Part shown: piece by piece, positions 1-64,000 of the stretch
Layout: each line of letters starts with the position of its first letter
Position numbering within the stretch: position 1 is the stretch's first letter
From: Craspedostauros australis
Taxonomy: Eukaryota > Bacillariophyta > Bacillariophyceae > Mastogloiales > Achnanthaceae
Reading direction: 5' to 3'
DNA: 64,000 nt
Assembly (NCBI GenBank): GCA_026770025.1
Contig: JAMXDE010000022.1
Coordinates: 682,001-746,000, forward strand
Notes under the pieces: model-generated
Seen by the model: the letters and a program-made list of their open reading frames with translations, nothing else
Database searches by the model: none
Told to the model about the DNA's origin: nothing
Program-made: the position numbers and the translations under genes

Positions 1-32
1 TAGAGAGGTAAAAGGTACAGAGAAAGCTGTCA
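1..32 (-). repeat. Partial 3' LTR of element A
   Basis: The first 32 bases match 13899-13935 with a few differences and end in the same GCTGTCA. Immediately inside lies a pyrimidine-rich stretch (caccccttgatctc) that reads as a purine-rich polypurine tract on the element strand. The rest of this LTR is outside the window. Confidence 0.75.
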
Positions 33-188
33 CACCCCTTGATCTCAAGGTGGACCCCCGTAGAACAGGGTTGTGGCAAGAAGTGTTAGTGTTGGCCTCA
101 CCAATGCTTTGGTGAGCATGTCAGCAAAGTTCTGAGCCGATGGGACGTGGACTGGAACCAGTGTCCCAGCTCCCACAGCCTCATGGAC

Positions 189-2096
189 TCAGTGAAATGA
201 TATTGCCACATGCTTCTTTTGCAATAGGCTGTCTGCAATCGTCGTTTTCGAGATCACCACATTGTTGTCGCAGAATGTGACCGTCAGTGATTGGACGTGG
301 ACTCCCAGCAATCGGAGTGCGTATCGGAGTGTGTATCGGAGTGCAATGATTTCTTCCGTCACTGATCGCATCGCGTTGAATTCTGCTCCGTATGTAGACG
401 TTGTGACTGATGTCTGCCACTTGCTCGAGAAGTACACAGGCGTCCTGCCGAGGAAAAGGATGATCCCAGTGTTTGATTGGCATGTGACAAGATCGTGCGC
501 ATGGTCAGCATCGACAAATGCATACATTGGCAGCTCTGGATAGATTGGCTTTGGTGACCGGTCGTTGACGTCCTCCTGTGTCTCAGGGTATTCTTCCTTC
601 ATTTGCGCCACCAATTCTGGGTTGGACGGTGTCGAGTTGAAGTTGTGGAATATCATGGGTCTGGAGTCGATTTGTGTTCTGAGTGTGGACATACTCTTGA
701 GATAGCCCCAAATCTTGAGTGCTCTTGCTAGATGTCTTTTCCATGGTGATGCAGTGAATTGAGAGAGTGAAGAAGTTGCAAAGGTGACGTGGAAACGTCC
801 AAGTTGAATGACCCAGTTCAGCATGCCGATGAGATGCTGGAACTGTTGATGTTCGTTTGGTGTGAGTAGTTTGGAGTCATCCGTTTCTGGATGGTCCTTG
901 TCCCACATGGGAACATGCTGGTCATGGAGTGTTCCATGCTGCCGTTCGATGTTATCCATCGCATTTGCAATGTATTTGTCACATCCAATGCTCCATTTTT
1001 CTTTCACATTCCTGGAATCGTCGTTTCCCAGATAGTAGTTGGGTGGTCCAATGTCTTTGATGGCGTAGACTTGCTGGATGACTTTCATGTATTGGTCTGG
1101 TTCTTTCGCCACGATCTTGAAGTCATTGACATGCATGCATATGTAGTCATACCCAGTGTCATTCCTCCACTTGATCCATACGTCCTGGTCATGCTGTGAT
1201 GGAGAGAACCCCATGGATGAGAGTGCATTTACAAAGTGAGCATGGAAGCTTTGTGTGCTCGATCGGATTCCATACAACACCTTCCTGAGTACGATTGTCT
1301 GACCCTCTCTGAAATCGAACTCTGTTCCTGCCCTTGCGTACATCTTCTTGTTGATGTAGGCATTGACGAATGCATTCCCCATGTTGCCGCAGAGTTGCTT
1401 CAGCTTGTTTGCGTCCATGATGACATCGAGTATCTGTACACTGGTTGATTTGATTGTGGACGAGTATACTCTGATATTGTCAACAAGTTTGATGAGGTGA
1501 CTGCTGGCCACCAGCCGCCCCTTGCGCCGCAGATCCTGTTTCACAGCGAAGATGAGCCAGAGCTTGGTGCTCTGGTAGTACGATGAAGGTTGGTGAGTGG
1601 ATGGATGGAATTCAAAGCAATCAAGGTCAATCAGAGCATCGATCTCTTTCTTTGCTGCGTCCTTCCACAATGTGTTGCCATTGGCTTCGTCAAGTTGGAG
1701 TGCGTGCCGTATGTTGCGTGGCACTTCTACACCGTATTGGAATACTGTAGCGAATAAGTCCTTTTTCGGCTTCTTCTTTCCTGGTTGTATGCGCCTCAGG
1801 ATGGCGATGCTGTGGTTGTTGTCGACTGTGAAGATGTGCGTGCGCTCGATTCGTCGCATGCGTCTGCGTATCGCTCGAACAGCGTGCTTTGCCCGTCTTA
1901 GTATTGTCGTTGACTGTCGATTGTGTCTGTCGTGCCGTTTTGGCTCGTTGGTGATGATATATCGCGCCACGAGCTCGGGATGGTCTGCCCTCAGGACGTT
2001 GTATCGGAACCATTGAGTTTCATTGTTGTCCCATTTCACATTGAGATGGAGATGTCCATCTCGGAAGGAATGACCTATTAGAACACTATCGAAAAA
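189..2096 (-). pseudogene. Reverse transcriptase-RNase H segment of element A (decayed)
   Basis: This is a copia-type RT (RVT_2 family) followed by RNase H. It has the RT region after KKEIDALIDLDCFEFH, a polymerase active-site segment reading YICMHVNDF where intact copies have Y-V-D-D, and an RNase H region with AFVDADHA, STYGAEFNA and a terminal DNNVV motif. The frame stays open upstream of the first GTG to a TGA at about 2097, close to a tRNA-like insertion. The changed YVDD box and the lost upstream join mean the enzyme is almost certainly inactive. The element family is sure; the exact ends are not. Confidence 0.85.
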
Positions 2097-2120
2097 TCAC
2101 AAGGGGAGAGCAAAAGCAAA

Positions 2121-2191
2121 GTACCATGCCGAGATTCGAACCCGGAACCTCAGTTAGAATTACTGGTGCTCTACCGTTGAGCTACAGGCGA
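2121..2191 (-). tRNA. tRNA-like sequence, probable pseudogene, inside element A pol
   Basis: On the minus strand there is a good D arm (GCTC-AACGGTA-GAGC) and a good T arm (CCGGG-TTCGAAT-CTCGG). These supply pol III A- and B-box sequences. The anticodon arm has four clean pairs around the loop AATTCTA, which would place TTC at the anticodon position, but U33 is replaced by A. The acceptor arm pairs poorly. Short T runs follow on the minus strand (GCTTTTGC, ATTTTT). It separates two pol segments of element A that are in different frames. Read as a tRNA pseudogene or tRNA-derived insertion; the isotype is uncertain. Confidence 0.5.
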
Positions 2192-3324
2192 TGCGATTGC
2201 TGAACCGAACACAAGTGAAATTTATAGATAGTGGGGGCTACGGGAGTAACGTACTTAGCACTATTTGATTTTGTGCTGATATGACCAGTGACAGATGTGA
2301 TTGCTGGTTCGTTCGTGTCTTCTTTTGTAATCTCATTTTGGAACATCTCATCATGCTCGCGCTCAGCCAGAGTGTCAATATGCCCCTGAATCCGCCGCTG
2401 GGGAGGATCTGGAATCCTCACTGCTTCATAGTCATCGGATTCTCTCGAGATGTCCGCAGTTGAGAGCTTGTCTTCCCCTTTGCCATCGGAAATCATGCTT
2501 GTAGGCCCACTGTTGTGGTTGTCGTTGTTGTCAATGATGACATTCTGCTGACCAAACCATCAGTCGTCATGCGGAATAGAATTTTCGTTGACCACGACGC
2601 CCCTGACCTCCAGTGGTCCCTCCTCAGGAATGCAAGCAGCCGCCCCAGACCGCACGGGAATCGCATCGATGGCCTCACGGACCTGTCAAGCGAGTTGCAT
2701 CGGCATTGTCTTGGTTCGCGTTCGTTGCCCCAAGTTGTCTCTGGTAGTAGTGTGTATGAGATCGAGGCGTGCGATGCGCTGAGCTTCCTTGTTGGTGATT
2801 TGCGGAGCGCTTGCGTCTTCTGCAATTCGTGGTTCCACAATGTTCTGTACCAGGGCGGTGCCTTTGGTTACGTTGTCGCCCCGTGGCAACCATATGTTGT
2901 ACGTGAAAGGGTCTCCATGGTCCCATGCGATTCCCAGGAAGTAAGCTGGTTTGAATGGGTGATGTGGAAACTTGGTCATCGGCTCGAAATACCAGACCTG
3001 TTGAAAGAACGTGAACCTGAACATGGAGATGTCCAGAGTGTTCCTGTGGAGCAGTTTGATGCGATTCTTCCATTGGATGCTCTCCTTTGCCATGTAGTTC
3101 CATACATCAATGACGTGTTGCACCGCGTAGCACCAGAAGGTGAGTGGCACGGACTCCGCCCAAAGCAATTTGTATGCGTGTCGCTTGATGTCGCCGATCG
3201 CCTGCTCCGCTCGGTTCTGATTATGATTCATGGGAGCAGTGAAGGAGTGCTTGATCATGTACCGCATTGTCACAGCTTTCCATGCCTTGACAGTTTGGAC
3301 CTGTGAGTAGTCCAAGATGAGTAA
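2182..3324 (-). pseudogene. C-terminal integrase and linker of element A
   Basis: This is the C-terminal half of a copia integrase, including the catalytic-glutamate region NHNQNRAEQAIGDIKRH, followed by the GAG-rich integrase tail (FKPAYFLGIAWDHGD) and a long hydrophilic linker leading to RT. One frame runs from 3324 down to 2182 with two TGA stops (near 2686 and 2555), so it is a pseudogene. The frame begins at the insertion point of element B. The matching N-terminal half of integrase resumes at 11331. Confidence 0.85.
3319..3324. repeat. Target-site duplication of element B, left copy (GAGTAA)
   Basis: GAGTAA directly abuts the left LTR at 3325 and is repeated at 11325-11330 directly after the right LTR. 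LTR boundaries are fixed because the flanking bases differ on each side (A versus G before, C versus G after). Confidence 0.9.
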
Positions 3325-4120
3325 TGTTGGCAAGTTCCGCTCACGGTAACCTACAATCGTGGAAGATGGTGTTGGTTGATAGTCGTCTGTTTGCTATTTC
3401 ATTAGTTGGCTACTCCAATCCTCTTGGTGTACGCCCGTTCTCTTGCCCGATGCTCTCGGTGCTTCAATCTGTTTCGTAGATTCAGTCTCCGACTATGAGT
3501 CGGTACGCGAGATGCTCTCTCGCTCCTCTTCTGTATTCTCTCTCTCTCTCAACATCGTGTGCTCGTCGCGCACGATACTCCGTGTTCGATACGTACTCCG
3601 TATTCGACACTCCGTTCATTCAGTACTGGCTCCTACTCCATGAGTACTCGCCATTTGAAGTTCACCTTCTGTATCCATGATGCTGATGTCCTTCGGTCAT
3701 CGGATCTTCGCCTCCTGCTCTGACTTGGAGACAGATGTCGACGTGGTGACATGATGACATCCTGTCGACGTCAGTAGGCGTCCTTCTGCTCTCCAGATGT
3801 CATGTTCCATTGGTGATGCAGTGGTCTGTCAGATGATATCGTCATCTGAGGTTTAGTTGGGAAGTACCTCGAGATTCTCTTGGTACCATTGATGGATGGA
3901 CGGACGATCTTCCAATTCTCTCAGAAATCGTTATTTGCAAATTTCCTCCAGAAATCTTGCCCCTTTTCGTGTGTTCCATTTCCCCTGTAATTCTGACGAA
4001 TCACAGTATACTATCGACACGAATGTAGTTGTACCGTCCAAGTGCGTATGAGAGAATAACGGGTGAACGATGCACATATACACGTACATCTTGACATATA
4101 CTCACATGTACATCTCGACA
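3325..4120 (-). repeat. 3' LTR of element B (796 bp)
   Basis: It begins TGTTGGCAAG and ends CATCTCGACA on the plus strand. By eye it matches 10529-11324 except at 3355. It contains a (CT)7 run near 3537-3550 and a short mirror-like GTCGAC region near 3738-3770. No coding gene is expected; the small open frames here occur in both LTR copies and are chance. Confidence 0.95.
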
Positions 4121-4140
4121 CCCTTCCTGTGTGCATTCGG

Positions 4141-5663
4141 TCATTCGAATGTTCTCGATGTGTCAAGGTACGACTTCTCATGTTCACGTTGCAAGTCAGC
4201 CTTGATGTTCTTGGTGAATCCGTCGCTTGTGTTTTGCTCGGATTTGACGAAAATGATTTCGATGGTTTTGTTGATTACCATGTTCCTCACGTAGTGATGG
4301 CGCACGTCGATGTGCCGCGATCGTTGGGATGTCGATGGGTTCTTGGCGATGAAGATCGCTCCGATGTTGTCCACACGACCTTAATCGGTGTCTTCACTGG
4401 GACGCCCACACTTTCGAGTAGCTGCACGACGAAGAAGATCTCCTTTGCCGCTTCGGAAAGGGCAACGTATTCTGCTTCGGATGAGCTGAGTGTGACGGCC
4501 TTCTGTGCCTTGGATCGCCAAAGGATTGGCACCTTGCACAGGTATAGGATGAATCCCCCTACGCTGATTCTCGTGTTCTTGTCTCCTGCATATTCGCTAT
4601 CGCAAAAGAGCTCCATGTCCCAGCCGTCGTCGTCTGGACGCGCTGGATGGATCTTCAATCCATAGTCCTTTGTATCGATCACATACTTGATGATCTGATA
4701 CATCTCCTTCATTGCGGCCTTGGTGGGCCTGATCAATACCTTGGAGAGTTCCCTCACAGGGTTCGCGATATCTGGTCGCGAGTGCTTGATGAGGAAGAGT
4801 AGCATACCGACGCCTCGGCGGTATTCGGCATGTTCTTCCGTTCCGACCTTCTGCAGTCCGTTATCTTCGGATGGTCGTACGATGATTTGACCCGGGGTTC
4901 CCGGTGTTGCGTAGCGCTGCATCTTCTCAACCTTGGTTCCGAACTCTTCGATGAGATGTCGGATGAGGTGTGGTTGACGCAATGTCGCTCTAGTCTTGTC
5001 ATGGTTCAGTTCGATGTTGCAGCTGAGGTAGTCTCCGAGTCCACGCTCGATTGTCACCTTGAACTTGCTGCCTTGGATGTCCTTCAGGAATGTCTCCAGT
5101 GCCTTGGAGTCTCCGCAGCAGAAGCAATCGTCCACGTAGATGGCCACGATCATGCTTCCTTCGTTCGTCTTCCTGTAGAACAGGCACGGGTCTGCCGCGC
5201 TCTGTTCGAAGTTGATATTCTTGAGGGTCGATACCAACATCTTGAACCATTGCCTGGCGCTCTGCACAAGTCCGTAGATTGGCTTGTGTAGGGTCAGGGC
5301 TTCGTCTGGTTGATGATCCATCCCGTTGGGACAGTTCATGTAGATCTCCTCGTCGAGGTCTCCGTGTAGGAATGCCGTTACGACATCGACGAGTGCGCAG
5401 TCCATCTTCTTGATCAGCATGATCACCATCATGACCCGATAGGTCACGTCATGGATGACGGGTGAGTAGTGCTCTTGGAAGTCCACTCCTGCGACTTGTG
5501 AATAGCCACATGCAACGAGCCGCGCTCGATGTGTGCCGTCACGCTTCAGCTTGAAGACCCATTTGCATTTGCAGCATCTGCGGCCGCGTGGGATGGCGTC
5601 TCGTTTGATCTTGCTGTACACTTTGCGTGTGTCCATGGAGTCGAACTCCTTCTTGATGGCTGC
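4141..5663 (-). pseudogene. Reverse transcriptase-RNase H of element B, separated by a stop and a frameshift
   Basis: This is the copia RT that continues the pol frame just after the TGA at 5664-5666. Motifs include CKCKWVFKLKRDG, ARLVACGYSQVAGVDFQEHY, the polymerase box IYVDDCFCCGD, and RNase H with ELFCDSEYAGD and SSSEAEYVALSEAAKE. Around 4377 the frame shifts by a 2-nt excess (GTGTG), and the last RNase H part (DNIGAIFIAKNP, RSRHIDVRHHYVR) is read in another frame to the stop at 4141. The RT active site is intact, so damage is limited to these two lesions. The TGA sits where a Trp codon is plausible. Confidence 0.9.
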
Positions 5664-8600
5664 TCAATATCCCTTTCGATGGATGGGATCTGGGTGATTG
5701 AAGGCTCCATCGAATGTTGTAGGTTCGATGTGCTTCTCTGGTTCTTTCTTCTCGTCCTGCATCGACAGTCCGATGTCGATCGCTGGTGATTCGGTAATGA
5801 TTGCATTCATTCCGTACAGTCCTGTTGTGCTATAGTGAGTGATCTCAATGTCTCCTTCATCTGCGATTTCTTCGTCATCTGTAGTTTCGTTGTTGAAGTC
5901 GTCGATCATTTCGTCGCTGAGTTCGTCACTCGCCTCATCAGATGATGGATCGCTCTCATAGCCTTCTTCCTTTCGACCTCGTTCGTTGAAGTCCGAGAGC
6001 TCACGTAGAGCTCTGGGAATACTCTTCCCTGTTGTTGATTTGGGATTAGTTTCTCCCTTCCTGCCTCGTGCTTCGTGACGTCGGATCCTCTCCTTTCTAG
6101 TTGTGTCACGTTTGCTTGGCTTGCTCGGTGGAGGTCTGGATGGTGTGCCATGTGTAGACTTCGCTGGTGTGTTCGGAGGAGTGACACTTGTGTCATCGTC
6201 GGCTTCGTCGCCGGATGGTAGGATCTCGTCATCCTCATGATTGGATTCGCTCCGATCTTCCTCGTCGTCTTGGACTAGTTGAGTTACTACGCCGTCGTCC
6301 TCATCATCCTCATCGTCGCTGTCCGATAGGATGTGGTACATGTTACTGTTAGCGAAAGATACTCTCTTTGCTTTCGATGTTTGACGCGTTGCCGTCTTTG
6401 GCATTGCTCCCTTCCGTCCAATGGTTGTGAAGCCGTCTGCGTCCGTTGTTTCTGCTCCGTTGGATATGTTCGGTGCTGATGCCCAGCCACGGAACTGTCC
6501 GTATGATTGGTTGAGCCACTTGATGTCGCGTGAGCAAATGAGTGACTTGGTTGATGGTCTGTACATGTTGTAGACCCCTGATGCATGTTGGTGTGCATAT
6601 CCGATGAATACCATCTCTTCTCCTCTATTCTTGAGTTTGGCGGTGATCCCGCCGTAGGTAGTCTTCACAACACCCACCTCTCCGAAAGTGCGGAGTGCAT
6701 CCGCATATGGTGGATCGCTTCCGAAGAATTGTCGATGTGGTGACTCCTTTTGATTCTTCGCTACGGTGATGTTGGCGATGGCGGTGGCAGTGCTAGCAGC
6801 TGCTGCCCACAGGCCATGCCTATATTCTTCGTCGAGCTGTGCTCCGTTGAGCATGGAGCGGATCTTGGTGTAGAGGTACGCGAACTTGCGTTCCACTCTG
6901 CCGTTCTGTTGCGGCGTGTTCGATGCCGTGAATTCGAATTTCATATTGAGTCCTGCATCGATGAGAATATCCTGCGTGGATTTGTTCTCTCCGCTGTTGT
7001 CACCTCGGAAGATGATCTGTTGGTCACCAGTCTGTGACTTGATCGTTTGGATGAATCGTTTGATGTACCCTGGTTGATCACTCTTGTTCTTGAGGAAGAA
7101 ACTCCAGCAGTGATCCGTGCAGTCGTCCACGATCAGGGTCCAGTAGCGTTTATCTCCGAAGCTTATGTGTTTAGTGTAACTAATGTCAATGAAGAACCGT
7201 TCGCCACGGCGAGTCGCTCTCGGAATGGTTGCCTTCGGAATGTTCTTCACTCTTGCGTTCGCGACCGCGCAGTCACGACATACCGGCATCTCGCCAATCA
7301 TCTTCCATCCGTATTGGGCGGCTGTCCGCTTCATGGCTTCGAGTGGCGCGTGGCCGAGCATTCGATGCAAGTTCACCGCGCTGATCTCCTTGGATGGGTT
7401 CTTGACGAGGGCTGTGCAAGCCTTGTCGTTGTTCGTTGGCATGATGGGATGCATCTGCACTCCCGTGATGAATCCGTTGGCTGTGGGGAAGACTCGGTCG
7501 AATACGATCTTCGTTCCGAATCCGTTGATGATGTCCATCAGAATGCCGTTGCTACCAAGCTGGTAACCGTTGTACAGAGCCTTGTTCGTAGAGAAAAGGT
7601 TCACCGCCATTTTCGGTGTGTACTTCACGTCATCGAGCCGGATGATGTGGCCAGTGTTGTCTCGCTGCTTGACCTTCAAGCGAATGGATCCCATCTTGGG
7701 AGAGTCCAGCTTCGTGCTGTCTCCCACTTGGACGAAGGACTTGATGTGCCGCACGTTGAAGAGAGCGGCGTCCGAGTTGATGATGTGACACGAAGCTCCG
7801 CTGTCGGCGAGCCAGGTGTCCTTGTTGACCTTGTCCTTGTGCTTGGTGCTCAGCTCGTGGAGCTGCTCCACGGCTGCTGTGGCCATTTCATCCATGAGGC
7901 CGTCTGCCTCTTCATCTTCATGCACTCCATCTTCGTTGTATGGATTGTGATTCTCGTCAGCTTCGTCGTCGCTTGGTAGTTCAGCGAAGCTCGCTGGGAC
8001 AGTGCTGTTACGATGAAATCCGGTGACCGTGTCATACGGTGTGACGCGTGGTCGTTCACGCAGGAGCACCTGCATGCATCCTCCGAGCACGTAGTGTAAG
8101 TCCAGCTCAGAGAGTTCCTCCTCTTCGTTTGCTTGCAGTAGTCGGTTGAGGATGGCTGCGTTTGCGAGGATCTCTTCAATCGATTTGAAGTTATCCGATA
8201 GGATGGTGCTTACCATGTTCACCCAAATGTATCGCAATGGTTCGTTCACGAACCCTGGGAACATCGGCAATGCAGCTGTTAGGACCGCGTCGTAGATGAG
8301 CTGCTTCTGCATTCGTTTTGCAGTGACCGTTGGTTCCGGGAAGGTCTGGAGTCGGTAGATGTCTTCGACTCTTCTGGGATTCGGCTCCGGTGGGAATTGG
8401 ATTCGAATTGGGTAGACGACGACCTCGTAGGGGTTGAATGCATCGTTCGTATGGTTCTCAGCTTCGTCGCTGTCCTCTTCATCGAAGATGCCCGTTCTCT
8501 CGTTTCGCATTGCTGCGGGAGGCGGCGCCTCGCCGCGGTTCGCCCCGTCACTGATGGTGTCGTCGTCGTCTTCATCTGCGCCATTGTCGTCGGCGTCTTC

Positions 8601-10040
8601 GTCTGCGCCGTTCTCGTCAGCGTCTTCGTCTGCGCCGTTCTCGTCAGCGTCTTCGTCTGCGCCGTTCTCGTTGGCGTCTTCGTCTGCGCCGTTCTCGTCA
8701 GCGTCTTCGTCTGCGCCGTTCTCGTCGGCGTCTTCGCTCATTGCCTCTTCGATGTCACTATCGATGGCCTCGCTGTCCATCTCGGCTCCGTCGCCGTATG
8801 AACCGATCAGGTTGTGCGCGTTGAAGCAGCATTCGTAGCTCACTTCGCGTCTTGGATCCACCTCGTGGATGATTGGCTCTTCGCTGAGCCACTCCGGGAC
8901 GATCTCATCGTCCTGCACTTCGTCGTCATTCCCGACGCATTCGAAGTTATCGAAGAAGGAGTCTTCAATGTAGTCGTCGGACACCAACATGCAGAGTGGC
9001 AAGTCCTTTGCCGAGAGCACCATCTCGTGCCCGCTCTTGTCGTGTCCTTCCGTAGCCGTGTTGGCTTGTTCGTTGTTGTTCTTGCTCTCGTTGAGCTTCT
9101 TCTTTCGGCACTCCGCCTCGCGGTGTCCGAAGATGCCACAGTAATTGCACTTGCCCTTGAAGCCGCTTCCCTTGTTGCGCTTTCCGTTCATCTTGTTGTT
9201 GTTGTTGTTGTTTTTCTTGTTGTTCGATTTCTTGCGTTCTGGGCAATCGGCGGATCTATGGCCATACACGCCACAGTTGTGACAAGTACCCTTGAAGTTA
9301 CCGGTGCTCGTGAAGCCGGTGTCGTTGCTCTTCGTGTTACTGTCTTGAAAGTCGTCGACGTATGCCTTGCCTCCTCTGTGAGTGGCGAATGCAGTACGGA
9401 GTACTCCTCTGATCGTGTTGATGGTAACCAGTTCCGGATTGAACGTGAGTTGGTGTTGGAAGTTCACGATGTGAGTTCTGTACTCGTTGCTCACCGTGCT
9501 GAGGATTTGCATGATCATTTCCTCGTCCGTGATCTCGTACTTGACATCGTGGAGACGTGATCGTAGACTCTCGAGTTGCGTGATGTAGATGTCGGGGTCC
9601 GTGTCTCTCTTCATCTTTTCGTTGTTGAATTGGCGCTTGAGCTTGATCTTCGTCACCGCATCGGATGGTCGGAACTTCTCCGCGAGAACTTTCCACGCTC
9701 CGTGTGCGTCTCCTTCGGGGTAGTCGTCGGAGATGCATTGGTTGATGTACTGGATGGCCTGCTTGCCTTTTCCTTTCTCTGCATCCATCATAAGGATCAG
9801 ATCGCTGAAGCAGTCGCATCCCAGCTCGTAGATCTCTTCCATCGCTTCCTTGGCTTCACCGTCGGCTGCCGCGATCTCGCTCACTGTTGGCACTTTGGTT
9901 TTGCCTAACATCACGTCTCTCGTCTTCTGTGCACGAGCGTATGCCTTCGCTTGGGACTCCCATGCGCTGTAGTCTTCCTGTTCACCGCTGAACATCGGCG
10001 CCTTGATGCGTCGCTTGTTCATGTTGGCTGATGTTGCCAT
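5664..10040 (-). CDS. gag-pol: Gag-protease-integrase polyprotein of element B (1458 aa)
   Basis: It starts at ATG 10040. In order: a UBN2-type Gag (residues about 15-230, FSGEQEDYSAWESQAKAY), two CCHC zinc knuckles (CHNCGVYGHRSADC and CNYCGIFGHREAEC, about 255-315), and then a spacer of about 440 residues unlike standard copia. The aspartic protease has WLADSGASCH (about 765). Integrase has the HRMLGH...C..C zinc region and the D-D-E signature (FIDISY, FRGDNSGEN, PQQNGRVERKF). A long acidic and basic linker toward RT ends at TGA 5664-5666. In copia elements these parts package RNA, mature the polyprotein and integrate cDNA. The spacer holds a near-perfect acidic repeat. Confidence 0.93.
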   Translation of the reverse strand: MATSANMNKRRIKAPMFSGEQEDYSAWESQAKAYARAQKTRDVMLGKTKVPTVSEIAAADGEAKEAMEEIYELGCDCFSDLILMMDAEKGKGKQAIQYINQCISDDYPEGDAHGAWKVLAEKFRPSDAVTKIKLKRQFNNEKMKRDTDPDIYITQLESLRSRLHDVKYEITDEEMIMQILSTVSNEYRTHIVNFQHQLTFNPELVTINTIRGVLRTAFATHRGGKAYVDDFQDSNTKSNDTGFTSTGNFKGTCHNCGVYGHRSADCPERKKSNNKKNNNNNNKMNGKRNKGSGFKGKCNYCGIFGHREAECRKKKLNESKNNNEQANTATEGHDKSGHEMVLSAKDLPLCMLVSDDYIEDSFFDNFECVGNDDEVQDDEIVPEWLSEEPIIHEVDPRREVSYECCFNAHNLIGSYGDGAEMDSEAIDSDIEEAMSEDADENGADEDADENGADEDANENGADEDADENGADEDADENGADEDADDNGADEDDDDTISDGANRGEAPPPAAMRNERTGIFDEEDSDEAENHTNDAFNPYEVVVYPIRIQFPPEPNPRRVEDIYRLQTFPEPTVTAKRMQKQLIYDAVLTAALPMFPGFVNEPLRYIWVNMVSTILSDNFKSIEEILANAAILNRLLQANEEEELSELDLHYVLGGCMQVLLRERPRVTPYDTVTGFHRNSTVPASFAELPSDDEADENHNPYNEDGVHEDEEADGLMDEMATAAVEQLHELSTKHKDKVNKDTWLADSGASCHIINSDAALFNVRHIKSFVQVGDSTKLDSPKMGSIRLKVKQRDNTGHIIRLDDVKYTPKMAVNLFSTNKALYNGYQLGSNGILMDIINGFGTKIVFDRVFPTANGFITGVQMHPIMPTNNDKACTALVKNPSKEISAVNLHRMLGHAPLEAMKRTAAQYGWKMIGEMPVCRDCAVANARVKNIPKATIPRATRRGERFFIDISYTKHISFGDKRYWTLIVDDCTDHCWSFFLKNKSDQPGYIKRFIQTIKSQTGDQQIIFRGDNSGENKSTQDILIDAGLNMKFEFTASNTPQQNGRVERKFAYLYTKIRSMLNGAQLDEEYRHGLWAAAASTATAIANITVAKNQKESPHRQFFGSDPPYADALRTFGEVGVVKTTYGGITAKLKNRGEEMVFIGYAHQHASGVYNMYRPSTKSLICSRDIKWLNQSYGQFRGWASAPNISNGAETTDADGFTTIGRKGAMPKTATRQTSKAKRVSFANSNMYHILSDSDDEDDEDDGVVTQLVQDDEEDRSESNHEDDEILPSGDEADDDTSVTPPNTPAKSTHGTPSRPPPSKPSKRDTTRKERIRRHEARGRKGETNPKSTTGKSIPRALRELSDFNERGRKEEGYESDPSSDEASDELSDEMIDDFNNETTDDEEIADEGDIEITHYSTTGLYGMNAIITESPAIDIGLSMQDEKKEPEKHIEPTTFDGAFNHPDPIHRKGY
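8577..8735 (-). repeat. 27-bp tandem repeat coding acidic nonapeptides in element B
   Basis: About six copies of a 27-bp unit (plus strand gcgccgttctcgtcagcgt and onward) encode repeats of the type ADEDADENG. Units differ by one or two bases only (for example GTTGG for GTCAG), so the array probably expands by slippage or unequal exchange. It lies in the non-canonical spacer between the zinc knuckles and the protease. Confidence 0.9.
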
Positions 10041-10446
10041 GTTGATTCGTTGTTTCGTTGTTGGTGCGCTCGCGCCCTTGATTTCCGTCTGTTTCTGTGT
10101 TGTCGATTCTTCGTTTTTTCGCTTGTTGTTTCGCGAGGGTTGATTTGCTCACAAATTCTCCTCCTGGTGGTGTCTCACTTTTACCACTTCGTTTGGCTGT
10201 GCGGATGTTCTCCGTCACACCAGTCTCCTCTTGCTTGTACGCCTTGAGGATACTCTCCTTCTCGCGGTGTAGCCTTGCAGACCGTTCTTCTTCGGTCTCG
10301 TCGATCGCGCTTGCGTCTGCGCCTGATAGGACAGTAGCCGCGGCTGCTTCCTTCTCTTCTCGTGGTGGAGTCTCACTCGCACCTTCTTCTTGTTTGACAG
10401 TCGGGTTGGACAGAGGGATGTCTCTCAATTCCTCTTCCTCGCTCAT
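9982..10446 (-). CDS. Small 5' ORF of element B, overlapping Gag out of frame (154 aa)
   Basis: This ATG-started frame (10446) lies between the 5' LTR and Gag. It overlaps the Gag start by 59 bp in a different frame. The product is hydrophilic and highly charged: an acidic N-terminus (MSEEEELRDIPLSNP), an Ala patch (EEKEAAAATVLSG) and a basic centre (TLAKQQAKKRRIDN), which resembles a nuclear-localisation-like cluster. I recognise no family. Ordinary copia elements do not carry a gene here, so it could be a real accessory protein, an upstream ORF that controls Gag translation, or a Gag extension joined by frameshifting. Confidence 0.5.
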   Translation of the reverse strand: MSEEEELRDIPLSNPTVKQEEGASETPPREEKEAAAATVLSGADASAIDETEEERSARLHREKESILKAYKQEETGVTENIRTAKRSGKSETPPGGEFVSKSTLAKQQAKKRRIDNTETDGNQGRERTNNETTNQHGNISQHEQATHQGADVQR

Positions 10447-10516
10447 TCAGCTTGTTGCTCTTGAATGATGTTCGTCTTCCTTGCACGATCCGATCCGCGG
10501 GCTCGCCCTGATCTAT

Positions 10517-10528
10517 CGTTTATAAACG
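10517..10528. promoter_or_regulatory. Perfect palindrome at the primer-binding-site position of element B
   Basis: CGTTTATAAACG is a 12-bp perfect palindrome directly abutting the inner edge of the 5' LTR (10529). This is where the tRNA primer normally pairs, and no TGG that would pair with a tRNA 3' CCA is present. Element C has a closely similar palindrome at the same place (41719-41730). Confidence 0.6.
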
Positions 10529-11324
10529 TGTTGGCAAGTTCCGCTCACGGTAACCTACGATCGTGGAAGATGGTGTTGGTTGATAGTCGTCTGTTTGCTA
10601 TTTCATTAGTTGGCTACTCCAATCCTCTTGGTGTACGCCCGTTCTCTTGCCCGATGCTCTCGGTGCTTCAATCTGTTTCGTAGATTCAGTCTCCGACTAT
10701 GAGTCGGTACGCGAGATGCTCTCTCGCTCCTCTTCTGTATTCTCTCTCTCTCTCAACATCGTGTGCTCGTCGCGCACGATACTCCGTGTTCGATACGTAC
10801 TCCGTATTCGACACTCCGTTCATTCAGTACTGGCTCCTACTCCATGAGTACTCGCCATTTGAAGTTCACCTTCTGTATCCATGATGCTGATGTCCTTCGG
10901 TCATCGGATCTTCGCCTCCTGCTCTGACTTGGAGACAGATGTCGACGTGGTGACATGATGACATCCTGTCGACGTCAGTAGGCGTCCTTCTGCTCTCCAG
11001 ATGTCATGTTCCATTGGTGATGCAGTGGTCTGTCAGATGATATCGTCATCTGAGGTTTAGTTGGGAAGTACCTCGAGATTCTCTTGGTACCATTGATGGA
11101 TGGACGGACGATCTTCCAATTCTCTCAGAAATCGTTATTTGCAAATTTCCTCCAGAAATCTTGCCCCTTTTCGTGTGTTCCATTTCCCCTGTAATTCTGA
11201 CGAATCACAGTATACTATCGACACGAATGTAGTTGTACCGTCCAAGTGCGTATGAGAGAATAACGGGTGAACGATGCACATATACACGTACATCTTGACA
11301 TATACTCACATGTACATCTCGACA
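10529..11324 (-). repeat. 5' LTR of element B (796 bp)
   Basis: Same sequence as 3325-4120 except G at 10559. On the minus strand this LTR should hold the promoter for the element transcript. TATA-like and CT-rich parts are present but no start site can be fixed by reading. Confidence 0.95.
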
Positions 11325-11330
11325 GAGTAA
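11325..11330. repeat. Target-site duplication of element B, right copy (GAGTAA)
   Basis: Second copy of GAGTAA, immediately outside the right LTR. Confidence 0.9.
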
Positions 11331-12331
11331 GTCAGGTGCTCTGGCCTGCACAATGAAATTGGTGAGCGCCTCTGGCGCCATCGCCTCTCTGCTGAGCGGC
11401 TTGGCCCAGATGAATTTGGACTCGCTGTGTGCAAAGAGCTGGAAGCACTTGTAGTGTCAAATGGATGGGACCGTGGAGAAGAATGGATCGGTTTCCACTC
11501 TTCCCTTGATTCGGTGTGACCGTAGCGCGCCCGCTCGCTGCGCACGGTACTGCCTTGGGATGAGTCTTGACTCCGTGTCGATGGGAGTATCGGCCAGCTG
11601 CGTCGATGCTGCTTTCGTTTTCTCGACCACCTGTTGTGGGAGATGCCAAAAGACCTTGTTGAAGTCAACACTGGTGTGGGATCGCCAAATGCGTCTGTGT
11701 CTGTCGCATATAGTAATATGCTTAGTTTGAGTTTGCTCGCGAGCTGTCGGTTTACGAATTGGGATGCGCAGGATATTGCCGTCGTGATTGGCCAGCGGGA
11801 TGCTGATGTCGCCAGACGATATCTGTTGCTGCCTGTTGTATTGTCGAAGCCGATCGTAGATGCTGATGTCGGACGTGCGCATGTGGTGTGTATTGAACAG
11901 TGACTGCATCTGCTGTGGATGCTTGTCAAGAGACATGTAATATGCCTTGATGAGGATCATTCCGCCTTCTGGCGGCTCGTACGCTGCCACTGTGTCAACC
12001 ATTGGAAACGTCTCGATTTGCGAGTCCACTGTCGCCACTTGGGGTGGAACTGCTGCTGGTGATTTTGGGCTACCACCCATCCAGACTTATGAACAATGTC
12101 ACCGTCCGCGCCTGAGTCTAGAATGATATAGCTGTTGCTACTATTCGTTACTCTTGACCGTCGAATTGTGTGCTCTGTATGTGGGTCGGCGCTTCTTGGA
12201 CGCGAATCTCGTAGCATATCTGGGGTCATATGCCCTGGCCCGCTCTCCGCGGCCTTTTGCGTCAAGTCCACACTGTCTTGGTCCTTGATGTATATGGCGA
12301 CCCCCGACTGCCGGCACAAAGCGCCCATCAT
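11331..12331 (-). pseudogene. Protease and N-terminal integrase of element A (frameshifted)
   Basis: The aspartic protease core is seen as YIILDSGADGDIVHKSGW in one frame (ORF 11957-12331). The following sequence moves to a second frame (11457-12080, with FWHLPQQVVEK). The integrase core just before element B is read in a third frame, including a stretch of the type KFIWAKPLSREAMAPEAL. The region is interrupted at 11330 and continues at 3324. Several frame changes show long decay. Confidence 0.8.
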
Positions 12332-12337
12332 TGGTTG

Positions 12338-13719
12338 TCAGGAGCCATTGTCACATGGTCCATACTTCTTGGTTCGATTGGTCTTGTTGCCGAATCTGGT
12401 GCGCTTGTTGGGTTTGCGCTGAGTGTGATGCTCCTGGGTCTTCGCGCACTCAGCGGGTTTGTTGCACTTGAACGTCTCCTTGCTGATGAGTTCTCCTGTC
12501 TCGCGCAAGTGACGCGAGGATTCCACCACAATCATTTGTGCAGGGGCGGGAAGGCTACAGAATATAATGTCTGGTAGTTGGTACATCGGTGGTTTCTTGT
12601 GATCCCCGGATGTAGATTCAAATGGTCGCTTGCGGTCCGTTCGCCTGTCCTTCTGGTGTGCGCGTCGATTGCGCCATGGAGATCTGTCGATCTCCGCGTT
12701 GGAGAGGACCTTGTTGTGCTTCATGAGAGTCTCGCGGACCCAATTGAAGGACTCGTCTGTCTCTTGGAGGCGAGAGACCATACTGGTGAATCGCTCATCG
12801 CGAATGTTGCGGAAGAATCTTGCAGCCTTCTGCTTGTCGCTCATTGCCGTTCCGTTGTCTTCTATTGCCTGAACAGACATGGAGAAGTCATTGACGAACG
12901 CGCTGAACGGTCCAGATCCGTCGTAGACGAGTTTGGACAGTTTGTCTTCCTCTGTTGCCACATTGTCAGCCCTGTTCTCAGTGGATTCGTATGTGCAGAT
13001 AAGGGCCTGGAAGGCTGCATGACCACTGTCTCTTTCTGCGAGGATCATGTAGTTAGCGTGTCCTTTGCACGTTTTCGAGTTGAGCACTGTGTAGAACTGG
13101 GTGTCGACATCCTTGTGGTAGTGGGCCTGGCGTGTCTCTTGCATGTAGTCTGCGTATCTGGTCGTGACCAGCTGGCGGATGAAGTCGATCTTCCACTGGT
13201 ACCATTCGATGTTGAGTCCGCTGAATGGCTCCACCTCTAGCAGGGTGACTTGTCATACTTCCATCCAGTTGACGTTGATGGCGATTGGCATACTTCCAGT
13301 GGGTGTCTTGGTGAGTGTACCACAACCTTGCAGCTCATTGCCTCAGCGAGTCCACGATTGGCAGCTTCCTTCATCGCGAGTTTCAATCGCATTTGGGTTG
13401 CCTTGCTGGTGACAGGAGTCTCGATGGTTGGTACCTCATACCCGGTCGTTGTAGTGAACTCGTTGATGGCTGCCCAATCGGTTGCTTGGTTGATTTGCCA
13501 TTCTTTTGCGAAAGCGAAGATGCGAAGGATGTTCTCAATGTTGATCGAGGTGAGTGTTGGTGAGAGAGCCAGTGCTTGGATGATGTTTTTTTCTGGACTC
13601 TTGATGGCACGTTCGATCCTTCCAAGTTGATTGTTGATGAACTCCATTTCTTTGTCATCGAGGTCAGCAAGTTCCTTGGTTATGGCTGTCAAAGCTCGGT
13701 TGTTGATCAGTCTCGCCAT
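12338..13719 (-). pseudogene. Gag of element A (two frames)
   Basis: It starts at ATG 13719 (MARLINNRALTAITKELADL). One frame stops at 13237 and a second frame takes over with EVEPFSGLNIEWYQWKIDF to 12338. The second part is a UBN2-like Gag (FSGLNIEWYQWKIDF, KAARFFRNIRDERF). The expected CCHC zinc knuckle is not evident: only a Cys/Lys-rich tail (TFKCNKPAECAKTQEHHTQ) hints at it. At least one frameshift near 13240 breaks the ORF, so it is a pseudogene. Confidence 0.8.
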
Positions 13720-13748
13720 GGTGGCTGATGTTGAAAAGGTGATAAGCT

Positions 13749-13935
13749 TGTTGGTAAACCACAACTCTTAATCTGTCAAAGTGCACAAGTAACTACTGGA
13801 GACATATTGGCCCGTTGTTGCGTGCCCTGGTCAGAGCTCTTGTTCTTTTATTGTGAGTTTTCCGAGGACAATTTCCAACCAGTACTTTGACTCATATGAT
13901 TAGAAAAGAGGTAAAAAGTATGGAGAAAGCTGTCA
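13749..13935 (-). repeat. 5' LTR of element A (about 187 bp)
   Basis: The outer end at 13935 (GCTGTCA) is fixed by the match to 1-32. The inner end is placed at TGTTGG (13749), by analogy with the LTRs of B and C, which also begin TGTTG on the plus strand. A start at TGTCAAAG (13774) is also possible. At 187 bp it is far shorter than the LTRs of B and C. Confidence 0.6.
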
Positions 13936-15750
13936 CCTGCCATCGTCACCATCGTTTCTCTTACCAACACCACCTTCATTGCCATCACCATTACCTTCCG
14001 TGATGGGATCATTCAGGTTGCTTTCCCCATCACCATCTTTGTTGCCATCACAACCATCGTCCTTGACAACAGCATTGCTGTGGCTAGCACCACCACCTTC
14101 GTTGCCATGGTGGCGACCATAGCCACTGACAACGCTATCCTGGGCGTCATCATGGCTGTCTATGTCAATGCTGCCCCAATCAACACCACCGTCGCTGTCA
14201 GCATCATCATGGCCATCGAATGCATGACGGATAACGCCATGTCCGTCATGAAAAAGGAGTAGTACCTTTGTGTGCAGTCTGGGGTGGCCATCGTCAAAAA
14301 CAGAATGGTTGATGTACATCTTCATGAACAAGTTGAAAAACTCAGATGATAGTTGAATTGGATAGATCGCCCTGATTATTTTTTGTCGATGGCATGGATG
14401 ATACCAATGGAGGGTTGTTGACAAACAGGATGGCGACGAGGAGCACGTAGCCTGTGACGAACAAGGCAATTCGCATGCACAAGAAGCTGCAGGAGAATCA
14501 AGACAACCAACTGCGGAAACCAGAGAATAGCGAAATGAAATGCCCATCATGAATAGATCAAGATAGTGACGTTGCGATAGGAAGAAACACTGACGAGGCG
14601 CATATCGCCAAAATATAACCGTAATTAACCGAAAAGACACCATCAAAAATATTAAGTCACGAACAACCAAGACCCATTTCCGAAATTTGAGGATGAAAAA
14701 TAACACGGCGTTGTGCGTGGTAGAGAAGGGTGTATAACTCTTGAAGCAAAGGTCGGATGAAGACCATTTTTATATGGATAAGATCGCACGGTGGTCTAGA
14801 TTTTGTTTTTATATGTCATGTTAAATTTTACGAAAATCTGAGTCACGACTAGGCGCGACTGCACCTTCGTTCACTCAAGTGGGTCTTAACGTGTTCGAAG
14901 CGATCGAGGAGGAAGGAAAAAGCTGGAGACACTAACGTGAATGGACACCTTCCATTATTAACTCAGAATAGCAAAGAGCTTTCGGCAAAACTACATTGTG
15001 GAACGCGACGTTTGACCCAAACGATTCAAAATATTGGATGGTCCATAAACTTAAAATAGGAAATTTAATATTCTTGGTAATTTTCCTGTTGCTATGGGGA
15101 CTATATTGAGTAGGTTGGTATGCTTAGTTCTGTTGTAATCGAAGAAAAAGTGCCACTCTACTTTACCAACGGCTGGTCGACTCGCTGACCCGGGTCATAT
15201 GTGTGCTCGGTGAGGGTTGGGGTGAAGGGCGTAGTGGTAGTCGCAACAGACGACCGCATCCGCACATTTGCAACAAAGGGAAGGGCTGGATCTTGTGGTG
15301 TTGGTGGAATGTCTGGAGACCTTGACAGTTCGTGTCGGAGGGAAACTCGACGCGCATCCAAACAAATGTGCGATGACAGACGCGATATGTGATGCACAAT
15401 TGATGGACGAAAAACCGGGATGAATCCGCTTTTGATTCATTTGGGCAACTGGAGGTACCGACAAAACAGAACAACGAATCCTTTCGAAGGTGCGCGTGCC
15501 GCAAACTGGTCAAACTGGATACGCATCCTCTCACCGTTGCTGTTGCTGTTGCTCTTGTTGCCATCGCTGATCCCCGTGCGCAAACAGTCATACCAACATT
15601 CCACACTCTGCACTCCACACTCTGCACTGCACACTCCGTAACCCACGCTCCGCAGCTATACTCGTACAACACGATACTCGGATCCGCTTCTGCCTTTCCT
15701 TGCGGGCTTAGCGACATTGCGCGCACGCACCAATCGCTGCACAGCCAAGC
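13936..15750. other. Intergenic region beside element A, with a low-complexity tract
   Basis: 13936-14262 is compositionally biased and open on both strands. The plus strand reads as a Val/Ile/Thr-rich hydrophobic chain ending at a TAG after MSVMKKE. The minus strand reads as an Asp/Gly/His-rich acidic chain that belongs to a 257-codon ORF (13933-14706). Neither resembles a family I know, and the tract ends exactly at the outer LTR, so it may be a gene remnant cut by element A. 14270-15750 is AT-richer at first and shows no convincing gene. Confidence 0.5.
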
Positions 15751-17592
15751 ATGACATTGTTGGGACTATTGGGTGGCATCGTGGTGGCCGCGCTCGCCTT
15801 TTGGTTCGCGTACGGCCAGTCATCATTCGCAGAGGTCTCGACCTGCAGCGATGATCCGATGCTGCTCTTCGAACGCAATGCATCGCACGTTTTGGATGCG
15901 ATCGACTTCCGCATGACTTCGTGCGATGCCTTTTCGTTGGGCTACGTGGAAGCGCGCGCGAAGTTCCGAACCGCGGTGCAATCGATACCGACAGCGGAGC
16001 TCAGGACCATCGTGCTTGATGACAATGACAATGACGACCTCACGATCGATGTTGCCATTCTACCTGGAGATAATGACGCAACCATCGTGCATAGCTCCGG
16101 AATGCACGGGGTGGAAGGGTACTCCGGCAGCGCCATCCAACTCGCATTCCTTCACTGGTATCAGCACCACCGCCACCAGCAACGCCAGCAACACCAGCAA
16201 CACCAGCAACAGCAAGCAGATAATGACAACGCCATGCCAACCTTCGTCTTCGTGCACGCCGTCAACCCGTATGGCATGAAGCACTACCGCCGCGTGAACG
16301 AAAACAACGTCGATCTGAACCGCAATGCTATCACCGACTTTCCCAAGTTCCTCGACGAGCGCCCAGAGAATATCGCGAACTACGACGGTTTTCGACCGCT
16401 GATCAGCCCGCAGCATGCGCCGTCGCTCTGGGACGAAACCTTGGGATACTGGATCACCGCTGTTCGCAACATATCCAAGCACGGGCTCCTCGCCATCAAG
16501 CGCGCCATGGTCGCGGGGCAGTACCATCATCCTTCTGGCTGCTTTTATGGTGGCAGAGATTTGCAGCAGTCCCTGCGGAAGCTATTTCAACTGGTCGAGT
16601 CCGATACATCAATCCTCGACGACGCGGCCGTGTGGGTCGATGTGCACACAGGGCTCGGTCCGTTCGGGAAAGACACGCTCATGATGAGTTCTGCTCCTCA
16701 GACAGCGCACCCCGATGAGCATCATGAAGCTGGCGCCGAGAAGGAAGTCGGAACGGTCGACGAGGACAGTGGCGATGACGATGGCGATGGCGATGGCGAT
16801 GACGAGAGAGGAGAGGCGCATCAAAGCGTTGCTTCCTCTCACGTCATGGATCACATCCTTTCCGAATCCAGAAGCAACAAGGAGGGCAGGCGACGTTTGT
16901 TCGCATCTGCCTTCGACATCGTCTACAGGGACGTCATCTCGCTGTCGGAATCCGCTGCGGCATCCGAGGATGAAATCGGAATGCAATCTGATGCATCCGC
17001 CGGTTACGATCTCACACAAGGCATGGTCGTGCAGGAGCTCGCGCAGCGGCAGTATCGCAAGAAGACTGCAACGATGGAGGACGAGAACGACGATAACACG
17101 GAGCAGCGCACTTCCGACGGCGTTCAGAAATATATTTCAGCGCACCCGCCAATGTTGCCGAACATCTTCACGAACCAAGAGTTCGGCACGCTGCCACCAG
17201 TTCTTGTCGGTCGCAGCTTGATTTTGGAAAACGCCATCCATCATCATTCCTCCGATCCCGACCAGCACGAGTTCGGCCGACTCTTGATGCAGCGCGCCTT
17301 CTACCCGTCCTCCACCAAATGGCGCAGATCGATCTTCCAGCGCGGGCTGGGTCTCTTGTTCGATTCCATCGAGTACAGTACCATCATTTCGAAGCAGCGC
17401 AAGCAACTTCGGGAGGCCACCGAGGCGTTGATTGCAGATGGTGGTGACGACGAACAGCAATACGAAGACGGCACAGCGAGCGAGGTGCTTGGGATGGAGG
17501 GCGATGGCAGTGTCAGCAAAGGTGGCGGTGTGGCCCACGACGACGCCAACTCCGAGGATAATGAAGATGATGACAAACACCCTGAACTGTAG
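15751..17592 (+). CDS. DUF2817 family, M14-like zinc carboxypeptidase/deacylase (613 aa)
   Basis: An N-terminal hydrophobic segment (residues 3-21) suggests a signal peptide or anchor, so the protein probably enters the secretory system. The core shows HSSGMHGVEGY (H119, E122), then VHAVNPYGMKHYRRVNEN and NVDLNRN, then WVDVHTGLG (H299). These are the zinc-ligand and substrate-binding blocks of DUF2817, a branch of the M14 carboxypeptidase/aspartoacylase clan. Reaction and substrate are unknown. A Gln/His run (142-155, from CAG/CAC repeats) and two acidic low-complexity inserts (about 325-360 and the C-terminal 50 residues) lengthen it beyond the compact bacterial members. The start at 15751 is the first ATG before the hydrophobic segment. 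No intron is evident. Confidence 0.85.
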   Translation: MTLLGLLGGIVVAALAFWFAYGQSSFAEVSTCSDDPMLLFERNASHVLDAIDFRMTSCDAFSLGYVEARAKFRTAVQSIPTAELRTIVLDDNDNDDLTIDVAILPGDNDATIVHSSGMHGVEGYSGSAIQLAFLHWYQHHRHQQRQQHQQHQQQQADNDNAMPTFVFVHAVNPYGMKHYRRVNENNVDLNRNAITDFPKFLDERPENIANYDGFRPLISPQHAPSLWDETLGYWITAVRNISKHGLLAIKRAMVAGQYHHPSGCFYGGRDLQQSLRKLFQLVESDTSILDDAAVWVDVHTGLGPFGKDTLMMSSAPQTAHPDEHHEAGAEKEVGTVDEDSGDDDGDGDGDDERGEAHQSVASSHVMDHILSESRSNKEGRRRLFASAFDIVYRDVISLSESAAASEDEIGMQSDASAGYDLTQGMVVQELAQRQYRKKTATMEDENDDNTEQRTSDGVQKYISAHPPMLPNIFTNQEFGTLPPVLVGRSLILENAIHHHSSDPDQHEFGRLLMQRAFYPSSTKWRRSIFQRGLGLLFDSIEYSTIISKQRKQLREATEALIADGGDDEQQYEDGTASEVLGMEGDGSVSKGGGVAHDDANSEDNEDDDKHPEL

Positions 17593-20125
17593 TCCTCACG
17601 AGAGAATCGAGTAATCGAGTACTCGCATGTATTCATGCCATGGTCACCTGGACCTCTGTCTCTCTCTCTCTCTCTCTCTCGTTCCAAATCGATGTGCATG
17701 GTGTGTATGTCACCTCCAAAGGTTACCGCGTGATGGCGGTGCCATGCCTTGGTTCGTGCATGGTACAATGATGCACGTGTAATCCAAACATTCCCACCAT
17801 CGTGGTGCACTGATGCAAGAGTACGAGCACGAATAGTTGTGTTCGGCAAATGACGTGTCATGTTCGCTCGTTGGACCGACTGTCGCAACTTAGCACTCGG
17901 ATCGCGGATAGTATTGCTAACGCCTCTCTTCCTGGTACTGGTGCGAGACGAATGCAAGATACTGGTGTGCGGATTGATCAAGTGAGGCGATATCACATCG
18001 AAAGGCTCACGTTTCGAAGAATCACACGAGACCCGCAGCCCTTCAGCCTTCGGCTCCGGACAGCGTCCCCTCTTGATTTGATCTATTTCGTGGTGTCTTG
18101 TACGCGTTGTTTTGGGTTGCCGGTTGCAACTGGCGACGAAGCGACCACCTCAGAGAGGTGAATGGGCTTGTTGAAGCACAAATGGTATGTATAATACCAT
18201 GTCAATTAGAGTACAAGTGCCCGAGAATATTGTTGAAGACGCAAATCGCGGTGTACCAGTCTCAGGTGTGGCTCGCGGGCACCATACAGACTGAATACAT
18301 GTCAACTGGGTGCGAGGCTGCGGAAAGTGCCAACGAGACCCGTCGTGGCGCTGTTTCCAATGTTCTTATTTTCTGGAGGGGAGAGCTGTGCCTCTGCCTT
18401 GCGTACCAATGCGAGTACCTGCGAGCTACTCTGGCTTGTACAGCACCATTGCCCCAACGCACATTGAGCACCTGATGCGCTTCTGCTCGGATTCAACAAC
18501 ATGTCAGAACGACCGATGACCAAACGTCGCGCCGTTCAGCTCTTCGTGCGAATACTCTCGCTGTTTGGATAGCTATGCAAGTGAGATCGATTCTATCGGA
18601 AGCTCCATGGAAAAGGACAGAAAGCACGGCGTTCTTCATGCTCTGACTATTGGTATGATACCCGGCATATTCGTCGTTTTCAGCGCATGTGCTATACCAT
18701 ACATGGACGCGCATCATCATGATCATGCTTGATGCGAGTCTTTGCAAGAAGACGCTGGTACTGCTTACCAAGAACACTGTCAATCGTATCGGTGGAGCTT
18801 CATCATATAATACTATGAAGATTGGAGCACGCAAGAGAACCAACATGCTTGCTTTCCATTGTTGAGCTGGACTGGGAATGTATAGTCGATGCCATGCTAC
18901 TTGTTGTCAACTACGGGATGCTCGCACCTTCCGCTGTGCGAAGATGATCAAGTAGAGCAGTACACCTGCGTTTGTCTACAGCGGCATTATGGCCGGATGT
19001 GGCCGAAGTGTTTTGCGATACAGTGCAGCGAAGAACAAGATTTCTGGACTCTACTTTTCTCTAATGTTTTATGTTATGTACTACTTCGTTGTAGTTGCTT
19101 TAACTCCGTTGCGTCTACGAGCATTGGAAAGCTACCGTTGACGATGGTGTGATGACTCTGGCCCACTGGCATGCTCGTACTAGGAGTACGCTTGTTCGCA
19201 TCCTGCTTGCTTGGCCAATTTGTTTCATTCTTTGCTGCTGCTGCGTGGGGGGTATGGCTGCCAGGTACCATCTACAAATGCGTCGATGCTGATAGGAATG
19301 GATTCTTGTGTGGCTACCTGCATCACGTTCCCGATTATGATGGCGATGGTGAAAGTACTGGCAAGGAGACATGCTGAATTCTGCGTTGAGCAGTACAGCT
19401 CCTACAAGCCAAGATGGGACGGTCCCTCATGAGGCTGCGGGTTTTGGCGGGTAAGTATATGTCACACTTGCCCATATGCTCTTCGGCTCTAACTTTGCGC
19501 ATGGGGCGCGAGTAAGACCGCCACCGCTCATATCCGTATACATCTATGAATGCATGGCTGCATGTGGATGCACGTGGGTACATGTGGCTTGCCGGGTGTG
19601 GTCTTGTGGACGCCGGTTGAATCCTTTGATTAATGATCCGTTGGCAGGCATGCTGCGGTTTGAACGTGTTCTTCATCTTGGAAGGTCCATCTTGTTCGCT
19701 CCTCCTTTTCTGGAAGGATTGGAGTTGCTGCCATTTTCCATGGCCATGGACGTTGGCATGATGCACGGTACATGGTACATGGTACATGGTGCATTGTGTA
19801 CCAGGTGTATCTACAACTCGGCGTGGGGGGTTGTGTGCATCCTTTACGCCGCCTTCCAACGTTCGCGAATGTGCTCTTGCGATGCGATGCATTGAATGGT
19901 CGGTGGATGGTGGGTAGTGGATGAATGTTAACGAGGCCCTTGCGCGTCTGTTGAAGGCATGGCGTCTTGGAGGTGAGGGAGAGAGCGAGCGAGAGAGAGT
20001 CGCGCTGCTTCACTTCTTGACCATTCCAGGATGAATTCTCGCCTATGGAATAGCATGTCGCCGCATTTGGCATACCGTCGAAGTGGATACGGGTGTGGTA
20101 ATATGCTGCTGCTTCAACAGTTGCT
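17593..20125. other. Intergenic region, no convincing gene
   Basis: Contains a (CT)n tract near 17655-17681 and tandem ggtacat units near 19769-19790. Open frames are short, overlap on both strands and carry no recognisable motif. Confidence 0.5.
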
Positions 20126-20728
20126 TCACCGTTGGCTTCGTTGCCCGTATATCTTCTTGTATTGGGCCTGCAGAGACTTGTCAGCCTTCAAACCTTCGAG
20201 GATGCGCTGGTTACCTTCGAGGAATATCTCGCTGTACTCCTCGTCATTGGAGGGTTGCTGCGTTCGTAATCGCTTTGACATGCAGTATATCTCTCGTCTG
20301 ACGTAGTTCAAACCCTGAACGACGGATTCCAAACTGGAGCTCTGTCGATCCTTCAACTCTTTGGATCGTTGCTTTTTGAGCTTTGTGCTGGACTTGTAGA
20401 TGGAATGCAGTCCGTTGCGCAGGCTCTGCCCGACTTTCTCTCGAGCGAATTCGTTGGTGCACTCCAACCAATGCCTGCCGTCGGACGATCTCTTGATGAA
20501 TCCTCCCGAACCATCGGCACCTCGGATGGAGTTGATGACGAACGAGACGACCTTGGTCTTGTCGTTCTTGTTGACCGCATTTGCGTAGTACGGTGTGGCC
20601 TGCTGGATGATCTGCCGGTAGAGCTGATTGCCATCATGGTCTGCGTAGAAGGTGCCACGGGCGCAGATTACGTGCCTCAGCCCTGGCACGAAGTTGATCG
20701 GGAGCAGGAGCTCTCGTTCTTCATTCAT
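20126..20728 (-). CDS. DUF6824-domain protein (200 aa)
   Basis: Residues about 14-105 carry the pattern of DUF6824, a domain abundant in diatoms: LRHVICARGTFYADHDGNQ (the family has a similar V-x-C-G-R-G...H-x-G-N signature), then YRQIIQQATPYYANA, then HWLECTNEFAREKVGQSLR. The C-terminal half is charged and Lys/Arg-rich (STKLKKQRSKELKDRQ), with a likely helical tail. Function is unknown; the basic composition is compatible with a nuclear role, but that is inference. The frame opens further at a TTG (20749), and the first ATG is at 20728. A GRG-to-ARG change in the signature (C-A-R-G for C-G-R-G) is notable. Confidence 0.75.
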   Translation of the reverse strand: MNEERELLLPINFVPGLRHVICARGTFYADHDGNQLYRQIIQQATPYYANAVNKNDKTKVVSFVINSIRGADGSGGFIKRSSDGRHWLECTNEFAREKVGQSLRNGLHSIYKSSTKLKKQRSKELKDRQSSSLESVVQGLNYVRREIYCMSKRLRTQQPSNDEEYSEIFLEGNQRILEGLKADKSLQAQYKKIYGQRSQR

Positions 20729-23186
20729 GAGCAAACGGCAGAGCGGCAAGGCTCCGCGAGGACGATGATAGTGACGATGATAGTGACGGACTTGTGGGTT
20801 TACCTATGTCTGCGATCAGCGCTCTGGATGATCGCAGCAGGGACTCGGCAATCGCAGCCCCCGACGCAGCAACAAGACCAAGACCTTGAGCGAGAATTAA
20901 AGCGGGCCTGGGTTTAAGTGTGATTGAGAAGCGATGGGAATGTGTGGAATGAAGAGGGAGTGCAGATGTAGGTGCAGATGCAGATGCAGACGTAGCTGCA
21001 AGTGCAAGCGCAAATGCAAACAGCGTGTTGCCTCGGTAAGAGCGATGCCAGGAACAACCGACAGATTTGGTTTTGGTCAGCATACGTGCACGTGTGCCAT
21101 GGGATGGATGGATGTCCGCATGCGTGAGATTCGAAGATCCAATCCTCAGTGCTCCAGTGGTTGATTGGAACCTCGGTGCGAGAGGGAGGCGTCAACATCT
21201 GACGAACGCCGGCAGTGGTTTTTGTTTTTATCCGGCGGTTCGAGGTGCCTGACGGAGTTGAGGAATGTCCCAGAGGAACAACAGCTTGCGGGGTCTGGCG
21301 GAGTTGCCGATGTCACGGGAATGTTCGACGAAGCAGAACCATGCAAGCTGAAATTTCCGATCTGTGTTGCCATCGGAATGAACCACCAATAGCCGTAAGG
21401 GACGTTCAGAAAGGTGGACGAAACGGGTACTTAAGCACCTATAGTGTTCCATAATTGATAGGCTTTGGAAACTCCTTTGGTGCACTGTTGTGGAAGAAAA
21501 ACGACTTGTTCCACATCATCTCTTTTGCAGATTGCTCCCCTCCGCATATCAAATCGAGTAGTCTGCTGAGTGAAGGGGACAGATATGTACGAGTAGTCAC
21601 AGCCACGTCCGTATGTAGGCATGGTATGAACGATAGCATAGTGCGTGGAGACAGTAGCTGTACTCATCCTGTATGGTACCGTATTCAAGCTACGAGTGCG
21701 CTAACATCATCGTATTCATTCGCAATCAACCAAGGGGCGTACCATGGCTCGTACAGACAGAGGCAGGCAGTTGTCGGCGTTCTGTCGCTCATCGCACCTC
21801 TCGGACACCGTAGGCGTTGTGATGTTTGTGTTTGATTGCGCCTCCCCAACAGCTGACAACTTCGAAGTGCCCCATCACCCGCGTTTCATAACTGGAAACA
21901 ATAAAGAATGTCTGGATCTGGAAATCGCCGACAGCGTTGCATCCGCATCCGCAAGCCATGAAACACAACCACGTCGCCATCGTTTCGGTCGCGACCACGT
22001 GCACACGAAGTGAGGAACAAGTTCACGACAACGGATCCTGAAATCAAAACTTCGCCAGTGATCTGGATCGCCGGTTCGACAATCTGATCATCTTACCATT
22101 TGCCAATCTGATGATTTGGGGTTGCGTTTCTGTCTGATCGACTTCGCTTGTGGTAGGATGCTACCGCAACGTACGACTTACGAGTAGGTCGTAGGTGGTA
22201 GGTCGTATGTCGCGCATGTGCCGCCGATCTCCAGAGAGAGTTCGAAAAAGGAAACAAAACGCCCGACTGTCCTGGTCTCGGCGCGTCGCCTTTCAATGCA
22301 CAACGCACAATGCGCAGCAGGGAATGAACAATGCTCGAAGTATGAGGTACCAAATGCGGGTGGAGCACAGACAAACAAACGGAAAGTCCCCGTTAGGGCA
22401 AAACTGAAACAGGGCAACGGTAAGCAGGAGGTGATAGTCATCGGGAGTGCTGCACAGAAACAGAAACGAACACGCACACAAAGACGCACCCAAACAAGGA
22501 GAGGACCATGTTTCAACATCTCTTCCATCTGCTGAACACATGGTGGGGTGTTGTGGGAGGGGCAACTTCGTTCAAAGAATAGGTCGTAGTACGGGTCGTT
22601 GACCCTTGTCAAATGATGTGGCGCGGCAATTTGCGAGAGGGCGAGGCGACGATGTTGGCAACCGTTACCGCAACTCTTGTCTTCGGCGGAATGTCTGGCA
22701 ATGGCAAAGGAGTATCATTCGTGACCTGCGCATTTTGGTGTGGAGTGTGCCTTTTGCGAAGTTGGTGGTGCCGAGTACGCAGACGAAGACGGAACATGAT
22801 TCTCCGATTAGAGCCCAAGCGGGACACTCCACGTCGTTCTGGTACCTTTGGTCTCGTGTTGGACTAAGACGACCACATTGAAATCCACGATCTTGTTCTG
22901 ACTGTTTCGGATTTCTGCGTCATCGACAGTTTCCAAGATCTTCATCGTGTTGCGTTTCGTTTCGTTTCGTTGGATGGCCAAGAGACGCAACAGGTCTTGG
23001 CGCCGTTGCCGCGACGATGATGGGTGGAAGATTGCGTGAGAGGCCGCACAGTACTACTACGACCAACGTATTGGCATCTTGCCGTCTTCGTCTCCGTGTC
23101 TCCCGCCACCTTTGCTTGCAGCAACAACCATCTCAAGCAAGAGCATCGAACACCTCAAAGAAGAAGCAACCGAGCCATCAACCACG
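20729..23186. other. Intergenic region with simple repeats
   Basis: Holds a run of related hexamers (GCAGAT/GCAAGT/GCAAAT types) at about 20958-21022, and TTTCG repeats at about 22950-22972 shortly upstream of the methyltransferase. Nothing coding is convincing. Confidence 0.5.
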
Positions 23187-24473
23187 ATGAAGCGATTCCT
23201 CTCCTCAGCTCTGCTCTTGGCACCGGCGGCTGTCAGATCCTTGCATCTCTCCGGCAATTCAGCCTCCGGAGCTGGACCGTCGGCAGCATCCACGCGGGCG
23301 CGGTTCTTGTCGGCAAGCGCCGCCACGTTCCTCACCTCCGCAGCGGTCATGGCGGCGGAACCCGGGAAGTGCGAGGCCGCCGGTCCGGCATCCGCAAGCC
23401 AAGCCAACCCGAGATACATCGAGGAGGAGCTCCAGATGAAGTTCGGGGAAGACTCGAAGGGCAATCCACGCACGAGAGGGGTTCTGGTGCGCCGCTTCAC
23501 GGGAGACAGCACGCCGTACTCCTTTCCGGTCAAGCCTGTTCGGTTGGTGTCCACTTGGCCGGAGACGCCGCCGTTCAAACCGGAAGACTTTTTCCGCGCC
23601 GATTCCGGAAACGATGTCAACTTCTACACGGTGCCCAGGCTCGTTTACCACATTGTGAGTTCAATTTCTCCAGGAGCATTTGCTGATTCGTAAACTCGCC
23701 TCGTCGCTAGTGTGCGAGCATGGTGGGAATAGTGCCTTGAAGCTCAGCGCCAACTGAATGCAGATGTCAACCTGCTCACTCCATCCGACAATCAACTAAC
23801 GCATTGCATTGCATTACACTCCACTTGCGCTCCCGCACTCTCGTGCCTTCCGTTTGCCATACGAAATCAACAACTCCTCTGAATCGATACACCATCCCAA
23901 TCATTTCCACGACGTCGACAGGATGAGCCAGCAGTATGCTCGCTGACGCAATACTACAGGAACAATATCAAGCCAAGGTCCGACATCTTGGACATCTGCA
24001 GTTCGTGGGTGTCGCATTATCCATTGGAATTCCCAAAGACGATGGGCAAGATCTGCGCAACTGGCATGAACTCGTTGGAGATGCAGTTCAATGACCAGCT
24101 CACGGGCGGATTCAAGCAGAAGGACCTCAACGACGATGCCAAGCTTCCGTATCCCGACAGCAGCTTCGATGTCGTCACGTGCGTCGTGTCCATCGACTAT
24201 CTCGTCAACCCGGTCGAAGTGCTGAAGGAAGTCAACCGGGTCCTGCGGCCTGGCGGAAAGGTCATCATCTCGCAAAGCAACCGATGCTTTCCGTCCAAGG
24301 CCATCGCCATGTGGCTCAAGATGAATGACCGTCAACACTTGGAACTCATCAATGGCTTTCTGCAGTACGCAGGTGGATTTGAGGAGCGCAAGGCATTCGA
24401 CATTTCTGCGGACCTCCCGGACGGTGGATACAGGGACCCCATGTTTATCATCGAGGCAGTGAAGAAGGCGTAG
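23187..24473 (+). CDS. Class-I SAM methyltransferase (Methyltransf_11 type), two exons, 339 aa
   Basis: Exon 1 is 23187-23654 and exon 2 is 23922-24473. The 267-bp intron is GTGAGT...ACAG and joins ...RLVYHI to DEPAVCSLTQYY in frame. The N-terminus is basic and Ala/Ser-rich with a hydrophobic stretch (MKRFLSSALLLAPAAV), so organelle targeting is likely; the typical plastid ASAFAP site is not obvious. Motif I is weak (ILDICSSWVSHYP). The region LPYPDSSFDVVTCVVSIDYL and the post-motif LRPGGKVIISQSNR are typical of UbiE/COQ5-like methyltransferases. Substrate is unknown. An ATG at 23187 is preferred over an upstream TTG in the same frame. It converges with the ATPase gene, whose stop is 159 bp away. 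Confidence 0.85.
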
Positions 24474-24632
24474 AGGGATCAGACAGAACGCTACTCTACG
24501 CTCTGCTCAACAACGTGGACTCCGCATACTCGACGAAGTACTCATTCCGTTTGTTCGCACCTGAATGATTTGGCTTTTCGTCAAGGCAAGGGCCAATACT
24601 GCCATTTTACTCTTTCTGTTCTACGCTACGAG

Positions 24633-27600
24633 CTATTCTATGTCCGTTAGAACCGAAACGTTATCATCCTCCGTGCTTCCGTCCTGACCGCTGCCTCCTG
24701 CCGATGACGAAGTGCCGCTGGGCGCAGCTGTTTCTACAGCAACGCTGCCTCCCATGACGGTATGTCCGCAACCACCAAAGTCCAAGCGGATGGCGTTGTG
24801 GGCTGTGTGGAGATGCGATGGCAGGACGACGACATCGAATTCTCCGTCGCTGACGGGAATGACGGGTTGTGCCTGGTTCCGATCGACGTACTTGCTTCGC
24901 CGTTGCTTCAGATCATCAAGCTTCGCAACGGCGCCCCATCTCGAGTAGTACGCGTATGCCCTGGACATGTAGGTGATGGCACCTCGTCTTTCCCCCATGC
25001 CGATCAAGAACTCGGCACAGCGTTCGCACGCTAACGCCACCTCATGGACGTGCCCGATCTGATCAGAAACGAAGATGGCAACGTCGTACGCACGCGTGAC
25101 GGTTCGGACGCCAGCCGCTTTGGCGACGAGGCATTCGGCCCGAAGAATCAAACAGCGATTCCTAGTGCATTCTCCTCGCGTGTTGCAGAACTGCTCGCTG
25201 GTCTTGTACATCCGCCTCAGCAGTCGTTTGTACTTGAGGCGCTTCGTCCGCTGGTACAGCCCTGCTGCCATCATGCCGGCGTACAGCGCCATGGTAGAAC
25301 GGAACTGGTGCACGGGCTCGACGGGGAACCTGTGGTCCAGCCGATCGAACAGCGTCTTGGCAACCTCAGGCTTCTGGAAGAATATGGCGAGGTGCATCCT
25401 GCCCCAATACCCAGCCTTCACCGTGAGCGCGTTATCTTTCGTAATCTTCGTACCTTCGGCATATCGGGCCGTCTCAAGCCAGTCCAAAGGCCGTTCTCCA
25501 GCAAGGATCGCCGACGACCTGGCGTGCTGCTCGTGTCGTGAGAGGTGGGATGACACCTTGTAGAGCGCCATCTGATCGAACATCGATTCGTAGGACTGGT
25601 GGAGATGACTGACGGGATAGCCTTCCCACTCCACGAACACGTTGCAGGAAGACCAGCAATCGAAGCCCATGAGGAACTCGCCATGCCGCATGCACGACGA
25701 GAAGCCTTGGTGCAACCGCTCCACGATCAGAGCCGCTGGTCGACTCCAGCCGTAGATGCTGAGACCGCTGATGACGTCCACCGAAGCCTCGACGAATCGG
25801 TCGTTCCACTTCGCGAGGATCTTCTTGGCGAGATCGGCGGCGCGTTCGGCCTCTCTTTGATCTCCTCTGATGGCCGCCACGAGGCCGTAGTTGACGAAGC
25901 CAAATGCAGACTCGGCGCAAAGTCCGTTCTTGATCGACATCCGGGCGATCTTCGTTGGCGCCAGCAGGCACTCAGGGATATTCTGAGCCACCAGCGCTCG
26001 GATCCAGACCTGAATCAACAATCTGGCAGAGATTCGTTTGCTTTTCTCCTGTAGCGCTGGAAGCGACAGAATTTGCTCATCGGTGTGGCGGCCGAGGTAC
26101 GACCTCAAGAAAAGCAGGTTGGAAACGGCATGCACCGCGTACGCCCTCTTGGGGTACTCACCAAGCAACAGAAGGGCACTCCTGCTGACCTTCATGCTCA
26201 GGTCCTGCTTGTCCTGTCGTCCGTATGCTTCTGCCATGCTGCAGTACACCGGGATCTTCTCATTGATGCCGGCTGCTTTCTCTAGCACCACGTGGCCCAA
26301 GTCGAAGCCCAGTTGAAAGCGGCCCAGCGTGAGCTCGGCGTCGGTCCGGAGCTGATGCAGTCGCAGGGAGAGGTCGAAATGATCCCCCCATGGATTGCGA
26401 AGCTTGCGGAAAGCATTGTGCGCCAGTTGCAGGTACACTGCGGAAGGCGCCGTCGCTGCTATCTTGGATGCCTGTTCTCCAACCTCCACGTTGAGTTGCA
26501 TCGAGAATAGGTGATCCTTGGTGGGGACGGAATTGAGATGGTCCGCAGCGACAAAGAGCAAGCTGGTGTCGATGGTTGGTGTTGCTTCGTCGTTGGGCGG
26601 CTCGGTTGGCGTTGCTGCTGCTCCAATGGGTGCAGATTCTGCGATTGACGCAAAGGGCAATCCATTCTGCTGGCAGTACAGGTTCCACATGTGCATCCCA
26701 ATCCTTTGCTTGAGCTTGCTCCTGGTCTCGCCGAATGGGACCAGGCTCAACGCCGCCTGTTGGATACGGTCGTGCGCGAAGCGGAATGTCTGGCTCCCGA
26801 CAGTGTTGGAGAGTAGGCCATCCAGCACTGCCTGCTCCAAAGAATCGAGCAACGCCGATCGTCGTTTGGACGTTGCGATCGAAGCAGTGGTTAACTCCAT
26901 TCTTGTGCCCGCATGCTGACCGCTGTTTCCGTTGCATGCTGCAAATGCGAAGCCGTGCACAAAGGGTTGGTGTGCACTCTCTTCTGATAAAACGGACATC
27001 AACAGATCGAAGTCAAAGCTGAAGCGGATGTACGAGGCGATGATCAAGGCAGTGCGAAGCTCTGCGGGTTGGTTGTTGAGCTTCATCACCATCAGTTGCA
27101 CGATGTTGCTCGCGGATGCGAACGCGCTTTTCTGACGCCGAGGTGCTTTCGGGTTGGACATGCCGAGGTCATTGCTATCAAGAGAGTCTTCATCCGGCAG
27201 ATGCCACTCCCACTGGAACGATATGCGGCTGTAGGCGATGGCGTTGGTGCGCTCGAGTTCTTCCAGCAATTGGAGCAAGAAGAAGATGTTGCCGTTGGTT
27301 CTATTGTGAAGCTTCACCGTCAACGGTCGCAGCTCATCCACCTCGCGGTCGAGCAACTGCGACAACCACGAGCCGATGTCGTCTTGTGTCATGTTTCCGA
27401 GATGGATATTCGTCCAGAATCCGGTCTCACGCTGCTCAGGCGGCCTGGGCCAAGATCCCGCTTGTTCCAGCTGCGGAGATTCTGTGGGCAGCTGGTGTTG
27501 AGAGGCATGCAGCCTGTCAAACATGTTGGAGAGAGGTGAGGTGGCTTCGAGTTCCAAGGGTTGATCGGTGTGAGGGTTGATTTCCTGGCGGATGGCACCG

Positions 27601-28781
27601 ATGAACAGGAAGCTCTTCAATCCCTTGTCTTGCAGCAAGGTGGAAAGGAGATCCAGGGCAACTTGAGAACTCCATTGCAGATCGTCGAGGAACATGACGA
27701 GAGGCCGCTTCTTGGTCGCGATGGCCTTGATGAAAGAGCCAAAGACGTACCGCAGTTGGTTCCAGGCCTTGTCGCTTGAACGGATCATCTCGTCCACCTC
27801 CTCGCTGCTGTACGCCGAAGTTGTGGATTGGGCTGATCCTCGTGGCTGGACGGTTGGAGCTGCAGACCAGGGTCCAGTGTTGTCCTTGCCTCCATCTTCT
27901 GCCTGTGGCAGATCCGCATTGAGCAAGAAAGATATAGACGGCACCATCGTCGTCAATGTCTGCACCTCGCCATTCATGCTATGGCGGATGATCTTCGCGA
28001 TGCGCCGACGCTCGGCCTTGGTTTCATCTGCGACCTGTCGGCAGAAGTCGTTCAGGGCCTGGATGATGGCGGAGAAGGGGTCCTTTGATCCTGTATTTTC
28101 GTCATTCTTGCCTTGGATGATGTACGCGCGTTTCTTTGGCTGTGGGTGTTCTTCGACCGTTTTGATGGAGTTGACAGTGCCAGGATTGACATTGCTCCCA
28201 CCATTCCCGCTGCTCTTAACTTTTGCTCGTCGCCCATCCGCTGCGTAGTGGAGAGATGTGGCAAACTGCTTGACCAATCTCGACTTCCCAGTTCCGCTGA
28301 GTCCCCACAGGAAGGCTGCTGGGAGCCCTGAGCCGCCCGATCCAAAGCCAGGGCTCGAGTCCGCTTTGGGACCTTTGGGAACAACTCGGTCATCATTATC
28401 GGATGCGCTCTTTTTGCCCTCTCGTTTCTCTTTTTGATGCCGTCCACGTCCTTGGCTGTTCCGTTTGGAAGATCGCCACACGATGCCATCGAACGCATCG
28501 TTCAGCTGCCGCAGTTCGTGGGAACGACCAAAGAAGCTCGTATTGCGGAAATCCAGCTTGCAGTGGATCTGAGCATTAAGTTCGGTCTCGCTGTATCCAT
28601 CGTCGTAAAAGTCGTTGCCGGAGGTGAACGAGACCCTGCTCTTTGCTTGCGATGTTGCATTGGAAGCACGAGGCTGCGGTTGCGGATGCGTTAGCGGTGT
28701 TGGCATCGTGCTTGTGTATTGGATGGGAGCCGCAGTGCTGTGCGTGCTCCTCTCGGTCTTGTCCATGGCCGTAGCGTTCAT
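24633..28781 (-). CDS. Large STAND-type AAA_16 ATPase with helical-repeat C-terminus (about 1382 aa)
   Basis: After a low-complexity N-terminus, FFGRSHELRQLNDAF (about residue 85) opens an AAA_16/ORC-like ATPase domain. It has a Walker A GLSGTGKSRL (about 163), a Walker B LVMFLDDLQWSS (about 365) and a sensor-like FIGAIRQE. The remaining 900 residues are helical, with a TPR-like part (RAYAVHAVSNLLFL, EREAERAADLAKKIL) as in the predicted-ATPase regions of large bacterial and diatom signalling proteins. It lacks the protein kinase, GAF or histidine-kinase domains that sometimes accompany this module. It probably acts as an NTP-driven signalling or assembly switch; the partner is unknown. Acidic and Gly/Ser-rich inserts separate the blocks. 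The first ATG is 28781; the frame opens earlier only from a GTG. Confidence 0.85.
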   Translation of the reverse strand: MNATAMDKTERSTHSTAAPIQYTSTMPTPLTHPQPQPRASNATSQAKSRVSFTSGNDFYDDGYSETELNAQIHCKLDFRNTSFFGRSHELRQLNDAFDGIVWRSSKRNSQGRGRHQKEKREGKKSASDNDDRVVPKGPKADSSPGFGSGGSGLPAAFLWGLSGTGKSRLVKQFATSLHYAADGRRAKVKSSGNGGSNVNPGTVNSIKTVEEHPQPKKRAYIIQGKNDENTGSKDPFSAIIQALNDFCRQVADETKAERRRIAKIIRHSMNGEVQTLTTMVPSISFLLNADLPQAEDGGKDNTGPWSAAPTVQPRGSAQSTTSAYSSEEVDEMIRSSDKAWNQLRYVFGSFIKAIATKKRPLVMFLDDLQWSSQVALDLLSTLLQDKGLKSFLFIGAIRQEINPHTDQPLELEATSPLSNMFDRLHASQHQLPTESPQLEQAGSWPRPPEQRETGFWTNIHLGNMTQDDIGSWLSQLLDREVDELRPLTVKLHNRTNGNIFFLLQLLEELERTNAIAYSRISFQWEWHLPDEDSLDSNDLGMSNPKAPRRQKSAFASASNIVQLMVMKLNNQPAELRTALIIASYIRFSFDFDLLMSVLSEESAHQPFVHGFAFAACNGNSGQHAGTRMELTTASIATSKRRSALLDSLEQAVLDGLLSNTVGSQTFRFAHDRIQQAALSLVPFGETRSKLKQRIGMHMWNLYCQQNGLPFASIAESAPIGAAATPTEPPNDEATPTIDTSLLFVAADHLNSVPTKDHLFSMQLNVEVGEQASKIAATAPSAVYLQLAHNAFRKLRNPWGDHFDLSLRLHQLRTDAELTLGRFQLGFDLGHVVLEKAAGINEKIPVYCSMAEAYGRQDKQDLSMKVSRSALLLLGEYPKRAYAVHAVSNLLFLRSYLGRHTDEQILSLPALQEKSKRISARLLIQVWIRALVAQNIPECLLAPTKIARMSIKNGLCAESAFGFVNYGLVAAIRGDQREAERAADLAKKILAKWNDRFVEASVDVISGLSIYGWSRPAALIVERLHQGFSSCMRHGEFLMGFDCWSSCNVFVEWEGYPVSHLHQSYESMFDQMALYKVSSHLSRHEQHARSSAILAGERPLDWLETARYAEGTKITKDNALTVKAGYWGRMHLAIFFQKPEVAKTLFDRLDHRFPVEPVHQFRSTMALYAGMMAAGLYQRTKRLKYKRLLRRMYKTSEQFCNTRGECTRNRCLILRAECLVAKAAGVRTVTRAYDVAIFVSDQIGHVHEVALACERCAEFLIGMGERRGAITYMSRAYAYYSRWGAVAKLDDLKQRRSKYVDRNQAQPVIPVSDGEFDVVVLPSHLHTAHNAIRLDFGGCGHTVMGGSVAVETAAPSGTSSSAGGSGQDGSTEDDNVSVLTDIE

Positions 28782-30660
28782 CGATGACACTTGTTGGATG
28801 CCTTGCTTCTGTGTCGTTTCCGCCGCTGGTCACAGCTGCGATTGTGATTGCGACAAGACGTGTGCTTGTGCTGTTTTTATGATGTGCTTGTGGCGGTTGC
28901 AACAACCAGGGCAGTTCACCACGTCGTCAATGCGAACAAATGTAGATGTCGTCGAAGTTGTGCGCAACCATAACACGCCAAATAGTTGCATCTCCGATGG
29001 TCGCTTGGACGAGGCTCTCGTTGTTAGATTTGGTCCTGTGCCAAGGACTTCTGGCGCGTGATGTACACGAGCAACCAAGACATGCATGTTCGCCAAAAGT
29101 GCGAGTGAGGCGTGATGCTTTGTGACCATTGGCACAAACCACGCAATAGTTGTGACCAACTCCTGCCGTGCAGAAGCACGTCGCGGCTCCAAAACGTACA
29201 CACAACCAGTCTCGAACCGGCCAGGCCACTAAGTGCACTGACCCAGAAGGCATGTTTCTCTCCGGTTCTCCTTATCTTTGAAGCACCAAACGTGACAGAA
29301 AACGGATAACTGTTGTGAGCCGCCAAGCAACATCAATCCCGGAAAGCAATCGTTTCTCTTCGTGCGATTCTTCGTGATAGTTTTGGGCGTGTTCTCTTGT
29401 TCTTCACTTCAACACGTGCCAGATTAGTCGGACAAAGTTGTTCGAGATCGCATCATGCGATTGAGGAAAAGCGGAGAACAAGTCCAAAGAAAACGTCCAA
29501 TCACGAAACCATCCATGAATGGAATCGGTCGAAACGGGATTGATTGTATGATTGACGGACGGACGTAGCATGTGATACATGGAAGTCAGAGAAATGTGCG
29601 ATGTGATGTGGCGGACGAGCAGCCACGGAAGGTTCCGCGCAGTAGCTCGTAGTCGCGGAGAAAGTGGAGTGCCTTCACGCAATCCCTCTTGGATGCTGAT
29701 GCCTCATCATGTCATCCCATTGTTTGTATTCATGGTTTGAAGCGATGCGATACGATGCGCAACGATCACGAACATGATGATCAAGAGGTATGTGTGTGTG
29801 TTCATCCTCTGCTTCTCCGTCATGACGTTGCACTTCCTCGTCTTGTCTCATTGCTTTGCAAGCCTCACGTTGGGTATCATTTCTGATCGTTGGGGAGGGT
29901 CGTCATCGCGATTGTCGAACGGAGTTGCGATTGAACAGAAGTGATGATGGTGCTTGTGTGTGTGTGTGTGAGCGTGTTTGTGCGTGTCATCGTGGACGAC
30001 TCCAACTGCGCAGTCACCCAACCACAACAAATTCAAGCGCGTCATTCAAGAACAATGAACTTCGACTAGATCGACTCACTTTTGGCGCGGCGTTGGCGTT
30101 CGTGTTCGCTCTTGGCACCAACAAAAAGAACAATGAGGATGGGATGGTGAGGAACACACCACGGTCCGTGTTGACTCCATTGCTTTGCGTGATTCCACAC
30201 TCGCAGGATCCTCGGTCGTATCCACATTCCAAGGATGATAACACGCACAATGATGACTTCCGACGCCTGCGCCCACGATCAACTTCTCTTTCTGTGCCTG
30301 GCCACGGCCACGATCACGATCACGTTCAAGAGTATATTCAAGAGCATCTCCAATACTATGTTCAAGCTGACGCCAAAGTTGATGGGGGTGACCACAGTGG
30401 TATCGCGGCAACAGTGTGAAACGACACACATCATGAAACAACCATCAACGTAATACCGTGCACGCTGCGTGAAACGGAACACACGGGATACCACCACCAA
30501 CGACCATGAAGCAGAACATGATCGATTCATAAAAGCAGACAGAGATGAGATCAAGGGACTACGATCAGCCAAACAATCATTCAATCACATCGAAAAAGCC
30601 CGTTGCATTGATCACATCTGAGCAACAAGTCATTCCATCTCGACACACACCAGCTCCATC
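28782..30660. other. Intergenic region, no convincing gene
   Basis: Contains a (TG)n tract at about 29956-29972 and short GATCAC repeats near 30310-30325. It is the shared upstream region of the divergent ATPase and ankyrin genes. The small overlapping frames show no family motif. Confidence 0.5.
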
Positions 30661-33456
30661 ATGGTCTTCATCCTCCCCCCACTCGTAGCGCTGCTCGCCT
30701 CGCCATTGCGCAACCACAACCATCAAGTCCGGACATCACTATCCACAGCCTCACCGTCTCTCATTCCGCTCAAGTCGACCCCTGGTGATGCATCCAACCC
30801 AACCATCACCGACCGGGATCTCCTACGCGCCGCAGAACGAGGTGACGTGGATACCCTCACCACATGGAAGACGACATTTCCACAAACCTCCATCGACTCG
30901 ATCAAGGATAACCGCGACAAGACTCCACTCCACCTCGCATGCTCCAACGGCCAGCTTGAAACGATCAAACAGTTGATGGAGTCATGCGGAGCGGACGCCA
31001 ATGCCCAATCCATGGATGGAGAGACTGCGCTACACTATGCATGCGCACAGGGAAACCTCGACGTCGTGGAATACCTGGCCAGGTCGCATGCTGCAAATGT
31101 CAACCTCCAGGATAACTGCGGCAAGGTGGCACTCCACGACGCATGTACCGAGGGACATGTGGCCATCGTGAAGACTCTGATCGAGTCATATTCTGCAAGC
31201 GCTCTCGTGCAAGATGAGAAGGGTGAGAATGCCCTCCATGCCGCGTGTCTTCATGGACACTTGGATGTTGTGGAGTACCTCGTTGGATCACATGGAGTGG
31301 AAATCAATGTGCAGGATGATTTCGGCAATACTGCGATCCACGATGCGTGTCTGAAGGGTCATCTTGATATCTTGAAGTACGTGATGGAGGCTAGTACTGT
31401 GGCCATCGACGTCCAGAACAATGATGACGATACCGCGCTTCATGTTGCTTACAGACATGGTCATCTGGATGTTGTGAGATGGTTGGTGGAGTCAGGTCAG
31501 GTGGACATCAATATCAAGGGTGAGAATGGCGACACTGCCCTTCACTGCGCAACCGCGCATGGCCATCTGGATGTTGTGAAGTGGCTGGTTGAATCCGGCA
31601 AAGCCAATATCAACGCTGAGAACGACAACCGTAAGACTCCAATCTTCAAGGCATATCACAACAATCACTTCGACATTGTCAAGTATCTGGTTGCCGCACC
31701 CAATGTCGATTTGAACGTAAAAGATCAGAGTGGCAACACCATCCTCGATCGCGCAAGCGCTGATGGTAATCTCGGCGTTGTGAAGTTGCTGGTTGAACAA
31801 GGCAAGGTAGATGTCAACATCAACACTGACAGGTCTGGCAACACTCCACTGCACGAAGCGTGCTTCAATGGCAGATTGGAGGTCGTGAAGTATTTGGTGG
31901 AAGTCTGCAACGCAAATGCCAACATCAAAACCAACAGGTCTGGCAACACTCCACTGCACCAAGCGTGCTTCAATGGCAGATTGGAGGTCGTGAAGTATTT
32001 GGTGGAATCGTGCAACGCAAATGTCAACATCCAAAGCAAGCATGGCAGAACTCCGCTGCACTACGCGTGCTTCAATGGCAGATTGGAGGTCGTGAAGTAT
32101 TTGGTGGAAGTCTGCAACGCAGAAATCGACATTCAAACCAAGTATGGCAACACTGCGATGCACCTTGCGAGCATTCATGGCAGATTGGAGGTCGTGAAGT
32201 ATTTGGTTGAACAAGGCAAGGTCAATATCGACATTCAAAACAAGTATGGCGACACTGCACTCCATCTCGCAAGTGGCAATGGACATCTGGATGTTGTGAA
32301 GTGGCTGATTGAATCCGGCAAAGCCAATATCAACGCTGAGAGCAACAATCGCGAGACTCCAATCTTCAAGGCATATCACAACAATCACTTCGACATTGTC
32401 AAGTATCTGATCGCAGCACCAAATGTCGATTTGAACGTGAAAAACCAGTTTGGCAACACCATCCTCAATCGCGCAAGCGCTGATGGTAATCTCGACGTTG
32501 TGAAGTTGTTAGTTGAACAAGGCAAGGTAGATGTCAACATCAACACTGACAGGTCTGGCAACACTGCACTGCACCAAGCGTGCTTCAATGGTAGATTGGA
32601 GGTCGTGAAGTATTTGGTGGAAGTCTGCAACGCAAATGTCAACATCCAAAGCAAGCATGGCAGAACTCCACTGCACCAAGCGTGCTTCAATGGCAGATTG
32701 GAGGTCGTGAAGTATTTGGTGGAATCGTGCAACGCAAATGCCAACATCAAAACCAAAAGGTCTGGCAACACTGCGATGCACCTTGCGAGCATTCGTGGCA
32801 CATTGGAGGTCGTGAAGTATTTGGTGGAATCGTGCAACGCAGAAATCGACATTCAAAACAAGTATGGCAACACTCCACTGCACCAAGCGTGCTTCAATGG
32901 CAAATTGGAGGTCGTGAGGTATTTGGTGGAAGTCTGCAACGCAAATGCCAACATCAAAACCAGCAGATATGGCAACACTCCACTGCACAGTGCATGCTTC
33001 AATGGCAAATTGGAGGTCGTGAAGTATTTGATGGAATCGTGCAACGCAAATGCCAACATCAAAACCAGCAGATATGGCAACACTCCACTGCACAAAGCGT
33101 GCTTCAATGGTAGATTGGAGGTCGTGAAGTATTTGGTGGAATCGTGCAACGCAGAAATCGACATTCAAAACAAGTATGGCAACACTCCACTGCACCAAGC
33201 GTGCTTCAGTGGCAAATTGGAGGTCGTGAAGTATTTGGTGGAAGTCTGCAACGCAGAAATCGACATTCAAGACTACTATGGCAGAACTCCGCTTTGGCGG
33301 GCAAGTTACTTTGGTCATTTGGAGGTGGTCAAGTACTTGGTGGGATCATGCAACGCAGACATCAGCATCAAGGGCGACAGTGGCTACACTGCACTGGATT
33401 TTGCAAAAAAACTGGGTCAGACTGATATTGTCAACTACTTGACCAATCTCACTTGA
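30661..33456 (+). CDS. Ankyrin-repeat protein, about 26 repeats (931 aa)
   Basis: A hydrophobic N-terminus (MVFILPPLVALLASPL) is followed by a linker and then consecutive ankyrin repeats from about residue 55 to the end. Repeat cores read NTPLHQACFNGRLEVVKYLVE. Units are 33-35 residues and many are nearly identical in DNA (99-105 bp period), so they arose by recent duplication. The N-terminal seven or so repeats are more diverged. No other domain is visible, so it is probably a scaffold or binding protein. The N-terminus could be a signal peptide, although basic residues and a long polar stretch follow. It is intronless and lies tail-to-tail with SIT (450 bp). Confidence 0.9.
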   Translation: MVFILPPLVALLASPLRNHNHQVRTSLSTASPSLIPLKSTPGDASNPTITDRDLLRAAERGDVDTLTTWKTTFPQTSIDSIKDNRDKTPLHLACSNGQLETIKQLMESCGADANAQSMDGETALHYACAQGNLDVVEYLARSHAANVNLQDNCGKVALHDACTEGHVAIVKTLIESYSASALVQDEKGENALHAACLHGHLDVVEYLVGSHGVEINVQDDFGNTAIHDACLKGHLDILKYVMEASTVAIDVQNNDDDTALHVAYRHGHLDVVRWLVESGQVDINIKGENGDTALHCATAHGHLDVVKWLVESGKANINAENDNRKTPIFKAYHNNHFDIVKYLVAAPNVDLNVKDQSGNTILDRASADGNLGVVKLLVEQGKVDVNINTDRSGNTPLHEACFNGRLEVVKYLVEVCNANANIKTNRSGNTPLHQACFNGRLEVVKYLVESCNANVNIQSKHGRTPLHYACFNGRLEVVKYLVEVCNAEIDIQTKYGNTAMHLASIHGRLEVVKYLVEQGKVNIDIQNKYGDTALHLASGNGHLDVVKWLIESGKANINAESNNRETPIFKAYHNNHFDIVKYLIAAPNVDLNVKNQFGNTILNRASADGNLDVVKLLVEQGKVDVNINTDRSGNTALHQACFNGRLEVVKYLVEVCNANVNIQSKHGRTPLHQACFNGRLEVVKYLVESCNANANIKTKRSGNTAMHLASIRGTLEVVKYLVESCNAEIDIQNKYGNTPLHQACFNGKLEVVRYLVEVCNANANIKTSRYGNTPLHSACFNGKLEVVKYLMESCNANANIKTSRYGNTPLHKACFNGRLEVVKYLVESCNAEIDIQNKYGNTPLHQACFSGKLEVVKYLVEVCNAEIDIQDYYGRTPLWRASYFGHLEVVKYLVGSCNADISIKGDSGYTALDFAKKLGQTDIVNYLTNLT
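31541..32640 (+). repeat. Segmental duplication within the ankyrin gene, offset exactly 720 bp
   Basis: 31541-31920 and 32261-32640 align base for base at a 720-bp offset with only scattered differences. Both include the distinctive repeats starting ESGKANINAE, then TPIFKAYHNNHFDIVKYL and NTDRSGNT. The 720-bp unit equals 240 codons, about seven ankyrin repeats, so a whole multi-repeat block was duplicated in frame. Confidence 0.85.
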
Positions 33457-33906
33457 CGAGAGCATGGCTGTAAATTGGACAAGAACCAACCAACCAACAA
33501 TCTGTCAAAGTAGTCTCCCTTAGTAGCTGTCAAGTGGTCAACATCCATCGTTGACGTAAATCAGTCATTACTAAACTATCGCTCAGTGGGCTACAATTAT
33601 TGTATCATGGTATAGTTTGCTGCAATCTGCTTCACCTCGCTTCGTGTTGCAAGGTCCTGGTACCTCTGTCTAACCCATGCATTGTGATGTGTTACGATGT
33701 GTTGTGGCAGATACATGTGTGGCATGCGATTGCGCTTTGCATCTGTTGGAGGAAGCGGCGCCATGGTCTGAGATTCGAGATACATCTCAAGAATGCCATC
33801 GGCGCCATGATGCATGTGTGGGTGTGTTCATCTGCATGTTGATATGTGTTGATGTATTGATACGTCGCGCTGTCGTTACGCCTCGATGCACCAAGTGTCA
33901 ACGTGC
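33457..33906. other. Shared 3' intergenic region of the ankyrin gene and SIT
   Basis: 450 bp between two convergent stop codons. No gene or strong repeat is evident. Transcript ends of both genes must fall here. Confidence 0.5.
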
Positions 33907-35493
33907 TCACTTCTGCACACCCATCTCCTTGTCACTCTCGGCGGCACTGTCGTTCTCCTCCTCCTGGTTCAGCTTGTTCATGGCGGCAGTCTCCATGCGA
34001 AGAGCAGACTCGAAGACGACGGCATCCTCCTCGTTGCTGCACGAATTGATTTCCTCGCGGAGGCTCTTGATGTTCGACAGGATGCGCTCGCGACGGACGG
34101 AGTACGGCTCATTTTGTGCAGCGTGAGCCTTCTGGAGCTCGAGGTACTCGCGTGGGACGGCGGTGGAACCGGCCTCGTTGACAAGCAAGTTGGTTCCCAA
34201 ATGCAGGTTGCGGTTGCTCTTGTGGTCTGGCTTCATGCCGGCGGCGCGCTCCTCCGGGGTACCAATGTACACCTCATCGAGCTGGAAGCCAGAGACGGCC
34301 TTGTGGACGGAGGCAAGGACCCAGGCTCCGGAGCAGATACCAGTGGCTTCCAACAACAGACAGAACTGAAGAAAGATGTAGACGATCGGGTTGGAAAGGA
34401 GGGCGATTGGGAAGACGGATGCAACCAGCTGCCATGTGATGGAGGCGATGGTGGTGATGATGATGGTGGTGATGAGGGCTCCGAGAAGTCTGGTGTTGAA
34501 GAATTCCTGGGTGCTGTCGGAGACTCCGAAGATGTTCTCGCCAGTTCCGACCTCGACATCGAGCGTGGTGACATGGGCGATGATGAAGAAGCACATGGTC
34601 ACGCAGATCTGACGTCCGATCATGAATCCTGGAAGGTTGCGTCCGTCGCCGCCGAAGAGGAGCTCGCAGGTCTTGCGGGCCATTGGGTGGTCTCCACGCT
34701 CCTCCTTTGGAAGCTTGGCGACAGCGAAGAGGGCGATCTGCATACCCTCGAGCATATCCTCAAGCATACCGACGAGAGGGACGGCCATGGCGTAGCACAG
34801 GATGGCGAGGGAGACGAGGATACGGCCCCAGTAGAAGAGGTTCTGGGCACCGTCGCGTGGTGGTTCCTTCGACTCGATTTCCTTGCCGAAGGCCCAGACA
34901 AAGAACATCTGGACGAGGTAGCATGAATGCAGAAGTCCAGAGAACTCGATGGCGAGGGCGACATAGAGGGTGAAGATGGCGAAGAAGTTGTTGATGTAGT
35001 CAAACATGCAGAGGGAGGCGTTGACTTGGGAGTTGAGCTGTCCGGCCATGGCGGTCATGAGGATCATAGCGGCTCCGGATCCGAGGAAGATCTGGATGAT
35101 GATGTCTGGGAGTCCAAAGACTTCGGCATCGGCGAGCGGGGCACCGCACTGGTTGATGGTGAAGACCATGAGAAGGACCATGAACTGACGCCCCATGAGG
35201 TGGCGGTCGAGGTTGTCACCCTTGTGGGCGAGGGAGGTGCACCCGTGGCTGGTTGGGTGGGATTCTACATAGAGGTCGCGGTCGACTGGTGGGAGACCGA
35301 CGAGGGACCCCTGTCCTCCCTCCACCATGTTGAGCCAGACGAGGGCGGCGATCATGATGACGACGGCGACCACTGGGTGGACCTCGGACGAGACCTTGGT
35401 CTGCTCATTGAAGATGAGTCCGCAGACGATGGTGATCGAGAAGATGAGGAGTCCGGTAGAGTACACCGACTTGATGAGCTGAATGGGATCCAT
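33907..35493 (-). CDS. SIT: Silicic acid transporter (SIT), 528 aa
   Basis: The protein takes up orthosilicic acid across the plasma membrane for diatom cell-wall silica, coupled to sodium in the family. All four hallmark motifs are present and correctly paired: EGGQ (58-61) in VEGGQGSLVGLPPVDRDLY, GRQ (101-103), EGMQ (249-252) and GRQ (293-295) in GGDGRNLPGFMIGRQ. About ten hydrophobic segments run from residue 10 to about 430. A hydrophilic, heptad-like tail (EYLELQKAHAAQNEP, RRERILSNIKSLREEI) matches the coiled-coil C-terminus of SITs. Length is normal. The start is set at MDPIQL (35493); the frame extends to an upstream ATG (35709) but that stretch is His/Thr/Pro-rich without family resemblance. 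No intron. Confidence 0.95.
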   Translation of the reverse strand: MDPIQLIKSVYSTGLLIFSITIVCGLIFNEQTKVSSEVHPVVAVVIMIAALVWLNMVEGGQGSLVGLPPVDRDLYVESHPTSHGCTSLAHKGDNLDRHLMGRQFMVLLMVFTINQCGAPLADAEVFGLPDIIIQIFLGSGAAMILMTAMAGQLNSQVNASLCMFDYINNFFAIFTLYVALAIEFSGLLHSCYLVQMFFVWAFGKEIESKEPPRDGAQNLFYWGRILVSLAILCYAMAVPLVGMLEDMLEGMQIALFAVAKLPKEERGDHPMARKTCELLFGGDGRNLPGFMIGRQICVTMCFFIIAHVTTLDVEVGTGENIFGVSDSTQEFFNTRLLGALITTIIITTIASITWQLVASVFPIALLSNPIVYIFLQFCLLLEATGICSGAWVLASVHKAVSGFQLDEVYIGTPEERAAGMKPDHKSNRNLHLGTNLLVNEAGSTAVPREYLELQKAHAAQNEPYSVRRERILSNIKSLREEINSCSNEEDAVVFESALRMETAAMNKLNQEEENDSAAESDKEMGVQK

Positions 35494-36050
35494 CTTGTTT
35501 GTGGTGGTTGTTGGGTTGCTTGTTGATACTCTGGTTGTTGCTGCGATGTGTTGCAGAAGTGGTAATGGTTGAAATTGTGAGTGATGCAAAGTCGGGTTCG
35601 ATGAATGCCGTGGAGGCATGTGTGGTTGTGCGTGATCGTATGCAGTTGTACATAACGCGTTGCTTTCGAAAATGACGGATGTGACACAATCACATGGAGA
35701 CGCGCACATGTTGTGCAGAAAGCGAGTTGTGAGTGTGGATTTGACATCAAGCTAGAGAGTAGACTGCTCAACGCCCTGCGAACACAAGATGATGTTTGTA
35801 GAGTGGTCGATTGTGTATTGTATTCTTTGTTGTATTCTATTCTATTGCGTGTATTCTATTGTATTCTATGTTCTATGGTGTATGGGGTGCTGTATGGTTG
35901 TTGTGCATATGATTGCTGTATTGATGTTGGTGCTCGGTCGTGATGAGATTCACTTCCTTGCGTGAAAAATTGGGTGTGGAGATGTGCGAGAGTGTGCACG
36001 AGGATGCGCGAGGATTCACAACAAGCCTCGTGGTGCTGCAGCGCATTTGT
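35494..36050. other. SIT upstream region with TATTC pentamer tract
   Basis: 557 bp between the SIT start and the 3' end of the disrupted gene. It contains a degenerate (TATTC)n tract at about 35816-35880. It must hold the SIT promoter; no known element can be named. Confidence 0.5.
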
Positions 36051-36488
36051 TTATGCCATGACGCTGTCATCCGAAGACTGAAGACGAGCCATGAAGAGGT
36101 CAGTCATGCGGTTGCCGCCCTGAAGCTTCGCAGACTTCACAATGCTTGACACATCCTTGTCCCAGATCTCCTCGTATGACTTGATCAGTCCGGACACTGG
36201 GCAGCGCTTCATGACGACGGTTCCGCTCAGGAAGCACTTGGGCGAGAATGGACCGCGGAATGTCAAGTCCTCCTCGAAGCGGAAGGTCACGGCATGCTTG
36301 GTCACCGAAAGGGTGTCCTCGATGAGTCGCGACTCGCATTCAGCTGCGTCAAAGAGCATGCGGCAGCCGCGGACCCATTGCTCACGGTAGTACTTGCCGT
36401 CGAGGTCGGATCCGTCCTTGAAGGTGGCCTGCTCATCGTAGATGGATTTGGTGACATCGGCGGTGACGAGCGACTTCTTGTTGACGAT

Positions 36489-36494
36489 GTCGCT
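36489..36494. repeat. Target-site duplication of element C, left copy (GTCGCT)
   Basis: GTCGCT abuts the left LTR at 36495 and recurs at 42395-42400. It encodes Ser-Asp of the host gene on the minus strand. Confidence 0.92.
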
Positions 36495-37158
36495 TGTTGA
36501 AACAGGTCTCAATCCTGTTGCTCATGTAGACCGGGTGGGGCTACAATTGGTTCACTAAGTTAGTTGTTCTGTTATCCCGGGTTTGTAGGTTGGTGATTCC
36601 TCTTTCTCTGCGATTTATGAGCTCGACTTGTCTGTCAAAAGTCAACTCATGTCAATCTCCAGTTGCCCTGCAAACTCGTGTAGTTCTGACTCCTATTGAG
36701 TCAGATCATTTCCTAATTCCTAACGATCCACCGTGATGTGAATCCTCGACCTGCGCCAGTTTCCCGCAGTTCGTCGTGTTGTTGTCTTATTTGGTCTTGG
36801 TTGTGTCAGACAGAGGTTCAGGAACTCGATTGCGTCAGTCTCTAATCCTGACGTCTTACCTAAGTGATTCCTCTCATCCATATATATCTGGTCTTGCTCC
36901 TCTGCTGACGTTCATGCTCTGCTCCTCACGTTCCCGCTGACGTTAGATTCCTCTCGATCGGTAGATTATTTGTTTCTGAAGATTCCGAGATTCTTTCGTC
37001 ATATTCGAGGATTCTGCTGTGAATTTTCCGTTTTCGGGTTTGGAACATTTGATCGTGAGAAGGAGTTCTGGACAAACAAATATGTGTGAGCAGTCATTTG
37101 CGCAACTGTGACCCCTACCGGGTCATACACGAATCTGAATATTCGTCATGTTCCAACA
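36495..37158 (-). repeat. 3' LTR of element C (664 bp)
   Basis: TGTTGAAACA...TTCCAACA. Identical by eye to 41731-42394. It contains TGACG-type motifs (for example GACGTTAG, CTGACGTTCATG) that could bind bZIP factors; this is inference. Confidence 0.97.
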
Positions 37159-37210
37159 CTCTCCCTGTTTGTGCAGAACCTCTCCTTTCATCTCAAAATG
37201 ACGTCGATTG

Positions 37211-40200
37211 TCACTTCAACCCTCCTTGTCTGATGGATGGCACCAGCCTCTCATGAATGCTCTCCTTCACATTCTTGGTCATGGGATCCGCGAAGTTCAT
37301 CTCGGATGGTGTGAACTTCATGGTCATCTCTCCTCCCTGTACCATTTCCTTGATGAAGTGATATGCCACATCGATGTGCTTGGTGCGTAGTCCAACCTGC
37401 TGGTTCTTGGTCAAGAAGATTGCTCCAGTGTTGTCGCCATGTAGAGTGATCTGCGTGTTGGTTCCAGTCATCTCATCCAGCAGCATCTTGGCGAACTTGC
37501 ATTCGGTTGCGCAGTTTGCCATCGACACGTACTCCGCCTCTGTGCTCGAGAGTGTCACCGATCGCTGTGTCTTGGACTGCCAGCTCACAAGACACCCTCC
37601 GACCGTCACGATGTTGCCTGAGACGCTGCGACGATGATCCTTGTTCGTTGCGTAATCCGAATCGCACCATGCTTCGATCTCCAGCCTGCGCGGCTTCCTG
37701 AGCTTGATGGCATAGCTGTCCTCCTTCGCAATCTCAGCCTTGATGTATCCGATCAGTCTCGCCATCGCCTTCCAGTGTTCCTTGGTTGGATGCTCCAGAT
37801 GTGATGCAAGTTCTCTGACAGCGTTGGCACACTCTGGTCCCACTTTCTTCATCATCCAGAGAAGCTTGCCAACGATGGATCGGTATCCAGCTCGATTGTC
37901 CACTTCATCATCTTCGGTCGCCTTCACCAGGGTAGTTGATGGGTATCCTGGGGTCTCAAAGAGTCTGATGTTCGATCCGTAGTGCTGTTCGAATTCCTTG
38001 ATCATCTGCTCCACGAAGTCGTCCATGGTGACCACCAGGCACTTGCCATCTGCATCAGTCATCCTCTTGTACCATACTCCCAGATGTTTGGTGAGCTCTC
38101 CAAGGTCCGTGATGTTGAACTTGCGTGCGATCTCTTCCTTGATCCATTCGACTGTGACTGGGTCTCCTCCGATAGCAGCATCGTCGACATACACGATCAC
38201 CAGTGCTGTGACTTGCCCGCTCGACTTGTACACGAACAAGCATGGATCTGCCAGACTCTTGGTGAATCCAATGTCCACCAGTGCTGCTGTGAAAGTCTTC
38301 ATCCATGCTCTGGGTGCTTGAACCGTTCCATACACCGCCTTCAGCAGTTTTGCAACATGCTTGTGACGATATTCCGGATCTGCCCTTCCGTCAAAGTCTC
38401 CGTCCACGAATCCTTCTGGGATCTCGATGTACACCTCTTCTTCAATCTCTGCGTTCAGGAATGCTGCCTCCACATCCAGGGCTTCGATCACCCATCCAGT
38501 GTTGGCCAGGCACACCGCCAGCATTGTTCGAATTGTGGTATCACTTGCGACCGGGGAGAATGACTCTGTGAAGTCCACTCCAGGGATCTGTTCGTATCCC
38601 TTCACCACCAGCCTCGCTTTGTACCGTGTTGACCCATCCTGTTCGGACTTCTTCACGAATATCCAGCGAGACTTGAGTGCAGTGCGTCCTCGTCCCATGC
38701 TGCCTCGATCAATGACTTGGAGACAGTCGCGCTTCTGGAAGTTGTGAACCTCCTTTTCAGCTGCTCCCTTCCACTTGTCACCATCTGGCCTGCTCAGAGC
38801 GTCCTTGAGCGTCTTTGGCAGCCCTGGATCAGAAGTAAGGGAAGCGTTAAAAACCATCAACACTCTCCCGGATCTGGTGTTTGGCCTTCCATCATTCCGG
38901 CCTTGCACCTCGTAGGATCTCCAGGTCTGTAGTTTCGCTCGCTCTCTCTCCATCTTGGATGACCCTCTCCCAGCTTGCGGAACTGCCAGACGAGTTGGAT
39001 GTCTCTCACGTTGGTTCGCAGGTGTCACATGCCGTTCATTCGCCTGATGCACATCCACCATCTCGAAGTCATCCATGCCCTCATTTCCATCCGAATCAGA
39101 GACAAGCCCAGGATCCACAACGATTCCGTTGATATCGTCCCGGACATGGTCGGTTGGGTCCGCCATCACACCGCTCTCATCGTCCGAAATGACATGAGGA
39201 AGTTCATCGATGCTGACCATCTTTGGAATCTTGGTGGTTGCCGCTCTCTCCCCAGTGGACGGAGTCATCATCAGTGGAACATCCGCGTCGACCACAGGCT
39301 TCTCATCTGGGACTGCGGCTGCGGTTGCTGCTGGTGTTGGATTGGATGCAGGCTCAGGTTGTGCAATGATCTCCACACCATCCACGACCCCTGCTCCATG
39401 CCACTCCATCCAGTTCAGGTCTCTGGACATCACCACCTTGTTGGTATCGACCTTCAGCATCCGATAGGTATCGCCTGCATGGTTGTCAGCATAGCCCAGC
39501 ATCACCGTTTTGAATGCTTTCGGTGTAAGCTTCGGCTTCTTGGCGCGATCCGTTACGTATCCGACGCGTCCCCATTCCATCAGATGCGGATAGAGCTTGG
39601 GATTCTGGCCGTAGAAGGTTTCATCTGGACTTTTGTCGTTGCCTGTCGTGACCGTCAGGTTATGGAGCCGGGTTGCCGTGTGGATTGCCTCCGCCCAAAG
39701 CCGTCCTTGTGCCTCATCAGTGAGATCAGCATCCAACATGAGCGCCAATGCCGAATCTCGAATCGTCACGAATCCTCTCTCGACAACACCATTCATCATT
39801 GGTGTGTTGGGGGCGGTGTACTCCAGTTGGATTCCATGCTCGTCACAGACCTTCTCCAGCTTCCCTTGGTTCTCACCAGCATTGTCACACCGAATGGCCT
39901 CCACCTTCAGGTCTGCACCTTTGAGTTTGGTGAGTAGAGTCTCCACCTGTCCTGCAAGCTGGCTCTTGTTCGTCAGGAAGTAACTCCACTTCTTCTTGGA
40001 AACCTCATCCACGATCAACAGCCAGTAGTTGCTTCCTTTGGCCGTCTTCTTGTATGGACCAGAGATGTCCAGGTATAGGCGTTGAGCGATGTGGGTAGCT
40101 TTCTCAAATGCCTTCTTCCTCACTCCCTTCGCCTTTGCTTTTGCCTTTGCACATGCCTCACATGCTCTCCAAGTCCCAGTGAGTGACCAGCCTGCCTTTG

Positions 40201-41659
40201 CTGCTGTCAGCTTGGTGTAGCGCTCGTTTGGATGCCCCAGGATGCGATGAGCTCGATTGACATCCATGGTGCTCTTCCTCTCCACAGTTCCCGTGGCCAT
40301 GATGGATTCCGTTGGCTTCCCCTTTGACTTGCATTTGAGGAAGTACAGGTTGCCGTCTCCATTGTCATCTTCATGTTGGAACTTCAGACTGATGTCGGTG
40401 CTTGGATGTTTCAAAGTGATATCATCCTTGCCTCCACTGAGCGTGCATCCCTTCTCCAGGAATTGGGGAATACTGATGATGTTGTGTGCAAATCCTGGGA
40501 CCACGAAGACTGACTTCAAGATGAACTCGGTACCGTCCAGGCACTCTCCATGGAATTCCCCCACATGGGTTGGTGTCACCATGTTGCGGTCTCCCACCTG
40601 CACCTGTCTGTCATCGGTGACCGCCACCAGATCTGTGATCCCTTCGGTTGACCAGGTCACATGGCATGTAGCTCCGGTGTCAGCCAGCCACTTGTTCTTG
40701 TCTCCAGCCTGCCTGCCATCTGTCCCAGTTACATGAGATATCGCTGCCATACCAACGAACATTCCAGAGTGGGTGTTCCCAGATCCTCCTGCTTGTCCGC
40801 CCTGTCCGTTCTTCTCCGGACAATCCTTGGCCTTGTGCCCTTGCTTCTTGCATCTGTAGCACTTGATTCGTTGGAGGTAGTCATTGTTGTTGGTTGGTGG
40901 CTTGGTGCACTCCGCTGCCTTGTGTCCGTATTCTCCACACTTGCGACACGTGCCCTTGAACCCGCTCTGATACCCCTTCGTCATGGTGTTGAAGGCCTTG
41001 TTGGTTGAAGTCGACGCAGTGCTCCCATCCTCACTCGTCCTCACCTTCCTCTTCCAGAATCGGATCAGGGACTTCTTCAGCGACTCCCACTTGAGGTCTC
41101 CATCATTCAGCTCTCTATCCAGTGTAGTCTTCACCTCGCTGTAGATCTCCTCCGGTAGGTTCACCATCACATGCGCAATGCAGTCGTCATCCGTCTTCTC
41201 CACGCCGAAATCCTTCAGCTCCTTCACAATCTTGTTGATTCTCATCATCCACTGGCTTGGATCCTCTTCCGGAGTCTGCAGTGTACACATGGTGAACTCG
41301 TTGAGCTTCGTCACCTTGTCTGCCTTGTCCCGCGGTGCATACCTGTCCTGAAGTGCCTTCAACGCTGCCACAGCATCACCCTTGGGTTGGTGATCTGTCT
41401 TGCACTCCCTCACGATGCTTCTCGCCAGCCCCTCAGTGCTGAGCATCAGTGTGCTGTATGCTGCCTTGTTCATCCGCTCAGCCTTCTTCTCTGCTTCGCT
41501 CTTGGCTGCCTGATCATGCCTTGGTACCGTGACTGTCTCGTCCAACACCTCATCGTACCCCTTGCACGCAGCGAGAGCCATGAAGACGTCCAACCACTCG
41601 TCAAAGTCCTCGCCATCGAACTTGACGATCTTCACCGACTTGACCCCGTCTTCATCCAT
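37211..41659 (-). CDS. gag-pol: Complete Gag-Pol polyprotein of element C (1482 aa)
   Basis: One frame covers every copia function. Gag is of UBN2 type. Two CCHC knuckles (CRKCGEYGHKAAEC, CYRCKKQGHKAKDC) come next, then the protease WLADTGATCH. Integrase shows HRILGH, CEACAKAKAKAKG, LYLDISGPY, IRCDNAGEN and PMMNGVVERGF. RT has FVKKSEQDGSTRYKARLVVKG and the polymerase box IVYVDDAAIGG. RNase H has EAWCDSDYATN, LSSTEAEYVSMANC and LHGDNTGAIFL, and the tail RTKHIDVAYHFIKEMVQ is present. All catalytic residues look present and there is no stop or frameshift. The leader to the 5' LTR is short (about 70 bp). Confidence 0.97.
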   Translation of the reverse strand: MDEDGVKSVKIVKFDGEDFDEWLDVFMALAACKGYDEVLDETVTVPRHDQAAKSEAEKKAERMNKAAYSTLMLSTEGLARSIVRECKTDHQPKGDAVAALKALQDRYAPRDKADKVTKLNEFTMCTLQTPEEDPSQWMMRINKIVKELKDFGVEKTDDDCIAHVMVNLPEEIYSEVKTTLDRELNDGDLKWESLKKSLIRFWKRKVRTSEDGSTASTSTNKAFNTMTKGYQSGFKGTCRKCGEYGHKAAECTKPPTNNNDYLQRIKCYRCKKQGHKAKDCPEKNGQGGQAGGSGNTHSGMFVGMAAISHVTGTDGRQAGDKNKWLADTGATCHVTWSTEGITDLVAVTDDRQVQVGDRNMVTPTHVGEFHGECLDGTEFILKSVFVVPGFAHNIISIPQFLEKGCTLSGGKDDITLKHPSTDISLKFQHEDDNGDGNLYFLKCKSKGKPTESIMATGTVERKSTMDVNRAHRILGHPNERYTKLTAAKAGWSLTGTWRACEACAKAKAKAKGVRKKAFEKATHIAQRLYLDISGPYKKTAKGSNYWLLIVDEVSKKKWSYFLTNKSQLAGQVETLLTKLKGADLKVEAIRCDNAGENQGKLEKVCDEHGIQLEYTAPNTPMMNGVVERGFVTIRDSALALMLDADLTDEAQGRLWAEAIHTATRLHNLTVTTGNDKSPDETFYGQNPKLYPHLMEWGRVGYVTDRAKKPKLTPKAFKTVMLGYADNHAGDTYRMLKVDTNKVVMSRDLNWMEWHGAGVVDGVEIIAQPEPASNPTPAATAAAVPDEKPVVDADVPLMMTPSTGERAATTKIPKMVSIDELPHVISDDESGVMADPTDHVRDDINGIVVDPGLVSDSDGNEGMDDFEMVDVHQANERHVTPANQRERHPTRLAVPQAGRGSSKMERERAKLQTWRSYEVQGRNDGRPNTRSGRVLMVFNASLTSDPGLPKTLKDALSRPDGDKWKGAAEKEVHNFQKRDCLQVIDRGSMGRGRTALKSRWIFVKKSEQDGSTRYKARLVVKGYEQIPGVDFTESFSPVASDTTIRTMLAVCLANTGWVIEALDVEAAFLNAEIEEEVYIEIPEGFVDGDFDGRADPEYRHKHVAKLLKAVYGTVQAPRAWMKTFTAALVDIGFTKSLADPCLFVYKSSGQVTALVIVYVDDAAIGGDPVTVEWIKEEIARKFNITDLGELTKHLGVWYKRMTDADGKCLVVTMDDFVEQMIKEFEQHYGSNIRLFETPGYPSTTLVKATEDDEVDNRAGYRSIVGKLLWMMKKVGPECANAVRELASHLEHPTKEHWKAMARLIGYIKAEIAKEDSYAIKLRKPRRLEIEAWCDSDYATNKDHRRSVSGNIVTVGGCLVSWQSKTQRSVTLSSTEAEYVSMANCATECKFAKMLLDEMTGTNTQITLHGDNTGAIFLTKNQQVGLRTKHIDVAYHFIKEMVQGGEMTMKFTPSEMNFADPMTKNVKESIHERLVPSIRQGGLK

Positions 41660-41715
41660 CTTGTCGTTGTTCTTCAGCCCTGATGGCCCAACTTCGTGTG
41701 TCTGAGTGTCTCAAG

Positions 41716-41733
41716 ACACGTTTTAAAACGTGT
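41716..41733. promoter_or_regulatory. Perfect 18-bp palindrome at the primer-binding-site position of element C
   Basis: ACACGTTTTAAAACGTGT spans the inner edge of the 5' LTR (LTR starts 41731). The core CGTTTTAAAACG (41719-41730) is flush with the LTR, exactly like CGTTTATAAACG in element B. No TGG for pairing with a tRNA 3' CCA is present. Confidence 0.6.
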
Positions 41734-42394
41734 TGAAACAGGTCTCAATCCTGTTGCTCATGTAGACCGGGTGGGGCTACAATTGGTTCACTAAGTTAGT
41801 TGTTCTGTTATCCCGGGTTTGTAGGTTGGTGATTCCTCTTTCTCTGCGATTTATGAGCTCGACTTGTCTGTCAAAAGTCAACTCATGTCAATCTCCAGTT
41901 GCCCTGCAAACTCGTGTAGTTCTGACTCCTATTGAGTCAGATCATTTCCTAATTCCTAACGATCCACCGTGATGTGAATCCTCGACCTGCGCCAGTTTCC
42001 CGCAGTTCGTCGTGTTGTTGTCTTATTTGGTCTTGGTTGTGTCAGACAGAGGTTCAGGAACTCGATTGCGTCAGTCTCTAATCCTGACGTCTTACCTAAG
42101 TGATTCCTCTCATCCATATATATCTGGTCTTGCTCCTCTGCTGACGTTCATGCTCTGCTCCTCACGTTCCCGCTGACGTTAGATTCCTCTCGATCGGTAG
42201 ATTATTTGTTTCTGAAGATTCCGAGATTCTTTCGTCATATTCGAGGATTCTGCTGTGAATTTTCCGTTTTCGGGTTTGGAACATTTGATCGTGAGAAGGA
42301 GTTCTGGACAAACAAATATGTGTGAGCAGTCATTTGCGCAACTGTGACCCCTACCGGGTCATACACGAATCTGAATATTCGTCATGTTCCAACA
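41731..42394 (-). repeat. 5' LTR of element C (664 bp)
   Basis: Same sequence as the left LTR with no difference seen. It should carry the element promoter reading leftward. Confidence 0.97.
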
Positions 42395-42400
42395 GTCGCT
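42395..42400. repeat. Target-site duplication of element C, right copy (GTCGCT)
   Basis: Second copy of GTCGCT, immediately outside the right LTR and within the host coding sequence. Confidence 0.92.
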
Positions 42401-42844
42401 GATGATGATCTGTGCCAGTTGCTCGTCTGACAGGTTGAGCTGCTTCTGTTCCGTTGTGCATGTGGCGGCGACGGCCAATGCAGCCATGGAATGCATCCAT
42501 GCACGTCGGGATGTCGACGTTGATGGCAGGGATGGTGTGGCGTCAGCGTTGGCGGCAGTGCTCCAGAGAGGATCGGCAGGTGTGGCTGCATCCTGGAATG
42601 ATTGCTGTGGCACGTTGGATGCGATGGCTTGTCTGGCGTTCTGAAGGAATGCGAAACGGGATGCCGATGGTTGCTCGGACTCGAACATGGTGGCGAAGAG
42701 CTGGGTGTTGGTTGATGCTGGCTGTCTTGTGGTGAATGCCTGTGCTTGGTTGTTGGCGCATGGTGCTGCGAGGACGAGGAGTCCAAGGAAAAGGGAGAGC
42801 TTGACGCTGGATGTGGTTGGCTTGTTGTTGCTGTTGCTGTTCAT

Positions 42845-44880
42845 GATTGTATTGTGTGTGTGGTGTGTATTGTGTGTGTGTTATTATTTGTTGTTGATTT
42901 GGTAGAGTCTGATTGTCCTCTTTTGCTTCGTTGTTGTTGTTGTTGTTGTTGTTGTGGCTGTTGTGTTTGTGTCGCTTTTGATTTTGTGGGGAGAGAGAGG
43001 ATGGACATTGGAAGAATCCACACCAACGCACAGTCGTGCACATCCACAACCACAACCACAATGGAGAAGACTGTACAGAGGGAGAAGAACAACACGTGGG
43101 TGTTGGAGTCATGATACTCCATGCAGAATCGCCATTCACAGCAACGCCACCAGTTTGATCAATCCCCACTTATCGTCTCCGTTCTCCCCACGAAACTCAA
43201 TTTTACCAATACCGAAATGTGGAGAAGCGATCTGGTTGGTTGCCGAAACACGTCATTCACCAGTTCATACAGCTCATACCAACGGCGAACATTTTGCTGT
43301 CCACACACAAACACTCAACCAGGCCCGAACAAGGCAAGAGCAATGATACAACAACACCGGTGAGTGGGGAGAGGCTGGTCTTGTGTGGTGATCCCAATCC
43401 CAATTCAAATCACATACCACATACCAAGCAATGGCAGAGTGGCAACGCAAAACTCCTCACCATGCAGATCAGTCCATGGATGCCATCACATCAAGCAACA
43501 CAAACCAGCACGATACTGCCTTATGCCGGTCCGAACCATGGACATCCTCCTGATCGTGCCATCCTTCCTCCTCTTCTCTCTCACCATGTATTCATACTCG
43601 GACAGATGCGCACGTCTCATCATCCCCACAGACAACCTGCACATGTTCGAAGTATGCACATGCAACCCAGTAGTCCAGCAGCTTTCATGATGATGGAGCA
43701 TTGACAGGGAACAGCAGCTTGAGCACCATCACCAATCGTGGGACACTTGAAGACCAGCTACTCTGTGTACCTCGCTTTTTGAGTCTGAGTATGACGTACA
43801 GTTGTGACGGGCGACTGTGGAAGCATCCTCAATTGCAACTGCAAAACCGAGAACAGAGACCCGCACACAGTGACAGCCTGATGGCAATGCGACGTCTCGC
43901 GTGCTTTCTTCCATCGTTGTCATCGTCATCGTCATCATGGTGATACGGATCCAATCATGCAAACCAATACCATCTTCGCCATGCATACCATGCATACCAT
44001 GCACCCTCCGCTCTGCAGTTGCTCTGCAACCAGTTTGCTCCATCTTGTTTGGTGAAAATGTGAACTGTTTGAGTCGTGACGGGCCCGTTGTCTTGTTGTT
44101 GTTGTTCTCTTGGGTACTTGTAGCGCAATGATGATGATGTTTGCGGATTTATGGGGTTTTCTCCGAGAACCAATTAACAGTTGGAATGGGCAGGATAAGT
44201 CATTCACGACCAGCACGCCCAACTGTGCATCTCGTGTTGTTGTTGTTCTTTGTGTGGGGAGAAGCCCATGTGGTTTTTGAAACGTGCTATTCGTGGTTGG
44301 GCGTGAGATCATTGGAGTTGTGTTGACGAAAGACTGATAGAGGCTTCTGATTGGCCATCAAGGATGGACGTGGCAACGAATTCATGACAAACCGGTGTTC
44401 CTGTTTCCAAACGTTCAGTGAAGCTCACTTTCACCACACAACACCACAACTTCGCGTGCTTTGCGAGTGCTCGCTGCTTGTGGCCTCACGTGTATTTCCT
44501 GTGTGCCGAACAAGACCAATGCTTGGGGATGGAAGTGTGGTTGAGACTGCTCCAGGGCGTTGTGTTCTCTGCACTTCATGACTGGAACCTGTATGACAGA
44601 TTGCGGAGGTTGCCTCTCCTGAATCGGCAAGCTGGCACCTTCTTCATCCTCTTGTGATGTCTGTGGGAAAGCAAAGCAAAACAAAGCGGATCAACCTTCC
44701 TCTCACAAAATACAAATCCATCCACTCCGCAAACCGCAACAGCAACAACTACAACAGCAACAACAACAACAACAACAACAACAATCAAGAGAATACAGCC
44801 GCTCCACACACACACACACAACACAATCCAACAAGGGCATCCAACAAAGAAGAACAACAATAACACTAACCGCAACCGCA
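42845..44880. other. Divergent intergenic region with GTT/CAA microsatellites
   Basis: The region between the disrupted gene and the hydrolase carries (TG)n at about 42848-42883, (GTT)n at about 42929-42953 and (CAA)n at about 44758-44783. The latter two sit just upstream of the divergent start codons. Tandem ATACCATGC units are near 43982-44004. No gene is convincing. Confidence 0.55.
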
Positions 44881-46228
44881 ATGACAGCATACAACAACAC
44901 GACGACACTCATCACACTCACGCTGCTGTGTCTGTGCAACTCAATCACAAACTGCCAAGCGTGGGTGACACACAACACACCATCGGCGTCAACAACATCA
45001 ACCACACACACACGACAAGGACCGCCGCCAGCCGCCACGGCAACTCACATCAATCCACAGCAAACGCACGTCCTCGTTCTCCCAGGCTTCGCAACCGCAG
45101 CCAGCGACTACGTCGATGACCTTGTTCCCAACATCGCACAGCAAGCCATCGACGCTGGATGGTGGAGCAACGACAACAACAACAGCAACAACAACAGCAA
45201 CGATGACGACATGACCAACGCAATGGATCACATCCACGTCCTGCCACTCCAGCGACATGATTGGGCACAGACCATTGCATTCGGCATATGCGATCTCGAC
45301 TTCATGACCTTCAAGGCACCAGCAACCAACTGGGCGTACCGATGGTACCTTCAGAAGGTGGCCAAGGAGGTGAAGAGAATCCAGGATGTCGCCAAGGAGG
45401 AAGGCACGACCGCCAAGATCATCCTGGTGGGACACTCCGCCGGTGGCTGGCTCGCAAGGTGAGTTTGGCGCCGCTTTACTCCTGTACGACTGATATTGTG
45501 CGACTGCTACTGTGCGTGCTTCAGGGCTCTGCTCTACTCTGCTCTTCTCTACTCCATTCATTTCACTCACACTATCAACACTCGCGTTCTCCCTCCACAC
45601 ATCATGCATCATCACATTCATCATTCGCCTCCTTCCAACCAACAGAGCCGCTGTCGGATACGGAATGGATGACACCAACGGCAAGGATCTGCAGATTGAC
45701 ATCGACAGCATTCTGGGAATCGTCACGCTCGGGTCTCCCCACATCCCATGCCCCAAGGGCTCCGTCGACATCACCGGCGGTGCACTCCGTATCGTTCACG
45801 ACACCTTCCCAGGTGCCTTCTTCAACGACCGTCTCTTCTACGTGTCTGCTGCCGGATCTGCATTGAATGTCGAGCAGCAGCAAGCGCACATCCCTTCCCC
45901 AAACACCATCACCTCACAGCCAGATGCTGATCACATGCTTGCGTACCAATCGTACAAGTTGCTGTCCGGTCAAGGACACCAGGACGGCGATGGCATCGTC
46001 CCTGTCCCGCTTGCGCACCTGGAGGGTTCCAATCTTCAGATCACCTTGGACAACGTGTACCACACCTCCATGCTGCAGAATCAGCATCAGCATCAACATG
46101 AGCACGATCAACACACATCTCCCACATCCGAAGCCTCGGAATCGAGATGGTACGGATCGAAGGAGATCGTCCAACAATGGTTCAGTCCTGTTCTGCACAA
46201 GGTGCTGCCAGCGATGATGGTTCAGTAG
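44881..46228 (+). CDS. Alpha/beta hydrolase, lipase-like, two exons (386 aa), secreted or plastid
   Basis: Exon 1 is 44881-45458 and exon 2 is 45646-46228. The 187-bp intron (AAG|GTGAGT...AACAG|A) joins in frame right after the nucleophile elbow. The signal peptide (LITLTLLCLCNSITNCQA) ends at A27|W28; an aromatic residue at +1 fits diatom plastid import, though secretion is possible. The oxyanion region VLVLPGFATAASDY and the elbow VGHSAGG (S186) show an alpha/beta hydrolase similar to PGAP1/lipase-like proteins. A candidate Asp is in GQGHQDGDGIVPVP, and a His lies near VYHTSML. A poly-Asn run (NNNSNNNSNDDD) and a His/Gln run are low-complexity inserts. The substrate, probably a lipid ester, is not shown. 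Confidence 0.85.
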
Positions 46229-48619
46229 CTTGCTTTCCTGCGCTTAGACTTGAAGTCGCAGATGCAGTTGCAGCCAATCGCTGAGCGAGTGCGCAACCTC
46301 GAATACCATCCGCAGTACCTACACTGCCCGTCTACAACAGACACACAATTTTCACCATACACAAACATATCATACAATAGAATACCCCACAATAGAACTC
46401 CATACAAGAGAATACCATGAGTGTACGAATGATGATGGTCGATGCGTCCACTACACTCATGTGGACGGCAGAGATCCTGATTTGACATCATTCCGTTTTG
46501 GCCAATTCTACGATCACACAGGAATGCTCAACTGAACTCCATCGTTGCATCCGTTGATTCGAAGCTGGATGCTGCCTCGCTCCCTGTATTGATAGCGCAT
46601 AAAACTTCAGATTGATGGATGCCTTCGAACATGCTTCATCCAGTGGTTCAATGATGTTGCTCGGATGAAATACGCACAAGAGAGAGGAGTTGGAGAGGCG
46701 ATTTGATGGTTGTGACGGATCTTTGTGGATGCTTTTATCGACTCATTTGAATGGATCACGCACTTCGATCATGGAAGTTAGGGACTCATTTGCACACGAC
46801 CAAACAAGAACAAAAATGGCGCGCAACATCACCAAATTTGTGGTTTCTCTTCTTGTTCGCCAGAATGGCAGACGCAAGATGAGACAAAGGCTGAAACGGT
46901 GGGGACGGCATGAAGAGGAACGGACATGGTCGTGCGGTGTGGTGTGGGACGAGGAAGGCAGATGAAGGCGGAATGAAGTGCCACTGCTATTGATGAGCGC
47001 CGATGAAGCGCGGCGTTGCCAATGATGACCACATGACAGTCGCGTTGACAGACATCCATCGAACAGTGAAGAGAAGAGAAGAGATGAGGTATGAACGTAA
47101 CCGAGCATGACGGGACGTGATGGGACGACAAGCAACGGCCATGATCAGGAGAAGGTGATGCGAGAGAGAGACATGGAGAAACACAGAACACAGCATTGCT
47201 CCTGCAAGCATGCCAGCAACGCATTCAACGATCTCATGACGACTCCATCACCACGAATGAAGTCACGATGATCACGATGATCACGATGATCATGATGTGA
47301 ACTTCCACAGACACAGCTCATACCACCATGGTCAGCGGCATCATCAATATCAGGTATTGCACAACGAGGATCGATGGTCGGCAACCGACATCGCAGAGTC
47401 AAGAAGACTGCGGATGTGCAACACGAACCACATATGCTGGTCGTCGGCAATACTGCAGCAACCGCGGTTGTTCGACATGCTCCATAGCAGGATACAACAC
47501 ATCTGCACGAAGCAGAGAAGCTCTGCAAGCGTGCCTGCATGTCGAGCATGTCGAGCATCCATAGATGGAGGATGCTTCCGCATGGCCAGCTCACGGTTGC
47601 CAACGCCGGTATTCGTACTTGGCACTTGATCAAGTGTCATGGGTTTGACAACACACACACAGAGACAGACCAGGAATTCGGAAAGCAATGATTGCCGTTG
47701 CCGATGAATCCAACATCAGTTCTGCCATGGAGGCAATCATTGCATGCCAGGCGACGATAGAGGAGAGGATTGGCAAAAATGACCAGCTTGTTCCCCGCAA
47801 TCTACATCCAATGGAAATGAGAACATCAGGCAACCGATGTCATGAGTACCACACAGCATGTTCAACGAGTCACCCCCAATGAAGTCCCTCAAGGGCACAG
47901 CAGTGCGTTGTGAAGGCTTGTAGCCATCAACACATCAGCAGATTCGTGGCACAAGTTCCAACGCGCCGCCTGAAACGTAGCGAACTGGAATGGATGTTCC
48001 TGCTCTACCTTGGGAGGACATGTGTTGCGCTTCGCATCTTCCTCATGCACTCTTTGCCTTCCCCAACTGTTGCGGTAGAATTGGCTTGCGTGACCTGTGT
48101 GGCAGTGACATCAGGCAAGAATATCGGACTTGATTCCGAGTGGAAGGGGTGTCTGTTTTACTAGTTGCTCATCTGTACGTACATCAGCCAGAGACGTTGG
48201 CGATGAATCTGCTCAAGGCTCGGCTGTGCTGATGTTCCGTACTCCTCGCTAGTTCACCATCGCACCAACATCTATCGGATCTTCCCATCAGGTCGAGATG
48301 TCACAATACCGGACCAACAACATAACACTCTGGCGATTTTAGTATGCAGCAGAATACCATCCACAACACTACGCACAGCAATCGCAAAACAAGCACAACC
48401 TGCAAATCAACCTTCGTTCTTTTCACTGAATGCAAGCAAAAGGGTTGAACTAATGAATGGCTCGACATGTGCGGCGTGCCATTGAATGGATCACTGATCA
48501 TCTGCTTGAATCATTGTTACTAGTACTACTCTGATTCCTCATCTATTTCATCTGATTCATCTTCTTCATCGCATGACATGCTTGCTCATCAGTCTGCTAT
48601 TGCTGCTGTTGTTGTTGCT
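46229..48619. other. Intergenic region with simple repeats
   Basis: A degenerate AATAGAATAC tract lies at about 46368-46420 and a 9-bp tandem repeat (GATGATCAC) at about 47258-47295. Short frames overlap on both strands without family motifs. Confidence 0.5.
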
Positions 48620-50008
48620 TTAGTTCTCTTCCTCAGCTGTGCCGTCGCTCTCAGCCACCCTGGAGGAGGTGATGGAACGCACGAAGCGCAACAGCGCGAC
48701 GCGATCCATGTACGAATCCACCTGCACAGCACCCTCGTCTTCATCCACAACCTTGTACAACTCCATCATAGACATGCCACCATATTCATCATCACCTCCA
48801 TCGGTCACCATTCCCTCACTGCAAAGGACATGAATGCCTCCCATCAGTTGAGGATGTTGAAACAACTTGCCGAAATCTCGACGAGCGAGTAAAGTCTGCA
48901 TGTTTTGAGCTGCCATCCTTGTTGCCACGTCTTTCAGCAGTGCACAGTTATGCTGATCGGCGAATATCAATGCATGCACCATGGTGTCCTGTGTGAGATG
49001 CTTGCGGGCCAACTCCGCTTCAAGAACAAGCTTGAGTCGCCAGAAGCTAAACTCGTTCGCCACAAGGATCAACTGTTGCAGATCGTCCTGTCCATTGAAG
49101 GAGAGGGGTGACTGGTCCATGCTATCAGGATCAGTGGTGTCATGGGTGTTGCCATGGGTGTTGTCATGGGTGTTGTCATGGGCGTTGCCATTGGCGTTGT
49201 CGTCGAAGGATATCTCACCTGTGTAGATGCATTGGAGGACATGTCGAACGTGTTTGGGTTGAAATTTGGGAAGAGGGACAGTTGCTTGGATGGAGGCCGC
49301 ACCGTCATCAGCGTCGTCATCAGCGTGCTGACGTTGGATTCCGGAGTCGAGCAATGTCTGAATGGATGGGACGGTGACCATGAGGACTCCACTGTTTGCC
49401 TTGATCGGTTGTTGTTCCTCGCCTTCTCCGCACAGGAAGATGATGTCTGCCTTGGCTTCGGTGAGAACAGCGGTGCGACGATCTTGACCGATGCTCATGT
49501 TGGTCGTTGTGCAGACTTGAGAGATGGTGTGGTTGGATGGTGTTGTAATGATGTTCGTGTGGTTTTGTTTGTGCATTTGCAGCTGCATCTGCAGTTCTGA
49601 GTTGCAGTGAACGAGACTGTTGATGATCGATCTCATCATCTTGATTTGATGGTTCGCTTTGATCACATCGATGGGTGTTTTGTTGTCGCTGTTCTTGATG
49701 TCGATACTGGCGCTGGTTGATTCGATGAGGTACTCCGCAGTCTCTACCTTGCTGGTGGAGCATGCGCAGTGAAGGGGAGTGTGATATCCGTAGTTGATGC
49801 AGCTAACATCAGCTTTGCATTTTTCAACGAGGTACTTGACGCACTCCAGGTGGCCGTTGTTGCATGCCCAATGAAGGGGAGTTGAGCCATACGCATCCTT
49901 GACCTCGTTGACATCACCTCTTTGGTTTTGCTTCGTCCATTCTTTCAACACCGAAAGGTCACCCCCCTTGGCAGCGCCAAGGAGCTGTTCGTTCGAAACA
50001 ATCGGCAT
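48620..50008 (-). CDS. Ankyrin-BTB/POZ protein (462 aa)
   Basis: The N-terminus has three to four ankyrin repeats (AYGSTPLHWACNNGHLECVKYLVEK; YHTPLHCACSTSKVETAEYLIE). A BTB/POZ domain follows from about residue 190 (ADIIFLCGEGEEQQPIKANSGVL, then FQPKHVRHVLQCIYTGEISF). Next comes a BACK-like helical region (LILVANEFSFWRLKLVLEAELAR, HALIFADQHNCALLKDVATRMA). In eukaryotes this layout often serves as a substrate adaptor of cullin-3 ubiquitin ligases, but that role is inferred. An insert of repeating DNTH-type units (18-bp DNA repeats near 49130-49205) lies inside the BTB domain. The ATG at 50008 is the family-like start. Confidence 0.85.
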   Translation of the reverse strand: MPIVSNEQLLGAAKGGDLSVLKEWTKQNQRGDVNEVKDAYGSTPLHWACNNGHLECVKYLVEKCKADVSCINYGYHTPLHCACSTSKVETAEYLIESTSASIDIKNSDNKTPIDVIKANHQIKMMRSIINSLVHCNSELQMQLQMHKQNHTNIITTPSNHTISQVCTTTNMSIGQDRRTAVLTEAKADIIFLCGEGEEQQPIKANSGVLMVTVPSIQTLLDSGIQRQHADDDADDGAASIQATVPLPKFQPKHVRHVLQCIYTGEISFDDNANGNAHDNTHDNTHGNTHDTTDPDSMDQSPLSFNGQDDLQQLILVANEFSFWRLKLVLEAELARKHLTQDTMVHALIFADQHNCALLKDVATRMAAQNMQTLLARRDFGKLFQHPQLMGGIHVLCSEGMVTDGGDDEYGGMSMMELYKVVDEDEGAVQVDSYMDRVALLRFVRSITSSRVAESDGTAEEEN

Positions 50009-51877
50009 GTTGAGATGATGGTCGGTGGTTGTTGGATGATTGCAAGTTGGATGAATGTTGAACAGTGGTTGGGTTGATGTTGCGCAGATATTGGCTGATT
50101 GGTTTGATGCTCTATGGTACTGTATGATATCGTGCCTCTCTGTATGAGATGGAAGACGTTGATTTTATGGTCTAATTTCGCCAGCGCTCGCATGTACGCG
50201 CCTTTGGTATGCGCCTTGTGTTGTTGTCTCGATTCCATGGTTGTCTCGCTTTCTCTCTCTCTCTCTTTCTTCAGGTTTTTCTGCGCTTGATGTCTCTCCT
50301 TGTCTTCATCTCTCGATCGTTCCCTGGTTTCGATACCAATGTCATGCACTCATGAAGGAGGGCCATCATAGTGTCAGACAGTATCGTGGAAGGATGGTGC
50401 ATGTCCTTGTTGTTGTGTTGAGGTTTTGTTGAGCCGAACATCAAGCGGAGATGCGAACGGGAAGGATGATGGGTACCGTGGGAATTCCCAGCGGAACCAG
50501 TTTTGTGGACAGCAAGAACACAGTGAGAAAAAGGAACCCTCGACTAGTACGACCATTATGTGATCAATGTTGTTGTTGAAATGTCCGGGTGCTGTAGACT
50601 TGTTGGTAAAAGTAGACTGTTTCTGTTGAGGGTTGGTAACCTTTTCTCTGTCAGAATTATGAGCTATTCTATTTCCGATTCTGCTCTCTCTCTCTCTCTG
50701 CTGCTCTGCTTATCGTGATCTCGTGTTGTACATCAGCCACTCTGCTGATCTTATCTTGTGTATCCATGTTGCTTCCAGCTATGGAGCAATCCCATTCGTA
50801 CTCGGAACCATTGGCGCATTCATCTGTGATTCTATCTTGCTCACAGATTGCAATGTTGATGTTCCGAATCTGAACACATAAGGACACACATGGGGAGTCC
50901 TCCAATGTCAAGGTGTTTGCAAGTGTCATGTTCAATCTTGCATTCTGCACACTGGGGTAAAGTATTGAGACCACTACATTCGGTCACAGTTTCGGTCGTG
51001 GTACAGACACACGATTCATCTGACCTCTGTGAGTTTTCAGTCTCGATCCGAGTCCCGCCTTCGTCTGGTCGGTGACGTCATGCCAAATCTCGACATGTTG
51101 TTGTCACAAAAAGAAGCACATCGAATGTGAGGGATCATCATTTGTGGCGACGCGTTGATTCGAATTGTTCGTGCAATAGTTTCATTGGTCCAATTTGACA
51201 ACTATGACTTCGCTTCATGTGGACGCGCCAAGATGTGTGCCGAATCTGTGTGTTGGAGAAACACTCCATCGGCTTCTTGTTCGAGTACAACAGGTCCTCG
51301 CTCATCAACGCAAGCCACAAGGACAATCACAACCGCATTCATTGGAAGCCATGAGGTAGTCGTAACACGGGAAGTCCAGTCTGTGGCGCGGCTCGTTGAG
51401 GCCGCACCTGGACAATGCGCGATGCTTTACATCCACTCAACGTGAATAGAGGCAATGGGTTGGACGACCGTTCCCAACAAGTTTGGCCAGCGATTCATCC
51501 ACGCTCCTGATGATGGAGGAATGGGAGAGGACGACCCTGCTTCCACATGCACATACTCCGGCGCTCCATCACTCATCCGGTTTTGATGCGTCGATCTTGC
51601 TTGAAAAGAAGTGGGCGTGATCCATTGTAAAGAAGAGGGAAAGCGACACCCTTCACATCAGCCAGTCCGAGAGTCAATGCACTCCAACAGTCACCAGACG
51701 TTTCATCATCGTCGCTGCTGCTGCTGATGCTGCTGCTTATGATGATGCAATCCCACTCTCGTTGCAAAGGATGGCATTACTTTGCCTCACTTTGAAATAA
51801 AAAAGAGGCATTCCTTGGGACTTCCTGTGAGAAACATCTGCAACTACAACAACACCCAAACACTTCGACGTCTCAAC
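50009..51877. other. Intergenic region, no convincing gene
   Basis: Two (CT)n tracts lie near 50250-50268 and 50684-50700. Frames are short and unsupported. Confidence 0.45.
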
Positions 51878-52090
51878 ATGAAGCTCGTCGCCACCACCGT
51901 CCTCATCTCTGTGATGGCATCTGTCTTTACTTCATTCATCGACGCTGTCGGCAACATCTGCGGCGTCCATGCCAACTTCGGAATTGGTCGAGTACAAGGT
52001 CCATCGTTGGGAGACTGCATGGTACGATGTATTGAAGAACAGCCCGCACAAGTCCTGCTGCATCGTGGACAAGTGCGTGATCGTCCATGA
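51878..52090 (+). CDS. Small putative secreted peptide (70 aa), possibly frameshifted
   Basis: From ATG 51878 the frame starts with a clear signal-peptide-like stretch (MKLVATTVLISVMASVFTSF) followed by a short region with three Cys. In the +1 frame, from about 52035, the downstream sequence becomes Cys-dense (SCCIVDKC, PPWCRCVC). A small Cys-rich secreted protein that has lost its frame, or that is spliced, is possible. No family is recognised. It overlaps, on the opposite strand, the tail of a decayed ankyrin frame. Confidence 0.35.
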   Translation: MKLVATTVLISVMASVFTSFIDAVGNICGVHANFGIGRVQGPSLGDCMVRCIEEQPAQVLLHRGQVRDRP

Positions 52091-52706
52091 CCCACCTTGG
52101 TGCAGATGCGTGTGCGATCGAAGCGAAGCAGACACTGCACCACGTCCGCATCGCCATGCATGCAAGCGCGATGGAGAGGGGAGTTCCCATCATTCTTTCC
52201 CGGGGGTGTTGATATCGATGGTGGTAGTTGCTTGGCCGAGCAGAAGCGCGGGAGGCATTGTATCATATCTCTTTGGCCATGCATGATATGCAAGCAGCAT
52301 TGAGCAGAGTGTCGCCAGGCTTGGGCTGGATGTTGAGCTCAGTGATGGTAGAGCACTCGAAGGTATTGTATGGCACCACATTTCTCCATCAGGCATGTGA
52401 GAGTCGTTGGACCATCGCCTCCACCGTTCCACAATTTATGGAGAGTGGCGCGGTGGAAGCATCGCCTCGGGATCGTGCGGGTGACACTGCTCTGCAATGC
52501 ATTTGCGCACCCAATGGCAGAAGTCGCGAGCAAGATTGTGGGAAATCGTCTGGGGAAGTTGAATCTGGTGTTTGAATCGAGTAACGTGAAGGTGAATTTG
52601 AACATGGGGAACAATGAAGGAGACTCTGTGCTTCACTGTGTGGTCAAGGGAAATCATGCAACACTGGTCGAGTATCTGATCACGTTGGAGGAAGAGGTGA
52701 TGTGAT
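52091..52706. pseudogene. Decayed ankyrin fragments on both strands
   Basis: On the minus strand about 52107-52200 reads NDGNSPLHRACMHGDADVVQ, a typical ankyrin core. On the plus strand about 52366-52480 reads YGTTFLHQACESRW and DRAGDTALQC, and about 52592-52705 reads NEGDSVLHCVVKGNHATLVE before a stop in another frame. Pieces on opposite strands suggest inversion after duplication of an ankyrin gene like those at 30661 or 48620, followed by decay. Confidence 0.5.
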
Positions 52707-53261
52707 CGTTCGCACCTGATGGATGTCCAAACGTACGGTACCAATACCCATCACTTACGTGGTTTAGCACAACATGTCGAAATAGAACATGATGAAAACA
52801 ACCAACCACTCCGAACGAAGTTCCTCAGCTTCGCAGAATCAAGTCTGGCGAGGGCAGACACGCTTGGCGTTTGTGAATTATCTCCAATTCTCTCTGTGTG
52901 GTACGGGTATGGTATTATACTACACATACTATTACGAGTACTCTTCGAGTTATGATCCTTCCTTGCGTAGGTGTCGTCGCCCACGTATGGTTTGCCTTCT
53001 ATGTTCGTTGCAATAGCCGTGCAACTTGGAGTCGTTCGATTCAAACACAAACGTCAGTCCAGTCCACCGATCGTGATGGCCAATGGCGCCAACCATGGAT
53101 GTCAAGGAAACGCTTCGCAAGGGCAGTGGCAACAAGATGAAATGAGATGAGACGAGGCAACAACCAACAACCGGAGATCGGATTGTGCTGCCATACTCTC
53201 CGTGTCCTACATTGCGCGACGATAGGCTTGCTGCCGACCAATTGAAAGAGGAAGAACGATC
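52707..53261. other. Upstream region of the GST-like gene
   Basis: Nothing coding is evident. The promoter of the following gene should lie here. Confidence 0.45.
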
Positions 53262-54512
53262 ATGGCTCCGTTGGTCCCACCACTCATGTGGATCTTTGGG
53301 TTGGCGACCACGCCAGGATGGTCCGATCTGGAAACGATCCTCCCGGCGACGCCTGCGCCCATCTACGACAGCCTCGAGGCCGTGCAGACGCGGGCATCTG
53401 AGGATCCCCGGCCCGTGCTGTTTCGGGACCGCCAGGGCCTGAATCCCTACTGCCAGCAGGTGTGGCTGGGCCTGGAAGCCAAGGGCATCGATTACGTGAC
53501 CGTTCTGGTGGACGACGACAGCGGCGATCTGCCCAAGATCCAATGGCCGGACGGCACGCTGGACGCCGGCGATTCGCTGTCCCTGCTCAAATCGATCCAA
53601 ACGAACTACCCCGAGGACGGCCCCGATCTGTACAAGCGCATCTCCAAGGCCGTCGACAACGTCGGCTGCAACATCGTGCGTTTCCGCGGCGTCTTTCCGC
53701 GCAACACGGACGACGCGATGCACGCGCCTTTTCTGTTCCGCGATGGCGAGCTCGTGCCCAAATCGAATCACATGGTCAGCTTAGAAGAGACCGACGAGGT
53801 GCTGGAGGAGTACGATGACGGGCCGTTCCTGTGCGGCGACTTTCTGAGCGCCGCCGATATTGTGTGGGCGCCATTCTTGGAACGGTACGCGGCGCAGCTG
53901 CCGTTGGTTCCTTTGGATGATATGACGGTGGCGCCGGCGGCATTGCGCCCACGGTCCGATGCGTACGAGGCGATTGTGGAATGGTGCGAAGCGATGGAAG
54001 AGCTGGTGCCGTCGTACGTGTGCCGCATTGGAGGCGATCGGTACACGTGGGAAAGGACGTTCGTGGAGGCCGTGAAGGACGGTCTCGTCCCGGCCGTGAA
54101 GCTGCGCAATCCCAGGAACCGCAATTATGCCGTGCGCAACGAGCTGCGCAAGAAGCAGCAAACGATATGGTCGTCGTATATCTCGGACAGACCGTACCTG
54201 TGTGCGACGCCGGAAGAGGAATGCGTGGCATTTCATATTCGCAATCGGCAGGCGCTCGTGTCCGATATCTCGGACGGCGCGGGCTTGACGCAGGATGAGG
54301 CCGATGAGGCCGTTCGCGAAGTGCTCGGCACTTTGCTGTCCATTGCGAAGTCCGGCAGCGACGATGAGGCAACCGCCGTGCAGGAAATGTCCGAGGCTGC
54401 ACGGGTCGTGGCCGTTGCTCTGGACGAGCGCATGCGGGCGCCCCGCGATGTAGGCATCCTTCCAGCGTCGACGCTGCGGCATCTGGTCAACACGATCCGG
54501 GCGCAGTCCTGA
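53262..54512 (+). CDS. Glutathione S-transferase-like protein (416 aa)
   Basis: A thioredoxin-fold GST N-domain begins at about residue 48 (RPVLFRDRQGLNPYCQQVWL), with the Cys-containing NPYCQ segment in the position used by omega/GSTL-type enzymes. Next come strand and cis-Pro-region analogues (YVTVLVDDD, IQWPDGTLDAGDSLSLLKSI). The GST C-domain shows GPFLCGDFLSAADIVWAPFL. The C-terminal 150 residues are extra and have no clear match (GGDRYTWERTFVEAVKDG and a helical tail). The N-terminus is hydrophobic (LVPPLMWIFGLATTPGW). GC content is higher than around it. Glutathione conjugation or disulfide reduction is inferred only from the fold. Confidence 0.85.
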   Translation: MAPLVPPLMWIFGLATTPGWSDLETILPATPAPIYDSLEAVQTRASEDPRPVLFRDRQGLNPYCQQVWLGLEAKGIDYVTVLVDDDSGDLPKIQWPDGTLDAGDSLSLLKSIQTNYPEDGPDLYKRISKAVDNVGCNIVRFRGVFPRNTDDAMHAPFLFRDGELVPKSNHMVSLEETDEVLEEYDDGPFLCGDFLSAADIVWAPFLERYAAQLPLVPLDDMTVAPAALRPRSDAYEAIVEWCEAMEELVPSYVCRIGGDRYTWERTFVEAVKDGLVPAVKLRNPRNRNYAVRNELRKKQQTIWSSYISDRPYLCATPEEECVAFHIRNRQALVSDISDGAGLTQDEADEAVREVLGTLLSIAKSGSDDEATAVQEMSEAARVVAVALDERMRAPRDVGILPASTLRHLVNTIRAQS

Positions 54513-55201
54513 AATGGATGGTCCTCAGTTGTACGAGAGTACTCGTGCGCAGAGTAGAGTGGTATGATGGTGCATCGAGGAGATACTGTAGACAGTAGCA
54601 CAATCGAGGCTTCGAGATGCAGCTTGCTTACAATCGCAATCATTAGAGTAAGTTGGAACAAAGTAAGCAAAGGTTAGAGTGATGAAGGGAAGCAGGGTGC
54701 TGTGCAGTATGGCGTCTCCAAAGAGAGACAAAGGGAGAGCGAAGAAGACGGGGTTGCCTGTCTCTCTATGAGTGGTCGGTACTATTATGATCTACTCGTA
54801 GTCGTATGGTAGTAAGTCTAGCTCTATTCTTCATGATGGATGACAAATGTGTCCCCAAATCGATCGGAAGATTGCGATGTTGCATCCGATGACAAGATGA
54901 CAAAGACGCTGTGAATGTTCCACCAATGCGCCAATGCACCAATGCTCAAAGCGCAACTGAACAGCAAATGGAGGATGAAGATGTGAATCAGAAAGACACA
55001 TCACTCCACATTAGAGAATAGAGTTTAATAGAATAGAGTAGAGTAGAATAGAATAGAGCACCATCGCGTACTTCATAGCGTAAATACACGATCACTCGCA
55101 CTAGCACCAGCAACCAGCACAAGACCATCGACCTTGGCTTGATTCCACCACCGGCGGCGGCAGTGAACTGCAGACGCTGCACTCCAACTGCGGGCGCCAC
55201 G
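54513..55201. other. Intergenic region with AATAGAGTAG pentamer tract
   Basis: A degenerate GAATA/GAGTA tract lies at about 55014-55058, close upstream of the JmjC gene. No gene is seen. Confidence 0.5.
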
Positions 55202-56995
55202 ATGCACAATCGCTTGCGAAAGGCCAGTCGCACAGCGCCACGCAGCAACGGCTTCGCGCCTTCCCCCGCAATCCACCACCCCAAGCGCCGACGCGGACAT
55301 GGAGCTGCTGCTGCGAAGACCGTTGCAGCGATGCTGGTGGTCGCTAGCATGCTCGCTTGCGCCGTTTATCACTCGAACACCGATGCAGGTGGAGGACAGT
55401 CTCAAACCGACGCTCTCGTGGATGATCGGGCTCAACGCAACTTCGGCCAATGGCTGCTGCGATGGATTCCCGATCGGCGCATACCTGCCACGCCCACATC
55501 ACGAGACGGACCGAACGATGACAAGCTCCATGCCATGAATGCAGCGATCGTCCACAACGCCGATGCCTCCCAACCAACGTGGGTGCTGAATCCGGACCTC
55601 CTGCCCTACCTGCACAACGATCCCTCGGATCCCACGCACCGCTTCACGAACGCGCTGCTCGCACCCAGAGGACGCCATCGATCCAAGATCTCTTGGCATG
55701 GCGTCTATTTTCGGATTTCGCGGCGCGCGCAGTTGCGATCCGGGGGTGGTTTCCTGCAGGACAGCGACGCCGGGATGGACTGGGAACGCGAGTGTGACGA
55801 GCTGATGACGAGGCACGGCATCGCAGCGGACTCCGACCTGCCAGGTCCCAAGATGGATTATACCGGCGCGCGGCATTATGCTTACACTTATCCTCGCGTC
55901 GACGTCGATGTTGCAGCCAGCAAGCAGCGTGCTCTGGATGGAGCCTATCCGCCGCTGCGCCCGCTGCACGAGATCATGAACGATTGGCCCCAGGACGAAA
56001 TCGACGCCCCGCCTTTGCCGATCCGCGAGGATCTGCAACACTTCGATTTCCAGGACAAGCAACAGCTCGAGCTCGCCACGTGGTACCGCGATGAGGCGAA
56101 GCTCCCGTTCAAGCTCACCAACGTGCCGGATCTGCAAGAGGCCGGATTCAAGTGGACCGATCACTACCTCACGCAGCAATTCGATTCCTTGGGCGCGCGC
56201 ACCAGCGAGGGCACGCCCACAACCAGCGGCAAGTGCCAGGAGTCGAGGAACAACTTCTTCGTCTTCTTCCAGGCCAATCTCTGGGATGTTGACACGATGG
56301 GCATCCCGCCGACCAGAAACAACGACTGGACGTTCAGACGATGGTCGAGGCACTCCCGCTACGCCGACGCCACCGGCTTGCATCCCGAACAGCCTCACTT
56401 CTACTGGCAATCGGGCGTGCCCGCCGGAGAACGCCACGCCCCATCGCAAGATGCTTGGACCTTCGTGTCGCGCGATCTGCCGCTGCTCAGCAGCCCCGAC
56501 CCCACATTCGTGTCGCCGCGTCCGGACGAGCAGAAGGGCATCCAGTGCCGCTTCGGTGAACGCGGCGTCACGGCTGCCATCCATTACGATGGCGGTCAGA
56601 ACATGGTGGCGATGATCCACGGCGCGAAACGATACGTCCTGGCACCGCCGAACCAATGCTCGAAGTTCGGCATCGTCACGACGCATGATCATGCGCTGTT
56701 CCGTCATTCCATCCTCAATCTGGGCCACTTGAAGGATGAGGTGTTGCGGCACGCCGATATGCCCGAACAGGAACGAGAGTGGTTGCGGCATTCTGCTGGT
56801 CATGCGCAGGCGGTCGAAACGGTCCTCAAGGCAGGCGAGGTGCTGTTCATCCCGTCGCATTGGTTCCATTACATCATCTCGCTGCAAAAGAACGCGCAGT
56901 GCAACGTCCGAAGCGGCGTGTACGCGGACGGTTCGACGACGTTTGGTGGGCAGCGGGATATTCTGGCGGATTCTTGTGATAAATTGGCCTCCTAA
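55202..56995 (+). CDS. Membrane-anchored JmjC/cupin_8 oxygenase-like protein (597 aa)
   Basis: The basic N-terminus (HHPKRRRGHG) is followed by a hydrophobic segment (about 36-56), giving a type II membrane topology. A long linker follows. The C-terminal JmjC/cupin_8 domain shows VTAAIHYDGGQNMVAMIHG, with an H-x-D pair for Fe(II), then GAKRYVLAPP, and the distal His in EVLFIPSHWFHYI. This is the pattern of 2-oxoglutarate oxygenases such as hydroxylases and Golgi-type enzymes. An anchor and a lumenal catalytic domain suggest ER/Golgi action on a protein or glycan, which is inference. The first ATG in frame is 55202; the frame opens earlier only with TTG. Confidence 0.85.
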   Translation: MHNRLRKASRTAPRSNGFAPSPAIHHPKRRRGHGAAAAKTVAAMLVVASMLACAVYHSNTDAGGGQSQTDALVDDRAQRNFGQWLLRWIPDRRIPATPTSRDGPNDDKLHAMNAAIVHNADASQPTWVLNPDLLPYLHNDPSDPTHRFTNALLAPRGRHRSKISWHGVYFRISRRAQLRSGGGFLQDSDAGMDWERECDELMTRHGIAADSDLPGPKMDYTGARHYAYTYPRVDVDVAASKQRALDGAYPPLRPLHEIMNDWPQDEIDAPPLPIREDLQHFDFQDKQQLELATWYRDEAKLPFKLTNVPDLQEAGFKWTDHYLTQQFDSLGARTSEGTPTTSGKCQESRNNFFVFFQANLWDVDTMGIPPTRNNDWTFRRWSRHSRYADATGLHPEQPHFYWQSGVPAGERHAPSQDAWTFVSRDLPLLSSPDPTFVSPRPDEQKGIQCRFGERGVTAAIHYDGGQNMVAMIHGAKRYVLAPPNQCSKFGIVTTHDHALFRHSILNLGHLKDEVLRHADMPEQEREWLRHSAGHAQAVETVLKAGEVLFIPSHWFHYIISLQKNAQCNVRSGVYADGSTTFGGQRDILADSCDKLAS

Positions 56996-57734
56996 GCATT
57001 GGAGTGCGTGTGGGGCGTCTGAGCGGGCATTGTGTGTGAAGAAGGATGAGGATGGCGATGGATGACATCCATGCTCATGGTGGATGGGAGCTTCTGAAAC
57101 GGGGAGCAAGCAGAGATTGGCCAATGCGACACAACGTTGGCAACACGTCACTTCGCGCTTGACCTTATGACGTGGCCATCACGTCCATCAGCAGAATAGA
57201 ATAGATAGAGCAGGGCAGAGTAAAAAGAATCAATTCAATGTTTATTTCCGTTTGATCTTGTGTTATCCCCTTTGACTGCTGCCGATCATCCGTGTTGGTC
57301 ACGGAGGACAGAAAATGAAGGAACTGCACGAGGTGCTCCAACCATCTTCCACTCTTTGGGTGTGACCATCATCGTTCGCGTTCTCGCACACTTGCACAAG
57401 CACACGTGTGTGCTGGAGTAGATGTTAGCAACGCTTCTGCTGCTCTGTTGGTGGTGCTGATGTGTTGGTGTTTGATGTTGATGCTGATTGCGCCGCAACA
57501 CAAGAATCGCCTCTGATCCTCTGCCGAGGGTGCTGTTGTACTCGTGTGGAGGAGGCGCCTTTTTCTCTCACGGTCATACTCACATCACATCACATCACAT
57601 CAGCGGCAGGGCATGGTTGCGTGATGCCTGTGCGCATGCGTCTCTTCACCTCTTGCTTGCACAATTGATCGACCGATTAACCTCTTCATTGATTGATCGA
57701 TCGATTGGCCAATGCTACCGAAGCCGGCGTTCAC
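56996..57734. other. Convergent 3' intergenic region
   Basis: It lies between the stop of the JmjC gene and the stop of the kinase gene. A short GAATAGAATAGATAGA tract is at about 57191-57206 and CACAT repeats are at about 57580-57602. Confidence 0.5.
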
Positions 57735-60700
57735 TTAGAACGACGCAAATAGGTCCTGCTCGGGCGGAGTGAGTGGTGCCTCCTTGGAGACTTCCCTTTC
57801 TTCCCGTGAAAAGTCCTCGAAATGAGATGCGTCCAGTGGATTCTTGATGTTCGGGATCCACGGTGCCTTAAGTTCGTACCGGAGCAGAGCATCGAAGTCC
57901 ATGGGCGCGAACCATTGATGCTCCTTCACGTCGTGGTATCCGCGTGAAAGATTTCCCAGTCGTGACGACTGGCGACGCACAAGCAGCTGCTTGATCAATG
58001 ATTTGGCGTCCTCGGACACGGCTGGCGGGCATGAGTACTTGACCATGACGATGCGCTTGAAGAGGGAGACCTGGTCGGTTCCGTAGAAGTAGAACGGAGA
58101 TCTTCCGACCAGCATTTCGTAGATCAGGACACCGAAGGACCAGTAATCGACAGCCTTGTCATGACCCTTCGACATGATGATCTCTGGCGCCAGGTACTCT
58201 GGAGTTCCGCAGAGCGTGTACGTCTTGTCGACGACCACCTTGGCGAATCCAAGATCGACCATGATGCAGTATCCCCGGTTGTCGATCAGCGCGTTTTCCG
58301 GCTTCATGTCTCGGTACACAATGTTGCGCTCGTGCAAATGTCCCAGTGCTTCCAAGATGCAGGCGGCGTAGAAGATGGAGGCCGAGTTGGTGATTCCATC
58401 GCGCTTGTCGGTGTGCACGACGTTGAAGAGCTCGCCTCCCTGAATCAGCGGCAGGAGGAGGTACAGGTTGTTCTTGTCCTGCATCGACGAGATGAGTCCC
58501 AGGATGAACGGATGGTCGATCTGGTTCATGATCTGCTTCTCTCGGAGCACTCCCTTGACCTGGTTGGCCTGGATGAGCTGGCGCTTGGAGATGGTTTTGA
58601 GGGCGTACGGAGTTGGCTCCTTCATGGCTCGGTCAGTCACCAGCCACACCCTACCGAATGCGCCTGTGGTTGCCGTCATTGTATGTGTGATGCGTGAATC
58701 GTTCGTCCATGAGTTGAGTTTCATCAACGCGGTGTATCGGCATGTAGCAGAAAACAAAAATATTGCAGAGTTTGATTGTGTTTGGTGAGAAATTGGAGCA
58801 AATGGCAAAACAGCGATTCCAAGAGCCAAGGCATGTGCAACATGACACAAATGCGGCACAACAGTGTACCGCAGGTTCTGGTACAATCTGCCAACCGAGG
58901 AAGCGACGCAAATACCACGAAGCAATTGCGCGGTAGAGCAGAGAATCATCATCGGATGTGTGACACTATTCATCACTCCTGACGATGACACCACTATCTC
59001 GTCATACCGTACGGACAAGCAGACAATCGACTTACCCATTCCCAAAATTCGGTGTCGCTTCAGTGCATCGAGCGTGATGTCCGTCTTCATTCGCGATGGT
59101 CGCCAGCGGATGTTCTCGCCCAAACGCTTGACGGTGCCGATGACGGTCTTGATGTCTTCGCGGCTGAGCATCCACACGGTGGTGTCTTCCTCACAGACGG
59201 CGGCGGACCCCTTGGACTTGTTCTTGATGGCCTTTTCGCCGTAGTAGTCTCCACCCTGCTTCGTTTGGCTGTCTTTCTGCAAGGTCAACTTCCCCTCCTT
59301 GACGATGACGATGTTCATGCGTCCTGGGATGGTGTCGCCCTTGGAGTACTTTTCCTCTCGCAGACAGGTGACCAGTTGGTCGTACTCGATTTCCCGCAGC
59401 GACGAGTTGGCGAAGAGAGGCACGCCCTTGAGGAATCGCTTCTTGTAGCCGTGGCCAAGGATGACCTCGAGGCTGCCGATGGTCTGCTCGAATGTCTCTC
59501 GGTCAATGGCGAAGCACTCGCAGTCGGTGATGGCAGTAACGTTGGCGGCGCGGGGTTCGCCTGTCATGAGAGCACGCTCACCAAACCAGTCGCCTTCCTC
59601 GAGGACCTGGTCGACGAATTTGGAGTCTCCCATTCCAATGTCGTGCACCTTGACGGATCCTTCGTTGACGATGTAGAAGATGTCTCCGACATCGCCCTTG
59701 TTGACGATGCGCTCACCCTTGCTGAATTTGAGAGTGGTGAGGATGGTGACGAACTTGTTGACCTGGGTGCGGTCGAGGTCCTTGAGGAGGGGGACCTTGG
59801 CAAGGAGGGATTGCAGGCTGGCCTCATGGTCCTTGGCCTGACGTGCAAGCAAATGGCGGAAGGTGAGCTGATCGACCTTCCAGAGCTCGACGTCGGTCTC
59901 GGCCTGGCAGGTCGCCGCGCGTGGGGCATCGTAGAGAAGTGCCAACTCGCCGAAGCTGGCGCCGCGCGCGCAGCTTCCTACATGCTTGTCGTCGGCGATG
60001 AATGCGACGGTTCCGGACTCGACGATGTAGAAGAAGTCCCCGACGTCACCCTGCTGAATGATGATCTCGTCCTTCTTGCCGGACTGCTTCTGCATGGCGT
60101 TGATGAGGAGGGTGCGTTCATTCTCGGTGAGGTCCGAAAAGATGAAGTTAGTGCCCAGAACTTCATCTAGGAAGTTGATGCCCTCGATGGATTTTGGGTA
60201 GGAGGGTGCGACATAGTCTGCGGAGAAGTCTAGAGGCTGCGCGCGGATGGTGGCGCGATTGCGTTCAACGCGGGCCTTGGCGGCCTTGGACTGCTGCTGG
60301 ATCTTGTCCTCGCGCTCCTTGATTTTCGTGCTGTCGCCCTGGTTCGTCATGTCGTCTGGATCTGTTTCGTCGTTGTTGTTGTTATCGTTGTCTTTGTTGG
60401 CGGCGCTGGTCGCTGGTGCTTCGTCTGCTGGGGTGGATGTGGAGGCGGTTGCGTCGCTGGTCTTGCCTGCCTTAGTCTGCAGCAGTTGGAACAGCGAATA
60501 TCGTTGGGAACACGAGTACGAGGATGAGCAGACGTACGAGCATCGGTACCGTTGCAGATGTGCATGTGAACAGGGGCGACAGTTGAGGTATTGTGTGGTC
60601 AATAGATGATGTAAGAAGTCGTAGCAGTGGAGGTAGATACGTCCCACGCAATGATGCATCACCGAGGTTTTGGTTGGGACCGACGGTGGTGGTGGTGACA

Positions 60701-61796
60701 ACGGTGGTGACAACGATGGTGACAACGATGATTGTGGCGTACACCAAGGCCAGTCATAGTTGTGATCATCCCGTTCCAGTTGGATGCGAGGGGCGTCATC
60801 ATCGTTGCGATCGTCGTTGTTGTCGGTGTCGATGTGAAGGCCACATGTGAGAGGTCCCATTGATTGCAAGAGTCGTTGAAGGGCCAACATTTGCAAGTAG
60901 GTTCGGCGGTGGCGGTGGTGGGTTCGTTTTGGTTGTGTGGGGGCGTTCGGATCAGATGGGGGTGACAGATTGTGGATACGGATACAAACGCAGTCGCAAA
61001 TGCAGTTGCAAGAGCATGCGTGTGGTAATGCAGAAGATGCAATGAGATTGGAGGGGGAGAAGGAAGGTGAGAAATCAAAATCAGTCGGTTGATCCGAAGC
61101 GCCGAATGCATCGCAGACTGGAGATGGGGCGTGATATCCATCATGTTGCTGGCTTGCTTGTTGCACGATGGGAACACCGCACCAAGTTCCAAGTGCGGTG
61201 CTCTGTCGATGCATGCGCCTGATTGCTTGCCTGTCGGCTTGGCTTGACCCGGCCGCAGTTGGATGTGTGAATCGAATCAAATCAAATTGAATCGAATCCA
61301 ACCAGCCAAACAACCAACCCAGCAAGAAGCAAACGAGCAAGTAACCAGCGAACATGGCGAAAATGGCACGCCTGAGCACAGCAGCCAACTGTTGCGTGAA
61401 TCATCTAGCAACATGGAGGCAACTGCCACCAACACCAGACTGGCGGCAAGCTGGCTGATGTTGCGAAGCCTCTCGCCCTCCCATCCTCATCTTGATGCGC
61501 CCGATGCGCAAGCGGAGTGATCCTCGATCATCGTATGCCCCTGCCTTGTCTCAACGCACCTGATCCTTTGGCTGTTCTTTCGTGGATTCGCTCTTCTTGT
61601 TGCTGTCGCTCGCTGCAGATTTTGCGGAAGGATCGACGCTCTTGGTATCCTTGGCTGCTGCTGCTGGCGTGGCTTTCTTCTTGCTGCTGCTTGCGCTCTT
61701 GGAGTCGGTTGCTGCTGTGGGTGCCTTCGGTGTCGATCTCTGCTGCTGCGCCTCTACTTGAACGGGTTCACTTGGCTTGCCACCGCAATTACCCAT
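57735..61796 (-). CDS. Cyclic-nucleotide-dependent (PKG-like) AGC kinase, three exons, 868 aa
   Basis: Exons on the minus strand: 61796-61560, 60476-59036, 58663-57735; introns of 1083 bp (CAG|GTGCGT...GCAG) and 372 bp (G|GTAAGT...ACAG) keep the frame. The N-terminus MGNCGGKPSE is a strong N-myristoylation signal. cNBD A has FGELALLYDAPRAAT and cNBD B FGERALMTGEPRAAN, both phosphate-binding cassettes with the key Glu and Arg. A third cNBD is degenerate (GGDYYGEKAIKNK). The kinase has the loop GMGAFGRV (spanning intron 2), YALKTISKRQL, YRDMKPENALI, VDLGFAK and CGTPEYLAPEI. It probably phosphorylates targets in response to cGMP or cAMP at a membrane. Oddity: DLG for DFG. An AGC-type tail follows. 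Confidence 0.88.
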
Positions 61797-62641
61797 CGTC
61801 GGCTCCTCGGCGTTGTCGTATCTGTCCTTTTGTGGACACGAGCACAAAACCTTCGGGGTCTTGCTGTGTCTTGCTGTCTGTCTGCGCTTCTGTGCGTGTG
61901 TGCTGTCTTGGTTGCGCTGTCTCGTGTCATGTGCTGTACAGCGGCGTCTTGCCGCGTTGTCTGTGCCGTGGGTATGTAGTATTCGTACCACGCCTCCACA
62001 TGCACCGCTGTTGTTCCAGGCGCCAACAACAACAAGAGGCAGCTGGATCTTCTGTTCTGGATGCGAACCACACACGTGCACGCGAAATGGAAGAGCAGCT
62101 GGCGTTGTTGAGGTCTCTCCTTCACAACCGCAAGTCGAGAGATCTTTCGTGTGACACTCGTCACGACAAACGGAGATAACGCTGCGGACAGCAAAAATGA
62201 CCCTCAATGACCCTCGTCCGCCACGAACAACCTCTTGCCACACACGACTCAGTGAGGCGAAGGCGCGGTCCCGTTCTGTTGCATTTGCATGATTCAATAC
62301 GGGATCAGTCATGCCTATTCAAGTCTACGAGTATGTAATTCTATCTAGAGAAATAGAACGTGCGAGAGCGTGAGAGAGAGAGACCATGGAGAAGAGCATG
62401 ATAGATGGGAGCGAAAGCGTTGTGTTTGGTATGAATATGAACGTACATTTCTGAAGAACTATCTAATATATTCTACATTGTATGTTATGGTCAATTCAAA
62501 TCTCGACTTCGCACTTGAGCTTGCGGAATAGATTCGATTTGGGATGAGTTGGATTGTGTCTGTACATTGTCGTTGGCGTGCTCGTGGAATACGGCAATTG
62601 CAAAATGAATGTACCCGTTTTTTGCCAAACTCAGCAGCAAT
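61797..62641. other. Upstream region of the kinase gene and tRNA
   Basis: No gene is convincing. The frame of kinase exon 1 continues upstream to 62312, but that stretch lacks any feature and the myristoylation-type start at 61796 is preferred. A TATATTC-like AT-rich stretch lies near 62460-62480. Confidence 0.5.
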
Positions 62642-62733
62642 CCGGTGATAGCTCAGTTGGCAGAGCGTTTGACTGTAGCGGGTTTCACCCTGAGGTCATC
62701 AAACGGTCACCGGTTCGATTCCGGTTCACCGGA
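62642..62733 (+). tRNA. trnY: tRNA-Tyr (GUA) with a 19-nt intron
   Basis: The acceptor stem CCGGTGA pairs fully with TCACCGG, discriminator A at 62733. D arm is GCTC-AGTTGGCA-GAGC, anticodon stem TTTGA/TCAAA, and loop C-T-GTA-G with the intron after position 37 (62679-62697) and A38 at 62698. T arm is ACCGG-TTCGATT-CCGGT. Intron position directly after position 37 is the standard place in eukaryotic nuclear tRNA genes, and tRNA-Tyr is the classic intron carrier. All stems are canonical, so it should be functional. The CCA end is not encoded. Confidence 0.95.
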
Positions 62734-62740
62734 CTGTTTC

Positions 62741-62745
62741 TTTTT
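62741..62745 (+). terminator. Pol III terminator of tRNA-Tyr (T5)
   Basis: TTTTT starts seven bases after the last tRNA base. Confidence 0.75.
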
Positions 62746-64000
62746 GGTCCACGTTTCAATCGTCGATACGGGCGCCAGCAGCCTGAAGAGGAAACGATCC
62801 TTGAATTGTGGTTGTCATCACTCATCTCTCTGCTGCTCTGCAACATTCTATTGTTTTTCAATGTTGGGAGCCCCCACGTCTCCGTTCCCGTTCTACGGAT
62901 TGCGAAAGCTTGGTTGTCGTTCATCGTTCGGCGGTGCCCCTCATCTTTTCTCATGGTTCTTGCATACTCGTACAGTATCATGTTTTGTGGATGGATCCGG
63001 CGAAGTGTTCTGCACCCCACCGAAGGGCTGCGAACAGTTGCACACAGGTGATACCGATGACGACAGTCGCGAACAACAGAGAAGCTGCACAAACTTCTCA
63101 AAAAGCGTGCGACCGTGTGAACAAGTCCAATAGATTTGCGCCTGGCCGCATGTTGGATGTCGCGGCTCGGCGGTGCCATGTATCTTTGATCGTGCTCTGC
63201 AGCAAGGTGTTCTGGAGAGACGGCCTCCACGACCACGAAAGTACTATGTGGAGCAGCAGCAATAGTTCTCCGCATGAGAATTGTTCTCAGGCACATCGAA
63301 AGGAGGACGCCGAGGGTGGAAGCATCGTCACCTTGCGATCAATTGCGACCACAAAAGAAGTGTTCATACTCGTCGGGTCTGAAGTACTACCTCCAGGTCG
63401 CAGTTGATGCACTCACGATAACACTAGTTGTGGAGTTTTGGCCCCTTGTTGTCACTGGTTTGCTTGCTTTTGGGAGAAACGGCGATTGGATATTTAGAGC
63501 TATTGTGTGTTTGCTCTCGCTGATCCGTCTTCTACGTCACAGGGAACGTATTCCACGTCATGAGAAACGAGTCACAACAGAGGAAGAGACATCGTGTGAC
63601 TCTTCCTCTGCAAGACAACGTGATGACTGTGCGAAGCAACAACAGAATGTGCCAGGCCAGGACAGCCAACAACACTCCACGTTGACCAGTATCACAATGG
63701 AAACCAGCAACATCCAATCGTCTCGGAATACGACGAAGCGCATTGGCGATCTGTACGACGCAGATGACAGTGCTTCGCCAATCACCACGACATCGTCTTC
63801 ACCTTGGCTGCCAATCCTGTGAATGATGCATGCACAGCTCAGCCAATCCACTTTCTTGCCACTGTTGCTGTTTCCATTTTTCTTCTCCGATAACATGCGG
63901 TGCGCACATGATCAACTTGGTACGGTATGCATCCTGCGCAACCGTGCAGCACGATCCTCCTGCATGAATGCCAAGGCGCAAGGGACGACATCAACACAAC
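62746..64000. other. Region downstream of tRNA-Tyr, mostly unassigned
   Basis: It holds one 182-codon candidate ORF (63274-63822) and several overlapping short frames on both strands with no recognisable motif. The right edge of the window may cut a further gene. Confidence 0.4.
63274..63822 (+). CDS. Hypothetical membrane protein ORF (182 aa)
   Basis: An ATG-started frame encodes a basic N-terminus, one or two hydrophobic segments around residues 42-85 (TITLVVEFWPLVVTGLLAFG and IFRAIVCLLSLIRLL) and a Ser/Gln/Thr-rich hydrophilic tail. No family is recognised. Coding status is unproven: several other frames are open over the same DNA, and the ORF may be the last exon of a larger gene or chance. 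Confidence 0.3.
   Translation: MRIVLRHIERRTPRVEASSPCDQLRPQKKCSYSSGLKYYLQVAVDALTITLVVEFWPLVVTGLLAFGRNGDWIFRAIVCLLSLIRLLRHRERIPRHEKRVTTEEETSCDSSSARQRDDCAKQQQNVPGQDSQQHSTLTSITMETSNIQSSRNTTKRIGDLYDADDSASPITTTSSSPWLPIL

Follow-up and report, generated by a model that had tools for sequence, protein, structure and literature searches.

A complete and very young Ty1/copia retrotransposon splits a plastid-type gene within the 64,000-nt stretch of Craspedostauros australis DNA analysed here (the window), and very probably reflects the integration of a recently active element into one member of a multicopy gene family. The integrase would have made a 6-bp staggered cut after codon 150, with repair then duplicating the sequence AGCGAC; staggered cutting followed by repair duplication is known enzymology for Ty1/copia elements. 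The broken copy would lose its function, and to judge from the sequences the insertion is probably a knock-out of one member of a redundant family that costs the cell little, because 16 near-identical unbroken copies remain; redundancy may also be what allows it to persist. The initial annotation of this region had described a very young copia insertion in a coding gene, with the suggestion that a thylakoid protein may thereby be removed. The analysis confirms the observation (the LTRs are identical and the 1,482-aa frame is full), and the mechanism is ordinary, but the consequence was overstated: with so many unbroken copies in the assembly, it is not reasonable to conclude that a thylakoid protein has been lost. 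If gene copies differ in expression, the broken one might still be more important than it looks from sequence. As an instance of an ongoing copia burst in a diatom, the insertion is clean and can be dated, and paralogues document its empty site sixteen times.

Structure of the insertion and its empty sites

The features discussed are listed in Table 1. The interval 36051-42844 is bounded by the ends of the gene, not by those of the element. When the element and one copy of the duplication are removed in silico, codons 1-150 and 151-295 join in one frame, giving a 295-aa protein that ends at the original stop; the insertion aside, the split gene is clean, with neither stops nor frameshifts. The longest product of the broken copy is a 161-aa frame (42359-42844), ending a few codons inside the LTR; this copy is presumably null, because that product misses nearly all of the NTF2-like mature domain.

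Table 1. Coordinates of the split gene, the inserted element and neighbouring genes in the window
Feature	Position	Strand	Remarks
Split gene, 5′ part (codons 1-150): leader, twin-Arg segment, first mature-domain residues	42395-42844	-	
Split gene, 3′ part (codons 151-295 and stop): most of the NTF2-like domain	36051-36488	-	
Complete Ty1/copia LTR retrotransposon, 5,900 bp	36495-42394	-	Same orientation as split gene
5′ LTR (element sense), 664 bp	41731-42394	-	664/664 identical to other LTR
3′ LTR (element sense), 664 bp	36495-37158	-	664/664 identical to other LTR
gag-pol frame, 1,482 aa	37211-41659	-	ORF and Pfam matches
Target site duplication GTCGCT, copy 1	42395-42400	.	Single copy in 16 uninterrupted paralogues
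Target site duplication GTCGCT, copy 2	36489-36494	.	Directly outside LTR
Silicon transporter (SIT) frame downstream of split gene	33907-35709	-	PF03842, E=2e-212
Alpha/beta-hydrolase gene (GHSAGGW), two exons, head to head with split gene	44881-46228	+	PGAP1-like PF07819, E=7.4e-8, joined exons

The LTRs have TG...CA ends (on the plus strand, TGTTGAAAC...GTTCCAACA), the bases immediately beyond them differ from each other, and a purine-rich stretch, ACAGGGAGAG, adjoins the 3′ LTR of the element. The target duplication is exactly 6 bp (GTCGCT on the plus strand, AGCGAC on the gene strand); a 5-bp duplication is ruled out, since the five bases adjoining the two LTRs are TCGCT and GTCGC. Five Pfam families match the gag-pol frame above cut-off: Retrotran_gag_2, zf-CCHC (two CCHC stretches), Pol_BBD, SH3_retrovirus, and RVT_2, the last with E=1.8e-48 over residues 990-1224; rve, rve_3, and gag_pre-integrs match under the cut-off. 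Gag lies at 35-206, the zinc knuckle at 265-282, and rve (below cut-off) at 530-620. The Pfam search of gag-pol gave no match for a protease or for an RNase H; these are presumably represented by stretches picked out by eye in the translation from their motifs (DTGA, for the protease). The resulting order, gag - protease - integrase - reverse transcriptase - RNase H with an RVT_2-type reverse transcriptase, is that of copia, and the element is an ordinary, very young Ty1/copia retrotransposon with the main copia domains.

The joined 295-aa protein was searched against its own assembly (74.8 Mb, 90 contigs), where it has 16 near-identical relatives at other loci: these share 97-99% protein identity (96.6-98.6% by tblastn), have no stops, and are covered over their full length or over all except the first three residues. 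Each of the 16 frames is open to a common stop, 294-296 codons from the window's aligned start, although two (L028 and L029) have a non-Met codon at the window's first Met, with a Met two codons further. Within 66 bases round the junction, AGCGAC is present once in all 16 uninterrupted paralogues, which puts the match across the junction beyond chance and makes a second strain unnecessary for reading the insertion. These paralogous empty sites are stronger proof than the scripted rejoining, and both bear out the earlier statement that the gene rejoins exactly in frame at codon 150/151 on the 6-bp AGCGAC. That the two halves might be separate genes is rejected: in this genome all 16 of the near-identical copies span both. 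More divergent copies lie on contigs C3, C13, C14, and C2, and a 47%-identical paralogue (L075) on C2.

Substitution rates point to strong purifying selection on the gene family, with a mean dS of 0.073 and a mean dN of 0.0117 (136 pairs of 17 copies; dN/dS about 0.16). Among the other copies, dN is 0.022 against a dS of 0.064 over codons 1-150, and 0.0018 against 0.081 over codons 151-295 (dN/dS about 0.02). When the window copy is compared with the others over codons 151-295, the values are 0.0009 and 0.096; the downstream half of the split gene is therefore not yet decaying, as expected for a young insertion.

Relatives and age of the element

An LTR search of the assembly scored at least 40 element matches among 72 candidates, a lower bound on copy number, and 17 further element pairs and 4 single LTRs were taken from these matches. 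The 16 complete relatives all have exact 6-bp duplications, and their LTR pairs are identical in 14 cases and differ by one mismatch in the other two; the 17th (C19) has a right LTR cut at 510 of 664 positions, and no matching duplication. The four single LTRs also have 6-bp duplications. A duplication of this length was considered as a special feature of the window insertion, and this was rejected, 6 bp being the rule in this element family.

The window LTR shows no differences from the right LTR of the copy at C1:2249015 and one from its left LTR, and one difference from the LTRs of C19; compared with the remaining 15 complete elements, it has 4 to 8 substitutions and at most 3 gap positions. 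Several lines of one element family have therefore moved recently, and on these comparisons the family is recently active. The mutation rate of Phaeodactylum tricornutum is 4.77e-10 per site per generation; at this rate, the window LTR pair, which has no differences, would be at most about 4.7 million generations old (upper 95% bound), and the two mismatches over 17 complete LTR pairs (the window pair and 16 others) give a mean near 0.19 million generations.

In a survey of diatom Ty1/copia elements, LTRs of 153-844 bp and elements of 5,182-8,062 bp are described (PMC2806351). With the CoDi groups of P. tricornutum and Thalassiosira pseudonana, as presented there, the window element shares length ranges, TG/CA ends, and high LTR identity; tandem CCHC fingers are reported in the same survey (PMC2806351) for CoDi6.2-6.5, and the window element has its two CCHC stretches.

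The interrupted protein family

The plastid-type signal (A36|F37) and the twin-Arg segment named in the initial annotation are present in the window copy, the Arg pair at residues 113-114, and are conserved: A36 and both arginines (R113 and R114) do not vary among 13 aligned relatives, of which 10 belong to the 16 near-identical copies and 3 are divergent, and a single relative has Leu in place of F37. The Arg pair is also found in the 47%-identical paralogue. In a thylakoid-lumen twin-arginine substrate, RR and a hydrophobic stretch come after the plastid leader (A|F), and the family shows this motif pattern. Read by these motifs, the product of the family is probably imported into the plastid and passed by way of the twin-arginine segment to the thylakoid lumen, where its NTF2-like domain would act.

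The mature domain of the split gene product is predicted to be NTF2-like, which agrees with the family guessed at the outset. The best structure model of the trimmed domain (pLDDT 72.5, pTM 0.69; the other four models have pLDDT 50-56) fits the alpha-alpha-beta-alpha-beta-beta-beta-beta cone fold of this superfamily, and a Foldseek search with it gave 225 matches at E<=0.001. Among the best 50, the leading matches are AclR, ketosteroid isomerases, and SnoaL-type and NTF2-like proteins, which belong to one superfamily; in these best 50 of 225 alignments, sequence identity is 8-15%. With an earlier model in which the twin-Arg segment was kept (pLDDT 48), Foldseek gave no match at E<=0.001, ketosteroid isomerases being the best at E of about 0.002-0.01.

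At the level of sequence, Pfam returned no families at E<=10 for the joined protein, for L075, or for L017 (another copy), while L036 matched two other families weakly (E 0.056 and 0.15) and nothing else. A profile search of PDB sequences with the family gave no matches, and relatives of the mature domain were confirmed neither in bacterial and archaeal genome contigs nor in viral contigs. The split gene product thus differs from known members of the NTF2-like superfamily (ketosteroid isomerase, SnoaL, limonene epoxide hydrolase) in having no Pfam family. The iota carbonic anhydrases of diatoms are set alongside it by wording only, the terms "NTF2-like" and "plastid" occurring in the papers concerned (PMC8395977; PMC6776030), and they too are distinguished from it by its lack of a Pfam match.

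The repeated cassette and alternative explanations

The context may outweigh the insertion itself: counting the broken one, a Pfam-less, plastid-type family has at least 17 copies whose mature domain hardly varies, and the genome also has about forty silicon-transporter loci. It is a testable question why so many near-identical copies should be kept of what is presumably a lumen protein.

An alpha/beta-hydrolase gene, the NTF2-like gene, and a lesioned SIT gene form a repeated cassette. The intron of the window hydrolase is placed at 45459-45645 by its splice signals. Across 21 loci, the window included, 15 contain hydrolase exon 1, which carries a stop in L020, and 15 contain exon 2, always free of stops but in one case cut by the end of the stretch examined; within that stretch there is no hydrolase match in L017, L018, or L033-L036, the hydrolase of L017 being displaced by an insertion. 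A SIT lies within 8 kb of 15 of the 21 gene copies (window and four divergent copies included).

The window SIT, whose likely start Met is residue 73, has a 4-aa insertion and lacks 25 aa by internal deletion when compared with an intact copy. None of the 16 cassette SITs matched (window and divergent L034 included, and with near-identical pairs among them, so not all independent) keeps the full frame of the intact 549-aa SIT L083; this comparison gave no match at L019, L027, L033, L035, or L036. Three have open frames with internal deletions (window, 25 aa; L018, 7 aa; L029, 13 aa), and the remainder are incomplete or interrupted by stops or frame breaks. L084, another SIT located outside the cassettes, matches at 97% over 549 positions with a single 1-aa gap.

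The assembly shows neither a second copy of the window locus nor an allelic empty site. Taken whole, the right flank has no match above 89% elsewhere; on the left-hand side, the neighbouring SIT is matched by other SIT loci in parts only (up to 94% protein identity in short pieces), and by none of them over the full frame. It is possible that the assembly is collapsed. By analogy, it is plausible that the window insertion is heterozygous, since the Blackbeard and Surcouf insertions in P. tricornutum are reported to be so (PMC2806351).

One reading of the locus, in which a single important thylakoid protein is lost through the insertion or the strain comes to rely on its other allele, would suit the plastid-type leader, the conserved twin-Arg segment, and a coding frame that is truly split; it is largely refuted by the unbroken copies elsewhere, with their 97-99% protein identity and signs of purifying selection, and is highly improbable. 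It is also very hard to credit that the junction is an assembly artefact in which a paralogue has been joined to a collapsed copy of the retrotransposon. Assemblers can indeed be confused where near-identical elements and paralogues are numerous, as here, but the target duplication at the window site is exact, and both flanks come from one cassette in the expected order; the right flank is 85-92% identical to other cassettes over long stretches and overall distinct from every one of them, even if individual 200-bp bins go up to 99%. The window LTRs, moreover, are at least 4 substitutions from 15 of the 16 complete elements, being close (at most one difference) to that at C1:2249015 and one difference from the truncated C19.

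It is conceivable, if rather doubtful, that the window locus was already a dying duplicate, with the copia insertion as its latest lesion. The deletion in the adjoining SIT frame would fit this, as would mobile-element insertions at other members of the family: the gene copy on C14 has a 1,038-bp insert, and a 5.3-kb element with 53-bp inverted ends lies just upstream of the copy on C46. However, the split gene has no other stop or frameshift and its dN over codons 151-295 is very low (0.0009, as above), and since SIT lesions are common to all 16 of the cassette SIT loci compared, there is nothing special about the window locus in this respect. Beside the preferred reading, recent integration into one member of a redundant family, a broader suggestion is offered tentatively: the NTF2-like plastid family, head to head with its hydrolase neighbour and with ~17 near-identical copies, enrichment at contig ends, and a decaying downstream SIT, might have been amplified for dosage and serve as a safe harbour absorbing repeated mobile-element insertions. 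Of the 17 gene copies, six are no more than 30 kb from the end of a contig, against 1.2 expected (binomial 0.0009, with the limit chosen post hoc, and with two of the six, on C9 and C44, 99.9% identical over 9 kb).

The assembly has 55 SIT clusters from 128 matches, 41 of them with >90% core coverage, a count that mixes loci and fragments and in which intactness was checked in two only (L083 and L084). Published SIT copy numbers range from 2-3 to more than 30 (PMC13403384), with 3-5 given as typical (PMC10700740), and a tandem expansion is described in Nitzschia putrida (PMC9054022). The many SIT loci per genome are a likeness to these expanded families; the difference is that here some of the SITs sit in a repeated cassette with an NTF2-like gene, and are lesioned where compared.

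Silicon transporters in the genome

The silicon-transporter family, which includes the window gene at 33907-35709, is very large: 128 matches genome-wide resolve into 55 loci, a count that mixes loci and fragments, with more than 90% of the core covered in 41 of them. Two published sources give a typical number of 3-5 (PMC10700740) and a range reaching >30 (PMC13403384).

Other features of the window

Another LTR element probably occupies 3325-10828: a 300-nt repeat occurs there in two identical copies at a distance of 7,204 bp, and two gag-pol-like frames lie between these copies (see table). Elsewhere in the window, a 931-aa frame contains DNA repeats that recur about every 102-105 bp.

Coordinates of frames and of one insertion
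Feature	Location	Remark
gag-pol-like frame	window 4287-5636	between the two 300-nt repeats
gag-pol-like frame	window 5664-10040	between the two 300-nt repeats
931-aa frame, ankyrin-like repeats	window 30661-33456	“ankyrin” judged by eye
~1,038-bp insertion in C14 copy	L035, about 4827-5864	

Other copies of the split gene

In the divergent copy on contig C14 (L035, G000:C14:734900-743900), ~1,038 bp have been inserted independently at codon 254, with AGTC on either side, as judged by eye. On contig C46 (L082 and L017), the gene copy is parted from the hydrolase by a 5.3-kb stretch (G000:C46:131971-137264) with 53-bp inverted ends, 98% alike; the start codon of the gene copy lies 5 bp downstream of this stretch.

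Contig C10 carries the gene three times (L023-L025, G000:C10:620000-658600), one copy every 14,814 bp. Two further stretches, L021 (G000:C9:8600-17600) and L022 (G000:C44:6800-15900), both close to the start of their contigs, share 99.9% identity across 9 kb and run in opposite directions; this is either a duplication of recent date or a haplotype that was left uncollapsed.
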